In this document: piece after piece, positions 1 through 64,000 of the stretch | Layout of the letters: each line of letters begins with the position of its first letter | Numbering within the stretch: position 1 is the first letter of the stretch | From: Nitrospira sp. | GTDB lineage: Bacteria > Nitrospirota > Thermodesulfovibrionia > Thermodesulfovibrionales > Dissulfurispiraceae | Length of the DNA: 64,000 nucleotides | Assembly (NCBI GenBank): GCA_002634385.1 | Contig: NSJL01000017.1 | Location: 1 to 64,000, forward strand | Direction of reading: 5' to 3' | Made by a program: the position numbers and the translations under genes | Notes under the pieces: model-generated | What the model was told of the DNA's origin: nothing | Databases searched by the model: none | The model's input: the letters and a program-made list of their open reading frames with translations, nothing else

Positions 1-150
1 GATACGTCCGGAAAGCCTGCCTGAAAATCGTTGGCTCGTTCAAGTCGTTAACAGTGATAAAAGTCATAAACTCCGCTCCAGTGCTGGGTTTGCAGCTAAT
101 AGTCCTAAAATCTGTCGGACACTACTGTATTTATATATAAGGAGATCTCC

Positions 151-1437
151 GTGGTCGTCAAGTCATTGGCTCTGAAATTTCTACATTCTGTTATTTCTGC
201 TCTTCTTTTCTGGACCTTCATGGTGTTTGCCCCCTATGAGGACATCAGAGTGCTGGGGGACCTTCTGGGAAGGGGGAGGGCGATAGCCGGGGAGGTCTCG
301 GTGAGCAGCCCCTATTCGGTACAGCCCCCCTATGCCACTGACCTGAGCGAGCCCTCAGGGGTGATCAAGTACTCCTGGGCACGGGTGGCAGGCAATGAGA
401 GCGCCGTCTACCTGAACATCCCCGGCAATCAGTTGAGTAAGAAAATAGAGCTCCCCCGTGATCCTTCGCCCCTGATCCTGGGCAAGTATGACTCCACCAA
501 CTCAGTAGGACAGATCGCCCTCATGAGGATCAGACAGGTAGGGGGGAATATACAGGCCGAGATCAGACAGCTCTCTCCCCGGGACTTTGGACACTTCTTT
601 ACCCCCCATCTCTATCACTTCGCCCTCCTTGACTGGAATACGAGCAATGACCCCTCCTGTGATTACTCCCAGAAGTACCTAAAGAGCGACGATCCCCCTT
701 CGGTGAGCATGGAGGAGATCAGAAAGAACCTGACGGACTATGACATGGGGAGGACCTCTATTGCCCCCACCTTCCTGCTGGGAATGGAGGAGGCGAAGGT
801 GAACCGCTCCAACTCCTACTGGCATCAGAGGATCAACACCGACCCCTGCTGGACCAAGTGGGGGCTGAAGGACTTCGAGTCCGCTTCGGACAATAACTTC
901 CATAATCTCTCCTACTATGGGTTCATGAGGCTGGTGGCTCTTGCCCAGCACATCCATAAGGCATCGGTGTCGGTGACGGCTGTCCCCGAGTACCGGCAGG
1001 ATGTGCAGACCAGTACGAGTAAGAGCTTCTTTAAGAAAAAGGTGACGACCACGGTATCCTACTATCTGAAGCCGCAGTGGACAGTGGGGACACCCCTCCG
1101 TTCAGGGGTATACTCCGACTTCATGTTCAACCCGACCTGGGATACAAATGGATGGTTCTCCTTTGTGAACGTGACGGGGAATCACACTTCCCCGGTGGAT
1201 GAGACGATGATCTATCAATGGACGAAGACGGAGAGTGGATGGACAGGGCTCTTCGTGTTCGTGGCCTGTGTGGTGATAGGGGCAATAACGGGAGGACTTG
1301 CTTTAGGTCTTGCAGGCTATGGTTTTTCTTTCGCTGGCTTCCTAGTTGGAGCTGGTGCTGGAGCTGTAGGTGGGCTGGTAGCAACAGGGGGAAGCCCTAC
1401 CACAAATACTACGGCTCATAGCACCCCGCGAGGGTGA
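151..1437 (+). CDS. Unrecognised exported/membrane protein, C-terminally shortened duplicate of the 18881-20494 gene
   Basis: 428 aa starting at GTG with a good ribosome site (AAGGAG, about 6 nt upstream). It has an N-terminal hydrophobic segment (about residues 10-28) and a second hydrophobic, Gly/Ala-rich region near the C-terminus (about 365-415). I do not recognise the family. It is a duplicate of the gene at 18881-20494: from about position 211 to 600 the two are almost identical at the DNA level, then diverge more, and similarity ends abruptly near 1419. There the reading frame runs into unrelated DNA and stops, losing about 110 C-terminal residues present in the other copy. The intact copy sits inside a TraU/TraF-type conjugation cluster, so a role in the transfer apparatus is inferred. 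The 150 bases upstream hold no gene I can support. Confidence 0.7.
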   Translation: MVVKSLALKFLHSVISALLFWTFMVFAPYEDIRVLGDLLGRGRAIAGEVSVSSPYSVQPPYATDLSEPSGVIKYSWARVAGNESAVYLNIPGNQLSKKIELPRDPSPLILGKYDSTNSVGQIALMRIRQVGGNIQAEIRQLSPRDFGHFFTPHLYHFALLDWNTSNDPSCDYSQKYLKSDDPPSVSMEEIRKNLTDYDMGRTSIAPTFLLGMEEAKVNRSNSYWHQRINTDPCWTKWGLKDFESASDNNFHNLSYYGFMRLVALAQHIHKASVSVTAVPEYRQDVQTSTSKSFFKKKVTTTVSYYLKPQWTVGTPLRSGVYSDFMFNPTWDTNGWFSFVNVTGNHTSPVDETMIYQWTKTESGWTGLFVFVACVVIGAITGGLALGLAGYGFSFAGFLVGAGAGAVGGLVATGGSPTTNTTAHSTPRG

Positions 1438-1525
1438 ATACTTCACTTCGGGAGCATTTTTGCTCCTTTGCGAATTCATCGACCTCTTTGAAGATTTCAT
1501 CAGGGATGGATATCGCTGTTTTCAT
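1409..1525 (-). pseudogene. Truncated ribbon-helix-helix (CopG-type) antitoxin gene
   Basis: Too short for a standard gene call: 38 codons beginning MKTAISIPDE and continuing through IFKEVDEFAK and SRSEVF. These are the beta strand and helices of a CopG/MazE-type ribbon-helix-helix antitoxin. The normal continuation after SRSEVFTLA is lost: after a few unrelated residues it meets a stop, exactly where the neighbouring duplicated gene (151-1437) loses similarity to its paralogue. The two genes therefore overlap tail to tail across a recombination junction near position 1420. No partner toxin is seen. A near-consensus promoter lies directly upstream. Confidence 0.7.
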
Positions 1526-1560
1526 ACTATAAGTATAACCCTATGCCATACCACTGTCAA
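1524..1560 (-). promoter_or_regulatory. Sigma-70 promoter and palindromic operator of the antitoxin remnant, probably leaderless
   Basis: On the minus strand TTGACA (1560-1555) is separated by exactly 17 nt from TATACT (1537-1532), a near-perfect sigma-70 promoter. The expected transcription start falls at the ATG (1525), so the mRNA would be leaderless. The palindrome ATACT-ATA-AGTAT (1524-1536) overlaps the -10 box and start codon, a natural autoregulation site for a ribbon-helix-helix protein (inference). Confidence 0.7.
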
Positions 1561-1617
1561 CGTTTGAAGCTTTCCATTCCTGTTCAGGGATATACCCCCC
1601 TTCGTTTCTGAAAGTCG

Positions 1618-1630
1618 CCGGTAATATTAA
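1618..1630 (+). promoter_or_regulatory. Candidate element promoter motif, site 1 (pilus operon)
   Basis: CCGGTAATATTAA lies 34 bp before the first gene of the pilus operon. The same pattern, CCGG followed by an A/T-rich -10-like hexamer, occurs at 12250, 24671 and 31416, each just upstream of an operon of the element. No consensus -35 is visible. Confidence 0.45.
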
Positions 1631-1663
1631 ATAAAACAAAGCAGCCCAAAAGGAAATTTATTT

Positions 1664-3181
1664 ATGAAGAAAGCACATATTGTCTTCCTTCTCCTGACAG
1701 TTGCCTCCCTTGCCGGCTGCGGCAAGCCTGCGTTCTACAAGGCAGAGGAGCTCTCAAGAGAGGCTGACCTGAAAGCGGAGAGCCGGGAGCTGATCAATGA
1801 GGAGAGTGTCCCTGTCAGGGAGCTCCGCATACGGAGCCCCTTTGTGGAGGACCGGTTGAACCTGGATGCCCTCACCGATATAGTCTCCATCGACTATAAG
1901 GAGCCGATATTGCTGAACGACTTCTTTCTTGACGTTTTTAAACAGACGGGGATCTCGGCCGTCTTTAACCTGACGACTGAGGAGACGGCTCAGGGCGGCA
2001 CTGTGCAGCAAAGCAGCGGTGCAAACAAGGGGAAGGACATTATTCTCAATGTCCCCCACTACAAGGGAACGGTCCGGGACCTCCTGCACTCCCTTATGGA
2101 GACCCACGGGATCTTCTTCCGGCATGCCCATAACACCCTGACTGCGGTCCTGAAGGATACCTTTGCCCTCCATATCGACAACTACATGGATGTCGGCAAG
2201 GTGCTCGAAAGCACTCTGAAGAGCCTTGGGGCGGAAAAGATCTCCTATGACCCGATCTCCTCGAAAGTCTACTTCAGCGCCGATTACAAGACCTACCGGA
2301 AGGTCAGGGAGATGGCCCAGAACATGAAGGACAACATGAGCATCATCACCCTGCACATGATCGTGGGAGAGCTTGAGCTTACGGACTCCTACAGCAGGGG
2401 GATCGACTGGAACAACCTCTCTTTGGCGTATCTGAGCCCTGCATCCGCGCTCAGAAGTGCTGCTTCGAGTACCACTTCAACCAGTACGGATGGCTCCTCC
2501 TCCGACAGTTCCTCCACGAGCTCCACCGGAGGGGTCTCCCTGGGAGGTGCTACCGTGGGTAACAAGTCAGGGTATGTGCAGTTCAGTAACGGGGTGGCGG
2601 GGATCAATATCAGCGCTTCGAACTTCGGCCTGAGCTCTTTTTTGAACCTCCTGGACCAGTACGGCAAGTTCAAGACGATACAAAACACCTATGTTGCCAT
2701 GAACAACGGCTACCGGGGAAAGATCGACGCTTCCCAGAAGACCCCCTATGTAAGCCAGGTGGGGCTGGGAGTGATCGGGTCGGGGACGGCAACCTCCAAC
2801 ACCCAGACGGTGCAGTTTGAGGAAGTTTCGGCGGGAACGGTGATCGACATCGTCCCCTACTATAATGCAAGGACGGACCTGCTCAGTTTTTCCATCGACG
2901 GAAAGGTACAGTCCATCGTGAGCTATGTGACGCTTTCGACCGGGCAGGTGACTGTCTCAAGGCCTGTGGTATCGGCAAGAAACATCAACACACAGATTGC
3001 CATGAGGCCCGACAGTGTGGTGGTGCTCGGGGGCCTGATGAACCGTGAGGAGTCCTATAGCACACAGGGGCTGCCGGAACTGTCCGCAACGGTGCTGGGC
3101 AATCACAAAAAGAGCAACAAGAAGTCGGAGCTCATCATCATCATACGGCCGTACATAACGAAAGTGGTGGTGGAGGGATAG
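1664..3181 (+). CDS. pilN: Outer-membrane lipoprotein secretin, PilN-like (type IVb pilus)
   Basis: 505 aa lipoprotein: signal peptide with lipobox LAGC (Cys at about residue 19). It forms, or contributes to, the outer-membrane ring through which a pilus passes. The C-terminal secretin domain shows typical landmarks: a GTVIDIVPYY segment, RPVVSARNINTQIAM, then VVVLGGLMNREES and a terminal ELIIIIRPYIT strand. The middle holds a Ser/Thr-rich stretch (about residues 262-300) of low complexity. Length and lipoprotein nature match PilN of R64-type thin pili. It is first in the operon and 8 nt before a second secretin gene, which is unusual because one secretin per system is the rule. Confidence 0.8.
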   Translation: MKKAHIVFLLLTVASLAGCGKPAFYKAEELSREADLKAESRELINEESVPVRELRIRSPFVEDRLNLDALTDIVSIDYKEPILLNDFFLDVFKQTGISAVFNLTTEETAQGGTVQQSSGANKGKDIILNVPHYKGTVRDLLHSLMETHGIFFRHAHNTLTAVLKDTFALHIDNYMDVGKVLESTLKSLGAEKISYDPISSKVYFSADYKTYRKVREMAQNMKDNMSIITLHMIVGELELTDSYSRGIDWNNLSLAYLSPASALRSAASSTTSTSTDGSSSDSSSTSSTGGVSLGGATVGNKSGYVQFSNGVAGINISASNFGLSSFLNLLDQYGKFKTIQNTYVAMNNGYRGKIDASQKTPYVSQVGLGVIGSGTATSNTQTVQFEEVSAGTVIDIVPYYNARTDLLSFSIDGKVQSIVSYVTLSTGQVTVSRPVVSARNINTQIAMRPDSVVVLGGLMNREESYSTQGLPELSATVLGNHKKSNKKSELIIIIRPYITKVVVEG

Positions 3182-3189
3182 AGGGGGAA

Positions 3190-4782
3190 ATGGATCGTGT
3201 TTGGTGCTACATGCTGTCTCTGGTGATAGCGTTTTCGTTCTCCACTTTCAGCGTAATGGCTCAGGATGAGCCTGCAAGCTCAGAGACTCCCTCCGGAGGG
3301 GCGGCTCCTGTAAAGAAGATCATCATCAGGGTCAAATCTTCTTCGAAGTACCAGAAGGAGGAGGAGAAAAAGTCCAGGTACAATGAAACGAATACAGAGA
3401 GGGTTGATGAGGAGGTGACCTCACTCCTGCATCGAGAAAACAAAGAGCCAGCGGCAAAAGAGCCCGAGGTTTCCCTCACCTCTTACGGACGAAGACTGGG
3501 GGACGTGCTCCTTGAGCTGGGGGGAGCGCTGCGCTACACGGTCATCTTCGGGTCCCAGGTGGACCCGAACCTTCCGGTGGTGGTGGACCTCAAAGGGGTC
3601 TCCCTCACGCAGGCACTCTCCGCCATCACCGAGTACCTGAACTACGGCTACGTGCTTGAGGGCAGGAAGATTACCATTCTTAAGCTTGCATCCCGCGCTT
3701 TCTCCATTCCCGATATCGTCATCAGCGCCCCCACCATGTCGGCGGACATCGGAGGGGACATGCTGGGAACCAGCGGGGGCGGCAGTACGGGCAGTGCCTA
3801 CGGCTCCGTAGCGGGAGGGACGGACAGCGCCTCCCAGAACCTGAAGGCGAGCGTGCTTCTGAGGAAAGCGGCAGACCACCTGGACGGAAGGAAAGCCTTT
3901 GAGGAGAACGTAAGAAAGCTCCTCTCTCCTGACGGGCACTATGTCCTTGACTGGAATGCCGCCACCCTCATGGTCCATGACTCCCCCCGGAATATCTCCC
4001 TGATTGAGAGGTATATTGCTGAGCTGAGGGCTTCGGCGGACAAGGTGCTTATCGTTGAGGCCACCATCACCCAGGTCTCGACCAATGCCGACCGGCGGTT
4101 CGGGATAGACTGGACCCTTTTAGCGGAACGGATCGGAGGGGAGGTGCTGAGCAGCGGGAGCAAATCCCTGAGCTTCACCACCACGGTGACGGACATTGCA
4201 AATCCTTCTCTCACCGTGACCCGTATGGCAGGGGACGTGAGTGCGGTCTTAAAGGCATTGGAGGAGCAGGGCAGGGTGAATGTCCTTTCAAAGCCCTTCA
4301 TCTATGCCCGTAACCTGCAGCCCGTTGCCATTTTTGAAGGAAAGTCGATTCCCTATATAGGGAGCGTGCAGAAGACGACGACCGGGACCATAGGAGAGTC
4401 CACGACCAGCTACTCCATCTCCCGGGCACAGGACGGGGTGATGCTTGCAGTCCGGTGTCATATCAGGGATGACGGGAAGGTGGATATCCAGATCGCCCCC
4501 ATTCTCGCCACCGTTGATGAGTTCGTTACCTTCACCCTGGGAGGGGATACCTTCACCCAGCCGGTAAGCTCTGTCCAGCAGACGCTTCAAAGCGTGACCC
4601 TGAAAGACGGGGAGATCGTGGTGATCGGAGGGATCAAGAGGGATAAAAAGGAGCTCTCATCGCGGGCTGTCCCCGTGGTCTCACAGATCCCCCTTCTGGG
4701 CGAGTTTTTCAGGTCGGACAACGACACCAACACCAGCTCCGAGCTGGTGATCGCCCTCAAGGCAAAGAGGGTGAAGGGGTAG
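3190..4782 (+). CDS. Second secretin-family protein of the pilus operon
   Basis: 530 aa with a cleavable signal peptide (about residues 1-25, ending VMAQ) and no lipobox. A secretin N-terminal (N0/STN-like) domain is plausible at about 100-165, followed by a Gly/Ser-rich loop and the C-terminal secretin domain: KVLIVEATITQV, RFGIDWTLL, then KDGEIVVIGGIKRDK, VPVVSQIPLLGEFF and a terminal ELVIALKAK strand. It has the domain order of MshL/PilQ-type secretins, so it could form its own outer-membrane channel or a mixed ring with the PilN-like protein just upstream. Only 4 nt separate it from the next gene, indicating translational coupling. Confidence 0.8.
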   Translation: MDRVWCYMLSLVIAFSFSTFSVMAQDEPASSETPSGGAAPVKKIIIRVKSSSKYQKEEEKKSRYNETNTERVDEEVTSLLHRENKEPAAKEPEVSLTSYGRRLGDVLLELGGALRYTVIFGSQVDPNLPVVVDLKGVSLTQALSAITEYLNYGYVLEGRKITILKLASRAFSIPDIVISAPTMSADIGGDMLGTSGGGSTGSAYGSVAGGTDSASQNLKASVLLRKAADHLDGRKAFEENVRKLLSPDGHYVLDWNAATLMVHDSPRNISLIERYIAELRASADKVLIVEATITQVSTNADRRFGIDWTLLAERIGGEVLSSGSKSLSFTTTVTDIANPSLTVTRMAGDVSAVLKALEEQGRVNVLSKPFIYARNLQPVAIFEGKSIPYIGSVQKTTTGTIGESTTSYSISRAQDGVMLAVRCHIRDDGKVDIQIAPILATVDEFVTFTLGGDTFTQPVSSVQQTLQSVTLKDGEIVVIGGIKRDKKELSSRAVPVVSQIPLLGEFFRSDNDTNTSSELVIALKAKRVKG

Positions 4783-4786
4783 GGGC

Positions 4787-5782
4787 ATGGGGAAGCAGGG
4801 CAGTGGCAACCGGATCATCATCTATATCGACTACCAGAAGGAGCGCTTCTTTATCAGAAGGAACGGCTCGACAGAGGACCCCTCCCCCGAGCTCCTTTCC
4901 TCCGGACAGGTAGAGAGCGTTGCGGTCCTGACCGACTCCTCCCTGTTCAGCAAAAAGAGGGAGGAGGGCTACAGATACTATGCAAAGGGGGCCAAATACC
5001 ACTTCCATGAGAAGCCTCTGGATGTTCCCTCCCTTAATAAGCCCAGGAGCCTTTTTCAGTCCCTGAAGCTGAGGGAGAACACCATTGTGGGGCTGCTCTT
5101 TTCGAACCGTCTGCTCTTTTTTGCCTACCACCGGGGCGAGGTGGTCTGGCGCTTCACCGATGTGGACTCCACGGAAGAGAGCGAAATCGAGGGGAGGATC
5201 AACGAGCTGAACCTGCCCGGGCACTACAAGCGGGAGATCTACGGCTACACGCTCCCCTTTGAGCGTCTCAGTGAGGCGATACAGGCAACCCCTGTCTACC
5301 GGGACCTGGAGCAGGAGGCGCGGAGGAGCCGGCGTCTTCAGATCGCCCTGAGCATCGGTGCCGTCGCCCTCAGCCTTCTTGTATGGGGATTTCTGTTTCT
5401 TAAGGAAAGCAGGGCTAAGACGAAGGTGGAGGAGCTTGCAAGGGAGAAGAGCAACATCATGAGGGAGATCAAGCGGGAGCTTCAGCTTAGGCTTCCCCTC
5501 TACCTTGACCATCTCAACGTGCCTTTCGATGCCGTCCTCAAGGAGCTCGCTTTCCTGGAGGGCAGGAGGTTTGCCCTGATCAACGTGACAGTGGAAAAGG
5601 ACGAGATTGCCGGACGGGTAACGCTCAGCGACCCGAAGGAGGCGTTTAAGATCAAGGAGGCGTCGCGCGCCACGCTCTCCCTTAAAGGAGGAAACATTGA
5701 AGTCAATTTCACCCGACCGCTTAAGAAAGCTGCCGCTCTACCCGGCAGCCGCTCTGTGCGCGGTCTTTTTACTCTCAAGTAG
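4787..5782 (+). CDS. Bitopic inner-membrane pilus assembly protein, PilM/PilN- or R64 PilO-like
   Basis: 331 aa. A roughly 185-residue cytoplasmic N-terminal part is followed by one membrane segment (about 188-207) and a periplasmic part with a coiled coil (KTKVEELAREK onwards). This is the topology of a PilM-PilN fusion or of PilO from R64-type pilus operons, which link the cytoplasmic ATPase to the periplasmic alignment complex. Assignment rests on topology and position after the secretins; sequence similarity is not obvious by eye. Its last 86 nt overlap the next gene in another frame. Confidence 0.55.
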   Translation: MGKQGSGNRIIIYIDYQKERFFIRRNGSTEDPSPELLSSGQVESVAVLTDSSLFSKKREEGYRYYAKGAKYHFHEKPLDVPSLNKPRSLFQSLKLRENTIVGLLFSNRLLFFAYHRGEVVWRFTDVDSTEESEIEGRINELNLPGHYKREIYGYTLPFERLSEAIQATPVYRDLEQEARRSRRLQIALSIGAVALSLLVWGFLFLKESRAKTKVEELAREKSNIMREIKRELQLRLPLYLDHLNVPFDAVLKELAFLEGRRFALINVTVEKDEIAGRVTLSDPKEAFKIKEASRATLSLKGGNIEVNFTRPLKKAAALPGSRSVRGLFTLK

Positions 5783-6170
5783 CCTGGTTCTTCCGCAGTA
5801 CCAGAAGACGGCTGATGCGGCACGAAAACTCGCTGCGGAAGAGAGCGAAAGGAGAAGAATTACGGAGAAGCTCGGCGACATACGGAGGCTGCCGGTCAAC
5901 CCGGTTACTCTCGACGCCAAGGAGGATGTCGCCCTTGCCCTTAAGAGCCTCTTTGACCGGAAGGGCTACCGTATCAACGACGTAAAAGAGGCCTCCGACG
6001 ATATCGGGAAGTTCATCACTTTTGAGATCGATATTCATAACTACAAGTCCATGGCGGACATCATCGTGTTTCTAAGCGATCTGCACGAAACACTGCCGGT
6101 GGCCTATACCAAGTATACGATGGCGAACAGGTCCATCAAGGTGCAGACGCGGTGCTACTACAGAAGCTGA
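5697..6170 (+). CDS. Small PilO-like inner-membrane alignment protein (TTG start)
   Basis: 157 aa: short cytoplasmic tail, one membrane segment (about residues 13-33), a coiled coil (about 38-60) and a periplasmic globular domain. This is the PilO/GspM architecture that partners PilN-like proteins. The TTG start is chosen because a strong GGAGG lies 5-6 nt upstream and no ATG candidate keeps the membrane segment. It begins inside the preceding gene, overlapping it by 86 nt, an unusually long overlap that implies coupled translation. Confidence 0.55.
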   Translation: MKSISPDRLRKLPLYPAAALCAVFLLSSSLVLPQYQKTADAARKLAAEESERRRITEKLGDIRRLPVNPVTLDAKEDVALALKSLFDRKGYRINDVKEASDDIGKFITFEIDIHNYKSMADIIVFLSDLHETLPVAYTKYTMANRSIKVQTRCYYRS

Positions 6171-6255
6171 GGGGAGATCGTGCAGCAGGGAGCATGCGGC
6201 AGAATCGGTTAGAACCCCCTTTTGGGAAAGAAGGGGGAGAAGAGGAGAAAAGAGA

Positions 6256-7869
6256 ATGAGTGAGCAGCACCAGCGCATCGGGGAGATCCTCATTGGGCAC
6301 GGAGTACCCCGGGAGTACATCGAGCTTGCCTTGAAAGAGCAGCGAGTGCGCGGCAACAAGCTCCTGGGGGAGATCCTGCTTGAGATGTCGCTGGTCAACT
6401 CCGAAACCCTTGCCTACTGCCTTGCCAAGCAGTGGAAGCTCAATCATTTCTCCCTCTTCAAGTCGGACATCCAGGAGGGGATCATCGATGACCTGGGCTT
6501 CATCGAAGAGCACGGCATTGTTCCCATCGAACAGAACGGCACTGCCGTACGGATCGGCATGGTGAATCCGAAGGACTACCGGAGACGGGACGCGGTGCAC
6601 CGGTACGTAAAAGCGAAGCTCGGAAAGCATACGGAGTTTTCCGTGGTCTCCAACGAGACCTTCCAGAGGTATCTCGAGTCCCTGATCCGCATTACGGATG
6701 AGGAGGTCGTAAAGCCCCTTTCCCAGGGGACGGACCAGTCGGTGGCCGGGCTCCGGCTGCTCCTTAAAAAGGGAATCATCGAGAGGTGCAGCGACATCCA
6801 CATCGAGCCCGCGGTGGAGGGCGGCAGGATCAAAATGAGGAGAAACGGCATCCTCGGCATGCAGACGGCTCTCGATCCGAACCAGTACCAGACCCTTATG
6901 AACATTATCCGGGTGCGGAGCGGGATGAACCTGGTGGAAAAGCAGATGCCCCAGGACGGCAGGATCGAAGGGGAGTTCATCGGGGAGGAGAAGTATAAGC
7001 CGGTGGATTTCCGGGTGTCCCTCATCCCCAACTGGAGCAGGAGCGGCAATGCGGACTCGGTGGTCATCAGAATCCTGGACAGAAGGACCAGCATTCTCCC
7101 CCTTGAGGAGCTCGGGATGAACCGTGCGGTCCTTGAGTTCCTGAACAGGGCGAAAAACAGGTCCCACGGGATCATCATCTTTACCGGACCCACGGGCTCG
7201 GGCAAGAGCACGAGCATCTATTCGGCCATGGCCACGGTCGACACGATCAGAAGGGCGGTGGTGACGGTGGAGGACCCGGTGGAGTACAGAAACTATCTCT
7301 GGAAGCAGATACAGATTACCGGCAATTTGAAAATGGCCGATGCCCTGAGAAGCATTCTCCGGCACGACCCCGACATCATCTTCTGCGGAGAGATCCGGGA
7401 TGAGGAGAGCGCAAAGATCGCCTTCGATACGGCAAACACGGGCCACCTTGTTTTCACGACCCTGCACGCAAACGACTCGATCAAGGCGATCCCCCGGCTT
7501 CAGGCCCTGGGCATCCCCAACTCCATGATCGAGGCGACAGTTCTGGGGATTGTCTCCCAGAGGCTTGCGCGGGTGCTCTGCTCCTGCAAGGCCGAGGACC
7601 CGCAGAGCTCAAACGGGGACGTGAAGCGCTACCGGGCGGTGGGCTGCCCCAAGTGCAACCACACGGGCTACAAGGGCAGGACCATGATCGCCGAGCACTT
7701 CCCCCTGGTGCAGAGCACCCGGGAGGCCCTGCAGTATGCCCTGGACGGTAATATCTTCAAGGCGAGGGAGAGCGCCGGGGCAAACGGCATCCACGATCTT
7801 CTGAAGGATGCCGACACCAAGCTCGACAACGGCATCATTTCGGTCGAAGAGAGGGAGCGGGTGATATGA
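6256..7869 (+). CDS. pilQ: Pilus extension ATPase, GspE/PilB/PilQ family
   Basis: 537 aa secretion ATPase that powers pilin polymerisation from the cytoplasmic face. An N-terminal GspE_N-like domain (LGEIL, then a second helix repeat, about residues 5-60) precedes the RecA-like domain. Visible motifs are Walker A GPTGSGKST (about 314-322), the Asp box VEDPVEYR, Walker B FCGEIRDEES and the His box LVFTTLHAND. A zinc-binding segment near the C-terminus has CSC and CPKC pairs, as in GspE/PilB (the first pair is CxC, not CxxC). It overlaps the platform-protein gene by 4 nt (ATGA), a classical ATPase-platform pair. Confidence 0.88.
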   Translation: MSEQHQRIGEILIGHGVPREYIELALKEQRVRGNKLLGEILLEMSLVNSETLAYCLAKQWKLNHFSLFKSDIQEGIIDDLGFIEEHGIVPIEQNGTAVRIGMVNPKDYRRRDAVHRYVKAKLGKHTEFSVVSNETFQRYLESLIRITDEEVVKPLSQGTDQSVAGLRLLLKKGIIERCSDIHIEPAVEGGRIKMRRNGILGMQTALDPNQYQTLMNIIRVRSGMNLVEKQMPQDGRIEGEFIGEEKYKPVDFRVSLIPNWSRSGNADSVVIRILDRRTSILPLEELGMNRAVLEFLNRAKNRSHGIIIFTGPTGSGKSTSIYSAMATVDTIRRAVVTVEDPVEYRNYLWKQIQITGNLKMADALRSILRHDPDIIFCGEIRDEESAKIAFDTANTGHLVFTTLHANDSIKAIPRLQALGIPNSMIEATVLGIVSQRLARVLCSCKAEDPQSSNGDVKRYRAVGCPKCNHTGYKGRTMIAEHFPLVQSTREALQYALDGNIFKARESAGANGIHDLLKDADTKLDNGIISVEERERVI

Positions 7870-8879
7870 GCGCTCCTCTCAAATATGAGGAGATCATCAT
7901 TATCCTTGAGGTGTTCGAGGAGTCGGTCAGGGACGGTCTCAACATGCACTATACCCTGAAGCGCCTGGAGAGCATCTTTGCCAAGAAGAAAAAGGCGCAC
8001 CTTATCGAGGCGATGAGGCGGAAGCTCTTTGAGGAGAGGGGATCCATCTCGGGAATGTTCGAGGGCGTACTGCCCTCAAACCTGATCGAAGCGATCAGCG
8101 CAGGGGAGAAATCGGGCCACATGGACGTTATCTTCGGGGAGCTGAAGCGGGTGTATGAGCTAAAGCAGAACGTCCATAGCAGGATAAAAAAGGCCGTGGC
8201 CTACCCGATCGGGGTAATGAGCATTCTTGTGGTGATATTTGCGGGCATCCTCGTCTTTCTCGTCCCGCGCTTTGAGGCCTCTTTCAAGATCATCGATCCC
8301 CAGAAGATCCCCCCTGCCACCAAGAGGCTCTTTGCCCTTTCGGCCTTCATGCGAAACCACTCCATGGCTTTTGTGGTGCTTTCCGCAATCCTTGCCGGCC
8401 TGCTCATCATGCTCTTTAAGCGGTACTACTACCTGCTCTTTAAGGTGCCCATCATAAAGAGCCTCATGACCCTCCAGGAGAACGCCACCGCTTACCTGCT
8501 CCTTTCGGTGTTCGAGGACTCAGGGATCAACACCACCCGCTCCCTGCAGTCCATAGGGCAGACCCTGGTGGGACCCCTGAGGGAGATACTGGATAAGGCA
8601 TACCGGTACATGAACGAGGGAAAGTCGGTGCCCGACTCCTTTCAGCGGGCCGGGGCGAGCGAAGACGTGGTGATCTACCTTGAGGTAGGGGATACCACGG
8701 GAAGCATCTCCAAGTACTTCAAGAAGCTCTCGGACATCGAGATCAAGAGCCTCGACAAGCTCATGAACCGACTGATCAGCATCATGAACTACCTCCTCAT
8801 GGGCATTGCGGCCATGTCCGTCGTAGGACTCTTTTCGATCACGCTTTTGCCCATCTATAAGATGATCGGCGGTTTGTAA
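7866..8879 (+). CDS. pilR: Inner-membrane platform protein, GspF/PilC/PilR family
   Basis: 337 aa with two cytoplasmic helical repeats and membrane segments at about residues 112-135, 160-182 and 305-330, the usual GspF/PilR arrangement. The repeat signatures SGHMDVIFGELKRVYELK and the C-terminal GDTTGSISKYFKKLSDIE fit the family. It is the membrane platform on which the partner ATPase (gene overlapping upstream by 4 nt) acts. R64-type PilR proteins have the same size. Confidence 0.85.
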   Translation: MSAPLKYEEIIIILEVFEESVRDGLNMHYTLKRLESIFAKKKKAHLIEAMRRKLFEERGSISGMFEGVLPSNLIEAISAGEKSGHMDVIFGELKRVYELKQNVHSRIKKAVAYPIGVMSILVVIFAGILVFLVPRFEASFKIIDPQKIPPATKRLFALSAFMRNHSMAFVVLSAILAGLLIMLFKRYYYLLFKVPIIKSLMTLQENATAYLLLSVFEDSGINTTRSLQSIGQTLVGPLREILDKAYRYMNEGKSVPDSFQRAGASEDVVIYLEVGDTTGSISKYFKKLSDIEIKSLDKLMNRLISIMNYLLMGIAAMSVVGLFSITLLPIYKMIGGL

Positions 8880-8910
8880 CCATATAAAACACGACAAGGA
8901 GGGAAATATC

Positions 8911-9504
8911 ATGAAAAGCACCTTTCACTTGAAGCAAGTAAAAAACCAGGAGGGCTTCACCCTCGTGGAGATCCTGATGGCGGTGGCCATCCTGATCGTC
9001 CTGATCGCCCTGCTCATCCCGAACCTCACGGGAGGTTCCGACAAGAGGAACGCGGCCATCGTGATGCGCTCTGCCGAAGGCATCATGTCAGGCCTTGCCA
9101 AGTACAAGGCGGACATCGGCGCCTACCCTGCGGCCCTCCAGGCCCTCTGGGACAAAAACGCGATCGACTCCTCCATTGCCGACTATTGGAAAGGACCCTA
9201 CCTCGATACTCCCTCAAAGACCAACGGGTCCTCCCCGAGCCAGAACATTGCAGACCAGAACATCGCAGGGGTGATCTACGAGTACAAGAAGGTCACGAGC
9301 AGCGGAGGAGGAAGCGGCACCTGCGCAGACTCAAGCGCCATCGGCAGCAACAACTCCTCGGGAAGCGACCACACGGTGAAGATCACCGCCGTGCCCCATG
9401 AGACGGCCACCGTGGTGAGAGATAAGCTCGGCAACAAGATCTGCCTGTCCGATGCAAGCGGAGGCACCACAGACATCTATTTCATCATCGAGGAGGCCTG
9501 GTAG
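8911..9504 (+). CDS. Major prepilin-like protein with type III signal (GspG/PilS-like)
   Basis: 197 aa with a clear prepilin leader: a positively charged 15-residue leader ending in EG, cleavage before F, then FTLVEILMAVAILIVLIALL with Glu at +5. The mature part has a GspG-like WKGPYL segment and a Gly/Ser-rich variable C-terminal half. Strong ribosome site (AAGGAGGG). It is the best candidate for the major pilin. No prepilin peptidase is in the window, so a host enzyme (PilD) or a gene outside must process it. Confidence 0.85.
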   Translation: MKSTFHLKQVKNQEGFTLVEILMAVAILIVLIALLIPNLTGGSDKRNAAIVMRSAEGIMSGLAKYKADIGAYPAALQALWDKNAIDSSIADYWKGPYLDTPSKTNGSSPSQNIADQNIAGVIYEYKKVTSSGGGSGTCADSSAIGSNNSSGSDHTVKITAVPHETATVVRDKLGNKICLSDASGGTTDIYFIIEEAW

Positions 9505-9507
9505 ACA

Positions 9508-10257
9508 GTGCAGGCTGCCCTTGCAGTCATCCTCCTTTTGGCAGCTTCGGCTTTTCTCTCCTCCTTTTTGCTCGGGGTGATGGATAGCATTGCCGACCAC
9601 TCCATAGTGGAGCGGGAGGCCTTCTTGGCCCGTGAGGCGGAAAGCGTAGAGAACTGGTATGAGGCAAACCTGGTCAGTATCGACGGCACAGAGGAGCAGG
9701 TCCTGCCTTCCGTGAGCAACAGATACGGGGCCGTGGTGCTCGGCTCAAAGCGGGTGGCCTGTGACGGGGAGGTGCAGGCCCATAAGTACGCGATCGTTAT
9801 CCCCGGAGTGGACGGGATAGGCACCACCCTGGATGCCGATACAGGGGTGCTGACAAAGGGGAAGAGCGATCAGGTCAGGGAGGTGGATGGCTGCAGTATC
9901 GAAAAGAGGAGATTTGCCGAGTCCCGGCAGCGGGCCCACCACCTGGTCCTTGCCCTTGAGAACTACTTTAAAGGGGAGATGCTCAAGGAGCAGTACGGCA
10001 CCGACAAAAACTACTTCATCGATTCCGGGTGCGGAGGAGGAGGGAAGATCGCCTGCACCGAGGACTCCCCCGCGGATGTGCTTATCGCCACCCTGGGGGT
10101 GAGCCAGAGCGACCGCGAGGACGCCTATGGAGTTGTCATGCGCTTTGACAACTTCTCTTCCAATGTGAGCACGAGCACCCCTCCCTATTCCGCCCGGATC
10201 GGGTTCAGCACGCCCTGGGGGACGACCGTATGGACGCAGGCAACAGCGACCTTTTAA
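9508..10257 (+). CDS. Membrane-anchored minor pilin-like protein (GTG start)
   Basis: 249 aa starting at GTG only 3 nt after the pilin stop. An N-terminal hydrophobic helix (about residues 2-26) is followed by a polar region with several Cys (a CGGGGKIAC cluster near residue 175). It resembles a pilin in helix position and C-terminal layout, but I see no canonical G-F-x-x-x-E cleavage motif, so it may stay as a bitopic assembly protein. The end VSTSTPPYSARIGFSTPWGT echoes the C-termini of minor pilins in this operon. Function is inferred from position. Confidence 0.5.
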   Translation: MQAALAVILLLAASAFLSSFLLGVMDSIADHSIVEREAFLAREAESVENWYEANLVSIDGTEEQVLPSVSNRYGAVVLGSKRVACDGEVQAHKYAIVIPGVDGIGTTLDADTGVLTKGKSDQVREVDGCSIEKRRFAESRQRAHHLVLALENYFKGEMLKEQYGTDKNYFIDSGCGGGGKIACTEDSPADVLIATLGVSQSDREDAYGVVMRFDNFSSNVSTSTPPYSARIGFSTPWGTTVWTQATATF

Positions 10258-11258
10258 CCATCATCGACGACAACCTCGGGACCGAGGGGCTGAGCGACTT
10301 CTACTTCGCCTCTGAGTCGCTTCCCTTTGTCCGGGTGAGAAAGGAGATCCTTCGCGCAGGGGAGGAGGTCATCTCCGATGAGGACATAAGGACCCTCCTT
10401 GAGGGACTCGGGTATGCATGCGACTTCGGGTTACTGCCCCTAGACTTCGGGATCACGTACCGAAAGAGGCGGCTCCGGTGCAACCTGGACAGAAGATGGC
10501 AGGGGCTTGACCTGACGATCCGTCTTCTTCCCTCGGAGATCAGGCCCCTTAAAGAACTGGGCCTGCCCGAGTCCCTTCATCAATCCATGGAGCTGCGGCA
10601 GGGGATGATCCTGATCTGCGGGCCCACGGGCTCGGGGAAGTCCACCACCCTTGCCTCCCTGATCGACTACGTAAACGGCCGGCACAGCAGGAAGGTCATC
10701 ATGGTGGAGGACCCCATCGAGTACATAATCAGGGAGAAAAGGTCCATCGTGAGCCAGCGGGAGATACGGAGCGGGGAGAGCTTCCATCCGCACCTGAGGG
10801 CCGCCATGCGGCAGCACCCCGACGTCATCGTGGTGGGGGAGATCAGGGACAAGGAGACCGCCTCCACCGCCCTTCAGGCCGCGGAGACGGGGCACCTGGT
10901 CCTTGCCACCATGCACACGGACTCCACCCAGCAGACCGTTACCCGGTTCATCGACATGCATACGGATGACGGCAAGAGCAACATACGGTCCTCCCTCTCC
11001 TCGGTGCTGAGGACCGTGGTGGTCCAGAGGATCATAAAGGGGGCGGGCGGTGCGGTAAGGCTCGCCTATGAGCTCTGCTTTGTGAACAAGGCCATCTCGA
11101 ACCTGATCAGGACGGACAAGATCCATATGATCCCCAACCAGCTCCTCTCCGGAGAGGGGTGTATCCCTCTGAACAGGACACTGGATGAGCTGGTGCGGCA
11201 GCGTTTCATCTCTCTGGAGGAGGCAAAGCAGTATTCCAATGACAAGGATGCATTATAG
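10230..11258 (+). CDS. PilT-like secretion ATPase (first of three PilT-sized copies)
   Basis: 342 aa, the length of PilT retraction ATPases. Motifs: Walker A GPTGSGKST (about residues 127-135), Asp box MVEDPIEY, Walker B VVVGEIRDKETA and His box LVLATMHTDS. The C-terminal end is divergent from PilT. It overlaps the upstream pilin-like gene by 28 nt and is followed at once by another prepilin gene. With 6256, 16166 and 32141 it is one of four secretion ATPases in the element. A role in retraction or a second extension step is inferred. Confidence 0.82.
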   Translation: MDAGNSDLLTIIDDNLGTEGLSDFYFASESLPFVRVRKEILRAGEEVISDEDIRTLLEGLGYACDFGLLPLDFGITYRKRRLRCNLDRRWQGLDLTIRLLPSEIRPLKELGLPESLHQSMELRQGMILICGPTGSGKSTTLASLIDYVNGRHSRKVIMVEDPIEYIIREKRSIVSQREIRSGESFHPHLRAAMRQHPDVIVVGEIRDKETASTALQAAETGHLVLATMHTDSTQQTVTRFIDMHTDDGKSNIRSSLSSVLRTVVVQRIIKGAGGAVRLAYELCFVNKAISNLIRTDKIHMIPNQLLSGEGCIPLNRTLDELVRQRFISLEEAKQYSNDKDAL

Positions 11259-11259
11259 G

Positions 11260-12237
11260 ATGAGTATAAGACATGGCCTGACAATGCGCGTCTCTGGCGA
11301 AGAGGGCTTCACCCTGGTGGAGATCATGCTCGTAGTGACCATCCTGATCGTTCTTTTCGCCCTTATGGCAAACCCCACCACCAACCTGCTCAAGTTCCTC
11401 CGGGAACTCGAGACCAAAAGGAAGCTCGATGCCCTCCAGCGGGGGATCGAGACGGTCTATAAGGCACATGCCTGGGAGGTGGACAGTAGCGGCGAGGCCC
11501 AGTTCTCCTTTACGATCAGCGGGACAGGGTATGTGCTCAGCAGCGGCTCTGCAAGTGATACGGGCAATCTTACCGCTCTGGGCGCCGTCGCCTCTCTCTC
11601 CAACCTTGCTTCAAGCGAGATCGAGCGGGACTCGATGCGGCAGGCTCTCCGGGTGTGGGTGTCAAACCGGCTTCAGGATGCAAGTACTGGGGTCTCCTAC
11701 CATGTCATCGCCTTTGTGTCCCCGGGTTGGAACGGGGAGCTCGACAGCTCCTTTGACGCCGCTACAGGGGTGCTTTCCGTACGGGGGGACGATGCGGGGT
11801 TCCTCGTCTCGGGCCTTCAGCAGGGGATTGCCTTCCTTGAGGAGACCCGAAAGATGCTTGCTTCGGTGCGGGACGCCTACCAGAACTACTTCACCTCTCT
11901 CTACCTTGCCGACAGTAACCGAAGCGTCTATGTCGACCGGTTTGCCAACACTGGGTCGGACTGTGCGGCAAGCGGCTCATGGGACGGCAGCTCGGGAGTG
12001 GGCAACAGTAGCTGTACGGCTTCGGCCACGGTGACTGATACGGGGCTCAAGGCTGCCCTCGGCCTGAGTGCAGAGAACGTGACCACTCCCTGGGGCAGGG
12101 AGCTTCTGGTGGATAACGGTTCGGCCGTCACCCGGAACCCCGAGACCGTGGGAAACGAGACTCCCTATACCGCGTTCCTTTCTGCAGAGCTGCCCTGGGG
12201 AGGGTCCGTGGTGGTTACCGTAACAGGGATCTATTAA
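11260..12237 (+). CDS. Prepilin-like protein, large minor pilin
   Basis: 325 aa from the ATG at 11260, one nucleotide after the ATPase stop. The 16-residue leader ends in EEG, followed by FTLVEIMLVVTILIVLFAL, a textbook class III prepilin signal with Glu at +5. The mature part is long for a pilin (about 310 aa) with a conserved-looking C-terminal TPWGRELLV segment shared in style with the neighbouring pilin-like protein. Size and position suggest a PilV-like minor or tip pilin. A further in-frame ATG at 11284 is a possible alternative start. Confidence 0.75.
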   Translation: MSIRHGLTMRVSGEEGFTLVEIMLVVTILIVLFALMANPTTNLLKFLRELETKRKLDALQRGIETVYKAHAWEVDSSGEAQFSFTISGTGYVLSSGSASDTGNLTALGAVASLSNLASSEIERDSMRQALRVWVSNRLQDASTGVSYHVIAFVSPGWNGELDSSFDAATGVLSVRGDDAGFLVSGLQQGIAFLEETRKMLASVRDAYQNYFTSLYLADSNRSVYVDRFANTGSDCAASGSWDGSSGVGNSSCTASATVTDTGLKAALGLSAENVTTPWGRELLVDNGSAVTRNPETVGNETPYTAFLSAELPWGGSVVVTVTGIY

Positions 12238-12249
12238 AACCGAACCGTG

Positions 12250-12259
12250 CCGGTACTAT
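12250..12259 (+). promoter_or_regulatory. Candidate element promoter motif, site 2
   Basis: CCGGTACTAT lies about 55 bp before the secreted-protein gene at 12312, in the only sizeable gap within the pilus operon. It matches sites 1 and 3 in the CCGG plus -10-like hexamer pattern. Confidence 0.4.
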
Positions 12260-12311
12260 CTTTATGTATATCTGAACTGAACTGAACGGTACAGGAAAGG
12301 GGGAATGGGTT

Positions 12312-14060
12312 GTGGACAGAGAAATGATCAAGAGAGTTTTTCTTTTTGTAGCACTGTGTATTATCTTTCCCCTTTTCTCTGTCCATGCGGCCGTTTCTGC
12401 GGGCAGTCAGCTCAAGACCCTCTTCATCTCGGAGAGCTATGGGGTGAGCGCGGGGTCGACGGCGTGGAAGAGCGCAGAGACCTACCTGACCAAGAAGATG
12501 AACGCTACTTTCAGCCTGGGGGCAGGGGGGATAAGCCAGACCTCCTTCTCCTCGGCCTCCTCTGCCATCAGCACCCTTGAGACTGCCCTCTCCCCCCAGT
12601 TGAACTCCTATATCGGCAATATCGCCTCTCACCTGAGCAGCGAAGGCTACGCCTTTGCCCGGGTGGACTGGCTTTACAGCTTCTATGACTCAGGGGACAG
12701 CAACGCCCTCAAGAAGGCCTACTTCCCCCTGATCATCTACCCCGACGGAAGGGTCAGAAACATGGGCATGCGGGTCATCACCTCCACCCCGAGCATCCTG
12801 TACTACATCTATATGTCCAAAGGGACCGAGGAGGACCTCCCTTCGGACTGGACGTATGAGGACGGCGGGATCCTCTATAAGTACGTGCTCGACCAGGACT
12901 TCGCCGTGATCTCCAGCTCCCAGGTGGACACGGCAGGCAGGTACGACCCTCCGAAGACACCCGAGGGGGACAGCACCATCGACCCCGATTCGGGACTGAA
13001 GCTCCTCATCAGCGAGGTGGTCAAGGGGGAGATGACCAACAAGAGCGCACTCTATGCTCTCATCGACTACTCCCGGAGGATCACGCCTCTGTGGGACTGT
13101 GACAGCGAGGGCAACTGTATCGCCCGGATCAAGGTGGAGTCGGAGACCCGTGAGTATGCAAAGATGTGCGGCAAGCCCCCCACATACCGGAACACGGGGA
13201 AGACAGGCTACACCCTGCAGTACCAGTCGGAGCGGTACTTCGTGAGCACGGATGGAAGCTACACCATGACGGCCTCCTCCACGGGGGAGACCGTCGCCCC
13301 CAAGGAGGACCCCTTCGACTGGCTCATGGACGTAGAGGAGGAGCCCTCCTACGAGCAGGTGATCGACCCCTTCAAGGGCCTTACCCTCTATGACTTCACC
13401 AATGACACCTTCAATAACCTTCCCTGTAACTACTACCTCTACGCCGGAGGGCAGTGCTCACAGGCCCCCCTTTTAAAGACCATCGAGACCTTCACCATGG
13501 GAGGCTCGGTGGGCTGGGACCCAACCACGTACTACAACTATAGCCGTTGTGGAGTCCCTGCCTGGAACCTTTCGATAGCCGGCACCACACTTTCCATGAC
13601 CATGTGGGTGCCCGGTCTGTCGGAGTTCTCTCAAGATGGCACTGTTGATTACTACTATGATGATAGCAGCGGGTGCTACAGGAACTGCCCCTCTGACTGG
13701 GAGGGAGATACGAGCAAGTGCACACTGGGATGGACTTACAGTGCCGGGTCCATCACCCTTCCTGCCAACATGGCGCACTCGGGATCGGCAAGCAGCACGC
13801 TTCCTCAGGACGGGCAGCTCCTGACCGCCTATACCTTTTCAGGGAGCGGCAACCAGCTTCGGGTGAGCGCGGCAGTGGGGAGCGGGTCGACGGTGGTGTT
13901 GGGCACCTTCAGCTTCGGGGATGCCACAGTCTCGGGCTCGGTGACGTTTCCGGCGGGGTTTGCGTCGCCGGCAAACTTCATGCTCACGCCCCAGGGCAAC
14001 TACTTGAACATCTATGACGGCAACGGCGTATACCGGGGCAGGATCGAGTTCATCTGCTGA
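12312..14060 (+). CDS. Large secreted Cys-containing protein of the pilus operon, candidate pilus-tip adhesin
   Basis: 582 aa with a signal peptide (about residues 5-27, ending VHAA) and no membrane anchor afterwards. The exported part holds at least ten Cys, many aromatic residues and Gly/Ser/Thr-rich C-terminal repeats that look like beta structure (for example AAVGSGSTVVLGTFSFGDATVSG), closing with YLNIYDGNGVYRGRIEFIC. I recognise no family. Position among prepilins and pilus ATPases suggests a surface or tip component, perhaps filling the role of PilV/PilY adhesins (inference). The start is GTG 12312; the ATG at 12324 is an alternative. A separate promoter-like motif precedes it. Confidence 0.6.
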   Translation: MDREMIKRVFLFVALCIIFPLFSVHAAVSAGSQLKTLFISESYGVSAGSTAWKSAETYLTKKMNATFSLGAGGISQTSFSSASSAISTLETALSPQLNSYIGNIASHLSSEGYAFARVDWLYSFYDSGDSNALKKAYFPLIIYPDGRVRNMGMRVITSTPSILYYIYMSKGTEEDLPSDWTYEDGGILYKYVLDQDFAVISSSQVDTAGRYDPPKTPEGDSTIDPDSGLKLLISEVVKGEMTNKSALYALIDYSRRITPLWDCDSEGNCIARIKVESETREYAKMCGKPPTYRNTGKTGYTLQYQSERYFVSTDGSYTMTASSTGETVAPKEDPFDWLMDVEEEPSYEQVIDPFKGLTLYDFTNDTFNNLPCNYYLYAGGQCSQAPLLKTIETFTMGGSVGWDPTTYYNYSRCGVPAWNLSIAGTTLSMTMWVPGLSEFSQDGTVDYYYDDSSGCYRNCPSDWEGDTSKCTLGWTYSAGSITLPANMAHSGSASSTLPQDGQLLTAYTFSGSGNQLRVSAAVGSGSTVVLGTFSFGDATVSGSVTFPAGFASPANFMLTPQGNYLNIYDGNGVYRGRIEFIC

Positions 14061-14124
14061 GAATTATGAAAGGTAAAGAAATATATCATGCCTTTTTCTC
14101 CACGACGCGGTATGAGGAGGTACG

Positions 14125-15210
14125 ATGATACTGAAAGAGATACTTGCGGCAAAGTTCAAAAGAAAACAGAAGGAGGACGAAGAGGAGGAGCCCATCGATG
14201 TGACCCGGGACGAGGAAAGAAAAGTCTCTGAACAGGACGAGGAGGAAGTACAGGGTAAGGAGCAGGGGGACACAGAAACTCCTGTCCGGAAGAAACCTGG
14301 CTCCCTTACCCTGGTTATGTTTGTAACCCTCGTTCTTCTGACGGGTCTTCTGGTCTATAAGAGGCTCCCTTCGGCCTCACAGCTCTATAAAAAGGATATC
14401 CCCGGAAGCGTTGCTTCGTCTACTACCTCTCCTTTGGCGGCGGCGTCTCAGGCAACGGGCGCTGCTGCCCCTTCTTCTTCGCCTGCTACTACTGTAGCCG
14501 GAGGAACGGGAAGTTCTTCGCCGGCCGGCTCAGCTGCCCCTGCATCTTCTCAGCAGCAGAAACCAGTTGTTCCGGCGCAGACAGTGCAGGTGGCCTCAGC
14601 GAGCCCCTCTGCCCAGGGCCAGGCCGGAAAGAGCCTCTATATTCCTGCGCGGGACATTCTTTCCGGAAGCAGCACGGCGGAGCTCCAGAGGCAGGAGGAG
14701 GTCAACAGGCTCCTTGAGGCCCAGCTCAAGGAGAGGAAGCTCAAAAACGACATCAAGAAAATAGAGGGCGATATCGAGATCCTTCCCTTCCAGGTCACGG
14801 ACAAAAAGAAGGAGCTTACCGAAAAGATCGAAAAGAAGGCGAACTTTCAGCCCGTGCTGCTCACCGAAAGGGAATCGAGGCCCCCCACGCTCTACTCTGT
14901 CCAGATGGTCGAGGGGGTCATGACCGGTTCCTTCACCCTCATGACGGGCGAGCGGGTGGGAGCCCGGGTAGGGGAAAGCGTGGGGGAATTCACGGTAAAG
15001 GAGCTTACGCACGCTTCCGCTTCCCTGGAGGGCAGAAACGGCAGGAGGCACCTTGTGTCGATGAGCCTTCCTGACCGGTACCCGGTCTCCTCCCCCCTGT
15101 TTGCCGCAAAGTCTTCGGGCACGGGGCCTTCAGCACAGGCCCCGTCTGTGGCAGGCCCCTCTGTCAGGCAGCCCATCTCCGTGCCCATCTCCCCGGTGGG
15201 GAGGCAATAG
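14125..15210 (+). CDS. PilP-like bitopic membrane protein
   Basis: 361 aa. A highly charged cytoplasmic N-terminus (about 1-55, Glu/Lys-rich) leads to one membrane helix (about 57-74), a long Ala/Ser/Pro linker (about 90-165), a coiled coil (about 178-235) and a C-terminal beta-rich domain (VQMVEGVMTGSFTLMTGERV ... GEFTVKELTHASASLEGR). That domain has the pattern of the PilP/GspC homology region, which contacts the secretin. This layout fits the R64-type PilP family, whose C-terminal domain lies in the periplasm. It is closely followed by a diguanylate cyclase gene (5 nt). Confidence 0.55.
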   Translation: MILKEILAAKFKRKQKEDEEEEPIDVTRDEERKVSEQDEEEVQGKEQGDTETPVRKKPGSLTLVMFVTLVLLTGLLVYKRLPSASQLYKKDIPGSVASSTTSPLAAASQATGAAAPSSSPATTVAGGTGSSSPAGSAAPASSQQQKPVVPAQTVQVASASPSAQGQAGKSLYIPARDILSGSSTAELQRQEEVNRLLEAQLKERKLKNDIKKIEGDIEILPFQVTDKKKELTEKIEKKANFQPVLLTERESRPPTLYSVQMVEGVMTGSFTLMTGERVGARVGESVGEFTVKELTHASASLEGRNGRRHLVSMSLPDRYPVSSPLFAAKSSGTGPSAQAPSVAGPSVRQPISVPISPVGRQ

Positions 15211-15215
15211 GGACC

Positions 15216-16169
15216 ATGTTTTCAAGCCTGCGGAACGCCTGTATTTCGGTGGAGCCCCTGAGCACCCCCATCATGGTCTCCCGCGCCCTGGAGCAGTTTG
15301 CCGCTTCACGGGACATCGATCTTCTTCCGGTGGTGGAGGGGGGAGCGCTGAAGGCCCTCTACTTCAAGGACTGTATCCCCTTCATCCTGGGCTGCGAAAA
15401 CGGCAGGGCGTGTAAGAGCTATCTGCCTTCAGAGGTGGTCAGGGAGATGCCTTCCCTGGACATCAGGGCAGGGGAGAAGGCTTCCATGGAGGCACTGAAA
15501 GAGGCGGTCAAGGGGGAATCCTCGCTTGCCCTCTTTGCCGAGCGGCTCTTTCTGGGCATCGTGCCTCTTAAGCAGCTCATGCTCTTCATCCACAAAAACG
15601 AGATCAAGGAGGCCATCACCCTCAACCCCCTTACGGGCCTGCCCGGCAACTACTCCATCGAGAAGGAGTTCGAGCGGAGGGTGGGCAGGGAGCCCTTTGT
15701 GGTCTGCTATGTGGACATCAACGACTTCAAGGTCTATAACGACCAGTACGGAATCACCCAGGGGGACGAGATCATCAAATACACCGCCTATGTCCTGGGG
15801 GAGGCCTGCAAGGGGCACTTCGTGGGGCATGTGGGAGGGGACGACTTCATCCTCATGCTTCCGGAGAGCGGGGCGGCGGAGGTCTTTCAGAGGGTGGGGG
15901 CGACCTTCGATAACCGGGTTCCGAGCTTCTATAGCGAAAGGCACCGCGAGCTGGGGTATGTGACGGCCAAGGACAGGCAGGGGGTGATACGGAAGTTCGG
16001 CTTCATGCACCTGTCTATGGCCGCGATGGTGATCAAAGAGAAGTGCAACTTCCAGGAGGTGACTGCCTCCCTCGCCTCTCTTAAGGCGTACGTGAAGACC
16101 GAATCCAAAAGCAAAGGACAGTCTTTCCATGCGTTTGATAAAAGGAAGGTGGGCGGCAAGGCCTCATGA
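15216..16169 (+). CDS. CBS-domain diguanylate cyclase (GGDEF)
   Basis: 317 aa cytoplasmic protein. The N-terminal half (about 10-125) looks like a CBS pair, a ligand-sensing module; the C-terminal half is a GGDEF domain with NPLTGLPGN at its start, YVDINDFKVYND and the active-site loop GHVGGDDF (about residues 204-211, the GGDDF variant). It probably makes cyclic di-GMP. Carriage inside a conjugative pilus operon, overlapping the next ATPase gene by 4 nt, suggests that the element controls its own pilus or surface attachment through c-di-GMP. No EAL or PilZ partner is seen nearby. Confidence 0.8.
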   Translation: MFSSLRNACISVEPLSTPIMVSRALEQFAASRDIDLLPVVEGGALKALYFKDCIPFILGCENGRACKSYLPSEVVREMPSLDIRAGEKASMEALKEAVKGESSLALFAERLFLGIVPLKQLMLFIHKNEIKEAITLNPLTGLPGNYSIEKEFERRVGREPFVVCYVDINDFKVYNDQYGITQGDEIIKYTAYVLGEACKGHFVGHVGGDDFILMLPESGAAEVFQRVGATFDNRVPSFYSERHRELGYVTAKDRQGVIRKFGFMHLSMAAMVIKEKCNFQEVTASLASLKAYVKTESKSKGQSFHAFDKRKVGGKAS

Positions 16170-17224
16170 ACAACGGCAAAGAGAATTCAACTAAAAAGGA
16201 GCATCTGTCTATGCATTCGACAAACGGAAAATCAATCGACCTGCCGGAGGTGATCGCCGTAGCCATGGAGCAGGGGGCCTCGGACATCCACTTCTCCCCG
16301 GGCAAGAGGATCAAGCTCCGGGTGGACGGCAGTCTGGTGGACTACGAGGGGAGCCCCGTGGTGGGGAGGACCGACACCCAGTGCTTCTTTGAGGACTATC
16401 TCTCCAAGGGGGAGCAGGGCAAGTATGACCAGAGAAAGTCCTACGACACCTCCATCCAGATCGAAAGCACCCGGGCCCGCCTGCACTTCTATGAGACCAT
16501 GGAGGGGGTCTGCATGAGCTGCCGCATCGTGCCCCTCATTCCCCGGAAGATGGATGAGCTCCTCATCCCCCCGGTGGTAAGGGGCTGGATCGAGCAAAAA
16601 GGGATCGTGATCGTCTCGGGGCTTGCCAATATGGGCAAGACCACCACTCTTTCCTCCATCGTGCACTACCTGAACACCACCCGGTCTGAGAAGATCGTGA
16701 TCCTCGAGGACCCCATCGAGTACGTGCACCGGGATATGAAGAGCAGCATTTTCCAGCGGGAGATCGGGCAGCACTCCCCCTCCTATGCCGACGCCCTCAG
16801 GGACATCTCCCGCGAGGACACCAATACGGTGATCGTGGGGGAGGTGCGGACCGCTGCTGCCATGGATGCGGTGTTCGGGATGGCGGAAAACGGCCTGAAA
16901 GTCTTCACCTCGGTCCATGCCACGGGGGCGCTTGAAACCCTGGAGAAGATCATCAGCCTGTTTCAGCCTGCCGACTACGACCGGGTGCACAAAAGGCTGT
17001 CATGGAACCTGGTGGGGATATTAAACCAGCACCTCCTGCCCCGGAAGAAGCCCGGGCGGGTGCTCGCCTGTGAAATTCTTACGGCCTCCTCGGATAAGGT
17101 GAAGACCCTGCTCAGGGAGGGCAAGATCTATCAGCTCAACACCTACCTGGACCCGGGGGACGGGGAGACCATGTGCTCCCTTGCCAAGTACCAGCAGATG
17201 CTGAGGCAGAAATGTTTGCTGTAA
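16166..17224 (+). CDS. PilT-like ATPase with atypical Walker A (second copy)
   Basis: 352 aa PilT-family ATPase: N-terminal GASDIHFSPGKRIKLRVDG domain, Asp box LEDPIEYV, Walker B VIVGEVRTAAAMD and His box VFTSVHATGA. The P-loop reads GLANMGKTT; it meets GxxxxGKT but departs from the GPTGSGKS found in the other three ATPases of the element. Its N-terminus overlaps the cyclase gene (ATGA) and its end overlaps the TraU-like gene by 13 nt, so pilus and transfer genes are physically one transcript. Confidence 0.78.
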   Translation: MNNGKENSTKKEHLSMHSTNGKSIDLPEVIAVAMEQGASDIHFSPGKRIKLRVDGSLVDYEGSPVVGRTDTQCFFEDYLSKGEQGKYDQRKSYDTSIQIESTRARLHFYETMEGVCMSCRIVPLIPRKMDELLIPPVVRGWIEQKGIVIVSGLANMGKTTTLSSIVHYLNTTRSEKIVILEDPIEYVHRDMKSSIFQREIGQHSPSYADALRDISREDTNTVIVGEVRTAAAMDAVFGMAENGLKVFTSVHATGALETLEKIISLFQPADYDRVHKRLSWNLVGILNQHLLPRKKPGRVLACEILTASSDKVKTLLREGKIYQLNTYLDPGDGETMCSLAKYQQMLRQKCLL

Positions 17225-18099
17225 AGCGTACTGTCGTGCTCATCCTCTTACTCCTCCTCGTCTCTCTCCCTCATGCCCCCGTACACGCCCTTACGGGTGA
17301 CGGGGGCACTCTTTCTGCCTGCTACCCCGGAGGACTCGATCAGGTACTTGCAGGAGTGAACCCCTTTAAGACCGAGTGCGCCCAGTTCACCGACCTGGGG
17401 ACCTGCTACTGTGCGGGGGTGCCCTGCGGCAGGATGGTGAGCTTCTGGCTCCCTATGTATGCGATCGAGATCACGGGGCATGCCAACACCACGGTCTTCC
17501 CCTTCAGTGTGCGGGACGTGGTGAGCCCCGATGCCCTGCTCGGGATGACGCGACAGGGGAGCATGGTGCAGGGGGAGCCTGCTTCAGGGGTGAACACGAA
17601 GTACCGTGAGGCGCACCTCTATGAGCTGTCCCGCACCGAAATCCTGAAGATGCTGGCAGGGCACCCCCGCATCGCCTGCATGACCCTGATGAACCTCTCC
17701 AGCACGGGCAGGACCGCCTTCAAGTCGGAGGCCCGGACTGACTGGAGGATGGGCAAGGACCTCACGGCCTCCCTGAACCCCACGGACATGCTCACCAAGG
17801 TGGGAGCGTGGGGGTATCTCTTCCCGAGGACAGGATGGGTGCAGCATCCCTCCAATGTAACGGGGAGCCTGCTTCTTGCCTTTAAGACCCAGCACCTTGC
17901 AGCGGAGCTTTCGACCCTCTCGAAGCCCACGGTGTACGTGGACAAGTACGAGATAGGAGGTCCTGTGCCCGGGACCTGCTACCCAATAGGGACGCCCACG
18001 ACCCTTCAGGAAGTGAGCGCAAACAAGGTGGGGTGCGCCGACCGGATCGTAGTGCTCTTTTGGAAGTACATCACCACCTGCTGTCCCTACGGAACGTGA
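17212..18099 (+). CDS. traU: TraU-like conjugation protein
   Basis: 295 aa from the ATG at 17212, which places a signal peptide at residues 1-25 (ending VHAL). The exported part has many Cys, with a CYCAGVPCGRMVSFWLPM segment like the Cys-rich block plus VSFW motif of TraU, and ends in a WKYITTCC tail reminiscent of TraU C-termini. TraU family proteins act in the periplasm in F-type type IV secretion and need disulfides, which fits the thioredoxin-like gene next door. The related PFL_4710-type family of integrative elements is an alternative name. Confidence 0.6.
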   Translation: MFAVKRTVVLILLLLLVSLPHAPVHALTGDGGTLSACYPGGLDQVLAGVNPFKTECAQFTDLGTCYCAGVPCGRMVSFWLPMYAIEITGHANTTVFPFSVRDVVSPDALLGMTRQGSMVQGEPASGVNTKYREAHLYELSRTEILKMLAGHPRIACMTLMNLSSTGRTAFKSEARTDWRMGKDLTASLNPTDMLTKVGAWGYLFPRTGWVQHPSNVTGSLLLAFKTQHLAAELSTLSKPTVYVDKYEIGGPVPGTCYPIGTPTTLQEVSANKVGCADRIVVLFWKYITTCCPYGT

Positions 18100-18134
18100 G
18101 GGGTTTGGGTTAAGTGAAAGGAGTGGGGAGGTTC

Positions 18135-18884
18135 ATGCGAAGGGTGGGAAAAGGGGTGCTCGGAGCGGCGCTCCTTCTGTCGTTTGTCTCTTCCGGGCAT
18201 GCCCTCGACCTGGGCTGCGGAGTGAACTACTTTAACGGCTGGTGCGACGGGCAGAAGAAGGAGGAGGGCAAGGAGCCTTCCGCGGTAAAGGAGAGCACCC
18301 CTAAAGGGGACAAGAAGAAGGAGCTCGACCCTTATGAGTGGATGCCCAAGGACACCCCTCCGGTGATGGCGGACCTCTTCAGGAGCCCCACGGAGGAGAA
18401 CGCGGAGAAGGCTCTCAAGTGGAAAGAAGAAAGGATGCAGAGGATCAACGAGGTGGCGAAGCTCCTTCAAAAGAGGGCAGCAGGGACTTCAGCGGGCAAC
18501 GGGCAGGGGAATGCCGACGCCTCTTCCGGGCTGGCCGGGCAGAAGGCGCAGAGGGTGCTTTTCAACAAGGCGGTCTACTTCTTTCAGGAGGGCTGTCCCG
18601 CCTGTCAGAAGATGACCCCCCTTCTGGCTGAAGTGCAGGGCACGGGCAAGATCGTGGCCGTGGGGATCGGCCTTTCGGACAGCGGCGCCGCCCAGTACCT
18701 TGCTCGACACGGGGTGTCGGTGTCCGCGGGAGGGGACCCTTTAAAGCAGCTTGCCCGTAACTACAAGGTGCCCAACACCCCCGCCCTGATTCTCCTTTCC
18801 CCCTCAGGGGACATTGTGCGGCGGTATGAGGGACTTCTGGACAGGGCCACTATTATGAGTATCTTTACGGAGGGCAATCAATGA
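18135..18884 (+). CDS. traF: TraF-like periplasmic thioredoxin-fold protein
   Basis: 249 aa from the ATG at 18135 (GAGG close upstream; GTG codons at 18114 and 18123 are alternatives). Signal peptide about 1-23 (ending GHAL), a Lys/Glu-rich linker, then a helix (EENAEKALKWKEERMQRINEV) typical of TraF, and a thioredoxin fold with the redox motif EGCPACQKM (about residues 155-163), cis-Pro region NTPALILL. TraF-type proteins help fold Cys-rich transfer proteins or build the mating pilus. It overlaps the following gene by 4 nt. Confidence 0.78.
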   Translation: MRRVGKGVLGAALLLSFVSSGHALDLGCGVNYFNGWCDGQKKEEGKEPSAVKESTPKGDKKKELDPYEWMPKDTPPVMADLFRSPTEENAEKALKWKEERMQRINEVAKLLQKRAAGTSAGNGQGNADASSGLAGQKAQRVLFNKAVYFFQEGCPACQKMTPLLAEVQGTGKIVAVGIGLSDSGAAQYLARHGVSVSAGGDPLKQLARNYKVPNTPALILLSPSGDIVRRYEGLLDRATIMSIFTEGNQ

Positions 18885-20494
18885 AAACAGAGGGGTTGTT
18901 TCAAAGGGCACTGGGGATCATACAGCTTCTCCTTTTCATCTGGACCTTCATGGTGTTTGCCCCCTATGAGGACATCAGAGTGCTGGGGGACCTTCTGGGA
19001 AGGGGAAAGGCGATAGCCGGGGAGGTCTCGGTGAGCAGCCCCTATTCGGTACAGCCCCCCTATGCCACTGACCTGAGCGAGCCCTCAGGGGTGATCAAGT
19101 ACTCCTGGGCACGGGTGGCAGGCAATGAGAGCGCCGTCTACCTGAACATCCCCGGCAATCAGTTGAGTAAGAAAATAGAGCTCCCCCGTGACCCCTCTCC
19201 CCTGGTTCTGGGGAAGTACGACTCCACCAACTCCGTGGGACAGATCGCCCTCATGAGGATCAGACAGGTAGGGGGGAATATACAGGCCGAGATCAGACAG
19301 CTCTCCCCCCGGGACTTTGGACACTTCTTTACTCCCCATCTCTATAACTTCGCCCTCCTCGACTGGAACCCTAGCGGTGACCCTTCCTGTGTCTATTCGG
19401 ATAAGTACCTAAGGAGTGATGATCCTCCTGCAGTGAACACGGAAGAGATCAGAAAGAGACTGACGGACTATGACATGGGGAGGACCTCTATTGCCCCCAC
19501 CTTCCTGCTGGGGATGGAGGAGGCAAAGGTGAACCGGTCAAACCTCTATTGGCATCAGAGGATCAACACCGACCCCTGCTGGCAGAAAAGAGGACTCAGG
19601 GATTTTGAATCACCTTCTGATGGTAATTTCCATAATCTCTCCTACACCGGATTCCTTAATTTGGTAGCTTTAGCTCAGCACATCCATAAGGCATCCGTGT
19701 CCGTCACCGCATACCCGGAGTATCGTCCTGAGACGACTACCAGCACATCGAAGAGTTTTTTCAAAAAAAAGGTGACGACCACGGTTTCCTACTACCTCAA
19801 ACCGGTCTGGACTGTAGGGACCCCCTCTCGTTCGGGAACCTATGCGGACTATTTGTTCAACCCGACGTGGGACACTAATGGATCGTATTCCTTTGTGAAC
19901 GTGACGGGGAATCATACCTTCCCGGTAGATGAGACCCTTATTTATCAATGGACAAAGACGGAGAGCGGATGGACAGGGCTTTTTGTGTTCGTGGCGTGTG
20001 TTGTTGTGGGAGTATTGACGGGCATGGCTGGTGCTGTTTTCCTTAATACTGCTTTTGATCTGACTCTGAGCCTTACTTATGCAGGTTTGGCAGGCGGTGC
20101 TGCTGGCGCTGTCGGGGGCCTCATAGCCTCCGGAGGGAATCCCACAACAAGTACCACGGCTCATTTTACACCTTTCAGCAATTCTTCCTATGAATTGAGT
20201 GACGCAGATACCTTAGAGGGGGATCAAGCAGAGATAGCGTCTCGAACCTTCTCAAATTGGCTGTCTCCTGAGATAATGAGTACCCCAGGAGGGGTACAGG
20301 TATTTGCAAGTCAGATTGACTTCAGAAAGGCTCTCGCATGCGGAGGAGCATCGAAGGCTACGGATGCATGTGCTACTCCGGCAATCACCGAGGTGGGAAT
20401 GAACGATCCTCGATTCAATCAGGTCTACCGGGAAATGTTTCATTTCCCTCATAAGGAACTTCAGAAACATACCTATCCGTATGCTGCGGATTAA
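18881..20494 (+). CDS. Unrecognised exported/membrane protein of the conjugation cluster (full-length copy)
   Basis: 537 aa, starting in an ATGA overlap with the TraF-like gene. N-terminal hydrophobic helix (about 10-27), a large polar extracytoplasmic domain with few Cys, then two hydrophobic stretches rich in Ala/Gly (about 365-420) and a polar C-terminal tail of about 110 residues (from TTAHFTPFSNSSY on). I know no family match; it occupies a place near where F-type clusters carry TraN but lacks TraN's many Cys. A shortened duplicate lies at 151-1437. The 5' third is almost identical in DNA to that copy and the rest is more divergent, a pattern of recent gene conversion. Confidence 0.65.
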   Translation: MKTEGLFQRALGIIQLLLFIWTFMVFAPYEDIRVLGDLLGRGKAIAGEVSVSSPYSVQPPYATDLSEPSGVIKYSWARVAGNESAVYLNIPGNQLSKKIELPRDPSPLVLGKYDSTNSVGQIALMRIRQVGGNIQAEIRQLSPRDFGHFFTPHLYNFALLDWNPSGDPSCVYSDKYLRSDDPPAVNTEEIRKRLTDYDMGRTSIAPTFLLGMEEAKVNRSNLYWHQRINTDPCWQKRGLRDFESPSDGNFHNLSYTGFLNLVALAQHIHKASVSVTAYPEYRPETTTSTSKSFFKKKVTTTVSYYLKPVWTVGTPSRSGTYADYLFNPTWDTNGSYSFVNVTGNHTFPVDETLIYQWTKTESGWTGLFVFVACVVVGVLTGMAGAVFLNTAFDLTLSLTYAGLAGGAAGAVGGLIASGGNPTTSTTAHFTPFSNSSYELSDADTLEGDQAEIASRTFSNWLSPEIMSTPGGVQVFASQIDFRKALACGGASKATDACATPAITEVGMNDPRFNQVYREMFHFPHKELQKHTYPYAAD

Positions 20495-20509
20495 TCAGGA
20501 GGTGAGAGC

Positions 20510-20800
20510 ATGAAAAGATCTATTTCAGCGTTCTTGTTCGGAGTGCTTTTTGCGGCATCTTCTTTTGCAGCAGACATACCGAAAGAGGGAGTTCTTCCTG
20601 CGAACTTTCTGAAAGGGCCGACTATGGCAGAAAAGAAAAAAGGCTCTTCTGTTCAGATCACGTGTGATTTGGATGAAGAAGCCCTTGAAAAAGGAGTGAT
20701 TGTGGTACGCTTTACTGCCGATAATATCCAAGACTCCAGAAGGATCGGAATTAACGGCATTTCTGCAGCATGTACCTTCAATGATTTCCTGAAAAAATAA
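20510..20800 (+). CDS. Small secreted protein, unknown
   Basis: 96 aa with a signal peptide (about 1-20, cut near FAADIP) and a short mature domain with two Cys (ITCDLDEEAL and AACTFNDF) that could form a disulfide. Good ribosome site (AGGAGGTGA). It is the last gene of the left conjugation operon, 15 nt behind the duplicated gene, and is followed by a strong hairpin. Family not recognised. Confidence 0.6.
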   Translation: MKRSISAFLFGVLFAASSFAADIPKEGVLPANFLKGPTMAEKKKGSSVQITCDLDEEALEKGVIVVRFTADNIQDSRRIGINGISAACTFNDFLKK

Positions 20801-20807
20801 CCATTGG

Positions 20808-20831
20808 GTGGGGGCCTGCTTCAGCCCCCAC
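20808..20831 (+). terminator. Hairpin ending the left operon
   Basis: Perfect 8-bp stem GTGGGGGC / GCCCCCAC with an 8-nt loop, 8 bp after the stop at 20800. The following DNA is A/T-rich but has no long T-run, so it may be a terminator shared with, or insulating from, the converging minus-strand gene. Confidence 0.6.
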
Positions 20832-20881
20832 TTCCCTATTATTCAAAATATTTTTCAGAGGTCTTATGCAATCTGGATGTG

Positions 20882-21472
20882 CTACCTTTCAGTTATGCGG
20901 AAATCATACAAGTTGTTATACAATCCATTTGTTGTTTGGATGTCTGCTTTGACTTCCACGGGCAGCTTGTTAACATCAAACCGATTCCCATTTAAAGAGA
21001 TATTGAGCACATAGGCAAGTAAGTGAGATACGCCCTTCAGGTTATTCGATAATACTCTTTCGTCAACTATCGACAGCTCGTTGGGATGCCTAGCAATCAA
21101 TTTTACTGGTTCATTATTTATATGAAGCGACAATGAGGTGTTGGGTTTTATGCCCACTTTCGAAACTAAATTGAGATCCTTGACCTCGATTAAGATATCC
21201 CCTTCCTGTTGATTATCAACAAAGACAATGTTTTTGACATCGCTGTATAGAGCTTGCTTTAGCCATAGTGTCAAATCGCCTTCAACTTTAACACGACCAA
21301 AAGCACGGGAATCATTAAAGCGATATGAGCTGATAAATACCCGCACGGCATCAGGCCTATTCACTGCGATTAAATTCTCATTATTAATTAAGGAGTCCAT
21401 GGAATAATGAACACATCCTATAAGGGCTCCTATCACAAAAAGCAAGCAGCTCAAAATGATAATCTTTCTCAT
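20882..21472 (-). CDS. Predicted lipoprotein, A/T-rich cargo gene
   Basis: 196 aa from the ATG preceded by AGGAGG. Signal peptide with lipobox LIGC (Cys at about residue 20). The rest has no recognised domain; alternating hydrophobic strands suggest a small alpha/beta fold. It points against the transfer operon and its base composition is visibly more A/T-rich than its neighbours. It sits between the conjugation operon and an IS110 element, so it is probably acquired cargo. Surface exclusion would be one idea, without direct evidence. Confidence 0.6.
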   Translation of the reverse strand: MRKIIILSCLLFVIGALIGCVHYSMDSLINNENLIAVNRPDAVRVFISSYRFNDSRAFGRVKVEGDLTLWLKQALYSDVKNIVFVDNQQEGDILIEVKDLNLVSKVGIKPNTSLSLHINNEPVKLIARHPNELSIVDERVLSNNLKGVSHLLAYVLNISLNGNRFDVNKLPVEVKADIQTTNGLYNNLYDFRITER

Positions 21473-21580
21473 TGTCTCCTCCTGAATTGTTCGATATAGA
21501 TATATACGGAGAAAGAGGGGGAATGTCAAGGAAAAGAGGAAAGTTTGTCAAGGCAAAATAGAAATGATAATCATATAGAG

Positions 21581-21653
21581 GGCACCTCCCGAGCATAACG
21601 GTTAAGGTATGCTCAAGGAAAGAGTCCAATCTTTACCTTTTTGAGGAGGTGCC
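21581..21653 (+). promoter_or_regulatory. RBS-sequestering stem before the IS110 transposase
   Basis: GGCACCTCC (21581-21589) is the exact complement of GGAGGTGCC (21645-21653), which contains the transposase ribosome site. Between them lies a second inverted repeat GAGCATA / TATGCTC (21591-21614). In an RNA reading in from outside, the ribosome site would be buried, a common way for insertion sequences to avoid expression by read-through. Confidence 0.6.
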
Positions 21654-21655
21654 GT

Positions 21656-22675
21656 ATGAGATTATACGCAGCTTTTGATTTGCATTCAAACAACTCGTAT
21701 CTGGGCATTATCGATGAGAGCGGCAAGAGGGTCTTCAAGAGGAAAATCCCGAATGATCCAGCAATTATCAAAGAGACACTGGAGCCATTTAAGTCTGATA
21801 TTCAGGGGATTGTTGTGGAGTCAACGTACAACTGGTATTTTCTGGTTGACCTGCTCCGCGAGGAGGGATACCACATGCATCTGGCTAATCCCTCTAAGAT
21901 ACAGCAGTACTCCGGGATGAAGTATTCTGATGACAAACATGACGCATTCTGGCTTGCTGAGATGCTCAGATTAGGCATACTGCCCGAAGGGTACATTTAT
22001 CCCCGGGAGGATCGGCCGATACGGGATCTTTTGCGCAAAAGAAGTCACCTGGTACGGCTAAGGACATCACTCATCGTAAGCCTTCAGAACATTGTCAGCA
22101 GAAATCTGGGCGGAACATTAAGGTCAAACGACATAAAGGTACTGAGTGCTGATCGGGTCACTCCGCTTTTTGAAAACCATGAGGATCTGGCACAGGCAGG
22201 GAGAATCAGTAAAGAGACGATAGACTTTCTGACCTCCCAGATAAAGCTGATAGAAGGGACTGTTGAGGAGAAAATGCAGCTCAGGAAACCCTATGACCTT
22301 CTGATGAGCATTCCCGGTGTAGGGAAAACATTGGCCCTCACCATAATGCTGGAGACGGGGTCCATCGAGAGATTCAAAAAAGTGGGTAATTATGCCTCCT
22401 ATTGCAGAAAGGTATCAAGCGTATGGCTGAGTAACGACAAAAAGAAGGGAAAAGGGAATAAGAAGAGCGGCAATAAGTACCTTGCCTGGGCGTTCTCAGA
22501 GGCAGCAGAGCTTGCTCGCAGATTCTATCCACAGGTCAGGAGTTACTACAATCGCAAAATGCAGCAGAAAAACGCCATGATCGCTCACGCTGCGTGTGCT
22601 CACAAGTTAGCACGGGCTGCCTACCACATTATGAAGGACGGCGTTGAATTTATTCCCGACAAAGTATTCGGGTGA
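21656..22675 (+). CDS. IS110-family transposase (DEDD, bridge-RNA type)
   Basis: 339 aa from the ATG at 21656 (an upstream TTG lies inside the ribosome site). The RuvC-like N-terminal domain carries FDLHSNN (Asp at residue 8), VVESTYNWY (Glu) and DDKHDAFWLAEM (Asp pair), the DEDD set. The C-terminal Tnp20 domain has SIPGVGKTLALTIM and a GNYASYCRKV segment containing the conserved Ser region. IS110 recombinases move DNA without terminal inverted repeats, guided by an RNA from the element's non-coding end. The gene looks intact. It sits between conjugation operons as an insertion. Confidence 0.9.
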   Translation: MRLYAAFDLHSNNSYLGIIDESGKRVFKRKIPNDPAIIKETLEPFKSDIQGIVVESTYNWYFLVDLLREEGYHMHLANPSKIQQYSGMKYSDDKHDAFWLAEMLRLGILPEGYIYPREDRPIRDLLRKRSHLVRLRTSLIVSLQNIVSRNLGGTLRSNDIKVLSADRVTPLFENHEDLAQAGRISKETIDFLTSQIKLIEGTVEEKMQLRKPYDLLMSIPGVGKTLALTIMLETGSIERFKKVGNYASYCRKVSSVWLSNDKKKGKGNKKSGNKYLAWAFSEAAELARRFYPQVRSYYNRKMQQKNAMIAHAACAHKLARAAYHIMKDGVEFIPDKVFG

Positions 22676-22698
22676 GGACTGGCCGGGGGCGGTGAACC

Positions 22699-22891
22699 AA
22701 AAGCGGACTGGTGTAAAGCCATGAGAAATGATTGGCAGATCCGCCCTCGTCCTGGGATACAAAGCATAAAGGGGAAATGATGTCTTAACTGCCTGTGACT
22801 GTGAGCCACAGAGGGATGGTTCAAAACCATGAGATATGTTTGATTCTCCTGGACACGGCCATGGTAACCGATAATTTTCTGGTCCGCTTTT
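22699..22891 (+). ncRNA. Candidate bridge RNA of the IS110 element
   Basis: Non-coding DNA directly after the transposase. AAAAGCGGAC (22699-22708) pairs perfectly with GTCCGCTTTT (22882-22891), enclosing about 170 nt, near the size of known bridge RNAs. Inside are two imperfect 20-bp direct repeats (22715-22734 and 22823-22842, 17 of 20 identical) starting AAA(G/A)CCATGAGA. A further hairpin with GTGTC/GACAC arms lies near 22950-22975. A 3' location fits the IS1111 subgroup. Boundaries and function are inferred. Confidence 0.45.
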
Positions 22892-23112
22892 AAGCGGAAG
22901 GGACCTCAAGAGACTTTACAGCTCTTGGTGAGTCTTGATCCTGATGGGTGTCTGGTGCAGCTGAAAGCTGACACATCATAGATGAGAAAATGCGGAAGTG
23001 GTTGGAGCCGTCAATTCCTCAGCGAGTAGAACGGCAATTTAAGCTCACTGATATGCCGCAGGGGGGAGTAGCGTCCCTTGACAGGTGCCCTCTAAATGGG
23101 TGTCCGGTTGGT

Positions 23113-23352
23113 TCATACTGTGGCCCCTGCAGGTTTTTTAGCGTTGGCGTTCCATTTCATTTGCCGCCAAAGGTAGTTGTTAGCTTTTCCCCATGGATGA
23201 GCGGGTGGTACCACCGGCGGCTTCCCCTGCCGGCGTGGTACCGGCTTGTTGTGCTGCTTCTCCGGCCGCTCGGTTATTTCCCTGAAAGGCACCCTGTCGT
23301 TATGCGAGGCAAGATACCTGTCCAGTAGAGAATATGGCAGCGAAGATTTCCC
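23113..23352 (-). pseudogene. C-terminal remnant of a DDE transposase
   Basis: Immediately after, and in the same frame as, the stop codon of the ATPase gene, the minus strand reads GKSSLPYSLLDRYLASHNDR, VPFREITERPEKQ, a Pro/Lys/Arg-rich linker and PPAHPWGKANN before a stop at 23113. Pro-rich tails with an HPW motif occur at the C-termini of some ISNCY/IS481-like integrase-fold transposases. No start codon or catalytic core remains. The assignment is from memory of such tails and is tentative. Confidence 0.35.
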
Positions 23353-24543
23353 TCAACCCTCCAGCCAGACAGCAGCCGATTCTGAGAAGAAACTTTCAAG
23401 GGGTATCCCTTCCGCACCCACGAGCAGCGATTTTGCACCCGGGTATTTTCTCCGGAATTCATCCATGCCGGACATTTTACCGCTCCTGCCGCTCTTGACC
23501 TCCACGGCCCATAGGGAGCTGCCCTTGGTTACCACAAAGTCTACTTCCTTGTCGCCATCCCGCCAGTAGGTCAGCTCATAGCTTGTTCCCGAGAGGCTGT
23601 TGCAGAGATGTGCCCCCACCGCATTTTCGACAAGCCGCCCCCACCATGATGCATCCCCGATAGTCTCCTTAAAGGTTTTTGAAGAAAGTGCATTGATCAG
23701 GGCATTGTTCCAAAGGATGAGCTTGGGGCTGCTCCCGCGTTTTCTCACCTGTCCCTGGGAGAAAAGCTCCAACCCGCTGACCAGGAAAGCTGACTCAAGC
23801 AGTCTTAGATAATGGGCGAGCGTTGTAGTATTACCCGCATCCTGAAGCTGTCCCAGCATTTTGTTGTATGAGAGTATGCGGGCAGGAAAGATTGCCGAAA
23901 GGGCAAAGAGATGGCGAAGCAGCGCCGGCTTGGCGACCTTCTGCATCTGTAGCACATCCCTCGCCAGAACCGTTTCAATAAGAGAATCGGTAACGTATCT
24001 TTTCCATTGGCTTTCTTCCTGAGCAAAAACGGCAGCGCCAGGGTACCCGCCAAAATAAAGCCATGTATTAAGATCCCAGTCAAAGGCCGAAGCACATTCA
24101 AAGAAAGACCAGTGGGGGCAGCGTGTCAAAAAGAACCTGCCTGCCAAGCTTTCGGTAAGCCCCTCCTGCAGCAAAAGGGCCGAGGAGCCAAGTACCAGCA
24201 GTCGTATATCCTTTCCCTCGCGACGGGCACGGTCCCACAGCAGTTTCAGGCTTTCGCTCCATCCTCTCACCTTTTGGATCTCATCCAACACCAGTACGAC
24301 AGGCTGTTTCGCTCTTTGTGCTTCAAGCTCCGCCCGCCGCCATTGCGTCTCGACCCATTCCGGGCCGGGAGGAAGAGGGCTGTCCGCCGATGCATACACC
24401 GAAGGGTAGGACAGCTCATTGACCACGTGTTCTGCGATGGTTGTTTTGCCGACCTGCCGGGGGCCGATTAGTGCTTGAAATACTGGGAGCTTTTTCTTTA
24501 GAGAGGATACGAGGTCTTTTACGAGGGGGCGTTTGTAGTCCAT
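23353..24543 (-). CDS. DUF4143-type AAA ATPase with C-terminal nuclease-like domain
   Basis: 396 aa. Walker A GPRQVGKTT (about residues 27-35) and Walker B VLVLDEIQKV, then a sensor region VLGSSALLLQEGLTESLAGR, and a C-terminal DUF4143 part ending in a PD-(D/E)XK-like arrangement (WRDGDKEVDFVV ... LWAVEVKSGR). Such ATPases are common single-gene passengers in bacteria and archaea; their job is unknown. It is transcribed towards the transposase remnant and away from the TraH-like gene. Its promoter predicts a leaderless mRNA. Confidence 0.85.
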   Translation of the reverse strand: MDYKRPLVKDLVSSLKKKLPVFQALIGPRQVGKTTIAEHVVNELSYPSVYASADSPLPPGPEWVETQWRRAELEAQRAKQPVVLVLDEIQKVRGWSESLKLLWDRARREGKDIRLLVLGSSALLLQEGLTESLAGRFFLTRCPHWSFFECASAFDWDLNTWLYFGGYPGAAVFAQEESQWKRYVTDSLIETVLARDVLQMQKVAKPALLRHLFALSAIFPARILSYNKMLGQLQDAGNTTTLAHYLRLLESAFLVSGLELFSQGQVRKRGSSPKLILWNNALINALSSKTFKETIGDASWWGRLVENAVGAHLCNSLSGTSYELTYWRDGDKEVDFVVTKGSSLWAVEVKSGRSGKMSGMDEFRRKYPGAKSLLVGAEGIPLESFFSESAAVWLEG

Positions 24544-24610
24544 GGCTTAATCATACCATCGAGCACAGGACTATGTCAAAAATACTCAGTCATTGAGTAA
24601 TAATACTCAA
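24543..24610 (-). promoter_or_regulatory. Leaderless promoter with ACTCA/TGAGT operator repeats
   Basis: On the minus strand TTGACA (24579-24574), 18 nt spacer, TATGAT (24555-24550), then the ATG at 24543 at the predicted transcription start. Upstream of the -35 are alternating arms ACTCA (24584-24588), TTGAGT (24593-24598) and ACTCAA (24605-24610), forming two overlapping inverted repeats with 5- and 6-nt spacers, a likely regulator site. Confidence 0.6.
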
Positions 24611-24670
24611 TATGGTGGCAATAAAAGATACAAAAAAAGGTGCCTCCCTGAGGTTGTTTTCCGTTCGTGA

Positions 24671-24684
24671 CCGGTACTATTAAG
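24671..24684 (+). promoter_or_regulatory. Candidate element promoter motif, site 3
   Basis: CCGGTACTATTAAG lies 28 bp before the TraH-like start. It matches the pattern at 1618, 12250 and 31416 and faces away from the ATPase promoter, so this gap holds two divergent promoters. Confidence 0.45.
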
Positions 24685-24711
24685 AAAAAGAGTGGAAAGA
24701 GGTGCCCCACG

Positions 24712-26007
24712 ATGAAAAGAACGATAACGGTCATTCTGACAGTGCTGGTCATGTGCAGCGCCCTTGCTCCGGTCTATGCCCTGGACCCCGAGCTGGCTCC
24801 CCGCCTGGGCATCCCCGTAAACCCCAACGACCTGGGGGAGACCTATGGAGACGATAAGGGGCTCCTAAGCGGAGGGCTGAACCTCTCTCTGGGGAGCTGC
24901 GGAGACCTGGGGATCGACAACTCCCTCACGAACCTCGTGGGACTGGTCTACTCCTCGGTCTCCAACGCCCAGAACCTTTCCGGCTCCCTCGCCATGGCGG
25001 CCCTTGCCTACTACCTGCCCACCGAGTACTCCGCGGTGACCAACATCTTCGCCATGGCGCAGAAGTACCTTTCCATCTTCTCCGAAAAGTGCAAGACCTA
25101 CCAGGAGGCGCGGAAGTACCTGGAGAAGAAGGATATCTCGGGGATCAGGTCGGCGGCCTACGCCAAGTGCCTCGAAAAGTACGGCGCCACCATGGGGGAC
25201 AGTGTGGACAGCGTCTGCTCAAACCCCCAGACTGCGTGGCAGGCCCTGACCGGCACGTCCGAGTGCCTGTCGGTGGTCGAAAACGCCCTTGCCAATGTGA
25301 ACAAGCTCCCTGCGGGCATGACAAAGGAGACCTTCAAATACGTGTTCGGGGACGCAAAGATCTGTGCCACGAACAACAGCGCTGTCTCCCCCTCCCTCAC
25401 CATGAGCTCGATGTACTCCTCAAACAAAAGCTACTACAGCTCCAAGGTGGAGTCGGCAGTCTCTTCGGCTAAGTCCAAATATCACACCCAGGACGATATC
25501 GCCAACTCGGGGCTCTGCGTAGGGGCTGCTGCGGATGGCTCCAACAAGGGTATCATCTGCCCTTCGGCCGAGACCCTCTATATGCTCTCGAAACTCCCTT
25601 CTGACGAGCAGTCCCTCTATAAGCAGCGGCTGATCGAGGACCTCTCGGTCTACAGCATGGTCTATCAGGTCTATGGCATGTCGGCGATCATGCACAAGGG
25701 GTTCAATGCGAACTCCAAGGTGGCCGGCATCGACAGCGAGTCTGTCTCAAAGCTCACCGATGCCAAGGAGAAGGAGGTGAACGCCTTTGTGAACACCCTG
25801 AAGCTCGCCAAGGGGGCGGACGGGGACCTCCGGACCTGGGAGAACGAGGTGATGCGGCGGTACAACTACTGGAAGGACTACAACCAGAAGGTCAATACAG
25901 CCAATTCGTACAATGACCGGGTCTATGGACGGGACAGCACCAAAAAGAGCGATTCCCTGAAGAAAGCGGTCACGAGCGATATGAAGAACAACTACTACAA
26001 GGACTGA
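24712..26007 (+). CDS. TraH/PFL_4711-like conjugation protein
   Basis: 431 aa from the ATG at 24712 (AGAGGTG upstream). Signal peptide about 1-24 (ending VYAL). The exported protein is helical with six to seven Cys (GSCGDLG, SEKCKTY, AKCLEKY, TSECLS, AKICAT) and no later membrane segment. It sits just before a TraG-like gene, the place of TraH in F-type clusters and of PFL_4711-type proteins in integrative elements. Direct sequence similarity to TraH is weak by eye, so the name rests mainly on order, export signal and size. Confidence 0.5.
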   Translation: MKRTITVILTVLVMCSALAPVYALDPELAPRLGIPVNPNDLGETYGDDKGLLSGGLNLSLGSCGDLGIDNSLTNLVGLVYSSVSNAQNLSGSLAMAALAYYLPTEYSAVTNIFAMAQKYLSIFSEKCKTYQEARKYLEKKDISGIRSAAYAKCLEKYGATMGDSVDSVCSNPQTAWQALTGTSECLSVVENALANVNKLPAGMTKETFKYVFGDAKICATNNSAVSPSLTMSSMYSSNKSYYSSKVESAVSSAKSKYHTQDDIANSGLCVGAAADGSNKGIICPSAETLYMLSKLPSDEQSLYKQRLIEDLSVYSMVYQVYGMSAIMHKGFNANSKVAGIDSESVSKLTDAKEKEVNAFVNTLKLAKGADGDLRTWENEVMRRYNYWKDYNQKVNTANSYNDRVYGRDSTKKSDSLKKAVTSDMKNNYYKD

Positions 26008-26013
26008 CGGGAT

Positions 26014-27948
26014 ATGGAGACAGCAATCGTTGAAATGGCCGAAGGGGCTGCAAATGGCCTCAGTGCTTTCAATGAGACGGGGGTTTCGCCCCTTTTCAAG
26101 TATCTCTATGCTCTCATGGGAGTGGTAAGCATAGGGATCATCTATAAGGACTTCAAGGGCTCTCAAGAGCTCACTTCGGCCCTGCGGAGCCATCTCTTCA
26201 CAATGATTTTCATCTGGCTTTTCTTCGGGTATGGGATTGTCACCGAGATGGACGTAAAGCACCTTCGGACGGACCAGAACAAGGAATGGAAGGTGAAGAA
26301 CGTGCCGATCGGCCTGTATGGGGCGGTCACGGTGATCAACCAGTTGACGGGTTGGGCACTGGGTTCCACGAAAGGGCTGATGAAGAATGTGGATATAGAC
26401 TTCACCAAGATGCCCTTTGCCAGGGAGAAATACACGCTCAGACTGAAGAGGGCCACGGACAGGCTTGAAAGGAGCATGAGGCAGTACGGGCAGGAGATCA
26501 GCTATTTTGAGAAGAACTGTAAGGACTCCTCCAAAGTGGATACAGAGAATGTAGTATACAACTACCAGCTGTTCGACAAAAGCTATATAGCCGACAGCGC
26601 TCCTTCGGATTGTGCTGCCAGATCAGAGGCCCTGGTTAGCAACATCAAAAACCTTAACAAGGAGGTCGCAGCATTCGAAAATGTCTCCGAGGATGTTCTG
26701 GCACAATACGATGACAGGAGCTGGTTTGGGAAAGTATGGGACGACACCAAGGACTACTGGTCGGAAAAAGTTCCCAGCGTAGCCGACGCTCTGGAGGCCA
26801 TGATCATCCGCCTCTTTTCGACCCTGACGATCGTAAGCGCTTACCTCTATGCGCAGGCGCTGCCCTACTTCCTCGGGATAGTCACCAATCTGTTCTTTAC
26901 GCTGTATCCCCTCTTTGTGGCTCGCGCGTTGCTGCCCGGCAACTGGACAGTGATCGTCTCTTTCATCGAGGGGTATCTCTGGCTTGCCTTTATCCCGGTG
27001 ATCATTGCGGCAGTGGATGGGTTCGATGCCGATAAAATGTCCTATGGAGACTATCTGTCTCTTCAGGACAGCTTCATCACCCTTGCAAAGCTCGCCATCG
27101 TGCTGTCGGCCCCCGCTCTTGCGGGGTTTCTGCTCTTTGGACAGAGATCGAGCAACATCGGGATGAGCGGGGTGAGCGGCATGATTGCCGGAGCGGTTGT
27201 CGGGGCGGCCACCATGGGCGCCAGTCGTCTTATCAGCAAGGGCAGTTCAACCCCCTCGGGCAGCAGGGGAGCCGGGAGCAGCGGAGGAGACACTCCTGTT
27301 TCAAAGGTTACGTCGGGAAGGGAGCCGGGAAGGGTCTCTTCGGAGCCGAATGCCTTTACAGACGGCAGGAGTGCCGCCGTCACGGATGCGGGCAATCTGA
27401 AGCAGAGCATAAGTAACGGGGCGGCCCTCGACAACGCACGAGGCCATGTGTCGGGAGCGCAGGATCGCTCCGGCTCGGGTCCCGACTACGTGAGCTCACA
27501 GGATGTGGTAGGAAAGATCTCGGAAGGGAAGCTCACGGAAGGGCTTTCGGTCATTCCCAAAGACGTGCTCAGGAAGCAGGGGGCAGGTCTCCTTGTCCAG
27601 GACGCAAAGACAGGGGAAGTCCATCCGGTCATGGCAAAACTGCAGAAGTCAGACAATATTGCAGGTAAGCTGGGCAAAGAGGAAATGGTCTACTCGGCAA
27701 TGCCCGGAGGAGGGGCAGGGTCGGAGGCGATGGCCCAGCGCCTGAACAATCCCCAAAAGGGAGATAGCCTCAATGCAAAGTCGATCCGGGACGGTCATCA
27801 GTTTGAGTACGGCACAAGCGTCAACCCGGAAACAGGGGGTGTTGCCCACTCCGTAAAAGTCAGTGATGTGAAGTGGGGGCATGTTTCAAACACAAAGGAG
27901 CTCTCCGGAGGTGAGGCGGAACGATGGCTCAATAATCGAAAGACCTGA
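26014..27948 (+). CDS. traG: TraG-like mating-pair stabilisation membrane protein
   Basis: 644 aa inner-membrane protein. An N-terminal part with membrane segments (about 27-45, 58-77) and the central pair or triple (about 265-345 and 355-380) matches the TraG_N arrangement. It is followed by a Gly-rich stretch (AGAVVGAATMGASRL) and a polar, Ser/Gly-rich C-terminal domain (from about residue 410). TraG of F-type systems spans the membrane with a long C-terminal domain that stabilises mating pairs. It is 6 nt after the TraH-like gene and ends before a strong terminator. Confidence 0.65.
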   Translation: METAIVEMAEGAANGLSAFNETGVSPLFKYLYALMGVVSIGIIYKDFKGSQELTSALRSHLFTMIFIWLFFGYGIVTEMDVKHLRTDQNKEWKVKNVPIGLYGAVTVINQLTGWALGSTKGLMKNVDIDFTKMPFAREKYTLRLKRATDRLERSMRQYGQEISYFEKNCKDSSKVDTENVVYNYQLFDKSYIADSAPSDCAARSEALVSNIKNLNKEVAAFENVSEDVLAQYDDRSWFGKVWDDTKDYWSEKVPSVADALEAMIIRLFSTLTIVSAYLYAQALPYFLGIVTNLFFTLYPLFVARALLPGNWTVIVSFIEGYLWLAFIPVIIAAVDGFDADKMSYGDYLSLQDSFITLAKLAIVLSAPALAGFLLFGQRSSNIGMSGVSGMIAGAVVGAATMGASRLISKGSSTPSGSRGAGSSGGDTPVSKVTSGREPGRVSSEPNAFTDGRSAAVTDAGNLKQSISNGAALDNARGHVSGAQDRSGSGPDYVSSQDVVGKISEGKLTEGLSVIPKDVLRKQGAGLLVQDAKTGEVHPVMAKLQKSDNIAGKLGKEEMVYSAMPGGGAGSEAMAQRLNNPQKGDSLNAKSIRDGHQFEYGTSVNPETGGVAHSVKVSDVKWGHVSNTKELSGGEAERWLNNRKT

Positions 27949-27970
27949 GTTGCAGCCGTCTATGAGGAAA

Positions 27971-28015
27971 GGAAGAGAGCAGGGTGGCCGGGCGAACCCT
28001 GCCCTCTTCCTTTTT
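27971..28015 (+). terminator. Rho-independent terminator after the TraG-like gene
   Basis: A long stem (GGAAGAG plus GCAGGGT pairing with ACCCTGC plus CTCTTCC, one internal mismatch) is followed by TTTTT. It separates the transfer operon from the converging AAA+ gene and probably works in both directions. Confidence 0.85.
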
Positions 28016-28030
28016 AGAGGTTGACTATGT

Positions 28031-29296
28031 CTAAGAGGCATGCCATGCGATCCGGCCATTACCTTCCAAAGTAAGGGATACTGTGTCTGTCCCTTTGGGG
28101 ATACCGGCAATGGCAGCCCCCACGCTGTTGATGATCACCTCATCGGCTCCCCTGACTCCGTAGCGGCAGGAGCGCACCTGCCGGGCCAGATGCCGGTAAA
28201 TGTTCTCTGCAACCTCGATCCGGACACCTTCTTCCTCTTTCCGGGCAAGGATGCATCCCACCCTCTTTCTGAGAATCCCCTCGGTGGCTCCTTCCGTGAG
28301 CTCATTGTACACGAGAATACGGTTGATCCTGCCCAGGAGCTCGGTCCTGAAGTGATAGGCAAAGAGATCCCTCCTTTTGTCATTACCAAGCGCTTCAAGA
28401 GGAGTGTCTTCCTCCCGATCAGGAGCGAGGTTTGTGGTCATGAGAATGATCGTGTTTTTGAAGGAGACCCGAAGGTTCGTGGCAGCATCCCCCATCTTGC
28501 CCTCGTCAAAGAGGGTGAGGAAGGTGTCGAACACCTCGGGATGGGCCTTCTCGATCTCGTCAAAGAGCACCACGCAGCTCCCCATCTCAGTCACCTCTTT
28601 GGTCAGGGAGCCCATCTTGTACTGGTCCCCAAAGAGTCTCCTTCCGTCAGAGGGGTGCTTGTACTCGCCCATATCCTTTTTGATCATCCTGCCCTCAAAA
28701 AGCCACTTTGAAAGGGCACTCGCTGTCTCGGTCTTTCCCACCCCGGTGGGGCCAAGGAGTATGGCGTTGCCGAACTTCCGGTCCCCCCTGAGCACGGGAA
28801 AGGGGTGGAGTCCCAGAGCCTTGTGAGCGCCTCCTCCTGTCCGACGAGGGAGCTAAGGAGCTTTCTTTTGTTCTCCTCAGAGGGGGAAAGGACCGTTTTG
28901 GGTGGAATTTTTTCTTGTACTGCCGGCTGAGAGGGTACCGGTGCGGCATAAATAGTATGCTTCTTCCTCCCTTCTTCGCTGAGCATTGAGAACGCTGAGC
29001 AGAAAGGGGACCAGACTGATAGCATTGCCGATGAGCCAAGACCGGGTGCCGAAGGTGATGGGGTTGGTCTGCCGTATGAAAAGAGCTTCGGCAATGCTCA
29101 GAAAGGTATCATGGTAAAGGAAAGCTGGAACGCGGGCCGCGGCAAAGGGGGCAATGACCAGCATAATGGCGATGAACCCGTTAAGGGCGCATCCGCAGAC
29201 AACGCCGCGCCAGTACGACAGGACAAAGATGGGTCTCAGCACGAATGCCCTGCTCCTGAACCGATGATCCTGTAGCTTTGTGGCGAGTCCATTCAT
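28031..29296 (-). pseudogene. Membrane-anchored ClpB-like AAA+ ATPase gene with two compensating frameshifts
   Basis: Three minus-strand segments make one recognisable protein. Segment 1 (from ATG 29296, good ribosome site) has three membrane helices and ends around VLNAQRRREEE. Segment 2, shifted +1 near 28940, reads IYAAPVPSQPAVQEK and LLSSLVGQEEALTRLWD. Segment 3, shifted back by -1 near 28800, reads PVLRGDRKFGNAILL, Walker A GPTGVGKTE, Walker B VVLFDEIEKAHPEVF and the C-terminal ClpB-like small domain. LVGQEEAL before the P-loop is the usual ClpA/B pattern, so the shifts break a real gene. Read literally, the gene is a pseudogene; sequencing error or recoding are the alternatives. I see no classical slippery heptamer. 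Confidence 0.65.
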
Positions 29297-29657
29297 TGTC
29301 CCCTTCACAGTTTCAATGATAAAAGAGAGTTGCTCCGATAATAATACCCCTCTGGCCAACTGTTATAGTTCCCTGACTCTTTTCAACCATACTGCTTTAT
29401 ACGGAGGAAAAGAGAGAATGTCAATTAAAAAAGTGAAAAGTGAAAAGGAAAAGGAGAAAGTTTTTTAAGATTTCCAGAAAAATGAAAATACCCTTGCGCT
29501 GCGTCTTCACTTCCGGTTTTGCCCCGGTATCGGATGTACTTTAAAGGGCAATCTGTATCCATTTCCCGAGGGGATCACGCCTGCCCGTGTGTATTCATTG
29601 GACCTCCTGAAATGTGCTATACTGGGACCAGTTGAAGGGTCATTCAGGAGGTGCTTA

Positions 29658-29927
29658 ATGCGTGTTAAGTTTTCCGAAGACATTGTTCCGGTCAGTGATC
29701 TCAAGGTCAATCCGGGCAGAGTGGTGCGTCAGGCTTCCGATACGCACCGGCCTGTTCTGCTGACGAGCAGGGGGAGGGGGGTTGCCGTTGTACAATCCCT
29801 TCAGGATTATGAGAGGGCTGAAGAGGAGCGGGAGTTTATGAAAGCCGTTGCACAGGGGCTTGTCGATGTTGAGAGAGGGCGGGAAGTCAGCCTCGAAGAG
29901 GTAAGAAAGCGTCTTGGCCTGAAATAG
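29658..29927 (+). CDS. Phd/YefM-family antitoxin
   Basis: 89 aa from the ATG at 29658, preceded by AGGAGGTG. The N-terminal half (DIVPVSDLKVNPGRVVRQ ... RPVLLTSRGRGVAVVQSL) is a Phd/YefM fold that binds its own promoter; the C-terminal tail, rich in Glu/Arg (VERGREVSLEEVRKRLGLK), is the toxin-binding part. It is 5 nt upstream of a ParE/RelE toxin gene, with which it forms an operon. A -10-like TATACT lies about 35 bp upstream of the start. Confidence 0.88.
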   Translation: MRVKFSEDIVPVSDLKVNPGRVVRQASDTHRPVLLTSRGRGVAVVQSLQDYERAEEEREFMKAVAQGLVDVERGREVSLEEVRKRLGLK

Positions 29928-29932
29928 AGAGT

Positions 29933-30247
29933 ATGAAGGAGAAGATCTCCCTCACCTTCTCAGAAACCGCGCTTACTGATCTCGAAAGACTCCTGGAATA
30001 CTATAAGGAACAGGGATCCCCTGATGCCGGTAAGCGAGTGGTTTCTCAGATACTGGCAAAAGCGGAAAAGCTCACCACTCACCCGGAGATGGGGCGTGCT
30101 GTTCCCGAGTTTGGCCTTGACCGCCTCAGGGAGTTAATCGATCCTCCTTTTCGTATCATTTACCTTCGGGAGAAGGGGAAGGTGCGGATTGTCCGCGTCT
30201 GGAGGAGCGAGAGGCTATTAGGGCAGGAGGCAATCCAGCATGATTGA
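29933..30247 (+). CDS. ParE/RelE-family toxin
   Basis: 104 aa, the usual length. Features of the ParE/RelE superfamily: SETALTDLERLLEYYKEQ, a helix of 15-20 residues with LTTHPEMGRAVPEF, then LRELIDPPFRIIYLRE and a final KVRIVRVWRSERL strand. The pattern IDPPFRIIY with VRVWR near the end points to ParE (gyrase inhibitor) rather than RelE, but activity cannot be read off. Its last 8 nt overlap a second, broken antitoxin gene. Confidence 0.88.
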   Translation: MKEKISLTFSETALTDLERLLEYYKEQGSPDAGKRVVSQILAKAEKLTTHPEMGRAVPEFGLDRLRELIDPPFRIIYLREKGKVRIVRVWRSERLLGQEAIQHD

Positions 30248-30480
30248 TGTCGATGTCCTTGAAACACAGACCCGCCTGTCCTGTCTTCTGAGCCTTGTGG
30301 AGAACGGGGAGGAAATAGTCATTTTACGGGAAGGAAAGCCTGTGGTCCGGCTGGTTCTCTTTAAGGAGAAGAGGGGGGAGGAGGGTGCCTGGCACTGCAA
30401 AGGGACTCATCGCTCTTTCAGGAGATTTCGATGCTCCTCCTTCCGAAGCAATTCTGAGGGATTTTGAGAGCTTATCCTAA
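30240..30480 (+). pseudogene. Phd-type antitoxin with a frameshift
   Basis: The first half is a clear Phd/YefM N-terminus (LSLVENGEEIVILREGKPVV, RLVLFKEKR). The frame then runs into unrelated residues, while the +1 frame continues with PGTAKGLIALSGDFDAPP and SEAILRDFES, the standard C-terminal toxin-binding motif of such antitoxins, stopping at 30478-30480. The shift lies at or just after a run of six G (30373-30378). No cognate toxin gene follows within 200 bp. Either a decayed solitary antitoxin or a homopolymer sequencing error. Confidence 0.75.
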
Positions 30481-30698
30481 ATGATAGCTTCTTTTGAGAG
30501 CTGACGGGATCATTGCCGAGTAGATGGTGATCAACGAAGTTGAAGGACTGCCCGTACAGGCGGCTCGTGCCCTTTGTAGCTTTTTCCTCTAGCCCAGGCG
30601 CATTCGTCTCATTCGTGGACGGGCAGAGCGCTTGATGAAAGGACGTTTCTTCTTGTATCATTATAGTACTGAATAAGGTACCGAAAGGAGTACTGGCT

Positions 30699-30971
30699 AT
30701 GAGAACAATAGCAGCGCAGGATATTAAAAGAAAAGGCATATCGTCGGTAGATGAAGCATTAAAAGAAGGCCCCGTCCATGTCATCAAGAACAACAGGCCT
30801 CAGTACGTCATCCTCTCTGAGGAGCGCTATGCGGATCTTCTGAACGCCGAGGAGGAAGCGTATAGGGCACGTATCAGGACTTCGCTTGAGGACCTTAAAG
30901 CAGGCAGGATCAGGCGCTTCAAGAATGCGAATGAGCTCCTCAAAGCCCTTGATGAAGAGGATGTGGACTAA
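30699..30971 (+). CDS. Phd/RelB-like antitoxin
   Basis: 90 aa. N-terminal Phd-like part (MRTIAAQDIKRKGISSVDEAL ... HVIKNNRPQYVILSEERYAD) and an acidic helical tail (ELLKALDEEDVD). Strong ribosome site (AAGGAG). The leader carries AGTACT twice around GGTACC (about 30668-30695), a plausible autoregulation site. It is 5 nt upstream of a YafQ/RelE-like toxin, forming a second complete toxin-antitoxin pair. Confidence 0.85.
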   Translation: MRTIAAQDIKRKGISSVDEALKEGPVHVIKNNRPQYVILSEERYADLLNAEEEAYRARIRTSLEDLKAGRIRRFKNANELLKALDEEDVD

Positions 30972-30976
30972 TAAGC

Positions 30977-31255
30977 GTGTACACTCTCATTGCCACTCGC
31001 CATTTCCTGCGGAGTTCGAAGAAATTTCTCAGAAAGCATCCGGACCTGCGAGCCCGCTTTGCAAAAGTTATCGATGAGGTGAAAGAAGACCCTTTTCAGC
31101 CTCACCTTACCCTTCATCCCCTTGGTGGAAACCTGGAGGGGATTTTTTCAGTAAGCCTTACCTACAGCTACCGGATTACGCTTACTCTCAAAATAACGGA
31201 GAAAGAAATCATTCTGCTTGATATCGGCAGTCACGAGGATGTTTACAGAAAGTAA
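30977..31255 (+). CDS. YafQ/RelE-like mRNA interferase toxin
   Basis: 92 aa, GTG start. Typical RelE superfamily order: TRHFLRSSKKFLRKHPDLRA helix pair, LHPLGGNLEGIFSVSLTYSYRITL strands, and a C-terminal IILLDIGSHEDVYRK with the catalytic-type His (YafQ-like IGSHEDVY). It probably cleaves ribosome-bound mRNA. Paired with the antitoxin 5 nt upstream. Confidence 0.88.
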   Translation: MYTLIATRHFLRSSKKFLRKHPDLRARFAKVIDEVKEDPFQPHLTLHPLGGNLEGIFSVSLTYSYRITLTLKITEKEIILLDIGSHEDVYRK

Positions 31256-31415
31256 CGTAGAGTAGTGCCTTCTTGAATGTACGATTTCCCGCTCCTTTGG
31301 ATTTGAGGAGATGTCTATAAATTTCTCTCTCTGCCTCCCTTTTTTCTAAGTTGCTGTTATTCCTGACAATAAAATTTTATCTTTTTTGCCGTTTTCCCCC
31401 TTCCAAAACTCCACC

Positions 31416-31431
31416 CCGGAAGTATTATTAA
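31416..31431 (+). promoter_or_regulatory. Candidate element promoter motif, site 4
   Basis: CCGGAAGTATTATTAA, inside the longer CCCCGGAAGTATTATT, lies about 70 bp before the transglycosylase start. It shares CCGG plus a TATTAT/TAATAT-like hexamer with sites 1-3 and is closest to site 5 (48860). Confidence 0.4.
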
Positions 31432-31500
31432 GTAGTGGAGCAGAAGGTGACTGAAGCACCTCATCTATCAGAAGGCAAAAGGAGGTCGGCAAAGAAGCGT

Positions 31501-32151
31501 ATGCGGATTGGAAGGAAGGCGGTGCGGAATGTGATGCTCTCCCTCTTTCTCCTCTTTTGGGCCCCTCTGTCCCTGGGCGCCCAGCCGGAGCAGCAACCGG
31601 AACAGGAGACGGTCCAGGAAGCGGGGCAGGGGGAAGCAGGGGAGGGCTATAGCCCGGTACATGTGCAGGAACAGGTGCAGGAGAGACCCAAGACGATCCA
31701 TGAAATGATCCAGGAGGCCGAGCAGCGGGCCTCTGCCCATTACCGGGTACCCCTGGAGCTCCTCATGGGCATCCGGAAGGTGGAAAGCAGAGGGTATCCC
31801 TGGGCGCTCTGCATCAACCTGGGCAAGGGCAGAAGCGTCTCCCTCTATCCCCGTTCCTACCAGGAGGCCCTCTACTACCTCGCCCGCCTCGCCACCGACA
31901 ACATCGACATCGGTCCCTGGCAGGTCAACTACCACCACATCGGAAAGCGAGCCGGGGTGAGCAAGGAGCAGATGCTCAACCCCTACATCTCGAGCATGCT
32001 TGCCGCCTACAAGCTCGCCTACGAGATCGCACTGAACGGCTATACCTGGAGCGCGGTAGGCAACTATCACAGCCGTGCCCTGGAGCGGAAGGCGCCCTAT
32101 ATCGACCGGCTGAAGCAGCAGCTCAGAAAGGAGGGCTACCATGTCAACTGA
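31501..32151 (+). CDS. Periplasmic lytic transglycosylase of the transfer system
   Basis: 216 aa from the ATG at 31501; a GTG at 31435 and an ATG at 31534 are alternatives. Signal peptide, then a Gln/Glu-rich linker and a lysozyme-like SLT domain: IRKVESRGYPWALC with the catalytic Glu, DIGPWQVNYHH and a GNYHS motif replacing the usual AYNGG. Such enzymes open peptidoglycan locally for pilus or secretion machines (PilT of R64, VirB1 of T4SS). It overlaps the following PilT-like ATPase gene by 11 nt. Confidence 0.75.
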   Translation: MRIGRKAVRNVMLSLFLLFWAPLSLGAQPEQQPEQETVQEAGQGEAGEGYSPVHVQEQVQERPKTIHEMIQEAEQRASAHYRVPLELLMGIRKVESRGYPWALCINLGKGRSVSLYPRSYQEALYYLARLATDNIDIGPWQVNYHHIGKRAGVSKEQMLNPYISSMLAAYKLAYEIALNGYTWSAVGNYHSRALERKAPYIDRLKQQLRKEGYHVN

Positions 32152-33133
32152 GATGCTGACTACTATGCAGACCGAGATGCGGTGCGACACCCTCATCGAG
32201 GAGCTCCTGCTCCATGCCGTCAGGCTCGGGGCAAGCGACCTGCACCTGACCGAGCTTAAGCCCCCCGCCTTCCGGGTCGACGGGGACCTGCTCAAAGTGG
32301 AGAGGGGAAGAGTGAATGTCTCGGACATGAACCGTTTCCTCGATAAATACATCCCCCAGGGCTATGCGGGCCTGGACGGGGACTTCTCCTTCACCTTCTG
32401 TGAGCGGCGGTGGAGGGGCAACTACTTCCATTCGGGGGGAAAGAGGCTCTCCCTTGCCCTCCGCCTCCTGCCCCTTACCATCCCCCGCATACAGGAGCTG
32501 CGCTTGCCGGAGAGCTTTCTGAAGGCGGCCTCACTCAGGGACGGCATCATCCTGGTCACGGGCCCCACGGGCTCGGGCAAGTCCACCACCATCGCCGCCC
32601 TGATCCGGCACCTCCTTGAGCTGAGGAGCGTGCATCTGATCACCATCGAAAACCCGGTGGAGTACCTCTTTGAGCCCACCAACCACTCCATTGTCAACCA
32701 GAGGGAGATCGGCACCGACACGGTGGACATCGCCTATGCCCTCAAGTACGCCCTCCGGCAGGACCCAGACGTGATCCTGGTGGGAGAGATCAGGGATACC
32801 GAGACCGCCCGTTTGGCGGTGAACGCCGCCGAGACGGGCCACCTGGTCTTTGCCACCCTGCACACGATCAGCGTGGTGGAGACCGTCAACCGGCTCTATG
32901 GCTTGTTCCCCCCGCTGGAGCGGCACTTGGTGCAGCAGCAGATCGCCTCAGCCCTGCGGCTCGTGGTGGCCCAGAGGCTCGTGAAGGCCCCTGAAGGGGG
33001 CAGAAGGGCCGTGGTAGAGGCCCTCTTTCCCCACGACCCGGTGCGGGAGCTGATCCGGGAGGGCAGAAGCTACGAGATCCCCCTTTACCTGGAAGGGGCC
33101 GAGTACATCAACACCATGGGAGTAACCGGATGA
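32141..33133 (+). CDS. PilT-like secretion ATPase (third copy)
   Basis: 330 aa with the most canonical PilT features of the set: GASDLHLTELKPPAFRVDG, Walker A GPTGSGKSTTIAAL (about residues 146-159), Asp box TIENPVEYLF, Walker B ILVGEIRDTETARLA and His box LVFATLHTISVVETVNRL. It overlaps the transglycosylase gene upstream and the VirB4-like gene downstream (4 nt), so it sits in a conjugation operon and not with the pilins. Retraction of the transfer pilus is the obvious guess. Confidence 0.85.
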   Translation: MSTEMLTTMQTEMRCDTLIEELLLHAVRLGASDLHLTELKPPAFRVDGDLLKVERGRVNVSDMNRFLDKYIPQGYAGLDGDFSFTFCERRWRGNYFHSGGKRLSLALRLLPLTIPRIQELRLPESFLKAASLRDGIILVTGPTGSGKSTTIAALIRHLLELRSVHLITIENPVEYLFEPTNHSIVNQREIGTDTVDIAYALKYALRQDPDVILVGEIRDTETARLAVNAAETGHLVFATLHTISVVETVNRLYGLFPPLERHLVQQQIASALRLVVAQRLVKAPEGGRRAVVEALFPHDPVRELIREGRSYEIPLYLEGAEYINTMGVTG

Positions 33134-35706
33134 AGCGGACGGGACTGGAAGGGATTCCCTTTTACACCAAAGGGGAGGTGCGGGAGTGGTTTCATGCTGC
33201 GGAGTCCTTCGGGGACCTGCTCCCCTACCGGGACTACGATCCCGCCACAGGGCTATTCCTCCTGGGGGAGAAGGGCAAGAGCGAGCGGCATGTGGGGGCC
33301 ATGTACGAGTTCAGGGGCTTTGTGCACGATGCAAACAGCCTCGAAGGGCAGCGGCTCGAGATCTCCGGCCTGATCGAATCGGCCCTCCTCAAGATCCCCG
33401 AAGGATATGCCTTTCAGTTTGTCGTGGACTCCGACCGGAACGTGAGCGCCTTTCTGCCGCCCCCTCTTGAGGAGGTGGACCCCGAAAGCGACCTGGACCT
33501 TCTCTATAACGAGCAGCTTGCCTTCCTGTACCGGAGCGCAAAGCACGGGCTCTGGGACAAAAGGAGCGTATTCCCCCGCCTCCTGCGCTTCTTTATCTTT
33601 GTCTTTCATGTCCCCCGGAAGGTGACTCTCGGGGAGAGGGCCGTAAGCGCCCTTGAGCGGGAAGAGCTGGAGTCCGCGGTGCAGGACATCGAAAAGAAGA
33701 AGTACCTGTTCACCTCGAAGATCGCCCTCTTTGAGTCCTCGATGAAGAGCGCGGGCTTCCACCTGAGGCGCTGCGGCGCCCAGGACCTGATCGACTACTT
33801 CTTTCAGCTCCTCCATAAAAACATGTTCAAGGAGGGCATGAGCGCCCCGTCCCACATCCCGGGCATCGACCTGGGAGAGCAGGTGCTCCGCACCTTCCTG
33901 TACACCGATTTCAAGTTCGTCTATGCGGACGGACACTACTACCGGAGCAGTGCGGCAACCAACGCCCCGGGCTACGTCTCCCCCTGTGTCATGTACCGGA
34001 TGCTCGGGGTGCCCGGGGACATTCATCTCTGCCTGACCGGGTATGTGCCGGTGCAGGACAAGGAGAGGAGTGCGCTCAGGTGGAAGGGCAACTTTGCGGC
34101 CCACGGGCTCTTGAACCCCTTCGGCAGGGAGGACAACAACAATGCGGCGATCCTCACTGACATCGACACGATCGAAAAGGAGATGCTCCGGGGCAAGAAG
34201 ATGTTCCACTTCACCTTCACCATGACGAACATCGCGGAGAGCTACGAGCTGGCGAACACCTATGCGAACAAGGCGAAGGACCGGCTTGCGGAGCTGGAGA
34301 TGCCCCTTCTGACGGACAACATCATCTCCCAGAGCCTCTTCAAGGGGAGCCTGCCCTTCCACTACGCCCCGCTTTCGCAGGACAACCACCTCTACCGCAC
34401 CTTCAAGCTGCCCTCCCACTACTTCTCCCAGCTGGTGCCCTCCACCGGCTCCTGGCTGGGCACGCAGAGCCCTGCCATCGTGGGGCTTACCCGCACCTGC
34501 GAGCCCGCGTACCTGGACTTCTTCGATGGCACGGTCCCCCACTTCCTCATCTCCGGGGACACGGGCACAGGCAAGAGCGCCTTCTTCAACCTCCTCCTGC
34601 CCCGGTACCTGAAGAAGGGTGCCCGGGTCTTCATCATCGATCCCATGGGCTCTTTCACCAAGTCCTGCACCCTGTACGGGGGGGAGCGCATCTCCTTTGA
34701 CCTGAACGATCCGGTCTCCTACAACCCCTTTGACTGCGAGCTCGATAAAGAGAGACTGGCCCTCCTTTCGAACTTCCTGGCCTCGATCATGACGAAAGCC
34801 GGAGAGGAACTCTCCATTTCCGACACAAGGACCCTGGAGCGGGCCATCGAGCTCACTTTCGAGAAGATCGGGGCCTACAACGAAAGGCCCGAGCTCGAGG
34901 ACTTCAACAACGTGCTCAAGACGCACTTCGGGGAGCAGGGCAAGGCCCTCTCTGAGCGCCTGGGCTTCTATGTGGGAAGGGGAAAGTACTCGAACTTCTT
35001 CCGGAAGGGCACGTTTGACCTCACCCGCTGCCTTACCCTCTTTGACATCAGCGGGCTGAAGGCGGTGCCCGACCTGATGCGGGCGATGCTCTACAACATC
35101 ATGCTCCTGGTAGGGGAGAGGGTGCGGAAGCTGCCCGGCATGAAGATCCTGGGGATCGACGAGATCCACACCATCCTGTCGGAGTCCATGAATGCGGAGT
35201 TCATCGAAAACGCCCTCCGGACCTACCGGCACTGTCATACGGCCGTGGGGCTCATGATGCAGAAGATCTCGGACCCCCTGAAGTATGGCCGCGTGGGGGA
35301 GGTGATCCTCACCCAGCCCAACTTCCAGATCTTCTTCCACCAGCCCCGGCAGAGCGTGCTGGACGTACTGGGGTACCTGGAGCTGATGGAGTCCGATGCG
35401 CAGGCGGTGGAGGAGCTGAGGACCGTGATGGGCTACTACAGCGAGGCGTTCATCCATGCAAAGAAGCTGAGGACGGGGGGCACGGGCAAAGGGGTGTTCC
35501 GGTTTCTCTCCACCCCGCTGAACTATGCCGCCTTCACTTCCGACCCACCGGACAAGGATGTCTACGGACCTCTCAAGGAGGAGATCAGGGCGCAGCATGG
35601 GGGAGCGTCGGAGAGGGAGGTGGAGCGAAGTGCCAACCGGGAGTTTGCCCGCAGATATCCCCACGGGGTGGCGACCCCCGCCATAAATCCGGAGGACCTG
35701 TGGTAG
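33130..35706 (+). CDS. traC: TraC/VirB4-family T4SS ATPase
   Basis: 858 aa, the usual TraC size. An N-terminal TraC_F-like domain (about 20-430) is followed by the AAA+ ATPase domain with Walker A SGDTGTGKSAFF (about residues 474-485), IDPMGSFTKSC, Walker B MKILGIDEIHTIL (about 668-680) and a final arm HCHTAVGLMMQKISD. VirB4/TraC ATPases are essential for building the transfer pilus and secretion channel. Last gene of its operon; a 383-bp structured gap follows before the coupling protein gene. Confidence 0.9.
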   Translation: MKRTGLEGIPFYTKGEVREWFHAAESFGDLLPYRDYDPATGLFLLGEKGKSERHVGAMYEFRGFVHDANSLEGQRLEISGLIESALLKIPEGYAFQFVVDSDRNVSAFLPPPLEEVDPESDLDLLYNEQLAFLYRSAKHGLWDKRSVFPRLLRFFIFVFHVPRKVTLGERAVSALEREELESAVQDIEKKKYLFTSKIALFESSMKSAGFHLRRCGAQDLIDYFFQLLHKNMFKEGMSAPSHIPGIDLGEQVLRTFLYTDFKFVYADGHYYRSSAATNAPGYVSPCVMYRMLGVPGDIHLCLTGYVPVQDKERSALRWKGNFAAHGLLNPFGREDNNNAAILTDIDTIEKEMLRGKKMFHFTFTMTNIAESYELANTYANKAKDRLAELEMPLLTDNIISQSLFKGSLPFHYAPLSQDNHLYRTFKLPSHYFSQLVPSTGSWLGTQSPAIVGLTRTCEPAYLDFFDGTVPHFLISGDTGTGKSAFFNLLLPRYLKKGARVFIIDPMGSFTKSCTLYGGERISFDLNDPVSYNPFDCELDKERLALLSNFLASIMTKAGEELSISDTRTLERAIELTFEKIGAYNERPELEDFNNVLKTHFGEQGKALSERLGFYVGRGKYSNFFRKGTFDLTRCLTLFDISGLKAVPDLMRAMLYNIMLLVGERVRKLPGMKILGIDEIHTILSESMNAEFIENALRTYRHCHTAVGLMMQKISDPLKYGRVGEVILTQPNFQIFFHQPRQSVLDVLGYLELMESDAQAVEELRTVMGYYSEAFIHAKKLRTGGTGKGVFRFLSTPLNYAAFTSDPPDKDVYGPLKEEIRAQHGGASEREVERSANREFARRYPHGVATPAINPEDLW

Positions 35707-35730
35707 GTATAGGTTGTGCAGGCAAACTAT

Positions 35731-35782
35731 CTTCTCCTGCGGCAGTGGTTTCTCCTGCGGTAGTGGCTTCTGCTGCGACCGG
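35731..35782 (+). repeat. 18-bp tandem repeat, nearly three units
   Basis: CTTCTCCTGCGGCAGTGG (35731-35748), TTTCTCCTGCGGTAGTGG (35749-35766) and a degenerate third unit CTTCTGCTGCGACCGG (35767-35782). Two substitutions between the first two units. Confidence 0.75.
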
Positions 35783-35907
35783 CTGCCCGCCGGCTGGCCG
35801 ATAGTATGATAGTACAGTGGCTGCGTTATCCCGGGGAAAACGTCCTTACCGTAGCACTGCTCGGTATTGTCTCATTATGGCGGGTGTTTCCCCCGTGCCA
35901 CCTTCTG

Positions 35908-35934
35908 CCCCAAAAAGTCTTCGACTTTCCGGGG
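35908..35934 (+). other. Stem-loop in candidate transfer-origin region
   Basis: CCCC-AA-AAAGTC-TTC-GACTTT-CC-GGGG: a 10-bp stem with a symmetric 2x2 internal loop and a 3-nt loop. No T-run follows, so it is not a simple terminator. It lies about 155 bp before the coupling protein gene. Confidence 0.6.
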
Positions 35935-36089
35935 ACCCCTGTCCTTGCCCCTGCACGGTTCGCTCGGTCTCGCTACGAACACAGTCTGCCTACACACCCT
36001 AGCATGAGCTTTCGGCCTTTGCGTACATCAGGCGGGGAAACGTCTCCCACTTATGGAACGATTTAGTAAGGTGAAACAGGTACAGGAAA

Positions 36090-38093
36090 ATGCATCATCT
36101 TGAGCAGATACTCAATAAAAGCTTTCTCGCGGATATCGCTCACTATCTCCGCACGACAACCGGGCTGCCCTTCACTCCTAGTCAGATCCTCGTATTCTTT
36201 GTCGTGCTTGTCGGAGTGCCCTCTCTTTTTCTTATCCTCTATGCCCTCCTTTATACAAGGGCCAGAACAAGAATCGGGAATCACCCTGCAGCAACGGGAC
36301 GTTTTGCCACGGACCGGGAAGTCCTCAAGAACTTCCGTATCCCCACGAAGGGATACTTTTTAAAAAAGTGGACAGTCATCGGTAGCCTTGTCCTCTTTGT
36401 CCTGGGAGAGACGGTATTTTTCCTGATCAAGCGCGAAATCTCCCTCTCCCCCTTTCTTGTCCTTCTTCCTGTTTGCTTCTCCTCTGTGTCCGCATATTTC
36501 ATTATCCATAGCGAGGGCCCTCTCCTGAAAAAAGTTGCCGGGCATAACTACTTTCAGATCGGGGCATACAAGGGAGTGCGGGTCGGCATCAAAGCAAAAG
36601 GCCGGCAGGAGGGCATTCTCGTTCCCGGACCGACTGGGTCAGGCAAGACCTCTTCCTTTCTCCTCACGAACCTGATGAGCGATGCCCACGGAGACAGCTC
36701 AGCGATAGTCATCGACAGGAAGACCGATGAGGACATTGTGGATATCATCGGCCATGCATGGCAAAAGCAGGGGAAAAAGGTGATCAACTTCGACCCCTAC
36801 ACATGGAAGATGAATATAAATCCCCTTCTCCTGGTCGAGCCCGATTTTAGCCGTCAGGAGACGCATGATGCCATAAGAGAGATCATTGAGTCTCTCTTCG
36901 GGAGCTACTTTGCCCATGTCGGGGAGATGGGTCCCGATACGGACCACTTTATCGGAAGGGAGTACCGCCTTCTTAAGGCAATCATCATGGCTGTTCTGAA
37001 GCTTCCCATCGAGTATAGAAACCTGGTGACCGTATTCGATGCGGTAAAGCTTCCCCCCGATGAATTGACCCGGCTCATCGCCTGCACCGGCGACAAGCAG
37101 GTAACAGATGAGTTCCGATTCTTTACCGGGAGCAGCGTCCAGGAGAGAGTGAATGCTTTGCAGGGTATCTACCGGAAGCTTCAGTTCCTGGACGCCCCGG
37201 TGATGAGACAGGCGTTGGTCCGGAATGACTTCGATCTGAATCTCTTTTTCCGTGATCCTTGCCTTTTCGTAATCAAGGCCCCGCTGCACCGGGAGGACAT
37301 GGGGATCATGGCGAGCATGATTACCCGCCTTCTTCAGATGCGCCACTATGAATATGCAGCCCTATGCTACCGGGAGGGGAAAAAGCCCCGCCCCATATGG
37401 TACTACCTCGATGAGTTCGGCCACCTTAACCTCCCGAATGCCCATACGCTTGCCACCACGATACGCTCCTCCGGAGGAGGCCTGATCATCTGCGTTCAAG
37501 ATAAGGAGGACCTTCGGGAGTTCACGCGCAAGCTGAAGTCGGGGAGCGCAAAGGCCTTTGAATCATCACTGAGGACCATGGTTGTCCTGCCCGGCTGCCA
37601 TCATGAAATGTGCAAGGAAATATCCGCCTGGCTGGGAGATATACCCTTTGAGAACCACTATAAAATGAGGGGTATCTTTGAGATTATCAATTTTCGCTAC
37701 CAGAAAAGGATCGAGAGGGCGCCGCTCCTGACTCCTGACTCCCTCCATTACATGAACGAAGAACAGTGCCTCGTCCTTACCAAAAAAAGGCCTTTTTTTG
37801 CGCTGCAATTGCCGTACTACAAAGACAAGAGGCTCAAAAGACTGATAGGAAAGCCGGTGAAATTCCATATGCCCTCGCCCGTGCAGGAAATAAGAAGAGG
37901 GGAAATCTCAGCGTTACTGAAAGAGAGGGCATCGGATATTCAGCATTATGGTAAGGCATTTGACACACAGGGTCAAAAGGAGGCAATCGGTGCTCCGGGT
38001 AATGAAGACGCGCCTTTGCAGGCAAACAGGGGGAGCTCGATGGTGCGGCTGCAGAGCCTGGGAGAATACGACGATCCGATGGATGATTTATGA
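36090..38093 (+). CDS. traD: Type IV coupling protein, TraD/VirD4 family
   Basis: 667 aa. N-terminal membrane helices (about 33-52, and a pair at about 100-145) anchor a hexameric ATPase: Walker A PGPTGSGKTSS (about residues 177-187), IDRKTDED, and Walker B IWYYLDEFGHLNLP (about 433-446), then the ATTIRSSGGGLIICVQ sensor segment. It recruits the DNA-protein complex to the channel. A polar C-terminal tail (about 590-667) may bind partners. Its stop overlaps the next start by 4 nt, so it is translated together with the replication-relaxation-like and RpoC-like genes. Confidence 0.9.
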   Translation: MHHLEQILNKSFLADIAHYLRTTTGLPFTPSQILVFFVVLVGVPSLFLILYALLYTRARTRIGNHPAATGRFATDREVLKNFRIPTKGYFLKKWTVIGSLVLFVLGETVFFLIKREISLSPFLVLLPVCFSSVSAYFIIHSEGPLLKKVAGHNYFQIGAYKGVRVGIKAKGRQEGILVPGPTGSGKTSSFLLTNLMSDAHGDSSAIVIDRKTDEDIVDIIGHAWQKQGKKVINFDPYTWKMNINPLLLVEPDFSRQETHDAIREIIESLFGSYFAHVGEMGPDTDHFIGREYRLLKAIIMAVLKLPIEYRNLVTVFDAVKLPPDELTRLIACTGDKQVTDEFRFFTGSSVQERVNALQGIYRKLQFLDAPVMRQALVRNDFDLNLFFRDPCLFVIKAPLHREDMGIMASMITRLLQMRHYEYAALCYREGKKPRPIWYYLDEFGHLNLPNAHTLATTIRSSGGGLIICVQDKEDLREFTRKLKSGSAKAFESSLRTMVVLPGCHHEMCKEISAWLGDIPFENHYKMRGIFEIINFRYQKRIERAPLLTPDSLHYMNEEQCLVLTKKRPFFALQLPYYKDKRLKRLIGKPVKFHMPSPVQEIRRGEISALLKERASDIQHYGKAFDTQGQKEAIGAPGNEDAPLQANRGSSMVRLQSLGEYDDPMDDL

Positions 38094-38908
38094 GGCTTGA
38101 AAAGCTGTCGGAAAGGGACTATGCCATTTTGAAATATCTTGCCTATGGTCCGAGCAATATCGCGTCCATAGGGAAAAAGTTTTTCCCCTTGCAGAAGAAT
38201 GAATGCGATATGGTACGGCAGACGGAAAGCGCAAAGGGAGTATTTTCAAAATACCTGTATAAGCGTATGGAAAAACTGCAGAATGCGGGACTCCTGCAGT
38301 ATAAGAGAGCGGACCTCCATGACAGCCCCATCGTGGTGCTGCAGGAGGAGGGTGCCCGGGAGATTGCAATAAGGTTCGGCTTTGACAGGGACAGTATAAG
38401 GACCTCTTTTCCGAAGAGAACAGACCTCATGCATGATCTGATGGTCGCTTCCACCATCCGAAAGATGGTGGAAGAGGCGGAAGAGCATGACCTCTACCGG
38501 ATAGAGTACCTGCATTCTGCGCACTATGCGAAAAAGAGCCTGAAAAAGGGCGGCAGAAAGGAGGAGGGCAAGCGGTTCCTTTTTCCTGATTTCAGGATAC
38601 GGATTGTGCCCCACAAAGGGAGCGCCTACACTTTTGATATTGAAATCGATGCGGGCAATCTCGGGCGCTCGATGGCGTGCAGGAAAGTGTTTTCACTCAC
38701 CAATCCGGTTCTTATTGTGGCGCCCAATTCATTGCGACTGAAGAAACTGTTCGAATACCTGCTGACCGACATGAAAAAGGAACCAAAGGAACTGCGCCCG
38801 GTCTATTTCGCCTTATGGGGTCTCTTCATAAAAAACGGTATGCGCTTCAGCGACGTGATCCTGTTTCCCTCAGGGGAAAGGGGCCGGCTCCCCGTCGCCT
38901 GCAGATAG
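38090..38908 (+). CDS. Replication-relaxation-like DNA-processing protein
   Basis: 272 aa cytoplasmic protein. The N-terminus (KLSERDYAILKYLAYGPSNIASIGKKFF ... YKRMEKLQNAGLLQYKR) is a winged helix, and the following part (RTDLMHDLMVASTIRKMVEEAEEHDLYRIEYL ... FDIEIDAGNLGRSMACRKVF) has the order of replication-relaxation family proteins of mobile elements: an H-D-L region followed by an acidic, nuclease-like beta strand pair. It may bind the origin of transfer or replication as an accessory factor. Assignment is from layout and operon position. It sits between coupling protein and RpoC-like genes. Confidence 0.5.
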   Translation: MRLEKLSERDYAILKYLAYGPSNIASIGKKFFPLQKNECDMVRQTESAKGVFSKYLYKRMEKLQNAGLLQYKRADLHDSPIVVLQEEGAREIAIRFGFDRDSIRTSFPKRTDLMHDLMVASTIRKMVEEAEEHDLYRIEYLHSAHYAKKSLKKGGRKEEGKRFLFPDFRIRIVPHKGSAYTFDIEIDAGNLGRSMACRKVFSLTNPVLIVAPNSLRLKKLFEYLLTDMKKEPKELRPVYFALWGLFIKNGMRFSDVILFPSGERGRLPVACR

Positions 38909-38918
38909 GGGAGAGACG

Positions 38919-41900
38919 ATGACGACAAGGAAAGATACGGAATTTCATGCGGTGCAGCTCGGTATTTTAAGCTCCGAAAAAAAGCTGTCCCTCTCCTCTG
39001 GGGAAATATCCTCTCCGGAGACCCTCGACGCGAAGACACGAAGACCCGTAAAAGGCGGGTTGCTCTGTGAACGGATCTTCGGCCCCTTGAAGAAAGGCGA
39101 CTGCCCTTGCGGAGGGAACAAGGGGGAGAAGCAGGGGACGGTTACCTGCGCTCGCTGCGGAGCACCGTTGATCGATCCCGGAGAGCGCAGGAGGCGTTTC
39201 GGGCACATTGCTCTTGCCGCTCCGGTAGTCCATGTATGGTACTACAAAGGAGCGCAGAGTATCATCGCGCACCTCCTCGGTCTTCCCCCGCGGAAAATCG
39301 AGAGGCTCGTGCTGTACCATCTGTATATTGTAATCGAGCCGGGCGTATCCGGTCTCAAGGCGAATCGGTTTCTGTCTTTGGAGGAGTACAGAAGACTGCG
39401 CGACAGGGCGTCGGGCTTGCGTGCGGAAACAGGGGCGGAAGCGGTCAGAACGCTTCTCGGAAGACTCGATCTCCCCTCTCTTGCCCGGGACTTGAGAGGG
39501 AAAGCCGCATCTTCCCTGCGCGCCCGGGCCCGCCTTCAGATAGTGGAGAGATTTCTTCTCTCCGGCGTTCCTCCCGAATGGATGGTTATGGATATTCTGC
39601 TCGTACTGCCACCGGACCTCAGGCCGACTCTCTTTATGGACGATGGAACAATTGCCGAATCCGACCTCAACGCCCTTTATGGCAGGGTTATCCGCAAAAA
39701 CCGGAATATCAGGACGATGCGCCGTCTATGGGCACCGGAGATACTCCTTGATTGTGAAAAGAGACAACTGCAGACTTCGGTCGACTGCCTGCTTCATAAC
39801 GGCAGAACCGCGTCGATCACCTCGCGCTCTCAAAGCCGCTTTTTGACATCCCTGTCCGACCTGCTCGGCTCAAAGCAGGGGATGTTCAGGAAGAATCTCC
39901 TGGCAAAGCGGGTGGATTATTCCGCGAGGTCCCCGATCACCGTCGGGCCTGAGCTCAGGCTCCACCAGGTGGGACTGCCCAGGGCGCTCGCTCTTGAACT
40001 CTATAAGCCGTTCCTTTATGCGTATCTTATCCGGAAAGGGTTTGCCCCGAACCTCAGGCAGGCACGAAAACTCGTTGAGCAGGGGAAGCCGGAAGTCTGG
40101 GATGCCCTCGATGACGCCATTTCGGAACATCCGGTCATCATCAACAGAGCGCCTACCTTGCATACACTGAGTATGCAGGCTTTTGCCCCGGTGCTCGTCG
40201 AGGGCAGCGCCATTCGCCTCCATCCTTTGGTCTGTTCGGGCTTTAATGCGGATTTTGACGGAGACACCGTGGCGGTGTATCTGCCCCTCTCCCTCGAGGC
40301 CCAGATCGAGGTCCGGACTCTCATGATGTCGGTAAACAACCTCTTTCACCCGGCAACCGGCGCGTCCGCGATGTCTCCCTCCCAGGACATCATCCTGGGT
40401 CTCTACTTCCTTACCATGGAGCGAGAGGGAGCGAAGGGAGAGGGGATGATCTTCGCAGACCCCGAAGAGGCGGAGCGCGCCTGCGCTGGTGGAGTAGTTG
40501 AAGAACACGCAAAGGTGCGGGTCCGGGTGAGCGGTTCCCTGGTGAATACGACGGTGGGACGGGCGATCCTCTTCTCGATTCTCCCCGGTGGCATCCCCTT
40601 CTCTTTTATAAATAAGGTGCTGAAGAAAAGGGATATCGGCGCCCTGGTGGAAAGGTGCTATGAGGTGCAGGGCAAGGCGCGAACCGTACGGCTTCTGGAT
40701 GACCTCAAGGCCCTCGGCTATGAGTACGCTACCCGCTCGGGGATCTCCCTCTGTCTTGATGACCTGCACATTCCCCTCACGAAGGCGGAGATAGTGGGGA
40801 CGGCGCAGCGGGAGGTGGAGGAGGTTGTTGCCCACTACGCCCAGGGAAGGATCTCCGGGAGCGAGAGGTACAATAAAGTCATTGATATCTGGACAAAAGC
40901 TGCCGACAGGATCGCCGACGAGGTCATGAAAGAGCTGAAAGAGTGCGGGGTTACCGCGGATGACGCCTTCGCCGGCAGCGGCTTCCGCACCATGAAAGGG
41001 TTCAATTCGCTTTACATCATGGCGGATTCCGGGGCACGGGGTGACAAGAACCAGATCAGGCAGGCCTCGGGCATGCGGGGCCTTATGGCGAAGCCCTCCG
41101 GGGACATTGTCGAACTCCCGGTAACCGCAAGCCTCAGGGAGGGGCTGAGCGGTTTTCAGTATTTTCTGTCCGCCCATGGTGCCCGTACCGGAAGGGTAGC
41201 GGCTCCCCTGAAGACCCCGCTCTCGGGATACTTCACTCGCCGGCTGGTCTATGCTGCCCGGGATGTCTCGATTACGAAGGAGGACTGCGGGTCCATCGAT
41301 GGGATCTATAAGGAGGCCCTCAAAGAGGGCTCGGTAGTCCTGCAGCCCCTGGATAAGAGAATCTGGGGAAGCTTCCTGGCTGATATCGTTACCAGTCCGG
41401 TCGACGGTACCGTCGTTGCTCCGTTTAATACCCTCGTGGATGACTCGGTCGTACAAGCGATTATCAATGCCGGGGTGGAGAGAGTCAAGATGAGGTCGCC
41501 TCTGACCTGCAAGGCAGAGAGGGGCGTCTGCGCACGGTGTTATGGCGTGAACCTCGGGCGCAGGATTCCCGCCGAGATCGGCGATGCCGTGGGCATCGTC
41601 GCTGCTCAATCCATTGGGGAGCCGGGGACCCAGCTGACCCTCCGGTCCTTCCACGGAGGGGGTACTGCCTCAATGAGGAGTACCCTCAGCATGCTGGAGG
41701 CACGCTATAGCGGGGTAGTGCGTTTCAATGATCTGAAGTGTGTCCGGAGGAGCGATGCTGCTCTCGTGCTCATCAACAAAGCGGGAAGTGTCTCCCTGCT
41801 GGATGAAGAGGGAGGGCGGGAGAGGGAAAGACTGCCGGTCCTGTACGGGTATGAGCTCTGTGTGGAGGACGGACAGTATGTGGAGGCCGGCCATATCCTG

Positions 41901-42896
41901 GCACGATGGGATGCCTATACACTGCCGATCATTGCCCATGTGGGCGGTACGGTTGTCTACAAGGATATCAAGGCAGGGGATACTGCAAGGGAAGAGGTCG
42001 ATGAATACGGGATTGTCAGGAGAATCATCACGGGATCGACGGTTACGCTGAAACCGGGAGTCTTGGTCAGGTCGGCTGATGCGGTCTATCAGTATCCCCT
42101 CCCTCCAGGGGCCCGCGTGCTTGTACAGGAAGGTGGGACGATATCGCCGGGCAGTGCCCTTGCCTCACTACCCAGAAAGGCTTCAAAATCCATGGATATC
42201 GCCGGTGGTCTCCCGCGGGTGATCGAGCTCTTCGAGGCAAGGGTACCGAAGAATGCGACGCTCATCAGCGAAATCGACGGAAGGGTACTCTACGGTTCGT
42301 ACAGCAAAAACAAGCTGAAGATCACAATAAAAGGAGAGGGAATATCCCGTGACTACCTTCTCCCTGAAGAACGGACCCTTACCGTCTACGATGGAGACTT
42401 CGTCAAGGCGGGCACCCCGTTGGTCGATGGTCCCCTCAATCCGCATGATCTGATCGCTGCAGCGGGACTCCCCTCGCTCTGGACCTACCTGATCGAAGAG
42501 GCTCAAAGGGTGTACCGTTCGCACGGGGTGGGCATCCACGACAAACACTTTGAGGTAATCCTGCGGCAGATGACGGACTTTGTGCTGATTACCGATCCCG
42601 GCGATTCCGGCTTTCCGCCCGGGAGGATAGTCAGCAGAAGGAATTTCGAGCAGCTCTGCGTACGAATGAGGCTCCGGGGGAAAGGGGCTCTTCCCTCTGC
42701 CAGGCCTCTCCTTGTAGGAATCACGAAGGTTCCCCTCCTCTCCGGGAGCTTTCTGGCTGCAGCTTCTTTCCAGGATACGGTAAAGGTGCTGGCCGAGGCT
42801 GCCATCGAGGGCAGGATTGACGCATTGGAAAGCAATGCAGCCAGAATAATGGCCGGGAAGAAGATCCGTGCAGGCACCGGACTCTATGCAGGATGA
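38919..42896 (+). CDS. Element-borne paralogue of RNA polymerase beta' subunit (RpoC-like)
   Basis: 1325 aa, end-to-end similar to bacterial beta' (E. coli 1407). Present: zinc site 1 (C62, C64, C77, C80), clamp coiled coil (about 245-290), [15 protein letters not shown], catalytic loop [12 protein letters not shown] (443-454, with D445, D447, D449), bridge helix (about 750-775), zinc site 2 (C790, C864, C871, C874), trigger-loop residues R909 and H912, an SI3-like insertion and the C-terminal [16 protein letters not shown] and [10 protein letters not shown] regions. Odd: the usual QMAVH after DFDGD is TVAVY; the bridge helix has Pro at 763 and 767 (E. coli A787 and A791). GGGAG precedes the start; 10 nt behind the previous gene, so it is cotranscribed with the coupling protein. 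No rpoB, rpoA or sigma gene is nearby. It could pair with host alpha2-beta, act as a decoy, or give resistance to RNA polymerase inhibitors (all inference). Confidence 0.93.
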
Positions 42897-42923
42897 GGGA
42901 GGGGAGCCTGCAAGAGGCGGCCT

Positions 42924-43301
42924 CTAAAGGAGAAGATCGGAAAGGGCACTCAGATTTTTCCGGAGTGTGTCAGCCTCATCGGGGTGTTCCATACTTGTCC
43001 TGTATTTCATCTCTTCACACTCCCCTTTCCCCTCCTCCTCCCGGGGTGGCGGAAGTTCCGTTTCATCAGCTTTGCGTTCTCTCAGAATGCATTCTTTCCC
43101 CAGCCTTCCCCGGGCATTTGCCCTGAGGGAAGGGTGAGCTGATGAATGCCCGGAAAAGTACTCGAAGAGGATCTTCTTTATGAGCCGGGTTTTATCTCCT
43201 TTAATGGCTGTATGCTTTTCCAATCCTTCCAGTATGACTCGATCCTCTTCTCTCTCCTCATACAAACGAAGAAGAAAAGGAGCGGGTTTCTTGCTCATCA
43301 T
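42924..43301 (-). CDS. ParR-like small DNA-binding partition partner
   Basis: 125 aa from the double Met at 43301 (upstream in-frame residues look non-coding). The first 60 residues (KPAPFLLRLYEEREEDRVILEGLEKH ... DKTRLIKKILFEYF) resemble a ribbon-helix-helix type domain; the rest is charged and probably disordered. It follows the ParM-like gene by 14 nt on the same strand, the standard order parM-parR. It would bind the centromere repeats and link them to the filament. Its 3' end converges on the RpoC-like gene 27 bp away. Confidence 0.55.
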   Translation of the reverse strand: MMSKKPAPFLLRLYEEREEDRVILEGLEKHTAIKGDKTRLIKKILFEYFSGHSSAHPSLRANARGRLGKECILRERKADETELPPPREEEGKGECEEMKYRTSMEHPDEADTLRKNLSALSDLLL

Positions 43302-43315
43302 CCCTCTCCTGTCGA

Positions 43316-44320
43316 TCAGGCTGCTGCTTTCGCCAGCATAACCGATCTCTTGTAGTATCCCCTGGCATTTGCCATCTGGGGGTCCTCCGCTTTGAAGGTG
43401 GAATGGGCGATGGAGGAAAGGTAGTGGTGGAGCAGTTCTGCTCCCCCTCCCTCCAGGAGCAGAAGGTCGATCTCCCCTTCGGAGCTCCATTTCGATTTCA
43501 CGGTACCGGTAATGCGCAGGCCTATCTGCTCAAGGACATTGTTCACAATATGGCTGATATTCCGTATCTGGCCGGCGACCTTCAACTGTTTGCTCTCGAT
43601 GCAGGCCTCTGCATCGGCGATAGTGAAGTGGTCCAGTCCGTATTCGTTCATCAGTGCCGTACAAAGCATGTCGTACAGAGTATAGGTGCCGATCGGCACG
43701 CTCCCTGAGGCCTTCTCGAGATAATTCCGCGCGTTTTCGACCAGTATCCAGTCGGTGGTGCCGTGGCCGATGTCGAGCACCCCGAAACGACGGGCATGAG
43801 GAGCATTCCTGTTCACCCCGCCATCACTGTCGAAGAAAAAGTGGAAGAAAGCACCGAAAGGTTGGGGGATTACATTAACCTTGACCATTTCAGGGTTGAT
43901 CCGGATACTGCTGAAGACCCTGAGCACAACCTGCTCGGCCTTCTCTTTGTCTCTCATGTAGTTCACGGGCAGTCCCGTCACGATTACTATTTTTTCAATT
44001 TCATAGAGGTTGATTCCTTCCATGAACCTCTTCAGGGCAGAGATCATGAGAGCCGCATAGATATCGCTTTCGATCCAGTCCCTGGTTTTGAGCTGCAGGG
44101 GAAAGTCGCTGAATTTTGCCCTCTCTCCGACAAAGAACCTTTTGCTGTTATACTCCACTTCATCTCCAACGGAAGAATTCCCCTCTTTCAGGGAAAAATT
44201 CAGATCCTTCGCATACCCTACGACAGAAGGAAACCTGAAATAGCCTCCCTCCCAAACCCCCTTTGTCGCACTGTACCCAATATCCAAACCGAGCCGCAGT
44301 ATCTTCCTCTCTGCTGTCAT
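43316..44320 (-). CDS. parM: ParM-like actin-family partition ATPase
   Basis: 334 aa actin-like protein of the ParM/ALP (archaeal Ta0583-like) group. Phosphate loop 1 GLDIGYSATKG (Asp13), VIVTGLPVNY, phosphate loop 2 VLDIGHGTTDW (Asp183), adenosine loop LLLLEGGGAELL (about 286-297), and the closing PQMANARGYYKR typical for the group. ParM filaments push plasmid copies apart, so this supports an extrachromosomal phase for the element. Divergently placed from the small genes at 45.4 kb, with direct repeats upstream as candidate centromere. A -10-like TATAAT lies near 44385. Confidence 0.85.
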   Translation of the reverse strand: MTAERKILRLGLDIGYSATKGVWEGGYFRFPSVVGYAKDLNFSLKEGNSSVGDEVEYNSKRFFVGERAKFSDFPLQLKTRDWIESDIYAALMISALKRFMEGINLYEIEKIVIVTGLPVNYMRDKEKAEQVVLRVFSSIRINPEMVKVNVIPQPFGAFFHFFFDSDGGVNRNAPHARRFGVLDIGHGTTDWILVENARNYLEKASGSVPIGTYTLYDMLCTALMNEYGLDHFTIADAEACIESKQLKVAGQIRNISHIVNNVLEQIGLRITGTVKSKWSSEGEIDLLLLEGGGAELLHHYLSSIAHSTFKAEDPQMANARGYYKRSVMLAKAAA

Positions 44321-44429
44321 GGGACCCCCTCAGCAATGATCGATGGTCGCCAAAGGCAACCTTTTCAGTGATGGTGATTCATTATAGATATTACTTGCAG
44401 GTTTTCATTTGAAATCGTGCTGCTAGCGT

Positions 44430-44449
44430 TTTGCTATCAATTTGCTATC
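44430..44449 (+). repeat. TTTGCTATC direct repeats upstream of the ParM-like gene
   Basis: TTTGCTATC at 44430-44438 and 44441-44449, an 11-bp period (one helical turn), about 110 bp upstream of the ParM-like start. A candidate binding array for the ParR-like protein. Confidence 0.5.
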
Positions 44450-44654
44450 GTAGTGCACACAGGTCTTTTTCCAGTTGCTTGGGTTCTCTTCCCGTCAGTT
44501 CTTTTTGAGCAACGGCACAGAGGCCCTGGCCGATGACTTTTTCCCCTGTAGAAGAACTCCTCCCTGGGAGCCTTGACCGTGCACCGCACTGTACCCGATA
44601 CGAGCGTTGAGTAGCTATTCCTCGACGGTAAAAAAATGTTTTTTTCAGTGAGGG

Positions 44655-44724
44655 TGACCAAGCGGATTACTTCTAGGTTACTATCAGGATGACCAAGCGG
44701 GTAACTGATAGGTGACTATAGCTT
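44655..44724 (+). repeat. Two 35-bp imperfect tandem repeats (iteron-like)
   Basis: Units start TGACCAAGCGG at 44655 and 44690 and stay alignable over 35 bp (ATTACTTCTAGGTTACTAT versus GTAACTGATAGGTGACTAT). They are followed by an inverted repeat GATAGCGCTATT near 44729-44740. Together with the repeats at 44430 they mark a likely centromere or replication origin. Confidence 0.65.
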
Positions 44725-44740
44725 GCGCGATAGCGCTATT

Positions 44741-45352
44741 AGATTAGTTCCACCACTGTGAGCACTCCTCATTTTTAAATCTTTATTCTTTCTGCTCAGC
44801 AGCGGTTTTTGGCAGTAATGGTTTTTAACAAAACTTTTCAATAGCTTAGATTGTTTTTTCGGTTGCCAGCCCTCGCTTCCTCTCTCTGCCTTTTTTTCTC
44901 AATTTTTTCAGCAACTTTCAATCCTCCCGCTTTTTCCCCTTGGCTGCAGCCTCCGTTCTTCCTATAATGAAAATATCTTTTTTCCGATTGATTTTTATAT
45001 CAATATCCTCTCTCCTGCGACATTGCAGACCACCTTCCAAGGCGACGAAGAAGCCTACTTCTAAACATATAATTTCGCTGCTCTTCATTTTCTGTTGCTA
45101 TTTCAATCCCTTATCTTGAGCCTGCAGAGTTCTTGCCCTTTTTGTCTCCCCTGTAGATAGAAAGTGCCGGCTCCGCCTCATTTCCTCTCTGCTATGGGAG
45201 AAGTCAACGCTCCCTCCCTCTATGCCTTCCCCTTTGCCTTCCACAGTCCTCCACGCTTCATGTATTCCTTCCGGTCCAGCCCTGCTTGCCACCGGAGAGG
45301 TAAGTCCTTAAGTTCTCTCGATTCATAGTCTTTCTATTGAAAGCTTTCTGAA
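44741..45352. other. A/T-rich and pyrimidine-rich non-coding region
   Basis: About 610 bp with no gene that I can support: frequent T-tracts, stops in all frames and no clear terminator until its end. With the iteron-like repeats just to the left it could be an unwinding region of an origin, but no DnaA box or initiator gene was recognised. Confidence 0.5.
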
Positions 45353-45388
45353 GGGGTGCTTGCGGTTTTACCGGGGCACCCCTTTTTT
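45353..45388 (+). terminator. Hairpin with T-run upstream of a small gene
   Basis: GGGGTGC (45353-45359) pairs with GCACCCC (45376-45382), followed by TTTTTT. It lies 25 bp before the ribosome site of the next gene, so it is either the end of an unseen transcript (small RNA from the non-coding region) or an attenuator of the 45413 operon. Confidence 0.7.
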
Positions 45389-45412
45389 GTCAGATCCGTT
45401 CGGAGGTGTTGT

Positions 45413-45634
45413 ATGGCGTACCTGGTAAAGCATGGCAGTCGTCTTATTGCATCCGGCAACAGAGAAGATGCCTTGGCAACAGCAATGAAGGTTTCACAGT
45501 TGTTTGTCGGCATCATTCATGTTGAAGGGGGTGACGGCAGAATCGTAAGGAGATACGTTTACGGTAAATCGATGCCCTCCATGGAGAAGGCCCGACACGC
45601 TTTGGTGTACCTGAAATACTGCACGGAAGTGTAG
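45413..45634 (+). CDS. Small hypothetical protein
   Basis: 73 aa from the ATG at 45413, preceded by GGAGGTG. No signal peptide or membrane segment. A mixed alpha/beta pattern (SRLIASGNREDALATAMKV, FVGIIHVEGGDGRIVRRYVYG) suggests a compact cytoplasmic domain. Family unknown. First gene to the right of the non-coding origin-like region. Confidence 0.55.
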   Translation: MAYLVKHGSRLIASGNREDALATAMKVSQLFVGIIHVEGGDGRIVRRYVYGKSMPSMEKARHALVYLKYCTEV

Positions 45635-45785
45635 CGAGTATCTCCCCTGCGATCCTATTTTCTGCCCGCCCCGTTCTCTGCTGTTTAAGCCACTTTTCCT
45701 TACTGCAAGACCTTACCCCTCTTTGCCCCGGCATCCGGATTCCGGACCAATCTTTTCAACTACATATTCCATAAGGAGGCAGAAC

Positions 45786-45995
45786 ATGTCTTCGTCTATC
45801 GGAGCGAAAGTTGTTGCTGCACACAGGGGTATCAGAAACAAGAGATCGAACTGGGAACGACTGGAGGAGGTAGCCAGGACCTCTCCGGGGAGATTCATGG
45901 CCGCCTTCGCCTCCCTCTCGGAGGCGGATAAGCGGGCACTGAAACCTCTCCTGAAGAGGATAGGGGCCTCCGCCACTGCCGACTCCGACAGGTAG
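45786..45995 (+). CDS. Small basic hypothetical protein
   Basis: 69 aa from the ATG at 45786 (AAGGAGG upstream). Basic and helical (KVVAAHRGIRNKRSNWERLEEV ... LSEADKRALKPLLKRIGAS). Could bind nucleic acid, but nothing specific is recognised. Confidence 0.5.
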   Translation: MSSSIGAKVVAAHRGIRNKRSNWERLEEVARTSPGRFMAAFASLSEADKRALKPLLKRIGASATADSDR

Positions 45996-46188
45996 CAGGA
46001 AGGCCGTTGCAAGTACATGAGCAGATCAGCTTTCCCCTTTTCTTTACCCGCCTGTCTCAATCCGCGCAGAAAGGCTTCCCAAGGCGACACCGTAATCACC
46101 TAAAGGAGATTGTTTGATTCGGAAAGCAAAAAGGTATCCTTCCGCCCCCTGCGGGACGGCGGTACAAAACAAAATACGAGGTGAACCC

Positions 46189-46539
46189 ATGAGAGCACAG
46201 ATGAAAAAGATGATAAAAGAAGGAAAAAGAAATCAGACAGCATTGTTGTTGATAATGGCAAGCGTGTTGCGCTGGGGTGCGGAGGAGATGATCAGCACTT
46301 TTTCGTTCCTGGCCGGTTTTATCGGACTCTCCCTTCTGCTCGGGTATGTTGTCTCGAAGGAACTCTTCAGCAAGTACGGCTGGGATGTGGGGGAAAGACT
46401 CAACGATGCCTGGAGGGACAGGGAGCTCTCTCACGCTCTCCTTGCCGTAGGCGTGTTGATCGCCCGGGTATGTGTCTATAGTGCGGTGATGGGGGCGATG
46501 GTCGCCTCTCTTTTCTTTCTGAGAGGAGGTGCCCAATGA
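46189..46539 (+). CDS. Small membrane protein next to the transglycosylase
   Basis: 116 aa from the ATG at 46189 (GAGGTG upstream; the frame is open further upstream but without a good ribosome site). Basic N-terminus, membrane segments at about 19-35, 39-55 and 87-112. Overlaps the following lytic transglycosylase gene by 4 nt, so they are coupled. Holin-like or channel roles can be imagined but not shown. Confidence 0.6.
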   Translation: MRAQMKKMIKEGKRNQTALLLIMASVLRWGAEEMISTFSFLAGFIGLSLLLGYVVSKELFSKYGWDVGERLNDAWRDRELSHALLAVGVLIARVCVYSAVMGAMVASLFFLRGGAQ

Positions 46540-47141
46540 GACTTTCCCTCCTGGCACTGGCACTTCTTCTGATAGCAATCGACACAATGGCAGCAGTTCC
46601 CCAAAGGGCATACCGCTATTTTCCTGTTCTTAAGGAGGAGCAGGGGAGGATCTGGCCTGAGGGCGATATCTGTATCATTGCGGAGCAGATACACCATGAG
46701 TCGGGATGGAAAATGGATGCTGTCCGCCGTGAGAAATCGGGAGTTGTCAGCTACGGGGCGCTTCAGGTCCTCGACAGAACTTTTCATGAGCTGAGGAAGC
46801 AGCACTCGGCAGCGCTGCAGAAAGTGGCGAGCCCGGCAGACTTGTTACAGGCGAGATGGGGGATCAGGGCGGGAATTCTTTACGACAGACATATGTGGAG
46901 TCTCGTCTCTTTCGCCGCCGATACGCGGGAACGGTATGCAATGATGCTCAGCGCCTATAACGGAGGGTACGGATGGTTGCTCCGGGATCGAAAGCTGACC
47001 AGGGCAAAAGGGTTCGACCCCGACCGGTGGTTCGGCAACGTGGAGCGGTTCTCGGAGAGGTCAGGAAGAAATTTCATCATCAACCGGCGGTATGCCCGGG
47101 AAATACTCGACGGCGCAGCGCAGTACAACGGGCTGTTGTGA
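46536..47141 (+). CDS. Second lytic transglycosylase-like exported protein
   Basis: 201 aa with a signal peptide (about 1-19). The SLT fold is recognisable: QIHHESGW with the catalytic Glu (about residue 55), SYGALQVLDRTF in place of GLMQ, WGIRAGILYDRHM, and LSAYNGGYGWLLR. Probably cuts peptidoglycan for the transfer or pilus machinery. The element thus carries two such enzymes from different subgroups (this one and 31501-32151). Confidence 0.75.
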   Translation: MRLSLLALALLLIAIDTMAAVPQRAYRYFPVLKEEQGRIWPEGDICIIAEQIHHESGWKMDAVRREKSGVVSYGALQVLDRTFHELRKQHSAALQKVASPADLLQARWGIRAGILYDRHMWSLVSFAADTRERYAMMLSAYNGGYGWLLRDRKLTRAKGFDPDRWFGNVERFSERSGRNFIINRRYAREILDGAAQYNGLL

Positions 47142-47238
47142 GGTATACGAGGCGCAGACAGGAGGTGCAGCGTCCCGGTCCTGGAGTACGACACCGGAAT
47201 TATCTGCGGAGACATGAGTGAAACAGGGAGGTATACCG

Positions 47239-48006
47239 ATGACAGATGATAAGAACAATACGCTGCAAGAGAATGTCGAAAAGAGAGTAAGGAGCTACCT
47301 CGTGCTCTATGTCTGTGTTCCTGTCTTTATCGTATGGAGTGATGAGATTCTCGGCTTGATGGCCACGGGGCTCGGGGGGAGGGGCAGTAGTGATCTTGCC
47401 CATAGAACGCTGATCTTTATCGCTACGGTCGTGGGCACGGTATCGGGCATCCTGCTCAATCTTGTGAGGGATCTGAGCTTGCCCGTACTCCTGGACGATT
47501 GCCTGTTCCACGTACGGCGCACCACGAACAGGATTATAGAAGAGGGGCTGATAGAGTATGCACGCCTGCTTACCGTTGCGGAATGGCAGGAGATGAGGAG
47601 GAAAAGGGCGGGATTGCCCTATCTTTTCTGCTGCTGCACCAGAGAGCAAAAAGAGCTTAATGCACTATCGGCACGGTGCTGGGAGCAGTACTATGTAAAT
47701 GTCTCTCTTATCTGCCTGGGAGCCGTAAGCTTTACCGTCTCGACGGTCCTCGTCCTGCTTCGCTGCAGGATCGATCTCATCACCGCCTCCCCGCTCGGCA
47801 TCCTTGCAATTGTAGTAACAGTGGGGTTCTCCACAAGGATGTCTCTTCTGGGAAGGATATATGCCCTTCCCCTGCAGCAATTGGTGGAGATACGGCCTGA
47901 GGAGTTCAGACGGGAAGCCAGCCGGAGGTGGAGCAGCCCCGTAACGGCTTTGTGGAGATATGGGGAGCAGGACAGGATGCAGAAGATTTCTTATGCGTTA
48001 TGGTGA
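47239..48006 (+). CDS. Multi-pass membrane protein, unknown
   Basis: 255 aa from the ATG at 47239 (GGGAGGT upstream). Four membrane segments: about 20-40, 58-78, 155-177 and 183-203. A cytoplasmic loop between the second pair contains FCCCTREQKEL. No family recognised. It ends before a G/A-rich hairpin region and is the last plus-strand gene clearly grouped with the element. Confidence 0.6.
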   Translation: MTDDKNNTLQENVEKRVRSYLVLYVCVPVFIVWSDEILGLMATGLGGRGSSDLAHRTLIFIATVVGTVSGILLNLVRDLSLPVLLDDCLFHVRRTTNRIIEEGLIEYARLLTVAEWQEMRRKRAGLPYLFCCCTREQKELNALSARCWEQYYVNVSLICLGAVSFTVSTVLVLLRCRIDLITASPLGILAIVVTVGFSTRMSLLGRIYALPLQQLVEIRPEEFRREASRRWSSPVTALWRYGEQDRMQKISYALW

Positions 48007-48185
48007 GCCCCGGAGAAAAAGAGGAGGCGCAGGGGAAAAAGGGGAGGGGGAAGGGTATATCCTCCTCCCTTTTCTTAAAAAAATTTTGCCGTCTCGACAC
48101 TGTTTTTCGTTAGAATTTTTGAATCGAAGATCCGTATTATAGATCATATCATTCTGTAAGGATTTTCCGGGAGGTTGCAATTCAT

Positions 48186-48824
48186 ATGAGGGTTCTGATC
48201 ATTGAGGACGATCCGATACATCGGGAAGGGCTGACCTTCATGCTCGGCCAGGATAAGGATATCGACATTGCCGGCTCCTTCATGTCTGCGGAGAGCGCCA
48301 TGGAGTTCCTTGCCGCTTCCTGGTCTCCGGGAAAGGTTGATATAGTGTTGATCGACCTCGGGCTTCCGGGGATGTCCGGGGTTGAATGCATACGTGCTAT
48401 GAAAACACGCTATCCCGATATCGAGATAGTGGTCCTCACCATCTACGAGGATGATGAAAAGGTTTTTTCAGCGATACGGGCAGGGGCCTCCTCGTACCTG
48501 TTGAAAGGGAATAAACCCTGGGAGGTGGTCGAGGCCGTAAAATGCCTCTACTATGAAGGAGGGGCGTTTATCAGCCCTAAAATCGCCCGCAGGGTGCTCA
48601 CGATGCTCAAAGGTGACAGTCAGGAGGTGAAGAACATACTGACGGAACGGGAAAAGGAGACCCTGACTCTTATCGGCCAGGGAAAGGCATACAAGGAAAT
48701 TGCGGGTATTCTGAATATAAGTATTGAGACAGTGAAAGTTCATATAAAGAACATTTACGGAAAGTTGCAGGCAGGCAATAAGACGGATGCCCTCAGAATA
48801 GCCAGGTTGAAAGGGTATATATAG
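48186..48824 (+). CDS. NarL/LuxR-type response regulator
   Basis: 212 aa. Receiver domain with acidic pair (IIEDDP), phospho-acceptor Asp in VLIDLGLPGMSG (about residue 56), the Thr of VVLTIYEDD and Lys of LLKGNKPWE; C-terminal LuxR helix-turn-helix (LTEREKETLTLIGQGKAYKEIAGILNISIETVKVHIKNIYGKL). No sensor kinase gene is adjacent, so it is an orphan here. Activity on its neighbours is likely but unproven. Confidence 0.92.
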   Translation: MRVLIIEDDPIHREGLTFMLGQDKDIDIAGSFMSAESAMEFLAASWSPGKVDIVLIDLGLPGMSGVECIRAMKTRYPDIEIVVLTIYEDDEKVFSAIRAGASSYLLKGNKPWEVVEAVKCLYYEGGAFISPKIARRVLTMLKGDSQEVKNILTEREKETLTLIGQGKAYKEIAGILNISIETVKVHIKNIYGKLQAGNKTDALRIARLKGYI

Positions 48825-48859
48825 GGAACGAATGCACTTTCCTCTACCACAAATATACC

Positions 48860-48872
48860 CCGGAAGTGTTAT
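48860..48872 (+). promoter_or_regulatory. Motif resembling element promoter, site 5
   Basis: CCGGAAGTGTTATTT within CCCCGGAAGTGTTATT, which differs from site 4 (31416) by one base. It lies about 45 bp before the next gene. Confidence 0.35.
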
Positions 48873-48905
48873 TTCTTTCTGTGCGTAAGAGTTGTATTCT
48901 ATCTC

Positions 48906-49370
48906 ATGCTTTTAGAAGGGAATTGCCTCTCGGAAGATCACAGGATTTCGAAGGAAAGAAATCTCTCTCTACGGATAAGAGACAGGGTCTGCTCTTTCCT
49001 TGAGGAATACTCCATCACGAGCCTGAGGGACTACCAGAGGATCCTGCGGGCCTTCGGTGCCTGCCTGTACTTTCCAAAACGACTCCCTCTAAAAATAAGC
49101 GGGATAACAATACCAGCAGGTGAGGGCCGCCTGGTGACGGTAGTCAACGGTAATTATGTCGGCACACGGAAAGGCATAGCAGTGTGGCGGGAGATTGCAC
49201 ATATTCCTCTCGGTCATTGTCGGGGTAGTGCTGTCGTTACCTTTGACTGCCCGGTAACCGATACTGATTACACTTCGTTTTTATTTGCTGCGGAGATGGT
49301 AAATGCATTATCGAGAGGACGGGATCGAGATGAATATGATATCCCGGGAGGATTCCCCTACCGCCCCTGA
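48906..49370 (+). CDS. Degenerate ImmA/IrrE-like protein
   Basis: 154 aa. The core VVNGNYVGTRKGIAVWREIAHIPLGHC followed by a DYTSFLFAAEM helix mirrors ImmA/IrrE metallopeptidases (usual HELGHxxLGH then a Glu-bearing FAAELLMP helix). The first zinc His of HExxH is Arg here (REIAH), so zinc catalysis is probably lost while the second His remains. Such proteins regulate mobile-element repressors by cleavage. No strong ribosome site is visible. The family call is by pattern only. Confidence 0.5.
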   Translation: MLLEGNCLSEDHRISKERNLSLRIRDRVCSFLEEYSITSLRDYQRILRAFGACLYFPKRLPLKISGITIPAGEGRLVTVVNGNYVGTRKGIAVWREIAHIPLGHCRGSAVVTFDCPVTDTDYTSFLFAAEMVNALSRGRDRDEYDIPGGFPYRP

Positions 49371-49778
49371 GGGAAAACAGTCTCCTTTGCCAGGGCTGCC
49401 TCTCCGGGCGATGTCAGATCAGGCTGCTTTGCTCTCAATTCATTGTTTTTGATGCGTCTGCTGTTTGTGATGTCTTCCTTCTGACCATCTGACGACGTCT
49501 TTTAGCGGTTGGGCACCCGTATGCTGCAGTACTTGCGAGCGCAGTGCTCCTGACAGGGGCATCGGGGAGCAGAAGAGCGGAGCAGGGGAGCAGTGGTTCT
49601 TTACGGATGAATCGCTGTTCTGCAGAGCACTTGCTCAGCAAGAAAACCTTTATTGTAGAGAGGGAGGTCCCTGTTCGTGGCTTCTCCGGAAGGAATCTCT
49701 AAAAACCGTCTCTCCGAGCCATGCTGCGCGGACAGTAGATATTTCCCGTTCGGCCTTTCCCGGAAGCGGCAGAACAGC
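49371..49778. other. Intergenic region, nothing recognised
   Basis: 408 bp with no supported gene; an open upstream extension of the next CDS (to 49677) exists but has no ribosome site. No tRNA or attachment-site repeat was found although an element boundary is expected nearby. Confidence 0.4.
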
Positions 49779-50675
49779 ATGCGCTGGGGAATCATTTTCG
49801 GTGCCGCACTCATTCTTCTGATCGTTCCTTTTCTTTCCGGGGCACGAGCCGCTGATGTTATTGCCGTCCGGAGTCAGAAGTCTAAGTTCTATGACCAGGC
49901 AATCGATGGCTTTAAAAGCACCTGCGGTTGTTCGGTGCAGGTAGTGGACTATTCCGCTGGTGTGCCCGAAATGCTTCGTCGCGACCCGCCCCTTGCGGTG
50001 CTAGCAGTGGGCTCCCGGGCATTCCGGCTTCTGAAGAATGAGATGAAAGAACTCCCCCTTTACTATATCATGGTCCTTCCCTCGGAGCTTGTCGACCCCG
50101 TACGGAACAGTACCGGGGTAGCTGCAGCAGTGGCTCCCCGGATATGGATCGATACCTTGCTCGATTCGTTGGAGGAGGTGAGAAAAATAGGCATTCTGTA
50201 CAGTGAAAAGAATTCCGGCTCGTATGCGAGGGACATAGATGAACAAGCAAGGCGGAAAGGCATAAAGGCCATTTTAAAAGAAGCGCATAGTCCAAAGGAG
50301 GTTCCCCTTCTGATTGAACGCTTCCATGACATTGATGCATTCCTCCTTCTCCCTGACGCCTTTGTCGCCAATACGGAAGCTGTCAATTACATTATGCTCC
50401 ATTGCTATCAGAACAAAATCCCTATCGTAAGTTTCACGAAAAGACATCTTGAGCTGGGGGCACTCCTCTCTCTGGATATCGAGGTGCCGGAAATGGGAAA
50501 GCAGGCGGGAGAGCTGGCAAAGGCCTCCATGAGGCAGGGCTTTTACCGCACCGGGAAAAGGGAATATGCGCGGAGAGCCGCGGTAAGCGTCAATTTCGAG
50601 GTAGCGGAGAAACTGAAGGTCAGGATGCGCCAGAGCGTGAGAAAGAGGGGGAAGGTGAAAGGGCCGACCCGGTAA
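49779..50675 (+). CDS. ABC-type substrate-binding protein (PF04392-like)
   Basis: 298 aa from the ATG at 49779, which places a signal peptide at residues 1-26 (ending ARAA). The mature protein has a periplasmic-binding fold: VIAVRSQKSKFYDQAIDGF, PLAVLAVGSRAF, VRKIGILYSEKNSGSYARDI, DAFLLLPDAFVANTEAV and PIVSFTKRHLELGALLSLDI, a sequence of blocks typical of the ABC_sub_bind/TrpX-like family. No permease or ATPase gene is adjacent, so it could feed a distant transporter or act as a sensor input. Confidence 0.75.
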   Translation: MRWGIIFGAALILLIVPFLSGARAADVIAVRSQKSKFYDQAIDGFKSTCGCSVQVVDYSAGVPEMLRRDPPLAVLAVGSRAFRLLKNEMKELPLYYIMVLPSELVDPVRNSTGVAAAVAPRIWIDTLLDSLEEVRKIGILYSEKNSGSYARDIDEQARRKGIKAILKEAHSPKEVPLLIERFHDIDAFLLLPDAFVANTEAVNYIMLHCYQNKIPIVSFTKRHLELGALLSLDIEVPEMGKQAGELAKASMRQGFYRTGKREYARRAAVSVNFEVAEKLKVRMRQSVRKRGKVKGPTR

Positions 50676-50845
50676 CTCCCGGTGAACTCCCTGTCGCTCC
50701 TTCCAGTTCCGGGATCTTCTGCTATCGTTGCCTGCATTCTCCTGGCTTTTGGTGCCGGAACTCACCCGCCGTGTCGGCGGTATGGTATAGTAAAGGATTT
50801 ACCATGCAAGCGTGCAGGTGAGCAGCAAAGGAGGAGGAATGAGCC

Positions 50846-52531
50846 ATGAGCAATGAGCCGAACAAGATCATTTACTCCATGATCGGGGTAAGCAAGCATT
50901 ATGACAAGAAACCGGTACTGAAGGATATCTATCTCTCCTATTTCTACGGAGCCAAGATCGGCGTCATCGGCCTCAACGGGTCGGGGAAGAGCTCTCTTCT
51001 GCGAATCCTTGCGGGGGTGGATAAGGAGTTCAACGGTGAGACAGTTCTTTCTCCCGGTCATACCGTGGGGTTCCTCGAGCAGGAGCCGAAGCTCGATGAT
51101 ACGAAGACGGTGCGGGAGATCGTAGAGCAGGGAGTGCAGGAAATAGTGGACACTCTCAATGAATACAATAGAATAAATGACAAGTTCGCCGAGCCCCTGT
51201 CAGAGGATGAAATGAACAGGCTCATCGAGCGGCAGGGTGCGGTGCAGGAAAAGCTGGATGCTCTGGATGCCTGGAACCTGGATTCCCGCCTCGATATGGC
51301 CATGGATGCCCTGCGCTGCCCGGCGGGCGACACTCCGGTAAAGGTGCTTTCCGGCGGGGAGAAGCGCCGTGTGGCGCTCTGCCGGCTTCTCCTGCAAAAA
51401 CCCGATATTCTGCTGCTGGACGAGCCCACCAACCACCTCGATGCAGAGACGGTAGCGTGGCTGGAGCATCATTTGCAGGGATATCCGGGCACCGTCATCG
51501 CTGTGACCCACGACCGCTATTTTCTCGATAATGTGGCGGGCTGGATCCTGGAGCTTGACCGGGGGCAGGGAATTCCCTGGAAAGGGAACTACTCCTCCTG
51601 GCTCGGGCAGAAGAAAAACCGGTTGCAGCAGGAGGAAAAGGCCGAAAGTGAGCGCCAGAAGACACTGCAACGCGAGTTGGAATGGATCAGCATGTCTCCG
51701 AAAGGACGTCATGCGAAATCAAAGGCGCGCATCAACTCCTACGAGGCGCTGCTCAGCCAGGATACCGAGAAGCGGGCAAAGGAACTGGAAATTTATATCC
51801 CCCCTGGGCCCCGCCTGGGCGATGTGGTGATACAGGCTGATGCAGTGAGTAAAGCATATGGTGAACGCATCCTCATGGAGGAAATGACCTTCTCCCTCCC
51901 CCCCGGAGGGATCGTGGGAGTCATCGGCCCCAACGGGGCGGGAAAGACCACACTGTTCCGGATGATTACCGGGCAGGAAAAGCCCGATTCAGGATCATTC
52001 GGGACCGGGGATACTGTAAAGGTGGCGCATGTCGACCAGGGCCGTGAATCTCTCGATCCAAATAAGACCATATGGGAAGTCATTTCAGGAGGCGAGGATG
52101 TTCTTCAACTCGGCAAAAGGCAGGTTAATTCAAGAGCGTATGTGGCGCGCTTCAATTTTTCGGGGGCCGACCAGCAGAAGAAAGTCGGAACGTTGTCGGG
52201 CGGCGAGCGGAACCGCGTCCACCTGGCGTGCATGCTGAAGGAAGAGGCAAACGTTCTGCTGCTGGACGAGCCCACCAATGATCTGGATGTCAACACCATG
52301 CGGGCACTGGAGGAGGCGCTCGAAAACTTCGCCGGATGCGCCGTAGTCATCAGTCACGACCGCTGGTTCCTCGACCGGATTTCCACCCATATTCTCGCCT
52401 TTGAGGGAGACAGCAAGGTGGTCTGGTTCGAGGGGAATTACTCCGAATACGAAGCGGACAGGAAAGCAAGACTCGGCGCTGCCGCTGACCAGCCCCACCG
52501 CATCAAGTACCGCCAGTTGACCAGGGAATAG
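50846..52531 (+). CDS. ettA: EttA-type ABC-F ribosome-binding ATPase
   Basis: 561 aa with two ABC domains: Walker A GLNGSGKSS and GPNGAGKTT, signatures LSGGEKRR and LSGGERNR, Walker B LLLLDEPTNHLD and LLLLDEPTNDLD, no membrane segment. Length, the start SNEPNKIIYSMIGVSKHY and the arm and linker features match EttA, which gates the first elongation steps on the ribosome according to ATP/ADP ratio. Start chosen at the ATG behind AGGAGG. Ordinary chromosomal gene. Confidence 0.93.
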   Translation: MSNEPNKIIYSMIGVSKHYDKKPVLKDIYLSYFYGAKIGVIGLNGSGKSSLLRILAGVDKEFNGETVLSPGHTVGFLEQEPKLDDTKTVREIVEQGVQEIVDTLNEYNRINDKFAEPLSEDEMNRLIERQGAVQEKLDALDAWNLDSRLDMAMDALRCPAGDTPVKVLSGGEKRRVALCRLLLQKPDILLLDEPTNHLDAETVAWLEHHLQGYPGTVIAVTHDRYFLDNVAGWILELDRGQGIPWKGNYSSWLGQKKNRLQQEEKAESERQKTLQRELEWISMSPKGRHAKSKARINSYEALLSQDTEKRAKELEIYIPPGPRLGDVVIQADAVSKAYGERILMEEMTFSLPPGGIVGVIGPNGAGKTTLFRMITGQEKPDSGSFGTGDTVKVAHVDQGRESLDPNKTIWEVISGGEDVLQLGKRQVNSRAYVARFNFSGADQQKKVGTLSGGERNRVHLACMLKEEANVLLLDEPTNDLDVNTMRALEEALENFAGCAVVISHDRWFLDRISTHILAFEGDSKVVWFEGNYSEYEADRKARLGAAADQPHRIKYRQLTRE

Positions 52532-52547
52532 AAGCTCTTCGGAGCAG

Positions 52548-52565
52548 GGGGGCGCTCGCGCCCCC
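52548..52565. terminator. Hairpin between converging genes
   Basis: GGGGGCG / CGCCCCC stem with CTCG loop between the ettA stop and the end of the hydrogenase protease gene. Likely bidirectional; no long T-run. Confidence 0.6.
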
Positions 52566-53077
52566 TACCTCCTTACCCTCTCCGTCCTTGCTTTCCAACA
52601 ATCGATAATTTCTACCGCTATCCTGACAAGATCCGGAATGGATCTCAGGACAGCGGGGGAAAGATCGAGGCCGTACCCGATAACCTCGGGTTCCACCCCA
52701 AGTATGGTGATCTCCGGCTGCCCTTCAGGAGGGAGCCTCCGTACCGCCTCTATGAAGGCGGGCTGGTGCAGCGAGCCCTGTATACCATACCCGTTGCCGC
52801 TGCGGAGCGTAAGGGAATAGATCATTCCGGGTGTTCCCCTTGCCTGCATGGCATCGATAGCGAGGACCCTGTCTGCCCACGCGAAAAGGTGGTGAGCATC
52901 GCGCACCGCTGTGCCGATCTCGCTGACGAGGATCTCCGTATTGTTCATCTTTTGCATTTCCCGTATGGCGTGTATACCTACCCCGCCGTCCCTGAGCAGC
53001 ACGTTGCCGAATCCGGCTACCAATATTCTGCGTTCGCCGCTCTTTGCCCCTCTCGTACCGTTTCCCAAAGCTTCCAT
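52565..53077 (-). CDS. Hydrogenase maturation protease (HyaD/HybD/HycI family)
   Basis: 170 aa. RILVAGFGNVLLRDGGVGIHAI with the Glu/Asp nickel-binding position changed to D (usual D/E-DG), a conserved mid motif VLAIDAMQARGTPG, and SLHQPAFIEAVRRL with the H of the second nickel site, then ITILGVEPEVIGYGLDLSP. These endopeptidases trim the large subunit of NiFe hydrogenase after nickel insertion. No hydrogenase structural gene lies in the window. A sigma-54-type promoter is found about 150 bp upstream. Confidence 0.88.
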   Translation of the reverse strand: MEALGNGTRGAKSGERRILVAGFGNVLLRDGGVGIHAIREMQKMNNTEILVSEIGTAVRDAHHLFAWADRVLAIDAMQARGTPGMIYSLTLRSGNGYGIQGSLHQPAFIEAVRRLPPEGQPEITILGVEPEVIGYGLDLSPAVLRSIPDLVRIAVEIIDCWKARTERVRR

Positions 53078-53233
53078 GATGCATGTCCCTTCACGGCAGG
53101 TTCCGCGCGGGCTGTTCTCCTTGGTGTTTTGTTTATAATTCCTGCTGCATCGCCATGATGGAGCAGAAGTCTCTTCCTTTTCAGGGTTCTGCCCTGTCGG
53201 CAGAGGTTCTGTCCGGGCATCGGCGGCATTATT

Positions 53234-53249
53234 AGCAAATATTGTGCCA
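53234..53249 (-). promoter_or_regulatory. Sigma-54 promoter upstream of the hydrogenase protease gene
   Basis: Minus strand TGGCACAATATTTGCT matches the -24/-12 consensus TGGCACG-N4-TTGCW at all but one base. The transcription start would lie near 53222, leaving a leader of about 145 nt before the ATG at 53077. Sigma-54 control is established for several NiFe hydrogenase systems. Confidence 0.7.
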
Positions 53250-53510
53250 AGGATGAAGGTAGCTGAAAAAAAAAGAAAGTACCTTTGGCCGCTACGGCGT
53301 TCCGGTAGGTTTGTATGGAATTTCAGACATGCGGTTGGAGATTACCGGGCAAAAACAAAAGCTGCGGCAGATTCTCCGGGAATCTGCCGTGCAGCAAAAA
53401 ACATACAATACTCCTTCCCTCTCTCCTTTCGAGCGCCATCGGTACGGGACAATGGCTCCGGAGCAGACAGCAGAGAAAGAGCAGGGCCGTGTACGGGAGA
53501 AGAGGGGCTG

Positions 53511-53705
53511 CTATTTGCCTACTGCAACCAGCACCACTCCCAGTCTCTGTTCTGCCTCTTTCAGTTGGCTGATTTCTGTCTCGGACAGGTCTGCAGGCGC
53601 GACATCCTGGCATGTATACGCCACAAGGGTCCTGCCTATTTTCTGTTCGAGAGACTGCACCTCTTTAAGCTTGCTGCTGTCAAGCTGGGGAATTGTGCAC
53701 ATCAT
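53511..53705 (-). CDS. Small hypothetical protein
   Basis: 64 aa, with a strong ribosome site (AAGGAGGA) before a double Met. Sequence is helical with two Cys (MCTIP and YTCQD) and ends LGVVLVAVGK. No family recognised. Between it and the hydrogenase protease gene (53078-53510) I see only the sigma-54 promoter. Confidence 0.6.
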   Translation of the reverse strand: MMCTIPQLDSSKLKEVQSLEQKIGRTLVAYTCQDVAPADLSETEISQLKEAEQRLGVVLVAVGK

Positions 53706-53835
53706 AGTAGTCTCCTCCTTTTCCTCGTTGATGTTTTTCTCGCCTCAATTAAATAGTCGCACCATTTTGCTCTGCTGTCAATGCCTGGAGCAAAAAACAC
53801 CTTATTGCTCTTTTTTTGTCTGCAGACCTCTCCTC

Positions 53836-53875
53836 TTGCATTCTTCTCCCTTCCTGGTATACTTAATTGAGTATA
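53836..53875 (+). promoter_or_regulatory. Promoter and palindrome upstream of yceI
   Basis: TTGCAT (53836-53841), 16 nt, TATACT (53858-53863). The -10 is the left arm of a near-palindrome TATACT-TAATTG-AGTATA (53858-53875), a probable repressor site. The gene start is 50 nt further on. Confidence 0.6.
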
Positions 53876-53925
53876 ATTCATGTACTTACGGTCTGCACTC
53901 TTTACTGGAAAGGAGGAGGTACAAC

Positions 53926-54462
53926 ATGGGAACGTGGAATATCGACTCCGATCACTCGGTTGCCGCCTTCGCCGTACGGCATATGATGATTGCCATGGTA
54001 CGCGGCCAGTTTAACAAGCTGAGCGGCAGCATCAATTTTGATCCTGCTGATGTTGCACGGTCTTCCGTGGACGTAGCAATAGAGGTGGCGAGCATTACCA
54101 CGGGGATTCCAAAGCGTGACGAGCATCTGCGTAGCCCCGATTTTTTCGATGCCGAAAAATATCCGAAAATCACTTTCAGAAGCACCGGCGTCGAGATTGC
54201 CGGAGGCAACCGGGTCAGGGTCACTGGTGACCTTACCCTGCACGGGATTACCCGAACGATCACCTTTGCTGCAGAGTACTTCGGACCGGTGAAAGCCCCC
54301 TATGGGGGAGAGATAAGCATGGGATTCTCTGCTTTCATCACCCTGAATCGTGAGGGCTTCGGAATTCTTTGGAACGAGACCCTTGAGGCCGGAGGGGTTA
54401 TGGTGGGAAATGAGGTGCAGATATCCCTTGACGTTGAGGCAGATTTCGCTGCTGATCAATAA
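53926..54462 (+). CDS. YceI-family protein
   Basis: 178 aa from the ATG at 53926 (AGGAGGT upstream). Canonical YceI features: WNIDSDHSVAAFAVRHMM, the GSINFDPADVARSSVDVAI strand, RDEHLRSPDFFDAEKYPKITF and VTGDLTLHGITRTI. YceI proteins are lipocalin-like beta barrels that bind isoprenoid or fatty-acid ligands. No signal peptide, so this member is cytoplasmic. An operator-like palindrome overlaps its promoter. Confidence 0.93.
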   Translation: MGTWNIDSDHSVAAFAVRHMMIAMVRGQFNKLSGSINFDPADVARSSVDVAIEVASITTGIPKRDEHLRSPDFFDAEKYPKITFRSTGVEIAGGNRVRVTGDLTLHGITRTITFAAEYFGPVKAPYGGEISMGFSAFITLNREGFGILWNETLEAGGVMVGNEVQISLDVEADFAADQ

Positions 54463-54682
54463 TAATAGCCGTCTCGCCGTGCTCTCCTCCGGAGAGTTCC
54501 CCTGCCTGCCACACCCGAAGCAACCATTTCAACTCCTGTTGGGGGAGCTCTCTGTCGTTTCCCTCTGTTTTTTCCCGGTTGGCGCCTGAAACGTGGCAGA
54601 TCAATCTGCTACAATCAAGGGAGAGAGGACAGCACAAGTGATGAATACGTGGAATGATTTTCGCCGCAGTACGCGGCGCGTC

Positions 54683-54693
54683 GGGGGGGGGGG
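54683..54693 (+). repeat. Run of 11 G immediately before a start codon
   Basis: G11 at 54683-54693 supplies the ribosome site of the gene at 54697. Slippage would change the spacing, and adding one G would bring the small frame starting at ATG 54641 into frame with the gene. Confidence 0.85.
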
Positions 54694-54696
54694 AAG

Positions 54697-54942
54697 ATGG
54701 TCAGGCTGACATATTACTTCAAGGCAGGGTGCTGTATCTGCGATACAACCGAGGAGATGCTGAACGGTCTCAAAGAAAAATATGGTCTCGATATCAAAAA
54801 GGTTGCCATCGATTCCGATGACGAGCTCTATGAGTTATACCGGTTCGATATTCCCGTCCTAGAGTTCAGGGATGGTTCGACGCTGCACGGACGGGTAAAA
54901 AAGAAAGATCTGCTCGAAAAACTTGAAGAGAACAGGGAGTAG
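54697..54942 (+). CDS. Glutaredoxin-like protein (DUF836 type)
   Basis: 81 aa thioredoxin-fold protein. LTYYFKAGCCICDTTEEML has the CxxC-like redox centre (CCIC), DIKKVAIDSDDELYELYRF and the cis-Pro motif IPVLEFRDGS complete the fold. Length fits the DUF836/glutaredoxin-like group. A G11 tract forms its ribosome site, a possible source of expression switching. Confidence 0.85.
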   Translation: MVRLTYYFKAGCCICDTTEEMLNGLKEKYGLDIKKVAIDSDDELYELYRFDIPVLEFRDGSTLHGRVKKKDLLEKLEENRE

Positions 54943-54978
54943 TGCTGTTCTCTTCATGCCCTTTTCCCGAAGCGCACC

Positions 54979-55314
54979 CTATAGATCGGCTACTGATGCC
55001 TTTTCCTCGTTGATATCGTATATCCTCCCTAAAAGGTGGCTCCGGAGCTTCTGATTCTTGTTGTTCAGAATCAGCAGAAGAGCCGACCGGAGTTTGCTGT
55101 CGTACATCAACTGCTTGAAGGCGTCTGCATGGGAAAAGGCGCACAGAAGGCACTGTGCGTCGCATTTATGAGTGTCGTCAAAGCAGTGTGCGGCGATGAA
55201 GTCGATGATATCCTCCCCTAAATCCCTCGCATAATTCTGTTTCAGGAAGATAGTGAGTCCCTTTCTCGTCATAAAGTTGCACTGTGAGAATATCCCATCG
55301 GCCAGCTTTTCCAT
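54979..55314 (-). CDS. Hypothetical Cys-containing helical protein
   Basis: 111 aa from the Met at 55314 (GAGGGGA upstream). Largely helical, with a cluster of Cys and His (AAHCFDDTHKCDAQCLLCAFSHAD) that could bind a metal. No family recognised; no neighbour in the same operon. Confidence 0.6.
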   Translation of the reverse strand: MEKLADGIFSQCNFMTRKGLTIFLKQNYARDLGEDIIDFIAAHCFDDTHKCDAQCLLCAFSHADAFKQLMYDSKLRSALLLILNNKNQKLRSHLLGRIYDINEEKASVADL

Positions 55315-55555
55315 AGTCCCCTCCCCTGTTACATAGTTTTGAAACAATATAAAGTACCGGGGTTGCGGGAGTCAACAACTTTTTGTTGTGCCGGGAAGAT
55401 TTTTCTGCTGAATGCCAGGCTTTTTCTGCAAGGGAGGAAGAACTCCGGAGCGGACGCGGTACCCATGAGAGGAAAGAGAAAAGGAGGGCGCATCGGGAAG
55501 CGTACTCCCTGCCCCGCTCCCCGTACCCCCTGACGCACTCCTCCGCGTATACAAC

Positions 55556-55957
55556 CTATTTCTTGAGGCGCGATTCGATGTTGCTGCTGATTTTCCGGGA
55601 AAGGGCCTCGTCACCAAAGGTGCCGACCTTGATATTGACTACTGTTATGTCGGGTTTCTTTGCCCTGAGCAGTATGCTGATCTTGGTGCCATCCCTCCTG
55701 GTCCCCTCGATCGTACCTCCGCTCATATCATGTTGGGCGCTGTTGATTACGATATCATTATCCGCTAGAGCCCCGCGGGCAGCCTCGAAAGTTCTGAACA
55801 CGGTATCCGCAAAGGTCACCTGAAGCTCCCCCTGTGAATAGAGGGCGGCTTCCGTCCCGAAGGGAGGTGAAGGGAACTTTTCCACGGTGACGCATCCCTG
55901 GACAAAAAGGCCGGTCAATACGAGAAGCACAAAAGCGATTCCAGTCGTTTTTCCCAT
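55556..55957 (-). CDS. DUF3568-type lipoprotein
   Basis: 133 aa from the ATG at 55957 (AAGGAGATG). Lipobox LFVQGC (Cys at about residue 22). The remaining part (ELQVTFADTVFRTFEAARGAL ... DGTKISILLRAKKPDITVVNIKVGTFGDEALSRKI) is the DUF3568 pattern, a small periplasmic domain found in many diderm bacteria. Function unknown. Confidence 0.8.
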   Translation of the reverse strand: MGKTTGIAFVLLVLTGLFVQGCVTVEKFPSPPFGTEAALYSQGELQVTFADTVFRTFEAARGALADNDIVINSAQHDMSGGTIEGTRRDGTKISILLRAKKPDITVVNIKVGTFGDEALSRKISSNIESRLKK

Positions 55958-56257
55958 AGGGCATCTCCTTTCCGTTCCGGATTGATGTGCTGTGTTCCCC
56001 GGTAAGCAGGAAGAAGCCATGATTCCCTCCCTGTTTCCGAAATTGCTGCCGGAGAGGAATGCGGCCTCTCCTTAAACTATACTTCCTTTTCCGGGTTTTG
56101 TCATCCAGCCACAGGAGCGCTTTTTACCTCCGGTACTTCCCTTATTGACAGGCCCTGCCCCGGCTTTTATGCTTTCTATAGGCACTGCGGAAGATGCGGT
56201 ACTCTACAAAACACTGTCAAAACGGGATGCGCCTTTTGCAATCCCGGGGGAGGTGAT

Positions 56258-57028
56258 ATGGCACGGAGAAAGCAGCACACCGGCACTAAAGTTCTTGAAC
56301 GGGGGAACATTTATTTCATGTACCGGCCCAAGGTCCAGAGGGAAACCGTACGGGGGCTGCAGGACGTACAGCGCTTCTATTTCATTTTGAGTCCTTCGCA
56401 TAAAAAGGTATACCGTCTTATCACGGTAGGGCAGAAGGAGATGCCTGAAATCGAAGAGGGGCAGCGGAACTGGGGCTTCGTAAGCAAGGTCGGCCATAGG
56501 GCGGAAGAGATGGAAGACGAGCTCCATGAGGAAAAATACGGGACAAAGACGAAGGGAGAGCGGGTCAGACCGGCTGTCCGTCCCGCGGGGGAGGGAGTCT
56601 ATGCCATTGTCCGGCATGGAGATCATACCCATCTCGCCTATGTCCTGGAAATACCGAAGAGGGCTGAAAGGGTCCAGAAGGACCTGAACATCGAGGAAGA
56701 GGGAAGCTATATTATTTCCGTAAAGAATCCGGATACTCCCGCTCCTCGCGGCGCAGGCCTCAGGGGGGAGCAGAAGGCGGATTTTCCCGAGGAGCTCCGG
56801 AAAGCCTTCAGGGGCAGGAGGTTCGCTGATGCAGATCCCCCCGATTTCCTCGATTATGAAGGCGCTGAGATCATGCTTATCGGAGCGAAGGGGGATGCCA
56901 TGAGGGGACTAGGCATCGACCTTAATCCGGAAGTCGAGACGGAAGCTACCGCCGAAATCTTCAGGGATCTCCATCTGGAAAGGGATCAGCACCCCACCGC
57001 ACCTCTTTTTGCCGGTAAATGGGAATAG
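56258..57028 (+). CDS. Hypothetical conserved-looking protein
   Basis: 256 aa cytoplasmic protein, ribosome site GGGAGGTG before the ATG. Beta-rich first half (GNIYFMYRPKVQRETVRGLQ, VQRFYFILSPSHKKVYRLITVG, YAIVRHGDHTHLAYVLEIPK) and a charged second half with KGDAMRGLGIDLNPEVETEA. I do not recognise a named family. Single-gene unit. Confidence 0.7.
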   Translation: MARRKQHTGTKVLERGNIYFMYRPKVQRETVRGLQDVQRFYFILSPSHKKVYRLITVGQKEMPEIEEGQRNWGFVSKVGHRAEEMEDELHEEKYGTKTKGERVRPAVRPAGEGVYAIVRHGDHTHLAYVLEIPKRAERVQKDLNIEEEGSYIISVKNPDTPAPRGAGLRGEQKADFPEELRKAFRGRRFADADPPDFLDYEGAEIMLIGAKGDAMRGLGIDLNPEVETEATAEIFRDLHLERDQHPTAPLFAGKWE

Positions 57029-57118
57029 GGGCGGATCCTTGAAGGCAGCATGGGCGCACTTGACTTGAGGTGAGAAGCTTTTTCGCAAACAGAGCCCGCA
57101 GCCTCTCATCGCCCCGAT

Positions 57119-57583
57119 CTATAGCGGCGTGCGCGTGCGGGGGCTTTCAATTCTGCTCCGGTCGGACAAGTGCGATCTCACCTCAATCCCTCCCCGCAGG
57201 ATTTTGCTGATAGGGCAATGGTGGGAGATCTGGAAGAGTTTCTCCCGCTGAGCAGGACTCAGATTGCCCGTGAGAGTGACGTCCATCGAAATGTGCTCCC
57301 GGTATTCGGCGATATCTTCACAGTTGACGCAGTCCCTGTCGAATGCCCTTTCATACTGAAGTGCGATCTCCACTTCGTCAAGGTCGATATTATGATGGAG
57401 CGCATAGGTGTGGAGAATATCGGCAGTACAGGAACCGAGTCCTGCAAGCAGCAGTCCGTAGGGGGATAAAGAATGGAGGTGTTCCACCGGCCGGAGTCTT
57501 CCCGATTCGGGGTGGTCGGGATCAAGACTCCAGAAAGCAGCCTCAAACTCGCTGTTTTGCTGAATAACTATCCTCTCCGCCAT
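57119..57583 (-). CDS. OsmC-family peroxide-reducing protein
   Basis: 154 aa. OsmC/Ohr fold with both redox-active Cys in place: GLGSCTADILHTYA (first) and ISHHCPISKIL (second). Ribosome site AAGGAGG. The OsmC/YhfA branch is more likely than Ohr, from the SPYGLLLAGLGSCT arrangement. Probably reduces organic hydroperoxides. Confidence 0.88.
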   Translation of the reverse strand: MAERIVIQQNSEFEAAFWSLDPDHPESGRLRPVEHLHSLSPYGLLLAGLGSCTADILHTYALHHNIDLDEVEIALQYERAFDRDCVNCEDIAEYREHISMDVTLTGNLSPAQREKLFQISHHCPISKILRGGIEVRSHLSDRSRIESPRTRTPL

Positions 57584-57616
57584 GCTGAACCTCCTTTCCG
57601 GGAATGCTTCCGCTGC

Positions 57617-58375
57617 CTATATCCAGTACTTCGGCCACTTGTAGTAATCGTAGAACCGGACTTCGTATTCACGGCTCAAGGGAACTGAAGGATCATAGCG
57701 CGGACTATGTTTCACATACTCGCGGGAGATATTCACCAATACCTTCCTGTCATGCCGGTTGATGGAGACTATCCATTCGGGAACGATCAGCACACGCTTT
57801 CCGGGAAGCCAGTTTCTCGTATCCACCGCCATATAGCGGATGATCCAATCGGTATCTCCTGCTATGAAATCATCTACATGGCCTATTTCTCCATCGGCGG
57901 CACGGAGGTGGTATCCGATGACCTCCCGGGTGCTCCAGAGTGACACGCGCTGCTCCTCGTTCGGGGGCTCTGTTGAAGGGCCCGTTCCCCTCTGCTCCGG
58001 AGGAGGCGATTCCGTAGGCGGTGACAGGGACAGCACCGCATCCTCCTCACCGGCCCAATAGGAAGACCATCCATAGTAGCGGTGCAAATCCCTCTGTCGT
58101 CTACGGGTGAGGGGAAGATCCATGTCGATTCCGGGGCTGCTCCTCACCTGCTCGCGGGTCAGCCTTACGGGAATGCCCTGCTTCTCCTCCTGGGGCTCCC
58201 CCACGACTTCGGGAGAGATGAGCACCCTGCGTCCGGATATCCATTTCCCGGTATCCACCACCAGGTAGCGGATCGTCCACCGGTGCTCATCGAAGAGAAA
58301 GTCATGCACCTTTCCTATCTCACCGTCTCTCGCAAGGACTTTGTACCCGGATAACGGTTTCAGTCCCCTCAGCAT
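57617..58375 (-). CDS. Protein with two PRC-barrel domains
   Basis: 252 aa from the ATG at 58375. Two repeats of the PRC-barrel pattern: SGYKVLARDGEIGKVHDFLFDEHRWTIRYLVVDT near the start and GYHLRAADGEIGHVDDFIAG, TDWIIRYMAVDTRNW in the second half, each followed by a KRVLI(S/V)PE strand. A Pro-rich linker separates them. PRC-barrel proteins of this type are stress-linked and widespread; exact function unknown. It may share a transcript with the OsmC gene 34 nt downstream. Confidence 0.88.
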   Translation of the reverse strand: MLRGLKPLSGYKVLARDGEIGKVHDFLFDEHRWTIRYLVVDTGKWISGRRVLISPEVVGEPQEEKQGIPVRLTREQVRSSPGIDMDLPLTRRRQRDLHRYYGWSSYWAGEEDAVLSLSPPTESPPPEQRGTGPSTEPPNEEQRVSLWSTREVIGYHLRAADGEIGHVDDFIAGDTDWIIRYMAVDTRNWLPGKRVLIVPEWIVSINRHDRKVLVNISREYVKHSPRYDPSVPLSREYEVRFYDYYKWPKYWI

Positions 58376-58677
58376 AGTATTTTCCTCGCCCTGCGTACAT
58401 TTCACTACTCTCTATACACCTGCGGACGCCCGGCTGCGATGCACGGAGTGTTCCCTCCTGCGGAAACCCGCATAGGGAGGAATTGCTGCCCGGCGGAGGC
58501 GGAAAGGATAGGGGTACCGTTACCGGCCCTACCAGGAGCAGCCGGATGCCTCCTGCCGGAATGGGGGAGTTCCCCGCGTACGTTACGGGGGAAAACTCCC
58601 TATTTACCATTTAGCAGCCTTTTCCCTCGTTGTCAAGCAAAGCAGGAAAAGAGAGTCTCTCCTTCCTTGCCCCTTCT

Positions 58678-58710
58678 TTGTATTTCGCGCTATGTAGGAT
58701 ATAATTTGAG
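58678..58710 (+). promoter_or_regulatory. Promoter upstream of the GH13 gene
   Basis: TTGTAT (58678-58683), 16 nt, TATAAT (58700-58705). The -10 lies in GATATAATTTGAG (58698-58710), repeated exactly at 60523 upstream of tamA. Confidence 0.6.
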
Positions 58711-58770
58711 AAAGCCGCCCTGTATGTTGCCTCTCCTGTGAACCTTTATCGAGTAGAGAGGAGAAGACCC

Positions 58771-60432
58771 ATGCCGACGGAAACCCTGCCCCCCCCGCCG
58801 GTATGCCTGCAGCCCGGCGCTACGGATCATGGCGAAGGCCTGGTGACGTTTGCCCTTTATGCTCCCGGAAAGAGGTCCGTTCACCTCATCGGCAGCTTCA
58901 ACCGGTGGAACTCCCGTGCCGACCCTCTGCAGGAGACCGATAAAGGATTGTGGTGGATAGAAAAGAGACTTCCCCCCGGCGAGCATTCCTACCAGTTTGT
59001 CGTGGACAGGGAAACAGTTCTCTGCGACCCTTATGCTCGTGTCATCAATACTCTGAGGGGGTGTCCCCCCCCTTGCGCCGTTGTCGGGGTGGGGCGTACC
59101 CCCTACCGGTGGAAACATGACGCATGGCAGCGCCCCGCATACAAGGATCTTATTATTTATGAGATCCTCATCGCCGACTTCGCCCCCGGAGGGGGCTTCA
59201 GGGGAGTTAAAGGGAGGCTTCCCTACCTGAAGGACCTGGGGATTAACGCTATTGAACTGACGCCTGTTTCCACGGCGATGAACGGGGAGGGATGGGGATA
59301 CGACCCGACCTTTTTCTTTGCCGTTTCCGATGAGCTTGGCACTTCCGACGACCTGAAAGAGCTGATTGATACCGCCCATGCCTGGGGAATTGCGGTCCTC
59401 CTCGACATGGTCCTTGCACATACGGGAAAAACGCATCCCTTCCTGCAGCTCTATCCTATCGATGAGAGCCCCTGGTACGGGAGGGGACTCGGCGAGCCGA
59501 ACCGTTTCGGGTTTCCGACCCTGGACTATTCGAAGAAAGCTGCGCAGGATTTTGCCCGGGAAGTCATCCGGTATTGGCTGCGCGAATTCCACTTCGACGG
59601 AGTGCGCCTCGATTACCTTCTGGGTATCGGTGCACGGGGGGAGGAGGGGCTTCCTGTTCTCGCCCGCTGCGTAAGGGAGGCGAACCCCGAAGCCTATCTT
59701 ATCGGCGAGTACAGCCCTGAAGCTCCGGGCATGATGAGTGCGGCCGGGTACGATGGATCCTGGCATGTGATCACCCGGTATGCGCTGATAGCGCTGCTCC
59801 GGCAGGGACGTCTCGACGAGCATGACTGGAACGAATTTGACAAGGTCACCCGCTACTTCGATCCACGTGCACATGGGTACGATACCGTGTACAGGGCGAT
59901 CAATTTCATCGAGTCCCACGACGAAGAGAGGATTATTTACGACACCCGTGTTGTCGGCCTGAGCGAGGAGGAGGCATACCGCAAATCGGCCCTCGGTGCC
60001 TCCGTGCTTTTCACTCTTCCCGGACAGCCGATGCTCTACCACGGCCAGGAGTGGGGGGAGGACACGAGAAAGAAAATGGGAACCAATCCCCTCCATTGGG
60101 AGAGGTTCTCCACGCAGGCGGGACGAGGGCTGCACGAGCACTACCGGAAGCTCTGTATTCTGCGAGGGCTCTACCCTGCACTGCGGTCGGAGAACTATGC
60201 GGTGGAGGCCCTGTACCCCGAACAAAAATGCATCGTCTACCGGCGCTGGACCAGGGAGGGCAGCAAGGCGGTTGTCGCGGTCAATTTCTCCCCGGAGCCC
60301 CGGAGTATCGTAGTCCCCCTTCCCGCAAAGGGACGCTGGCGGGAAGCATTGGAAGATGAAGTGTTCGATGCAGGAGGGCTATGCACCGTAATGATACCCC
60401 GTTCCGCCGCACGCCTCTTCGTGCAGGTCTGA
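58771..60432 (+). CDS. GH13 alpha-amylase-family enzyme with N-terminal CBM48
   Basis: 553 aa from the ATG at 58771 (GAGGAGA). An N-terminal CBM48-like domain (SVHLIGSFNRWNSRADPL ... GEHSYQFVVDRE) precedes the TIM barrel: IIYEILIADFAPGG, INAIELTPV, FDGVRLDYLLG with the nucleophile Asp, LIGEYSPE with the acid Glu and FIESHDEERI with the third carboxylate. The layout is like malto-oligosyltrehalose trehalohydrolases, branching enzymes and related proteins; the specific reaction cannot be fixed by eye. No glycogen or trehalose genes adjoin. Confidence 0.85.
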   Translation: MPTETLPPPPVCLQPGATDHGEGLVTFALYAPGKRSVHLIGSFNRWNSRADPLQETDKGLWWIEKRLPPGEHSYQFVVDRETVLCDPYARVINTLRGCPPPCAVVGVGRTPYRWKHDAWQRPAYKDLIIYEILIADFAPGGGFRGVKGRLPYLKDLGINAIELTPVSTAMNGEGWGYDPTFFFAVSDELGTSDDLKELIDTAHAWGIAVLLDMVLAHTGKTHPFLQLYPIDESPWYGRGLGEPNRFGFPTLDYSKKAAQDFAREVIRYWLREFHFDGVRLDYLLGIGARGEEGLPVLARCVREANPEAYLIGEYSPEAPGMMSAAGYDGSWHVITRYALIALLRQGRLDEHDWNEFDKVTRYFDPRAHGYDTVYRAINFIESHDEERIIYDTRVVGLSEEEAYRKSALGASVLFTLPGQPMLYHGQEWGEDTRKKMGTNPLHWERFSTQAGRGLHEHYRKLCILRGLYPALRSENYAVEALYPEQKCIVYRRWTREGSKAVVAVNFSPEPRSIVVPLPAKGRWREALEDEVFDAGGLCTVMIPRSAARLFVQV

Positions 60433-60522
60433 CCTGATTTCCCCCTCTCTGCAGCCTCCCACAACAGAGGGTACATGCTATCTTTCGCCACACCAAGGTC
60501 CGTTCCTTTATTGCTTTTATGA

Positions 60523-60535
60523 GATATAATTTGAG
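60523..60535 (+). promoter_or_regulatory. -10 region upstream of tamA
   Basis: GATATAATTTGAG, identical to the 13-mer before the GH13 gene; here the -35 is weak (TTCCTT at about 60503). Confidence 0.5.
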
Positions 60536-60616
60536 TAAAGCGGAAAATCCCTTTTTTTGATCCAGTATAGGCGATCGGTACCATCACATTCACGCACGAA
60601 GCTACAGAGGTGTCTG

Positions 60617-62413
60617 ATGCTCTTTCCCACGACCGGAGGGCGCCGCAGAAGTACTCTCTTTCTTTTTTGCGGGACTCACCTTTTCCTCCTGTTCCTTGCC
60701 GGAGCGCTGCTCTGCATGGGAATGCCGGGGCTGGCGCAGGCTGCTCCCGCTGTGCGCATCTCCGTCGAAGGAGTGGAGGGCGAGCTCCGGGAAAATATTC
60801 TCGAATATCTCAGCATTGAGCAGCGTAAAAGGGAGGAGGATCTTTCCGAGGAGGACGTGCGCAGGTTATACGAAAAAGCCCCGGAAGAGATCAGGCGCGC
60901 CCTGCAGCCCTTCGGTCTTTACAAGCCGGACGTCACCTCCGAACTCTCCCGGAAGGAGGACGAATGGAGTGCCCGTTTCATGGTTGACCCGGGGCCGGCG
61001 GTCAGGATACGCGAAATTGACCTGGCCATTTCGGGGCCGGGCTCCGGGGATGCGCGGCTGGTGCGGCTCAGGGAGGATTTCCCGGTGAAGGAGGGGCAGG
61101 TTCTGCACCATGAGAGATATGAAAGGGCGAAGCGTATGCTCCAGGAAACCGCCGCAGAGGGGGGCTACCTCGATGCCTACTTCCTTGAGCATAAGGTCGT
61201 CGTACATCTCGAGGAATACTACGCGTCAGTGGAAATACACCTCGATACCGGACCCCTTTACTACTTCGGAGAGATAACTTTTCACCAGGAGGCGCTCCGG
61301 CCCGAGTTCCTGACCCGCTTCATCCCCTTCCAGCAGGGAGACCCCTATCGCATTTCAGCCCTGCTTGATCTGCAGAGCGTGCTTTATGAGAGCGACTACT
61401 TCAGCCAGGTAGAGGTAAGGCCCCGGCGGGACCTGGAGGAGGATCTGATCATCCCGGTGGAGGTGCTCCTTGAGCCCCGGAAACGGCAGAGATATATCTT
61501 CGGGATAGGATATGGTACCGATACCGGTGTGCGCGGCGTCCTAGGATGGGAAAACCGCAGGGTCAACCGCAGGGGCCATAAATTCACCGCCGAGCTGAAC
61601 CTGTCGGAGATACGGGGCAGTCTCACTTCCCGGTATACCATTCCCATGAAACACCCTGTTACCGACCATTTCGATATCTCGGCTGGTTTTTCCCATGACG
61701 ACACACAGACCAGCAGGAGCTCAACACGCCTGCTGGGTATCAGCTATACGCAGGTGCGCGGGAAATGGCAGGAGACCTTTTACCTCAATTTCCAACAGGA
61801 GAAATTCACCATCGGCGACGAATCGGGGGACTCCACCCTTCTCCTGCCGGGGACGAACTGGGTGCGGGTCAGGGCGGATAACCGCATCAATACCACAAAC
61901 GGGAGCAGGCTGCTCCTCGACCTCAGGGGGGCTCACACCGCCCTGGTGTCCGATACCTCTTTCATCCAGGCGCGGGTTCATGCAAAGGTGATACGCAGCC
62001 TGGGTACTGTCGGCCGGGTTATTCTACGCGGAGATGTGGGCACGACCCGGGTGAAGGACCTCTCCCGGCTTCCCGCATCCCAGCGTTTCTTCGCAGGGGG
62101 CGACCAGAGCGTGCGCGGATACGCCTACAACAGTCTCGGTCCCGAAAACGCGGAAGGGAAGGTGATCGGCGGGAAGCATCTGCTGGTGGGCAGCGTGGAG
62201 TATGAACAGCATATCATGAAGAAATGGAGTGCCGCGGTATTCTATGATACGGGGAATGCCCTTAACAGGTTTTCCGGTGCGCTGCAGCAGGGGGCCGGTT
62301 TCGGGATACGGTGGAGGTCCCCGGTGGGCCCGGTGCGGGTGGATATGGCCTGGGCCCTGAGCAAACCCGATACCCCGTGGCGCATTCACATTGCTATCGG
62401 CCCCGACCTATGA
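60617..62413 (+). CDS. tamA: TamA-like Omp85 outer-membrane assembly protein
   Basis: 598 aa from the ATG at 60617. Signal peptide, three POTRA domains (for example VRISVEGVEGELRENI, PAVRIREIDLAISG, and YYFGEITFHQEALRPEFL) and a C-terminal beta barrel with the Omp85 signature FFAGGDQSVRGYAYNSLGP and the terminal DMAWALSKPDTPWRIHIAIGPDL strand. TamA partners TamB to insert certain outer-membrane proteins and move lipids. The tamB start overlaps its stop (ATGA). Confidence 0.92.
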   Translation: MLFPTTGGRRRSTLFLFCGTHLFLLFLAGALLCMGMPGLAQAAPAVRISVEGVEGELRENILEYLSIEQRKREEDLSEEDVRRLYEKAPEEIRRALQPFGLYKPDVTSELSRKEDEWSARFMVDPGPAVRIREIDLAISGPGSGDARLVRLREDFPVKEGQVLHHERYERAKRMLQETAAEGGYLDAYFLEHKVVVHLEEYYASVEIHLDTGPLYYFGEITFHQEALRPEFLTRFIPFQQGDPYRISALLDLQSVLYESDYFSQVEVRPRRDLEEDLIIPVEVLLEPRKRQRYIFGIGYGTDTGVRGVLGWENRRVNRRGHKFTAELNLSEIRGSLTSRYTIPMKHPVTDHFDISAGFSHDDTQTSRSSTRLLGISYTQVRGKWQETFYLNFQQEKFTIGDESGDSTLLLPGTNWVRVRADNRINTTNGSRLLLDLRGAHTALVSDTSFIQARVHAKVIRSLGTVGRVILRGDVGTTRVKDLSRLPASQRFFAGGDQSVRGYAYNSLGPENAEGKVIGGKHLLVGSVEYEQHIMKKWSAAVFYDTGNALNRFSGALQQGAGFGIRWRSPVGPVRVDMAWALSKPDTPWRIHIAIGPDL

Positions 62414-64000
62414 GACGCACGCTCTTCTGGATAGCCCTTCCGGTCCTGCTCGGTCTTGCCGGAGGCTTTGCCTTCCTGGTGTTCCTGCTTGCCACGGAAA
62501 CGGGCCTGCAACGGCTTTTCCCGCTGCTCTCGCGCTATGTGCCCGGTGAGATGACGGTAAAAGAGCTCCGGGGTCGCTTTATCGGCCCCCTCTCAATAAA
62601 AGGTCTGCAATACCGTACCGGCGGATTCTCTCTTTCCATTGAGTCCCTCTTCCTGGACTGGATGCCGTACTTTCTTACCTCAGGGGAGCTGTATATTACC
62701 CGCCTTACCGCTGAAGGAATCACCTATGTCGGTGCAGGAGAGGAAAAACCCCCTCCCGCGCCGAAGCGCATACGCCTCCCCGATATCCGCATGCCCCTGG
62801 CTTTCACGCTCCAGGATGTCGGGCTGAAGAGGATCGCCGTGTACCGCACCCGGGAAGATGCTCCTTTTATAGTGAATGAAGCATTCCTGCAGGTAAGCAG
62901 CGGCTGGAACACCCTTCATATCCATGAGCTCAGGGCAAAGGGACCCCTGTTCGCCGTACGCCTGATCGGAAAGCTCCGGCCCCGGGGTGACTATCCCCTC
63001 GGATTCCAGGTGAATTGGCTTGTACGGCCGGAGGGATATCCGGAAGTGCAGGGAGGCGGAGAGGTGACGGGGAGCCTTATTCGTTTGGAGGTGAGCCAGC
63101 AGGTGACCGCACCCGTTGCTATGGGGATCGAGGCGGTGATCTCCGATGCCCTCTCCGATCTATCGTGGAAAGCGGACCTGGAAGTGCAGAGATTCGTTCC
63201 CCGTGAAATAAAGGATGCCTGGCCTGCACTGCATTTGAGCGGCAGGGTGCAGGCCGCCGGAACCCTCTCTTCCTTCAGCGCCGGAGCCGCTCTTGCCGCA
63301 GACAGGACAGGATGGGGAGCAGTGGACAGCACCTTCAGGCTGCAGTACCATGGCAGAAGATGGACAGTGGAAGACCTCCGCCTGGCAGCGCGGGGCTCTC
63401 CCCTGCGGGTGCAGGCTCGGGGGGAGTATCATGCGGAGCCCGGCGGGAGAGGGCGTATTGCCGCAAGCGGGCGATGGACCGGCCTCTCCTGGCCCCTGCG
63501 CGAGGGAGCGGCGCTCTTCTCCAGTCCGGTGGGCAGCTTCAGTGTCGGGGGCTCTACTGAGGGGTATACAGCACGCCTCGCCTTTGCCCTTACCGGCAGG
63601 AATATGCCTGCAAGTCGATGGAGCGTATTCGCACACGGGGATCTCACTAGCCTGACGGCACGGTCTCTGCGCGGGCAGCTCCTGAACGGAGAGATAGCGG
63701 GCCGGGGCAGGATACAATGGAAGCCGGAGCTGCAGTGGACGGCTTCACTGTCGGGACGGGGGCTCGATCCGGGTGAAGTGTGGACCGAGTGGCCGGGAAA
63801 GATAGCATTCGAAGCCGCAGTTTCCGGGAGCCATGCTAAAGGCATGACGAGGAGCTCCGTGCAGGTGAGCAGGGCGGCGGGCACACTGCGCGGGTATCCT
63901 TTCAGGGCGGTGCTGCGGGCAGCAATGGAAGGGAATACCTACCGGCTGACTACCTTTGATGCCGTTTCGGGAAGCACGCATATCACGGTATCCGGAGCGG
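62410..64000 (+). CDS. tamB: TamB-like translocation and assembly protein (cut by window edge)
   Basis: Open from the ATG at 62410, overlapping the tamA stop, to the window edge without a stop, at least 530 aa. One N-terminal membrane anchor (FWIALPVLLGLAGGFAFLV), then VPGEMTVKELRGRFIGPL, a typical TamB start, and long beta-rich repeats (for example ISVEGVEG-like alternation of strands). TamB spans the periplasm as a groove for lipids; full-length proteins have 1200 or more residues. Confidence 0.9.
   Translation, partial: MRRTLFWIALPVLLGLAGGFAFLVFLLATETGLQRLFPLLSRYVPGEMTVKELRGRFIGPLSIKGLQYRTGGFSLSIESLFLDWMPYFLTSGELYITRLTAEGITYVGAGEEKPPPAPKRIRLPDIRMPLAFTLQDVGLKRIAVYRTREDAPFIVNEAFLQVSSGWNTLHIHELRAKGPLFAVRLIGKLRPRGDYPLGFQVNWLVRPEGYPEVQGGGEVTGSLIRLEVSQQVTAPVAMGIEAVISDALSDLSWKADLEVQRFVPREIKDAWPALHLSGRVQAAGTLSSFSAGAALAADRTGWGAVDSTFRLQYHGRRWTVEDLRLAARGSPLRVQARGEYHAEPGGRGRIAASGRWTGLSWPLREGAALFSSPVGSFSVGGSTEGYTARLAFALTGRNMPASRWSVFAHGDLTSLTARSLRGQLLNGEIAGRGRIQWKPELQWTASLSGRGLDPGEVWTEWPGKIAFEAAVSGSHAKGMTRSSVQVSRAAGTLRGYPFRAVLRAAMEGNTYRLTTFDAVSGSTHITVSGA

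Follow-up and report, generated by a model that had tools for sequence, protein, structure and literature searches.

A second rpoC within a set of conjugation genes

The stretch of DNA that we analysed ("the window": 64,000 nucleotides, on contig C18 of the genome of an uncultured Nitrospira) contains a gene for a paralogue of RpoC, the β′ subunit of RNA polymerase, along with genes for conjugation and type IV pili (Table 1). The window encodes both a VirB4/TraC ATPase and a coupling protein, as expected of a conjugative element. No relaxase or integrase was identified among the 30 window ORFs that were scanned, and the left end of the element lies off the contig. Scans of the window with Rfam and for tRNAs gave no match, and RpoC, RR (the Replic_Relax-like protein), ParB and an M50 protease had no match to anti-phage defence systems in PADLOC.

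Table 1. Features of the window and of its RpoC, with residue numbers of the window's protein unless marked otherwise
Feature	Positions	Strand	Basis or remark
Type IV pilus genes: two secretins, T2SSE ATPases, T2SSF	1664..11258	+	Pfam
TraU-like conjugation protein	17173..18099	+	PF06834
TraG-N-like conjugation protein	26014..27948	+	PF07916, 30.0 bits, below 36.1 cut-off
T2SSE/PilT-like ATPase	32141..33133	+	PF00437
TraC/VirB4-like conjugation ATPase	33130..35706	+	PF19044 and PF11130
TraD/VirD4-like coupling protein	36090..38093	+	PF02534, 97.6 bits
Replic_Relax-like (RR) protein, 272 aa	38090..38908	+	winged helix and alpha/beta domain
Element-borne rpoC (RNA polymerase β′ paralogue), 1325 aa	38919..42896	+	Pfam and NCBIfam
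Zipper (residues 25-46; E. coli 33-54)	38991..39056	+	conserved residues replaced
First zinc site, C62/C64/C77/C80	39102..39158	+	aligned to E. coli C70/72/85/88
Lid (residues 236-248; E. coli 251-263)	39624..39662	+	6/11 conserved positions lost
Clamp helices, sigma2 docking site (residues 249-292; E. coli 264-307)	39663..39794	+	alignment
Catalytic NADFDGD (residues 443-449)	40245..40265	+	present in 25/25 family sequences
Bridge helix (residues 745-782; E. coli 769-806)	41151..41264	+	alignment
R759 (E. coli L783R), bridge helix	41193-41195	+	alignment
Second zinc site, C790/C864/C871/C874	41286..41540	+	aligned to E. coli C814/888/895/898
Trigger-loop L908 (E. coli M932L)	41640..41642	+	alignment
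SI3 and flanks (about residues 918-1173)	41670..42437	+	missing in 11-member subclade
Actin-like (ALP/ParM-type) protein, convergent with rpoC	43316..44320	-	PF17989, PF21522
Host chromosomal flank, ABC-F type ATPase	50846..52531	+	92% identical in G028
Host chromosomal flank, BamA/TamA-like (presumed)	60557..62413	+	83% identical in G028

The stop codon of traD overlaps the ATG of the RR ORF, and just 10 nt separate the stop of RR from the start of rpoC. Because these ORFs overlap or are closely spaced, traD, RR and rpoC are very likely transcribed together, as a preliminary description of this DNA proposed. An actin-like gene follows rpoC on the opposite strand, and it is placed likewise in two other genomes (G018 and G028).

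The preliminary description also stated that no gene for another polymerase subunit or for a sigma factor is nearby. The genome has a single match to rpoB, which is on another contig (C63), and none of its six matches to sigma-70 region 2 are on C18; for rpoA, the statement holds for the 30 window ORFs that were scanned with Pfam. Directly behind rpoB is an ordinary rpoC (C63:7769-11755), whose product is 48% identical to the window's RpoC. The genome thus has two rpoC genes (on C63 and C18) and one rpoB, so the window's gene is not a misplaced sole rpoC, which had been raised as a concern.

Because the genome bin has an estimated contamination of 5.87%, we compared the right-hand flank of the element with a second species of the genus (G028). 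A contig of that genome (C409) starts inside the same actin-like gene, and its sequence is collinear with the 44.0-62.9 kb part of the window. Since the element is at the same place in this second species, beside host-family genes, it is not an assembly artefact. The collinearity, together with the shared flanking genes (an ABC-F gene and a presumed BamA/TamA-like gene), led us to reject contamination or a chimera. The element is integrated in the host chromosome. We looked for the exact junction between element and chromosome and did not find it, and end overlap did not indicate that C18 is circular.

A complete β′ with altered regions

All five RpoC Pfam domains (1 to 5) match the window's protein, in order. 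It scores 1247.6 bits against the rpoC_TIGR equivalog model from NCBIfam, above the cut-off of 963.5 bits; the host's ordinary RpoC scores 1826.7 bits. In an alignment to the E. coli protein, D445/D447/D449 correspond to the catalytic D460/462/464, and R909 and H912 of the trigger loop correspond to R933 and H936. From the bridge helix to the second zinc site, the offset from E. coli numbering is constant, at 24. These results confirm what had been claimed from the sequence: an RpoC from end to end, with both zinc sites, the NADFDGD motif, the trigger-loop Arg and His, and that constant offset. More broadly, every test that we ran supports a full-length β′ paralogue inside a conjugation operon. 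In the family of related proteins, the catalytic Asp triad, R933/H936 and the second zinc site are intact in 25 of 25 aligned sequences, and the first zinc site is intact in all 23 that cover that region. The members that lack SI3 form a subclade of 11 proteins of about 1100 aa, including that of G018.

Two substitutions are fixed in the family (E. coli numbering). R783 and L932 are present in 41 of 41 family proteins, while L783 and M932 are present in 198 of 198 conventional relatives among the matches listed. The absence of the usual L783/M932 is a feature of the lineage and lies outside the definition of the RpoC family. The window's bridge helix also carries prolines (P763 and P767); prolines at 787 and 791 (E. 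coli numbering) are found in just part of the family. All four positions (783, 932, 787 and 791) are conserved across all of the conventional relatives that we examined.

We also considered positions that are conserved in 44 conventional RpoCs (44 of 45 sequences; L116, the divergent chromosomal RpoC of G022, was excluded). At 97 of these 437 positions, the conserved residue is missing from most family members; these include 8 of 15 positions in the zipper and 10 of 30 in the clamp helices. The zipper, lid and clamp helices together lost 24 of 56 positions, versus 73 of 381 for the rest of the protein (odds ratio 3.2, P = 2e-4), a grouping that we chose after seeing the separate regions. None of the tests for single regions survives correction for 16 regions. 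Just 1 of 27 conserved positions was lost in region 467-560. The zipper and the lid face promoter DNA, as described in part of PMC5101437. Some sigma-docking residues are retained (R/K at 275 and A/S at 302), so the protein may bind host sigma factors.

A family of element-borne rpoC genes

A second rpoC of the window's type is present in at least 12 of the 176 genomes of the order Thermodesulfovibrionales. In a tree, the 49 family members that were included all group in a single clade that excludes 51 conventional RpoCs; a further rooted tree was built with 23 sequences. The chromosomal RpoCs of the Thermodesulfovibrionales are the sister group of the family in these trees. The window's gene does not cluster with the host's own rpoC; tight clustering would have refuted the original claim. 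The family is old and recurring, with a single origin. We rejected a viral origin, as the sole candidate stretch in viral_contigs encodes no relative.

The chromosomal RpoCs of the order are about 45-50% identical to the family and have the same domains, zinc sites, catalytic motif and trigger-loop R/H. The family differs from them in having R783/L932 and in its altered zipper, lid and clamp helices. The genes differ in context as well: the family rpoC has no adjoining rpoB (none in 11 other genomes, within the stretch read), and an RR gene is in front of it.

The family rpoC is under purifying selection: dN/dS is 0.17 (NG86) or 0.13 (YN00) for the window versus G028 and 0.17 (NG86) or 0.20 (YN00) for G174 versus G159. 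The estimate covers these two pairs, as dS is saturated in more distant ones. Most family members have unbroken open reading frames. The exceptions are in G175, where rpoC is split into three frames, and in G016, which has just a fragment of rpoC that contains a stop.

The RR gene and the DNA upstream

RR is immediately upstream of rpoC in 9 of 11 testable genomes, with a gap of 6-33 nt, and in 8 of those 9 the gene order is parB-RR-rpoC. In G018, RR is 2.8 kb upstream of rpoC, while the flanks of rpoC in G030 lack RR and the nearest one is about 17 kb away. Of the 15 RR-like matches in the order, 8 lack a neighbouring rpoC, so RR can work without it.

The N terminus of RR (residues about 3-99) is a MarR/PadR-like winged helix. 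The second part, an alpha/beta domain, contains a conserved PD...ExD motif, which we read as a putative PD-(D/E)XK-like core, and the C-terminal half is covered by no fold match. RR shares a weak Pfam match (22.1 bits for the window's protein, just below the 25.3 cut-off) and the winged-helix N terminus with the Replic_Relax proteins (PF13814). The excerpted literature under that family name does not describe a linkage to rpoC.

Among seven non-redundant regions upstream of parB-RR-rpoC, five contain a perfect 6-3-6 palindrome and five contain a TAATAT box between -35 and -49. (These counts omit G159, which is a near copy of G174. Both motifs were spotted by eye and then tested against mononucleotide shuffles.) We found neither motif in front of the window's own operon. 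In the window, GTAATAT does precede the ATG at 1664 by 43 nt and the actin-like gene by 68 nt, but it is about as frequent on the contig as expected by chance, so we rejected it as a shared promoter motif. Arrays of 12-bp direct repeats, which we take to resemble iteron origins, are present in 3 of 8 upstream regions (7.2, 4.5 and 3.7 copies in G042, G104 and G160); none adjoins the window's operon. G175, G042 and G104 showed a clear enrichment of 7-mer direct repeats; G174, G159, G153, G022 and G160 did not.

Comparison with known systems

In the textbook view, bacteria have one core RNA polymerase, which owes its specificity to sigma factors. The known contributions of mobile elements are sigma factors, regulators and, in some phages, whole polymerases. 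As described in part of PMC5431353, Nonomuraea and other actinomycetes have a duplicated rpoB and hence two RNA polymerases per cell. There too, a second copy of a core subunit accompanies the ordinary one in the same genome, but it is β that is duplicated, whereas here it is β′, and the elements that carry it have conjugation or partition genes. Also, the element's rpoC has a linked DNA-binding partner. The abstract of PMC5431353 does not link the Nonomuraea rpoB to a conjugative element.

Jumbo phages encode multisubunit RNA polymerases that are whole enzymes without α (PMC7598289, in part). Those are likewise relatives of cellular RNA polymerase that mobile elements encode, with their own promoter recognition. 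Because the element encodes just one full-length β′, unlike the jumbo phages, its enzyme would need the host's β and α. We rejected a polymerase of the jumbo-phage type: the element has no β-type subunit, the single rpoB is elsewhere, and conjugation genes surround rpoC. Outside of bacterial-looking records, the best full annotated phage β′ matches were from Rhizobium phages, at 28% identity.

We found 72 plasmid records with a match, none of them more than 60% identical to the window's RpoC. In the four annotated records that we inspected (from Legionella adelaidensis, Shewanella baltica, Serratia liquefaciens and Clostridioides difficile), rpoC is extrachromosomal, but rpoB and neighbouring housekeeping genes are alongside. 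The window's rpoC is flanked not by rpoB and ribosomal genes but by TraD and RR upstream and the actin-like gene downstream, so we rejected a captured rpoBC cluster.

Possible roles of the second β′

The element's β′ may be an exchangeable subunit that forms a hybrid, element-dedicated RNA polymerase with the host's β and α; we judge the chances of this to be about even. The element's β′ would take the place of the host's β′ in a share of RNA polymerase. The hybrid core (the element's β′, the host's β, two α subunits and probably ω) would be dedicated to transcribing the element's own genes. The winged-helix protein RR would bring the hybrid core to the element's DNA, and in the other branch, a ParB-type protein would also recruit it. 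Initiation would then rely less on the promoter contacts that the host normally uses. We infer the assembly with host β and α, the catalysis, the recruitment by RR or ParB, and the genes transcribed. Among the three roles proposed originally, subunit exchange fits best because the residues for catalysis are kept, the initiation-facing regions are changed, the gene is under purifying selection, and it has a dedicated DNA-binding neighbour.

A more specific and rather doubtful version is that elements of the Thermodesulfovibrionales keep a separate lineage of single-subunit-swap polymerases, which would predate the split of the two element types. The element's β′, its bridge helix rewired (R783/L932), would capture the host's β and α, and RR (with ParB in one branch) would replace the usual promoter contacts. 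Genes for conjugation and maintenance would thereby have a promoter code that is in part independent of the host. If a hybrid polymerase is formed, then the core enzyme can be exchanged by one subunit, via elements that bring β′ alone and a fixed DNA-binding partner, and host-independent transcription of conjugation genes becomes testable.

The hybrid polymerase might instead serve replication or establishment, by making a primer or the first transcripts on the element's DNA, either at an origin bound by RR or ParB or on the entering single strand. This is a variant of the hybrid-polymerase explanation, not its opposite. The genes that accompany rpoC (those for Replic_Relax, ParB or actin-like partition proteins and, in the window, also the coupling protein) would fit, as would the 12-bp arrays in three genomes. 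But we identified no replication initiator gene beside the module, and most upstream regions, including the window's, lack arrays, so we consider this role unlikely. It is less likely still that β′ confers on the polymerase a resistance to some inhibitor, be it an antibiotic or a phage protein, as had also been suggested. Substitutions at position 783 of E. coli β′ can confer resistance to salinamide (PMC4029172, in part), and this is the site of the family's invariant R783; other bridge-helix and zipper residues, which are targets of several inhibitors, are altered too. However, changes are also seen at a distance from known drug sites, in the lid, zipper, clamp helices and C-terminal segment. 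We identified no gene for resistance or export beside rpoC, and a whole β′ with a dedicated DNA-binding partner would be an odd resistance cassette.

The remaining suggestion was that β′ acts as a decoy or poison: by sequestering the host's β and α, or sigma, it would stop host transcription in the donor or the recipient. A full-length protein on a mobile element, with the assembly-facing region 467-560 mostly retained, could do so. The Asp triad, the trigger-loop R/H and the bridge helix, none of which a decoy would need, are intact in all 25 aligned sequences, so this fits poorly and we consider it very unlikely. We give hardly any credence to a functionless relic, a transient duplicate, or an error of assembly or binning: the contamination estimate and the broken copies in G175 and G016 would allow for it, but most members have open frames, dN/dS is 0.13-0.20 in the two pairs, the family forms one old clade, and two species share the same insertion beside host-family genes. 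The family also offers natural variants of the bridge helix and the trigger loop (R783, L932 and, among some members, the prolines at 787 and 791).

A second, full-length RpoC

The preliminary description had proposed a full-length β′ paralogue with no sigma gene nearby, and both points held up. The ORF encodes 1325 amino acids and has RpoC domains 1-5 in the correct order (Pfam scan). It scores 1247.6 bits against the RpoC equivalog model from NCBI, above the cut-off of 963.5. An alignment with E. coli RpoC and 44 conventional RpoCs shows both zinc sites, the NADFDGD motif, and R933 and H936 of the trigger loop at the residues that had been named. On all the sequence tests that we made, the protein is RpoC, that is, itself a member of a known family. 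A profile search of the genome's contigs found no sigma-70 region 2 on C18, the contig with the window.

A possible objection had been that the window gene might be the only rpoC in its genome (77 contigs, 4.31 Mb); it is not. Another rpoC lies directly behind rpoB, for which there is one match in the genome, on contig C63; the two RpoC proteins are 48% identical.

A family of element-borne rpoC genes

We searched 176 genomes of the order Thermodesulfovibrionales, with a second look at 31 of these, and found a second rpoC, of this family, in at least 12 (G000, G018, G022, G028, G030, G042, G104, G153, G159, G160, G174 and G175). There are further members among 5.8 billion proteins (considering the best 120 of 7999 scored candidates per search). 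When 395 genomes of the phylum were sampled, all listed matches with scores above every conventional RpoC came from this order.

The preliminary description had also allowed that the protein might cluster tightly with the host's own RpoC. Instead, the family forms one clade with full support in all three trees (25 family members and 45 conventional RpoCs; 49 and 51, with FastTree; and 9 and 14, with a mixture model). The family appears as sister to the chromosomal RpoCs of Thermodesulfovibrionales (support 93 in the 25+45 tree and 96 in the mixture-model tree). Because the stem is long (about 0.43-0.45 changes per site), the exact attachment point is less sure than the family's unity.

Two other unusual genes turned up (Table). 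Over its best segments, the fused ORF of G101 shares 31-35% identity with the window protein; it is unlike the element-borne family. Besides its divergent gene, G022 carries a conventional rpoC on C108 and one of the family on C195; contamination is possible.

Operon types and mobility

The window, G028 and G018 belong to branch A (17 rows of the 25+45 tree), as does a group of 11 in which about residues 918-1173 (SI3 and its flanks) are missing. The window and G018 share the gene order TraC, TraD, RR (a Replic_Relax-like winged-helix protein), rpoC and an actin-like gene; in G018, RR and rpoC are separated by other ORFs, a RES/Xre pair among them. (G160 also has a RES ORF near its module.) For seven branch-A RpoCs, an RR protein is listed on a contig of equal length.

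In branch B (8 rows), the order is parB-RR-rpoC in G022, G042, G104, G153, G159, G160 and G174, as it is in G175, which is outside that tree. The ParB ORFs of these eight genomes are related, and all four that were tested match ParB_N. An M50 protease ORF follows rpoC in G153, G159 and G174 (the Pfam assignment is for G174's). The exception in branch B is G030: its rpoC has no RR beside it, and RR lies about 17 kb away, as does an actin-like gene. Overall, RR precedes rpoC by 6-33 nt in 9 of 11 readable genomes (G028, whose contig begins inside rpoC, is outside this count). Of the 15 RR-like matches in the order, 8 have no adjoining rpoC.

A 12.66-kb block is common to G159 and G174, although these come from two families of the order, and beyond its left end their DNA differs; judged by its sequence, the block is a recent transfer. 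The G153 module adjoins a phage-type integrase, and G016 has a decayed remnant of RR and rpoC.

The element in the window

By its gene content, the window carries a conjugation-type element: it has TraC/VirB4, TraD/VirD4 and TraU genes, a weak match to TraG-N, and genes for type IV pili. TraD and RR overlap by 4 nt, RR and rpoC are 10 nt apart, and the actin-like gene follows in convergent orientation. Beyond about 50 kb, chromosomal genes take over.

The same element is present in another species of the genus, G028. There, contig C154 has rpoC together with the actin-like gene; a further contig, C409, starts inside the latter and runs through the same flank (ABC-F protein 92% identical, BamA-like protein 83%). 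Because element and flank are shared, the insertion is old and common to both species, and an assembly chimera is very unlikely.

Table. Features of the window and of related loci (L-numbers; genome and contig in parentheses)
Feature	Position	Remarks
Direct duplication	209-1271 and 18939-20001	1.06 kb, 86% identical, within two large ORFs; no Pfam match for the second ORF
IS110-type transposase and DUF4143 AAA ATPase	21641-24543	inside the element
Two small ORFs	29589-30247	presumably resembling Phd/YefM antitoxin and RelE/ParE toxin
TraC/VirB4	33130-35706
TraD/VirD4	36090-38093
RR	38090-38908 (+)
rpoC	38919-42896 (+)
Tandem repeat	44651-44719	35 bp, 2 copies, 82% matches; between actin-like gene and host-side flank
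RES/Xre toxin-antitoxin pair	L117:9274-10151 (G018:C185)
12.66-kb block	L164:7079-19731 and L165:7269-19901	96.8% identity; parB-RR-rpoC-M50 inside
RR and rpoC remnant	L173:6189-6494 (G016:C164)	internal stop; neighbours resemble the window's pilus and AAA genes
2296-aa ORF	L167:3806-10693 (G101:C115)	rpoB and rpoC Pfam domains in a single polypeptide
Divergent rpoC	L116:11361-15062 (G022:C135)	1233 aa, lacks the SI3 region; follows rpoB directly, in a cluster that looks ordinary

Selection and changed residues

dN/dS is 0.17 (NG86) or 0.13 (YN00) between the window and G028, and 0.17 or 0.20 between G174 and G159. All 25 family rows retain the catalytic and trigger-loop residues. Among the matches listed, all 41 family proteins have R at 783 and L at 932 (E. 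coli numbering), and all 198 conventional proteins have L and M. The R783/L932 pair is also present in each of the 12 genomes. Most of branch A has prolines at 787 and 791 (16 and 17 rows). Natural enzymes are described as having prolines in the bridge helix only very rarely, and some such prolines make an archaeal enzyme more active (PMC2988716, PMC2776397), at positions that we equate with 787 and 791 by our own alignment.

Most of the family has lost 97 of 437 positions that are conserved in conventional rows. The zipper, lid and clamp helices, which face promoter DNA and sigma (PMC5101437), lost 24 of 56 versus 73 of 381 elsewhere; we chose this grouping with the results for individual regions already in view, and the single-region p-values (0.007 to 0.018) are uncorrected across 16 regions. 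Region 467-560 lost 1 of 27.

A proposed hybrid polymerase

Because catalysis and the probable assembly surface are kept and the initiation surface is changed, the simplest and most likely reading is that the element's β′ enters the host core and would change where the hybrid enzyme starts transcription. RR would be the obvious partner, since it is of a DNA-binding type wherever it was modelled and is nearly always the preceding gene. We infer the assembly, activity, recruitment and target genes of this enzyme from sequence. Three alternatives are possible, given here from the most to the least probable: the β′ might prime replication, give resistance to drugs or phage inhibitors, or act as a decoy.

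We found no description of an element with such a β′ in the open-access literature that we searched, which only indicates its absence from print. In its way of working, the proposed hybrid enzyme is closest to the case of actinomycetes in which a second rpoB gives the cell two polymerases (PMC5431353), and the polymerases of jumbo phages are likewise element-borne (PMC7598289). In contrast to both, the β′ here stands alone, its elements carry conjugation or partition genes, and it has its own partner gene. No system described in the literature that we searched combines these parts.
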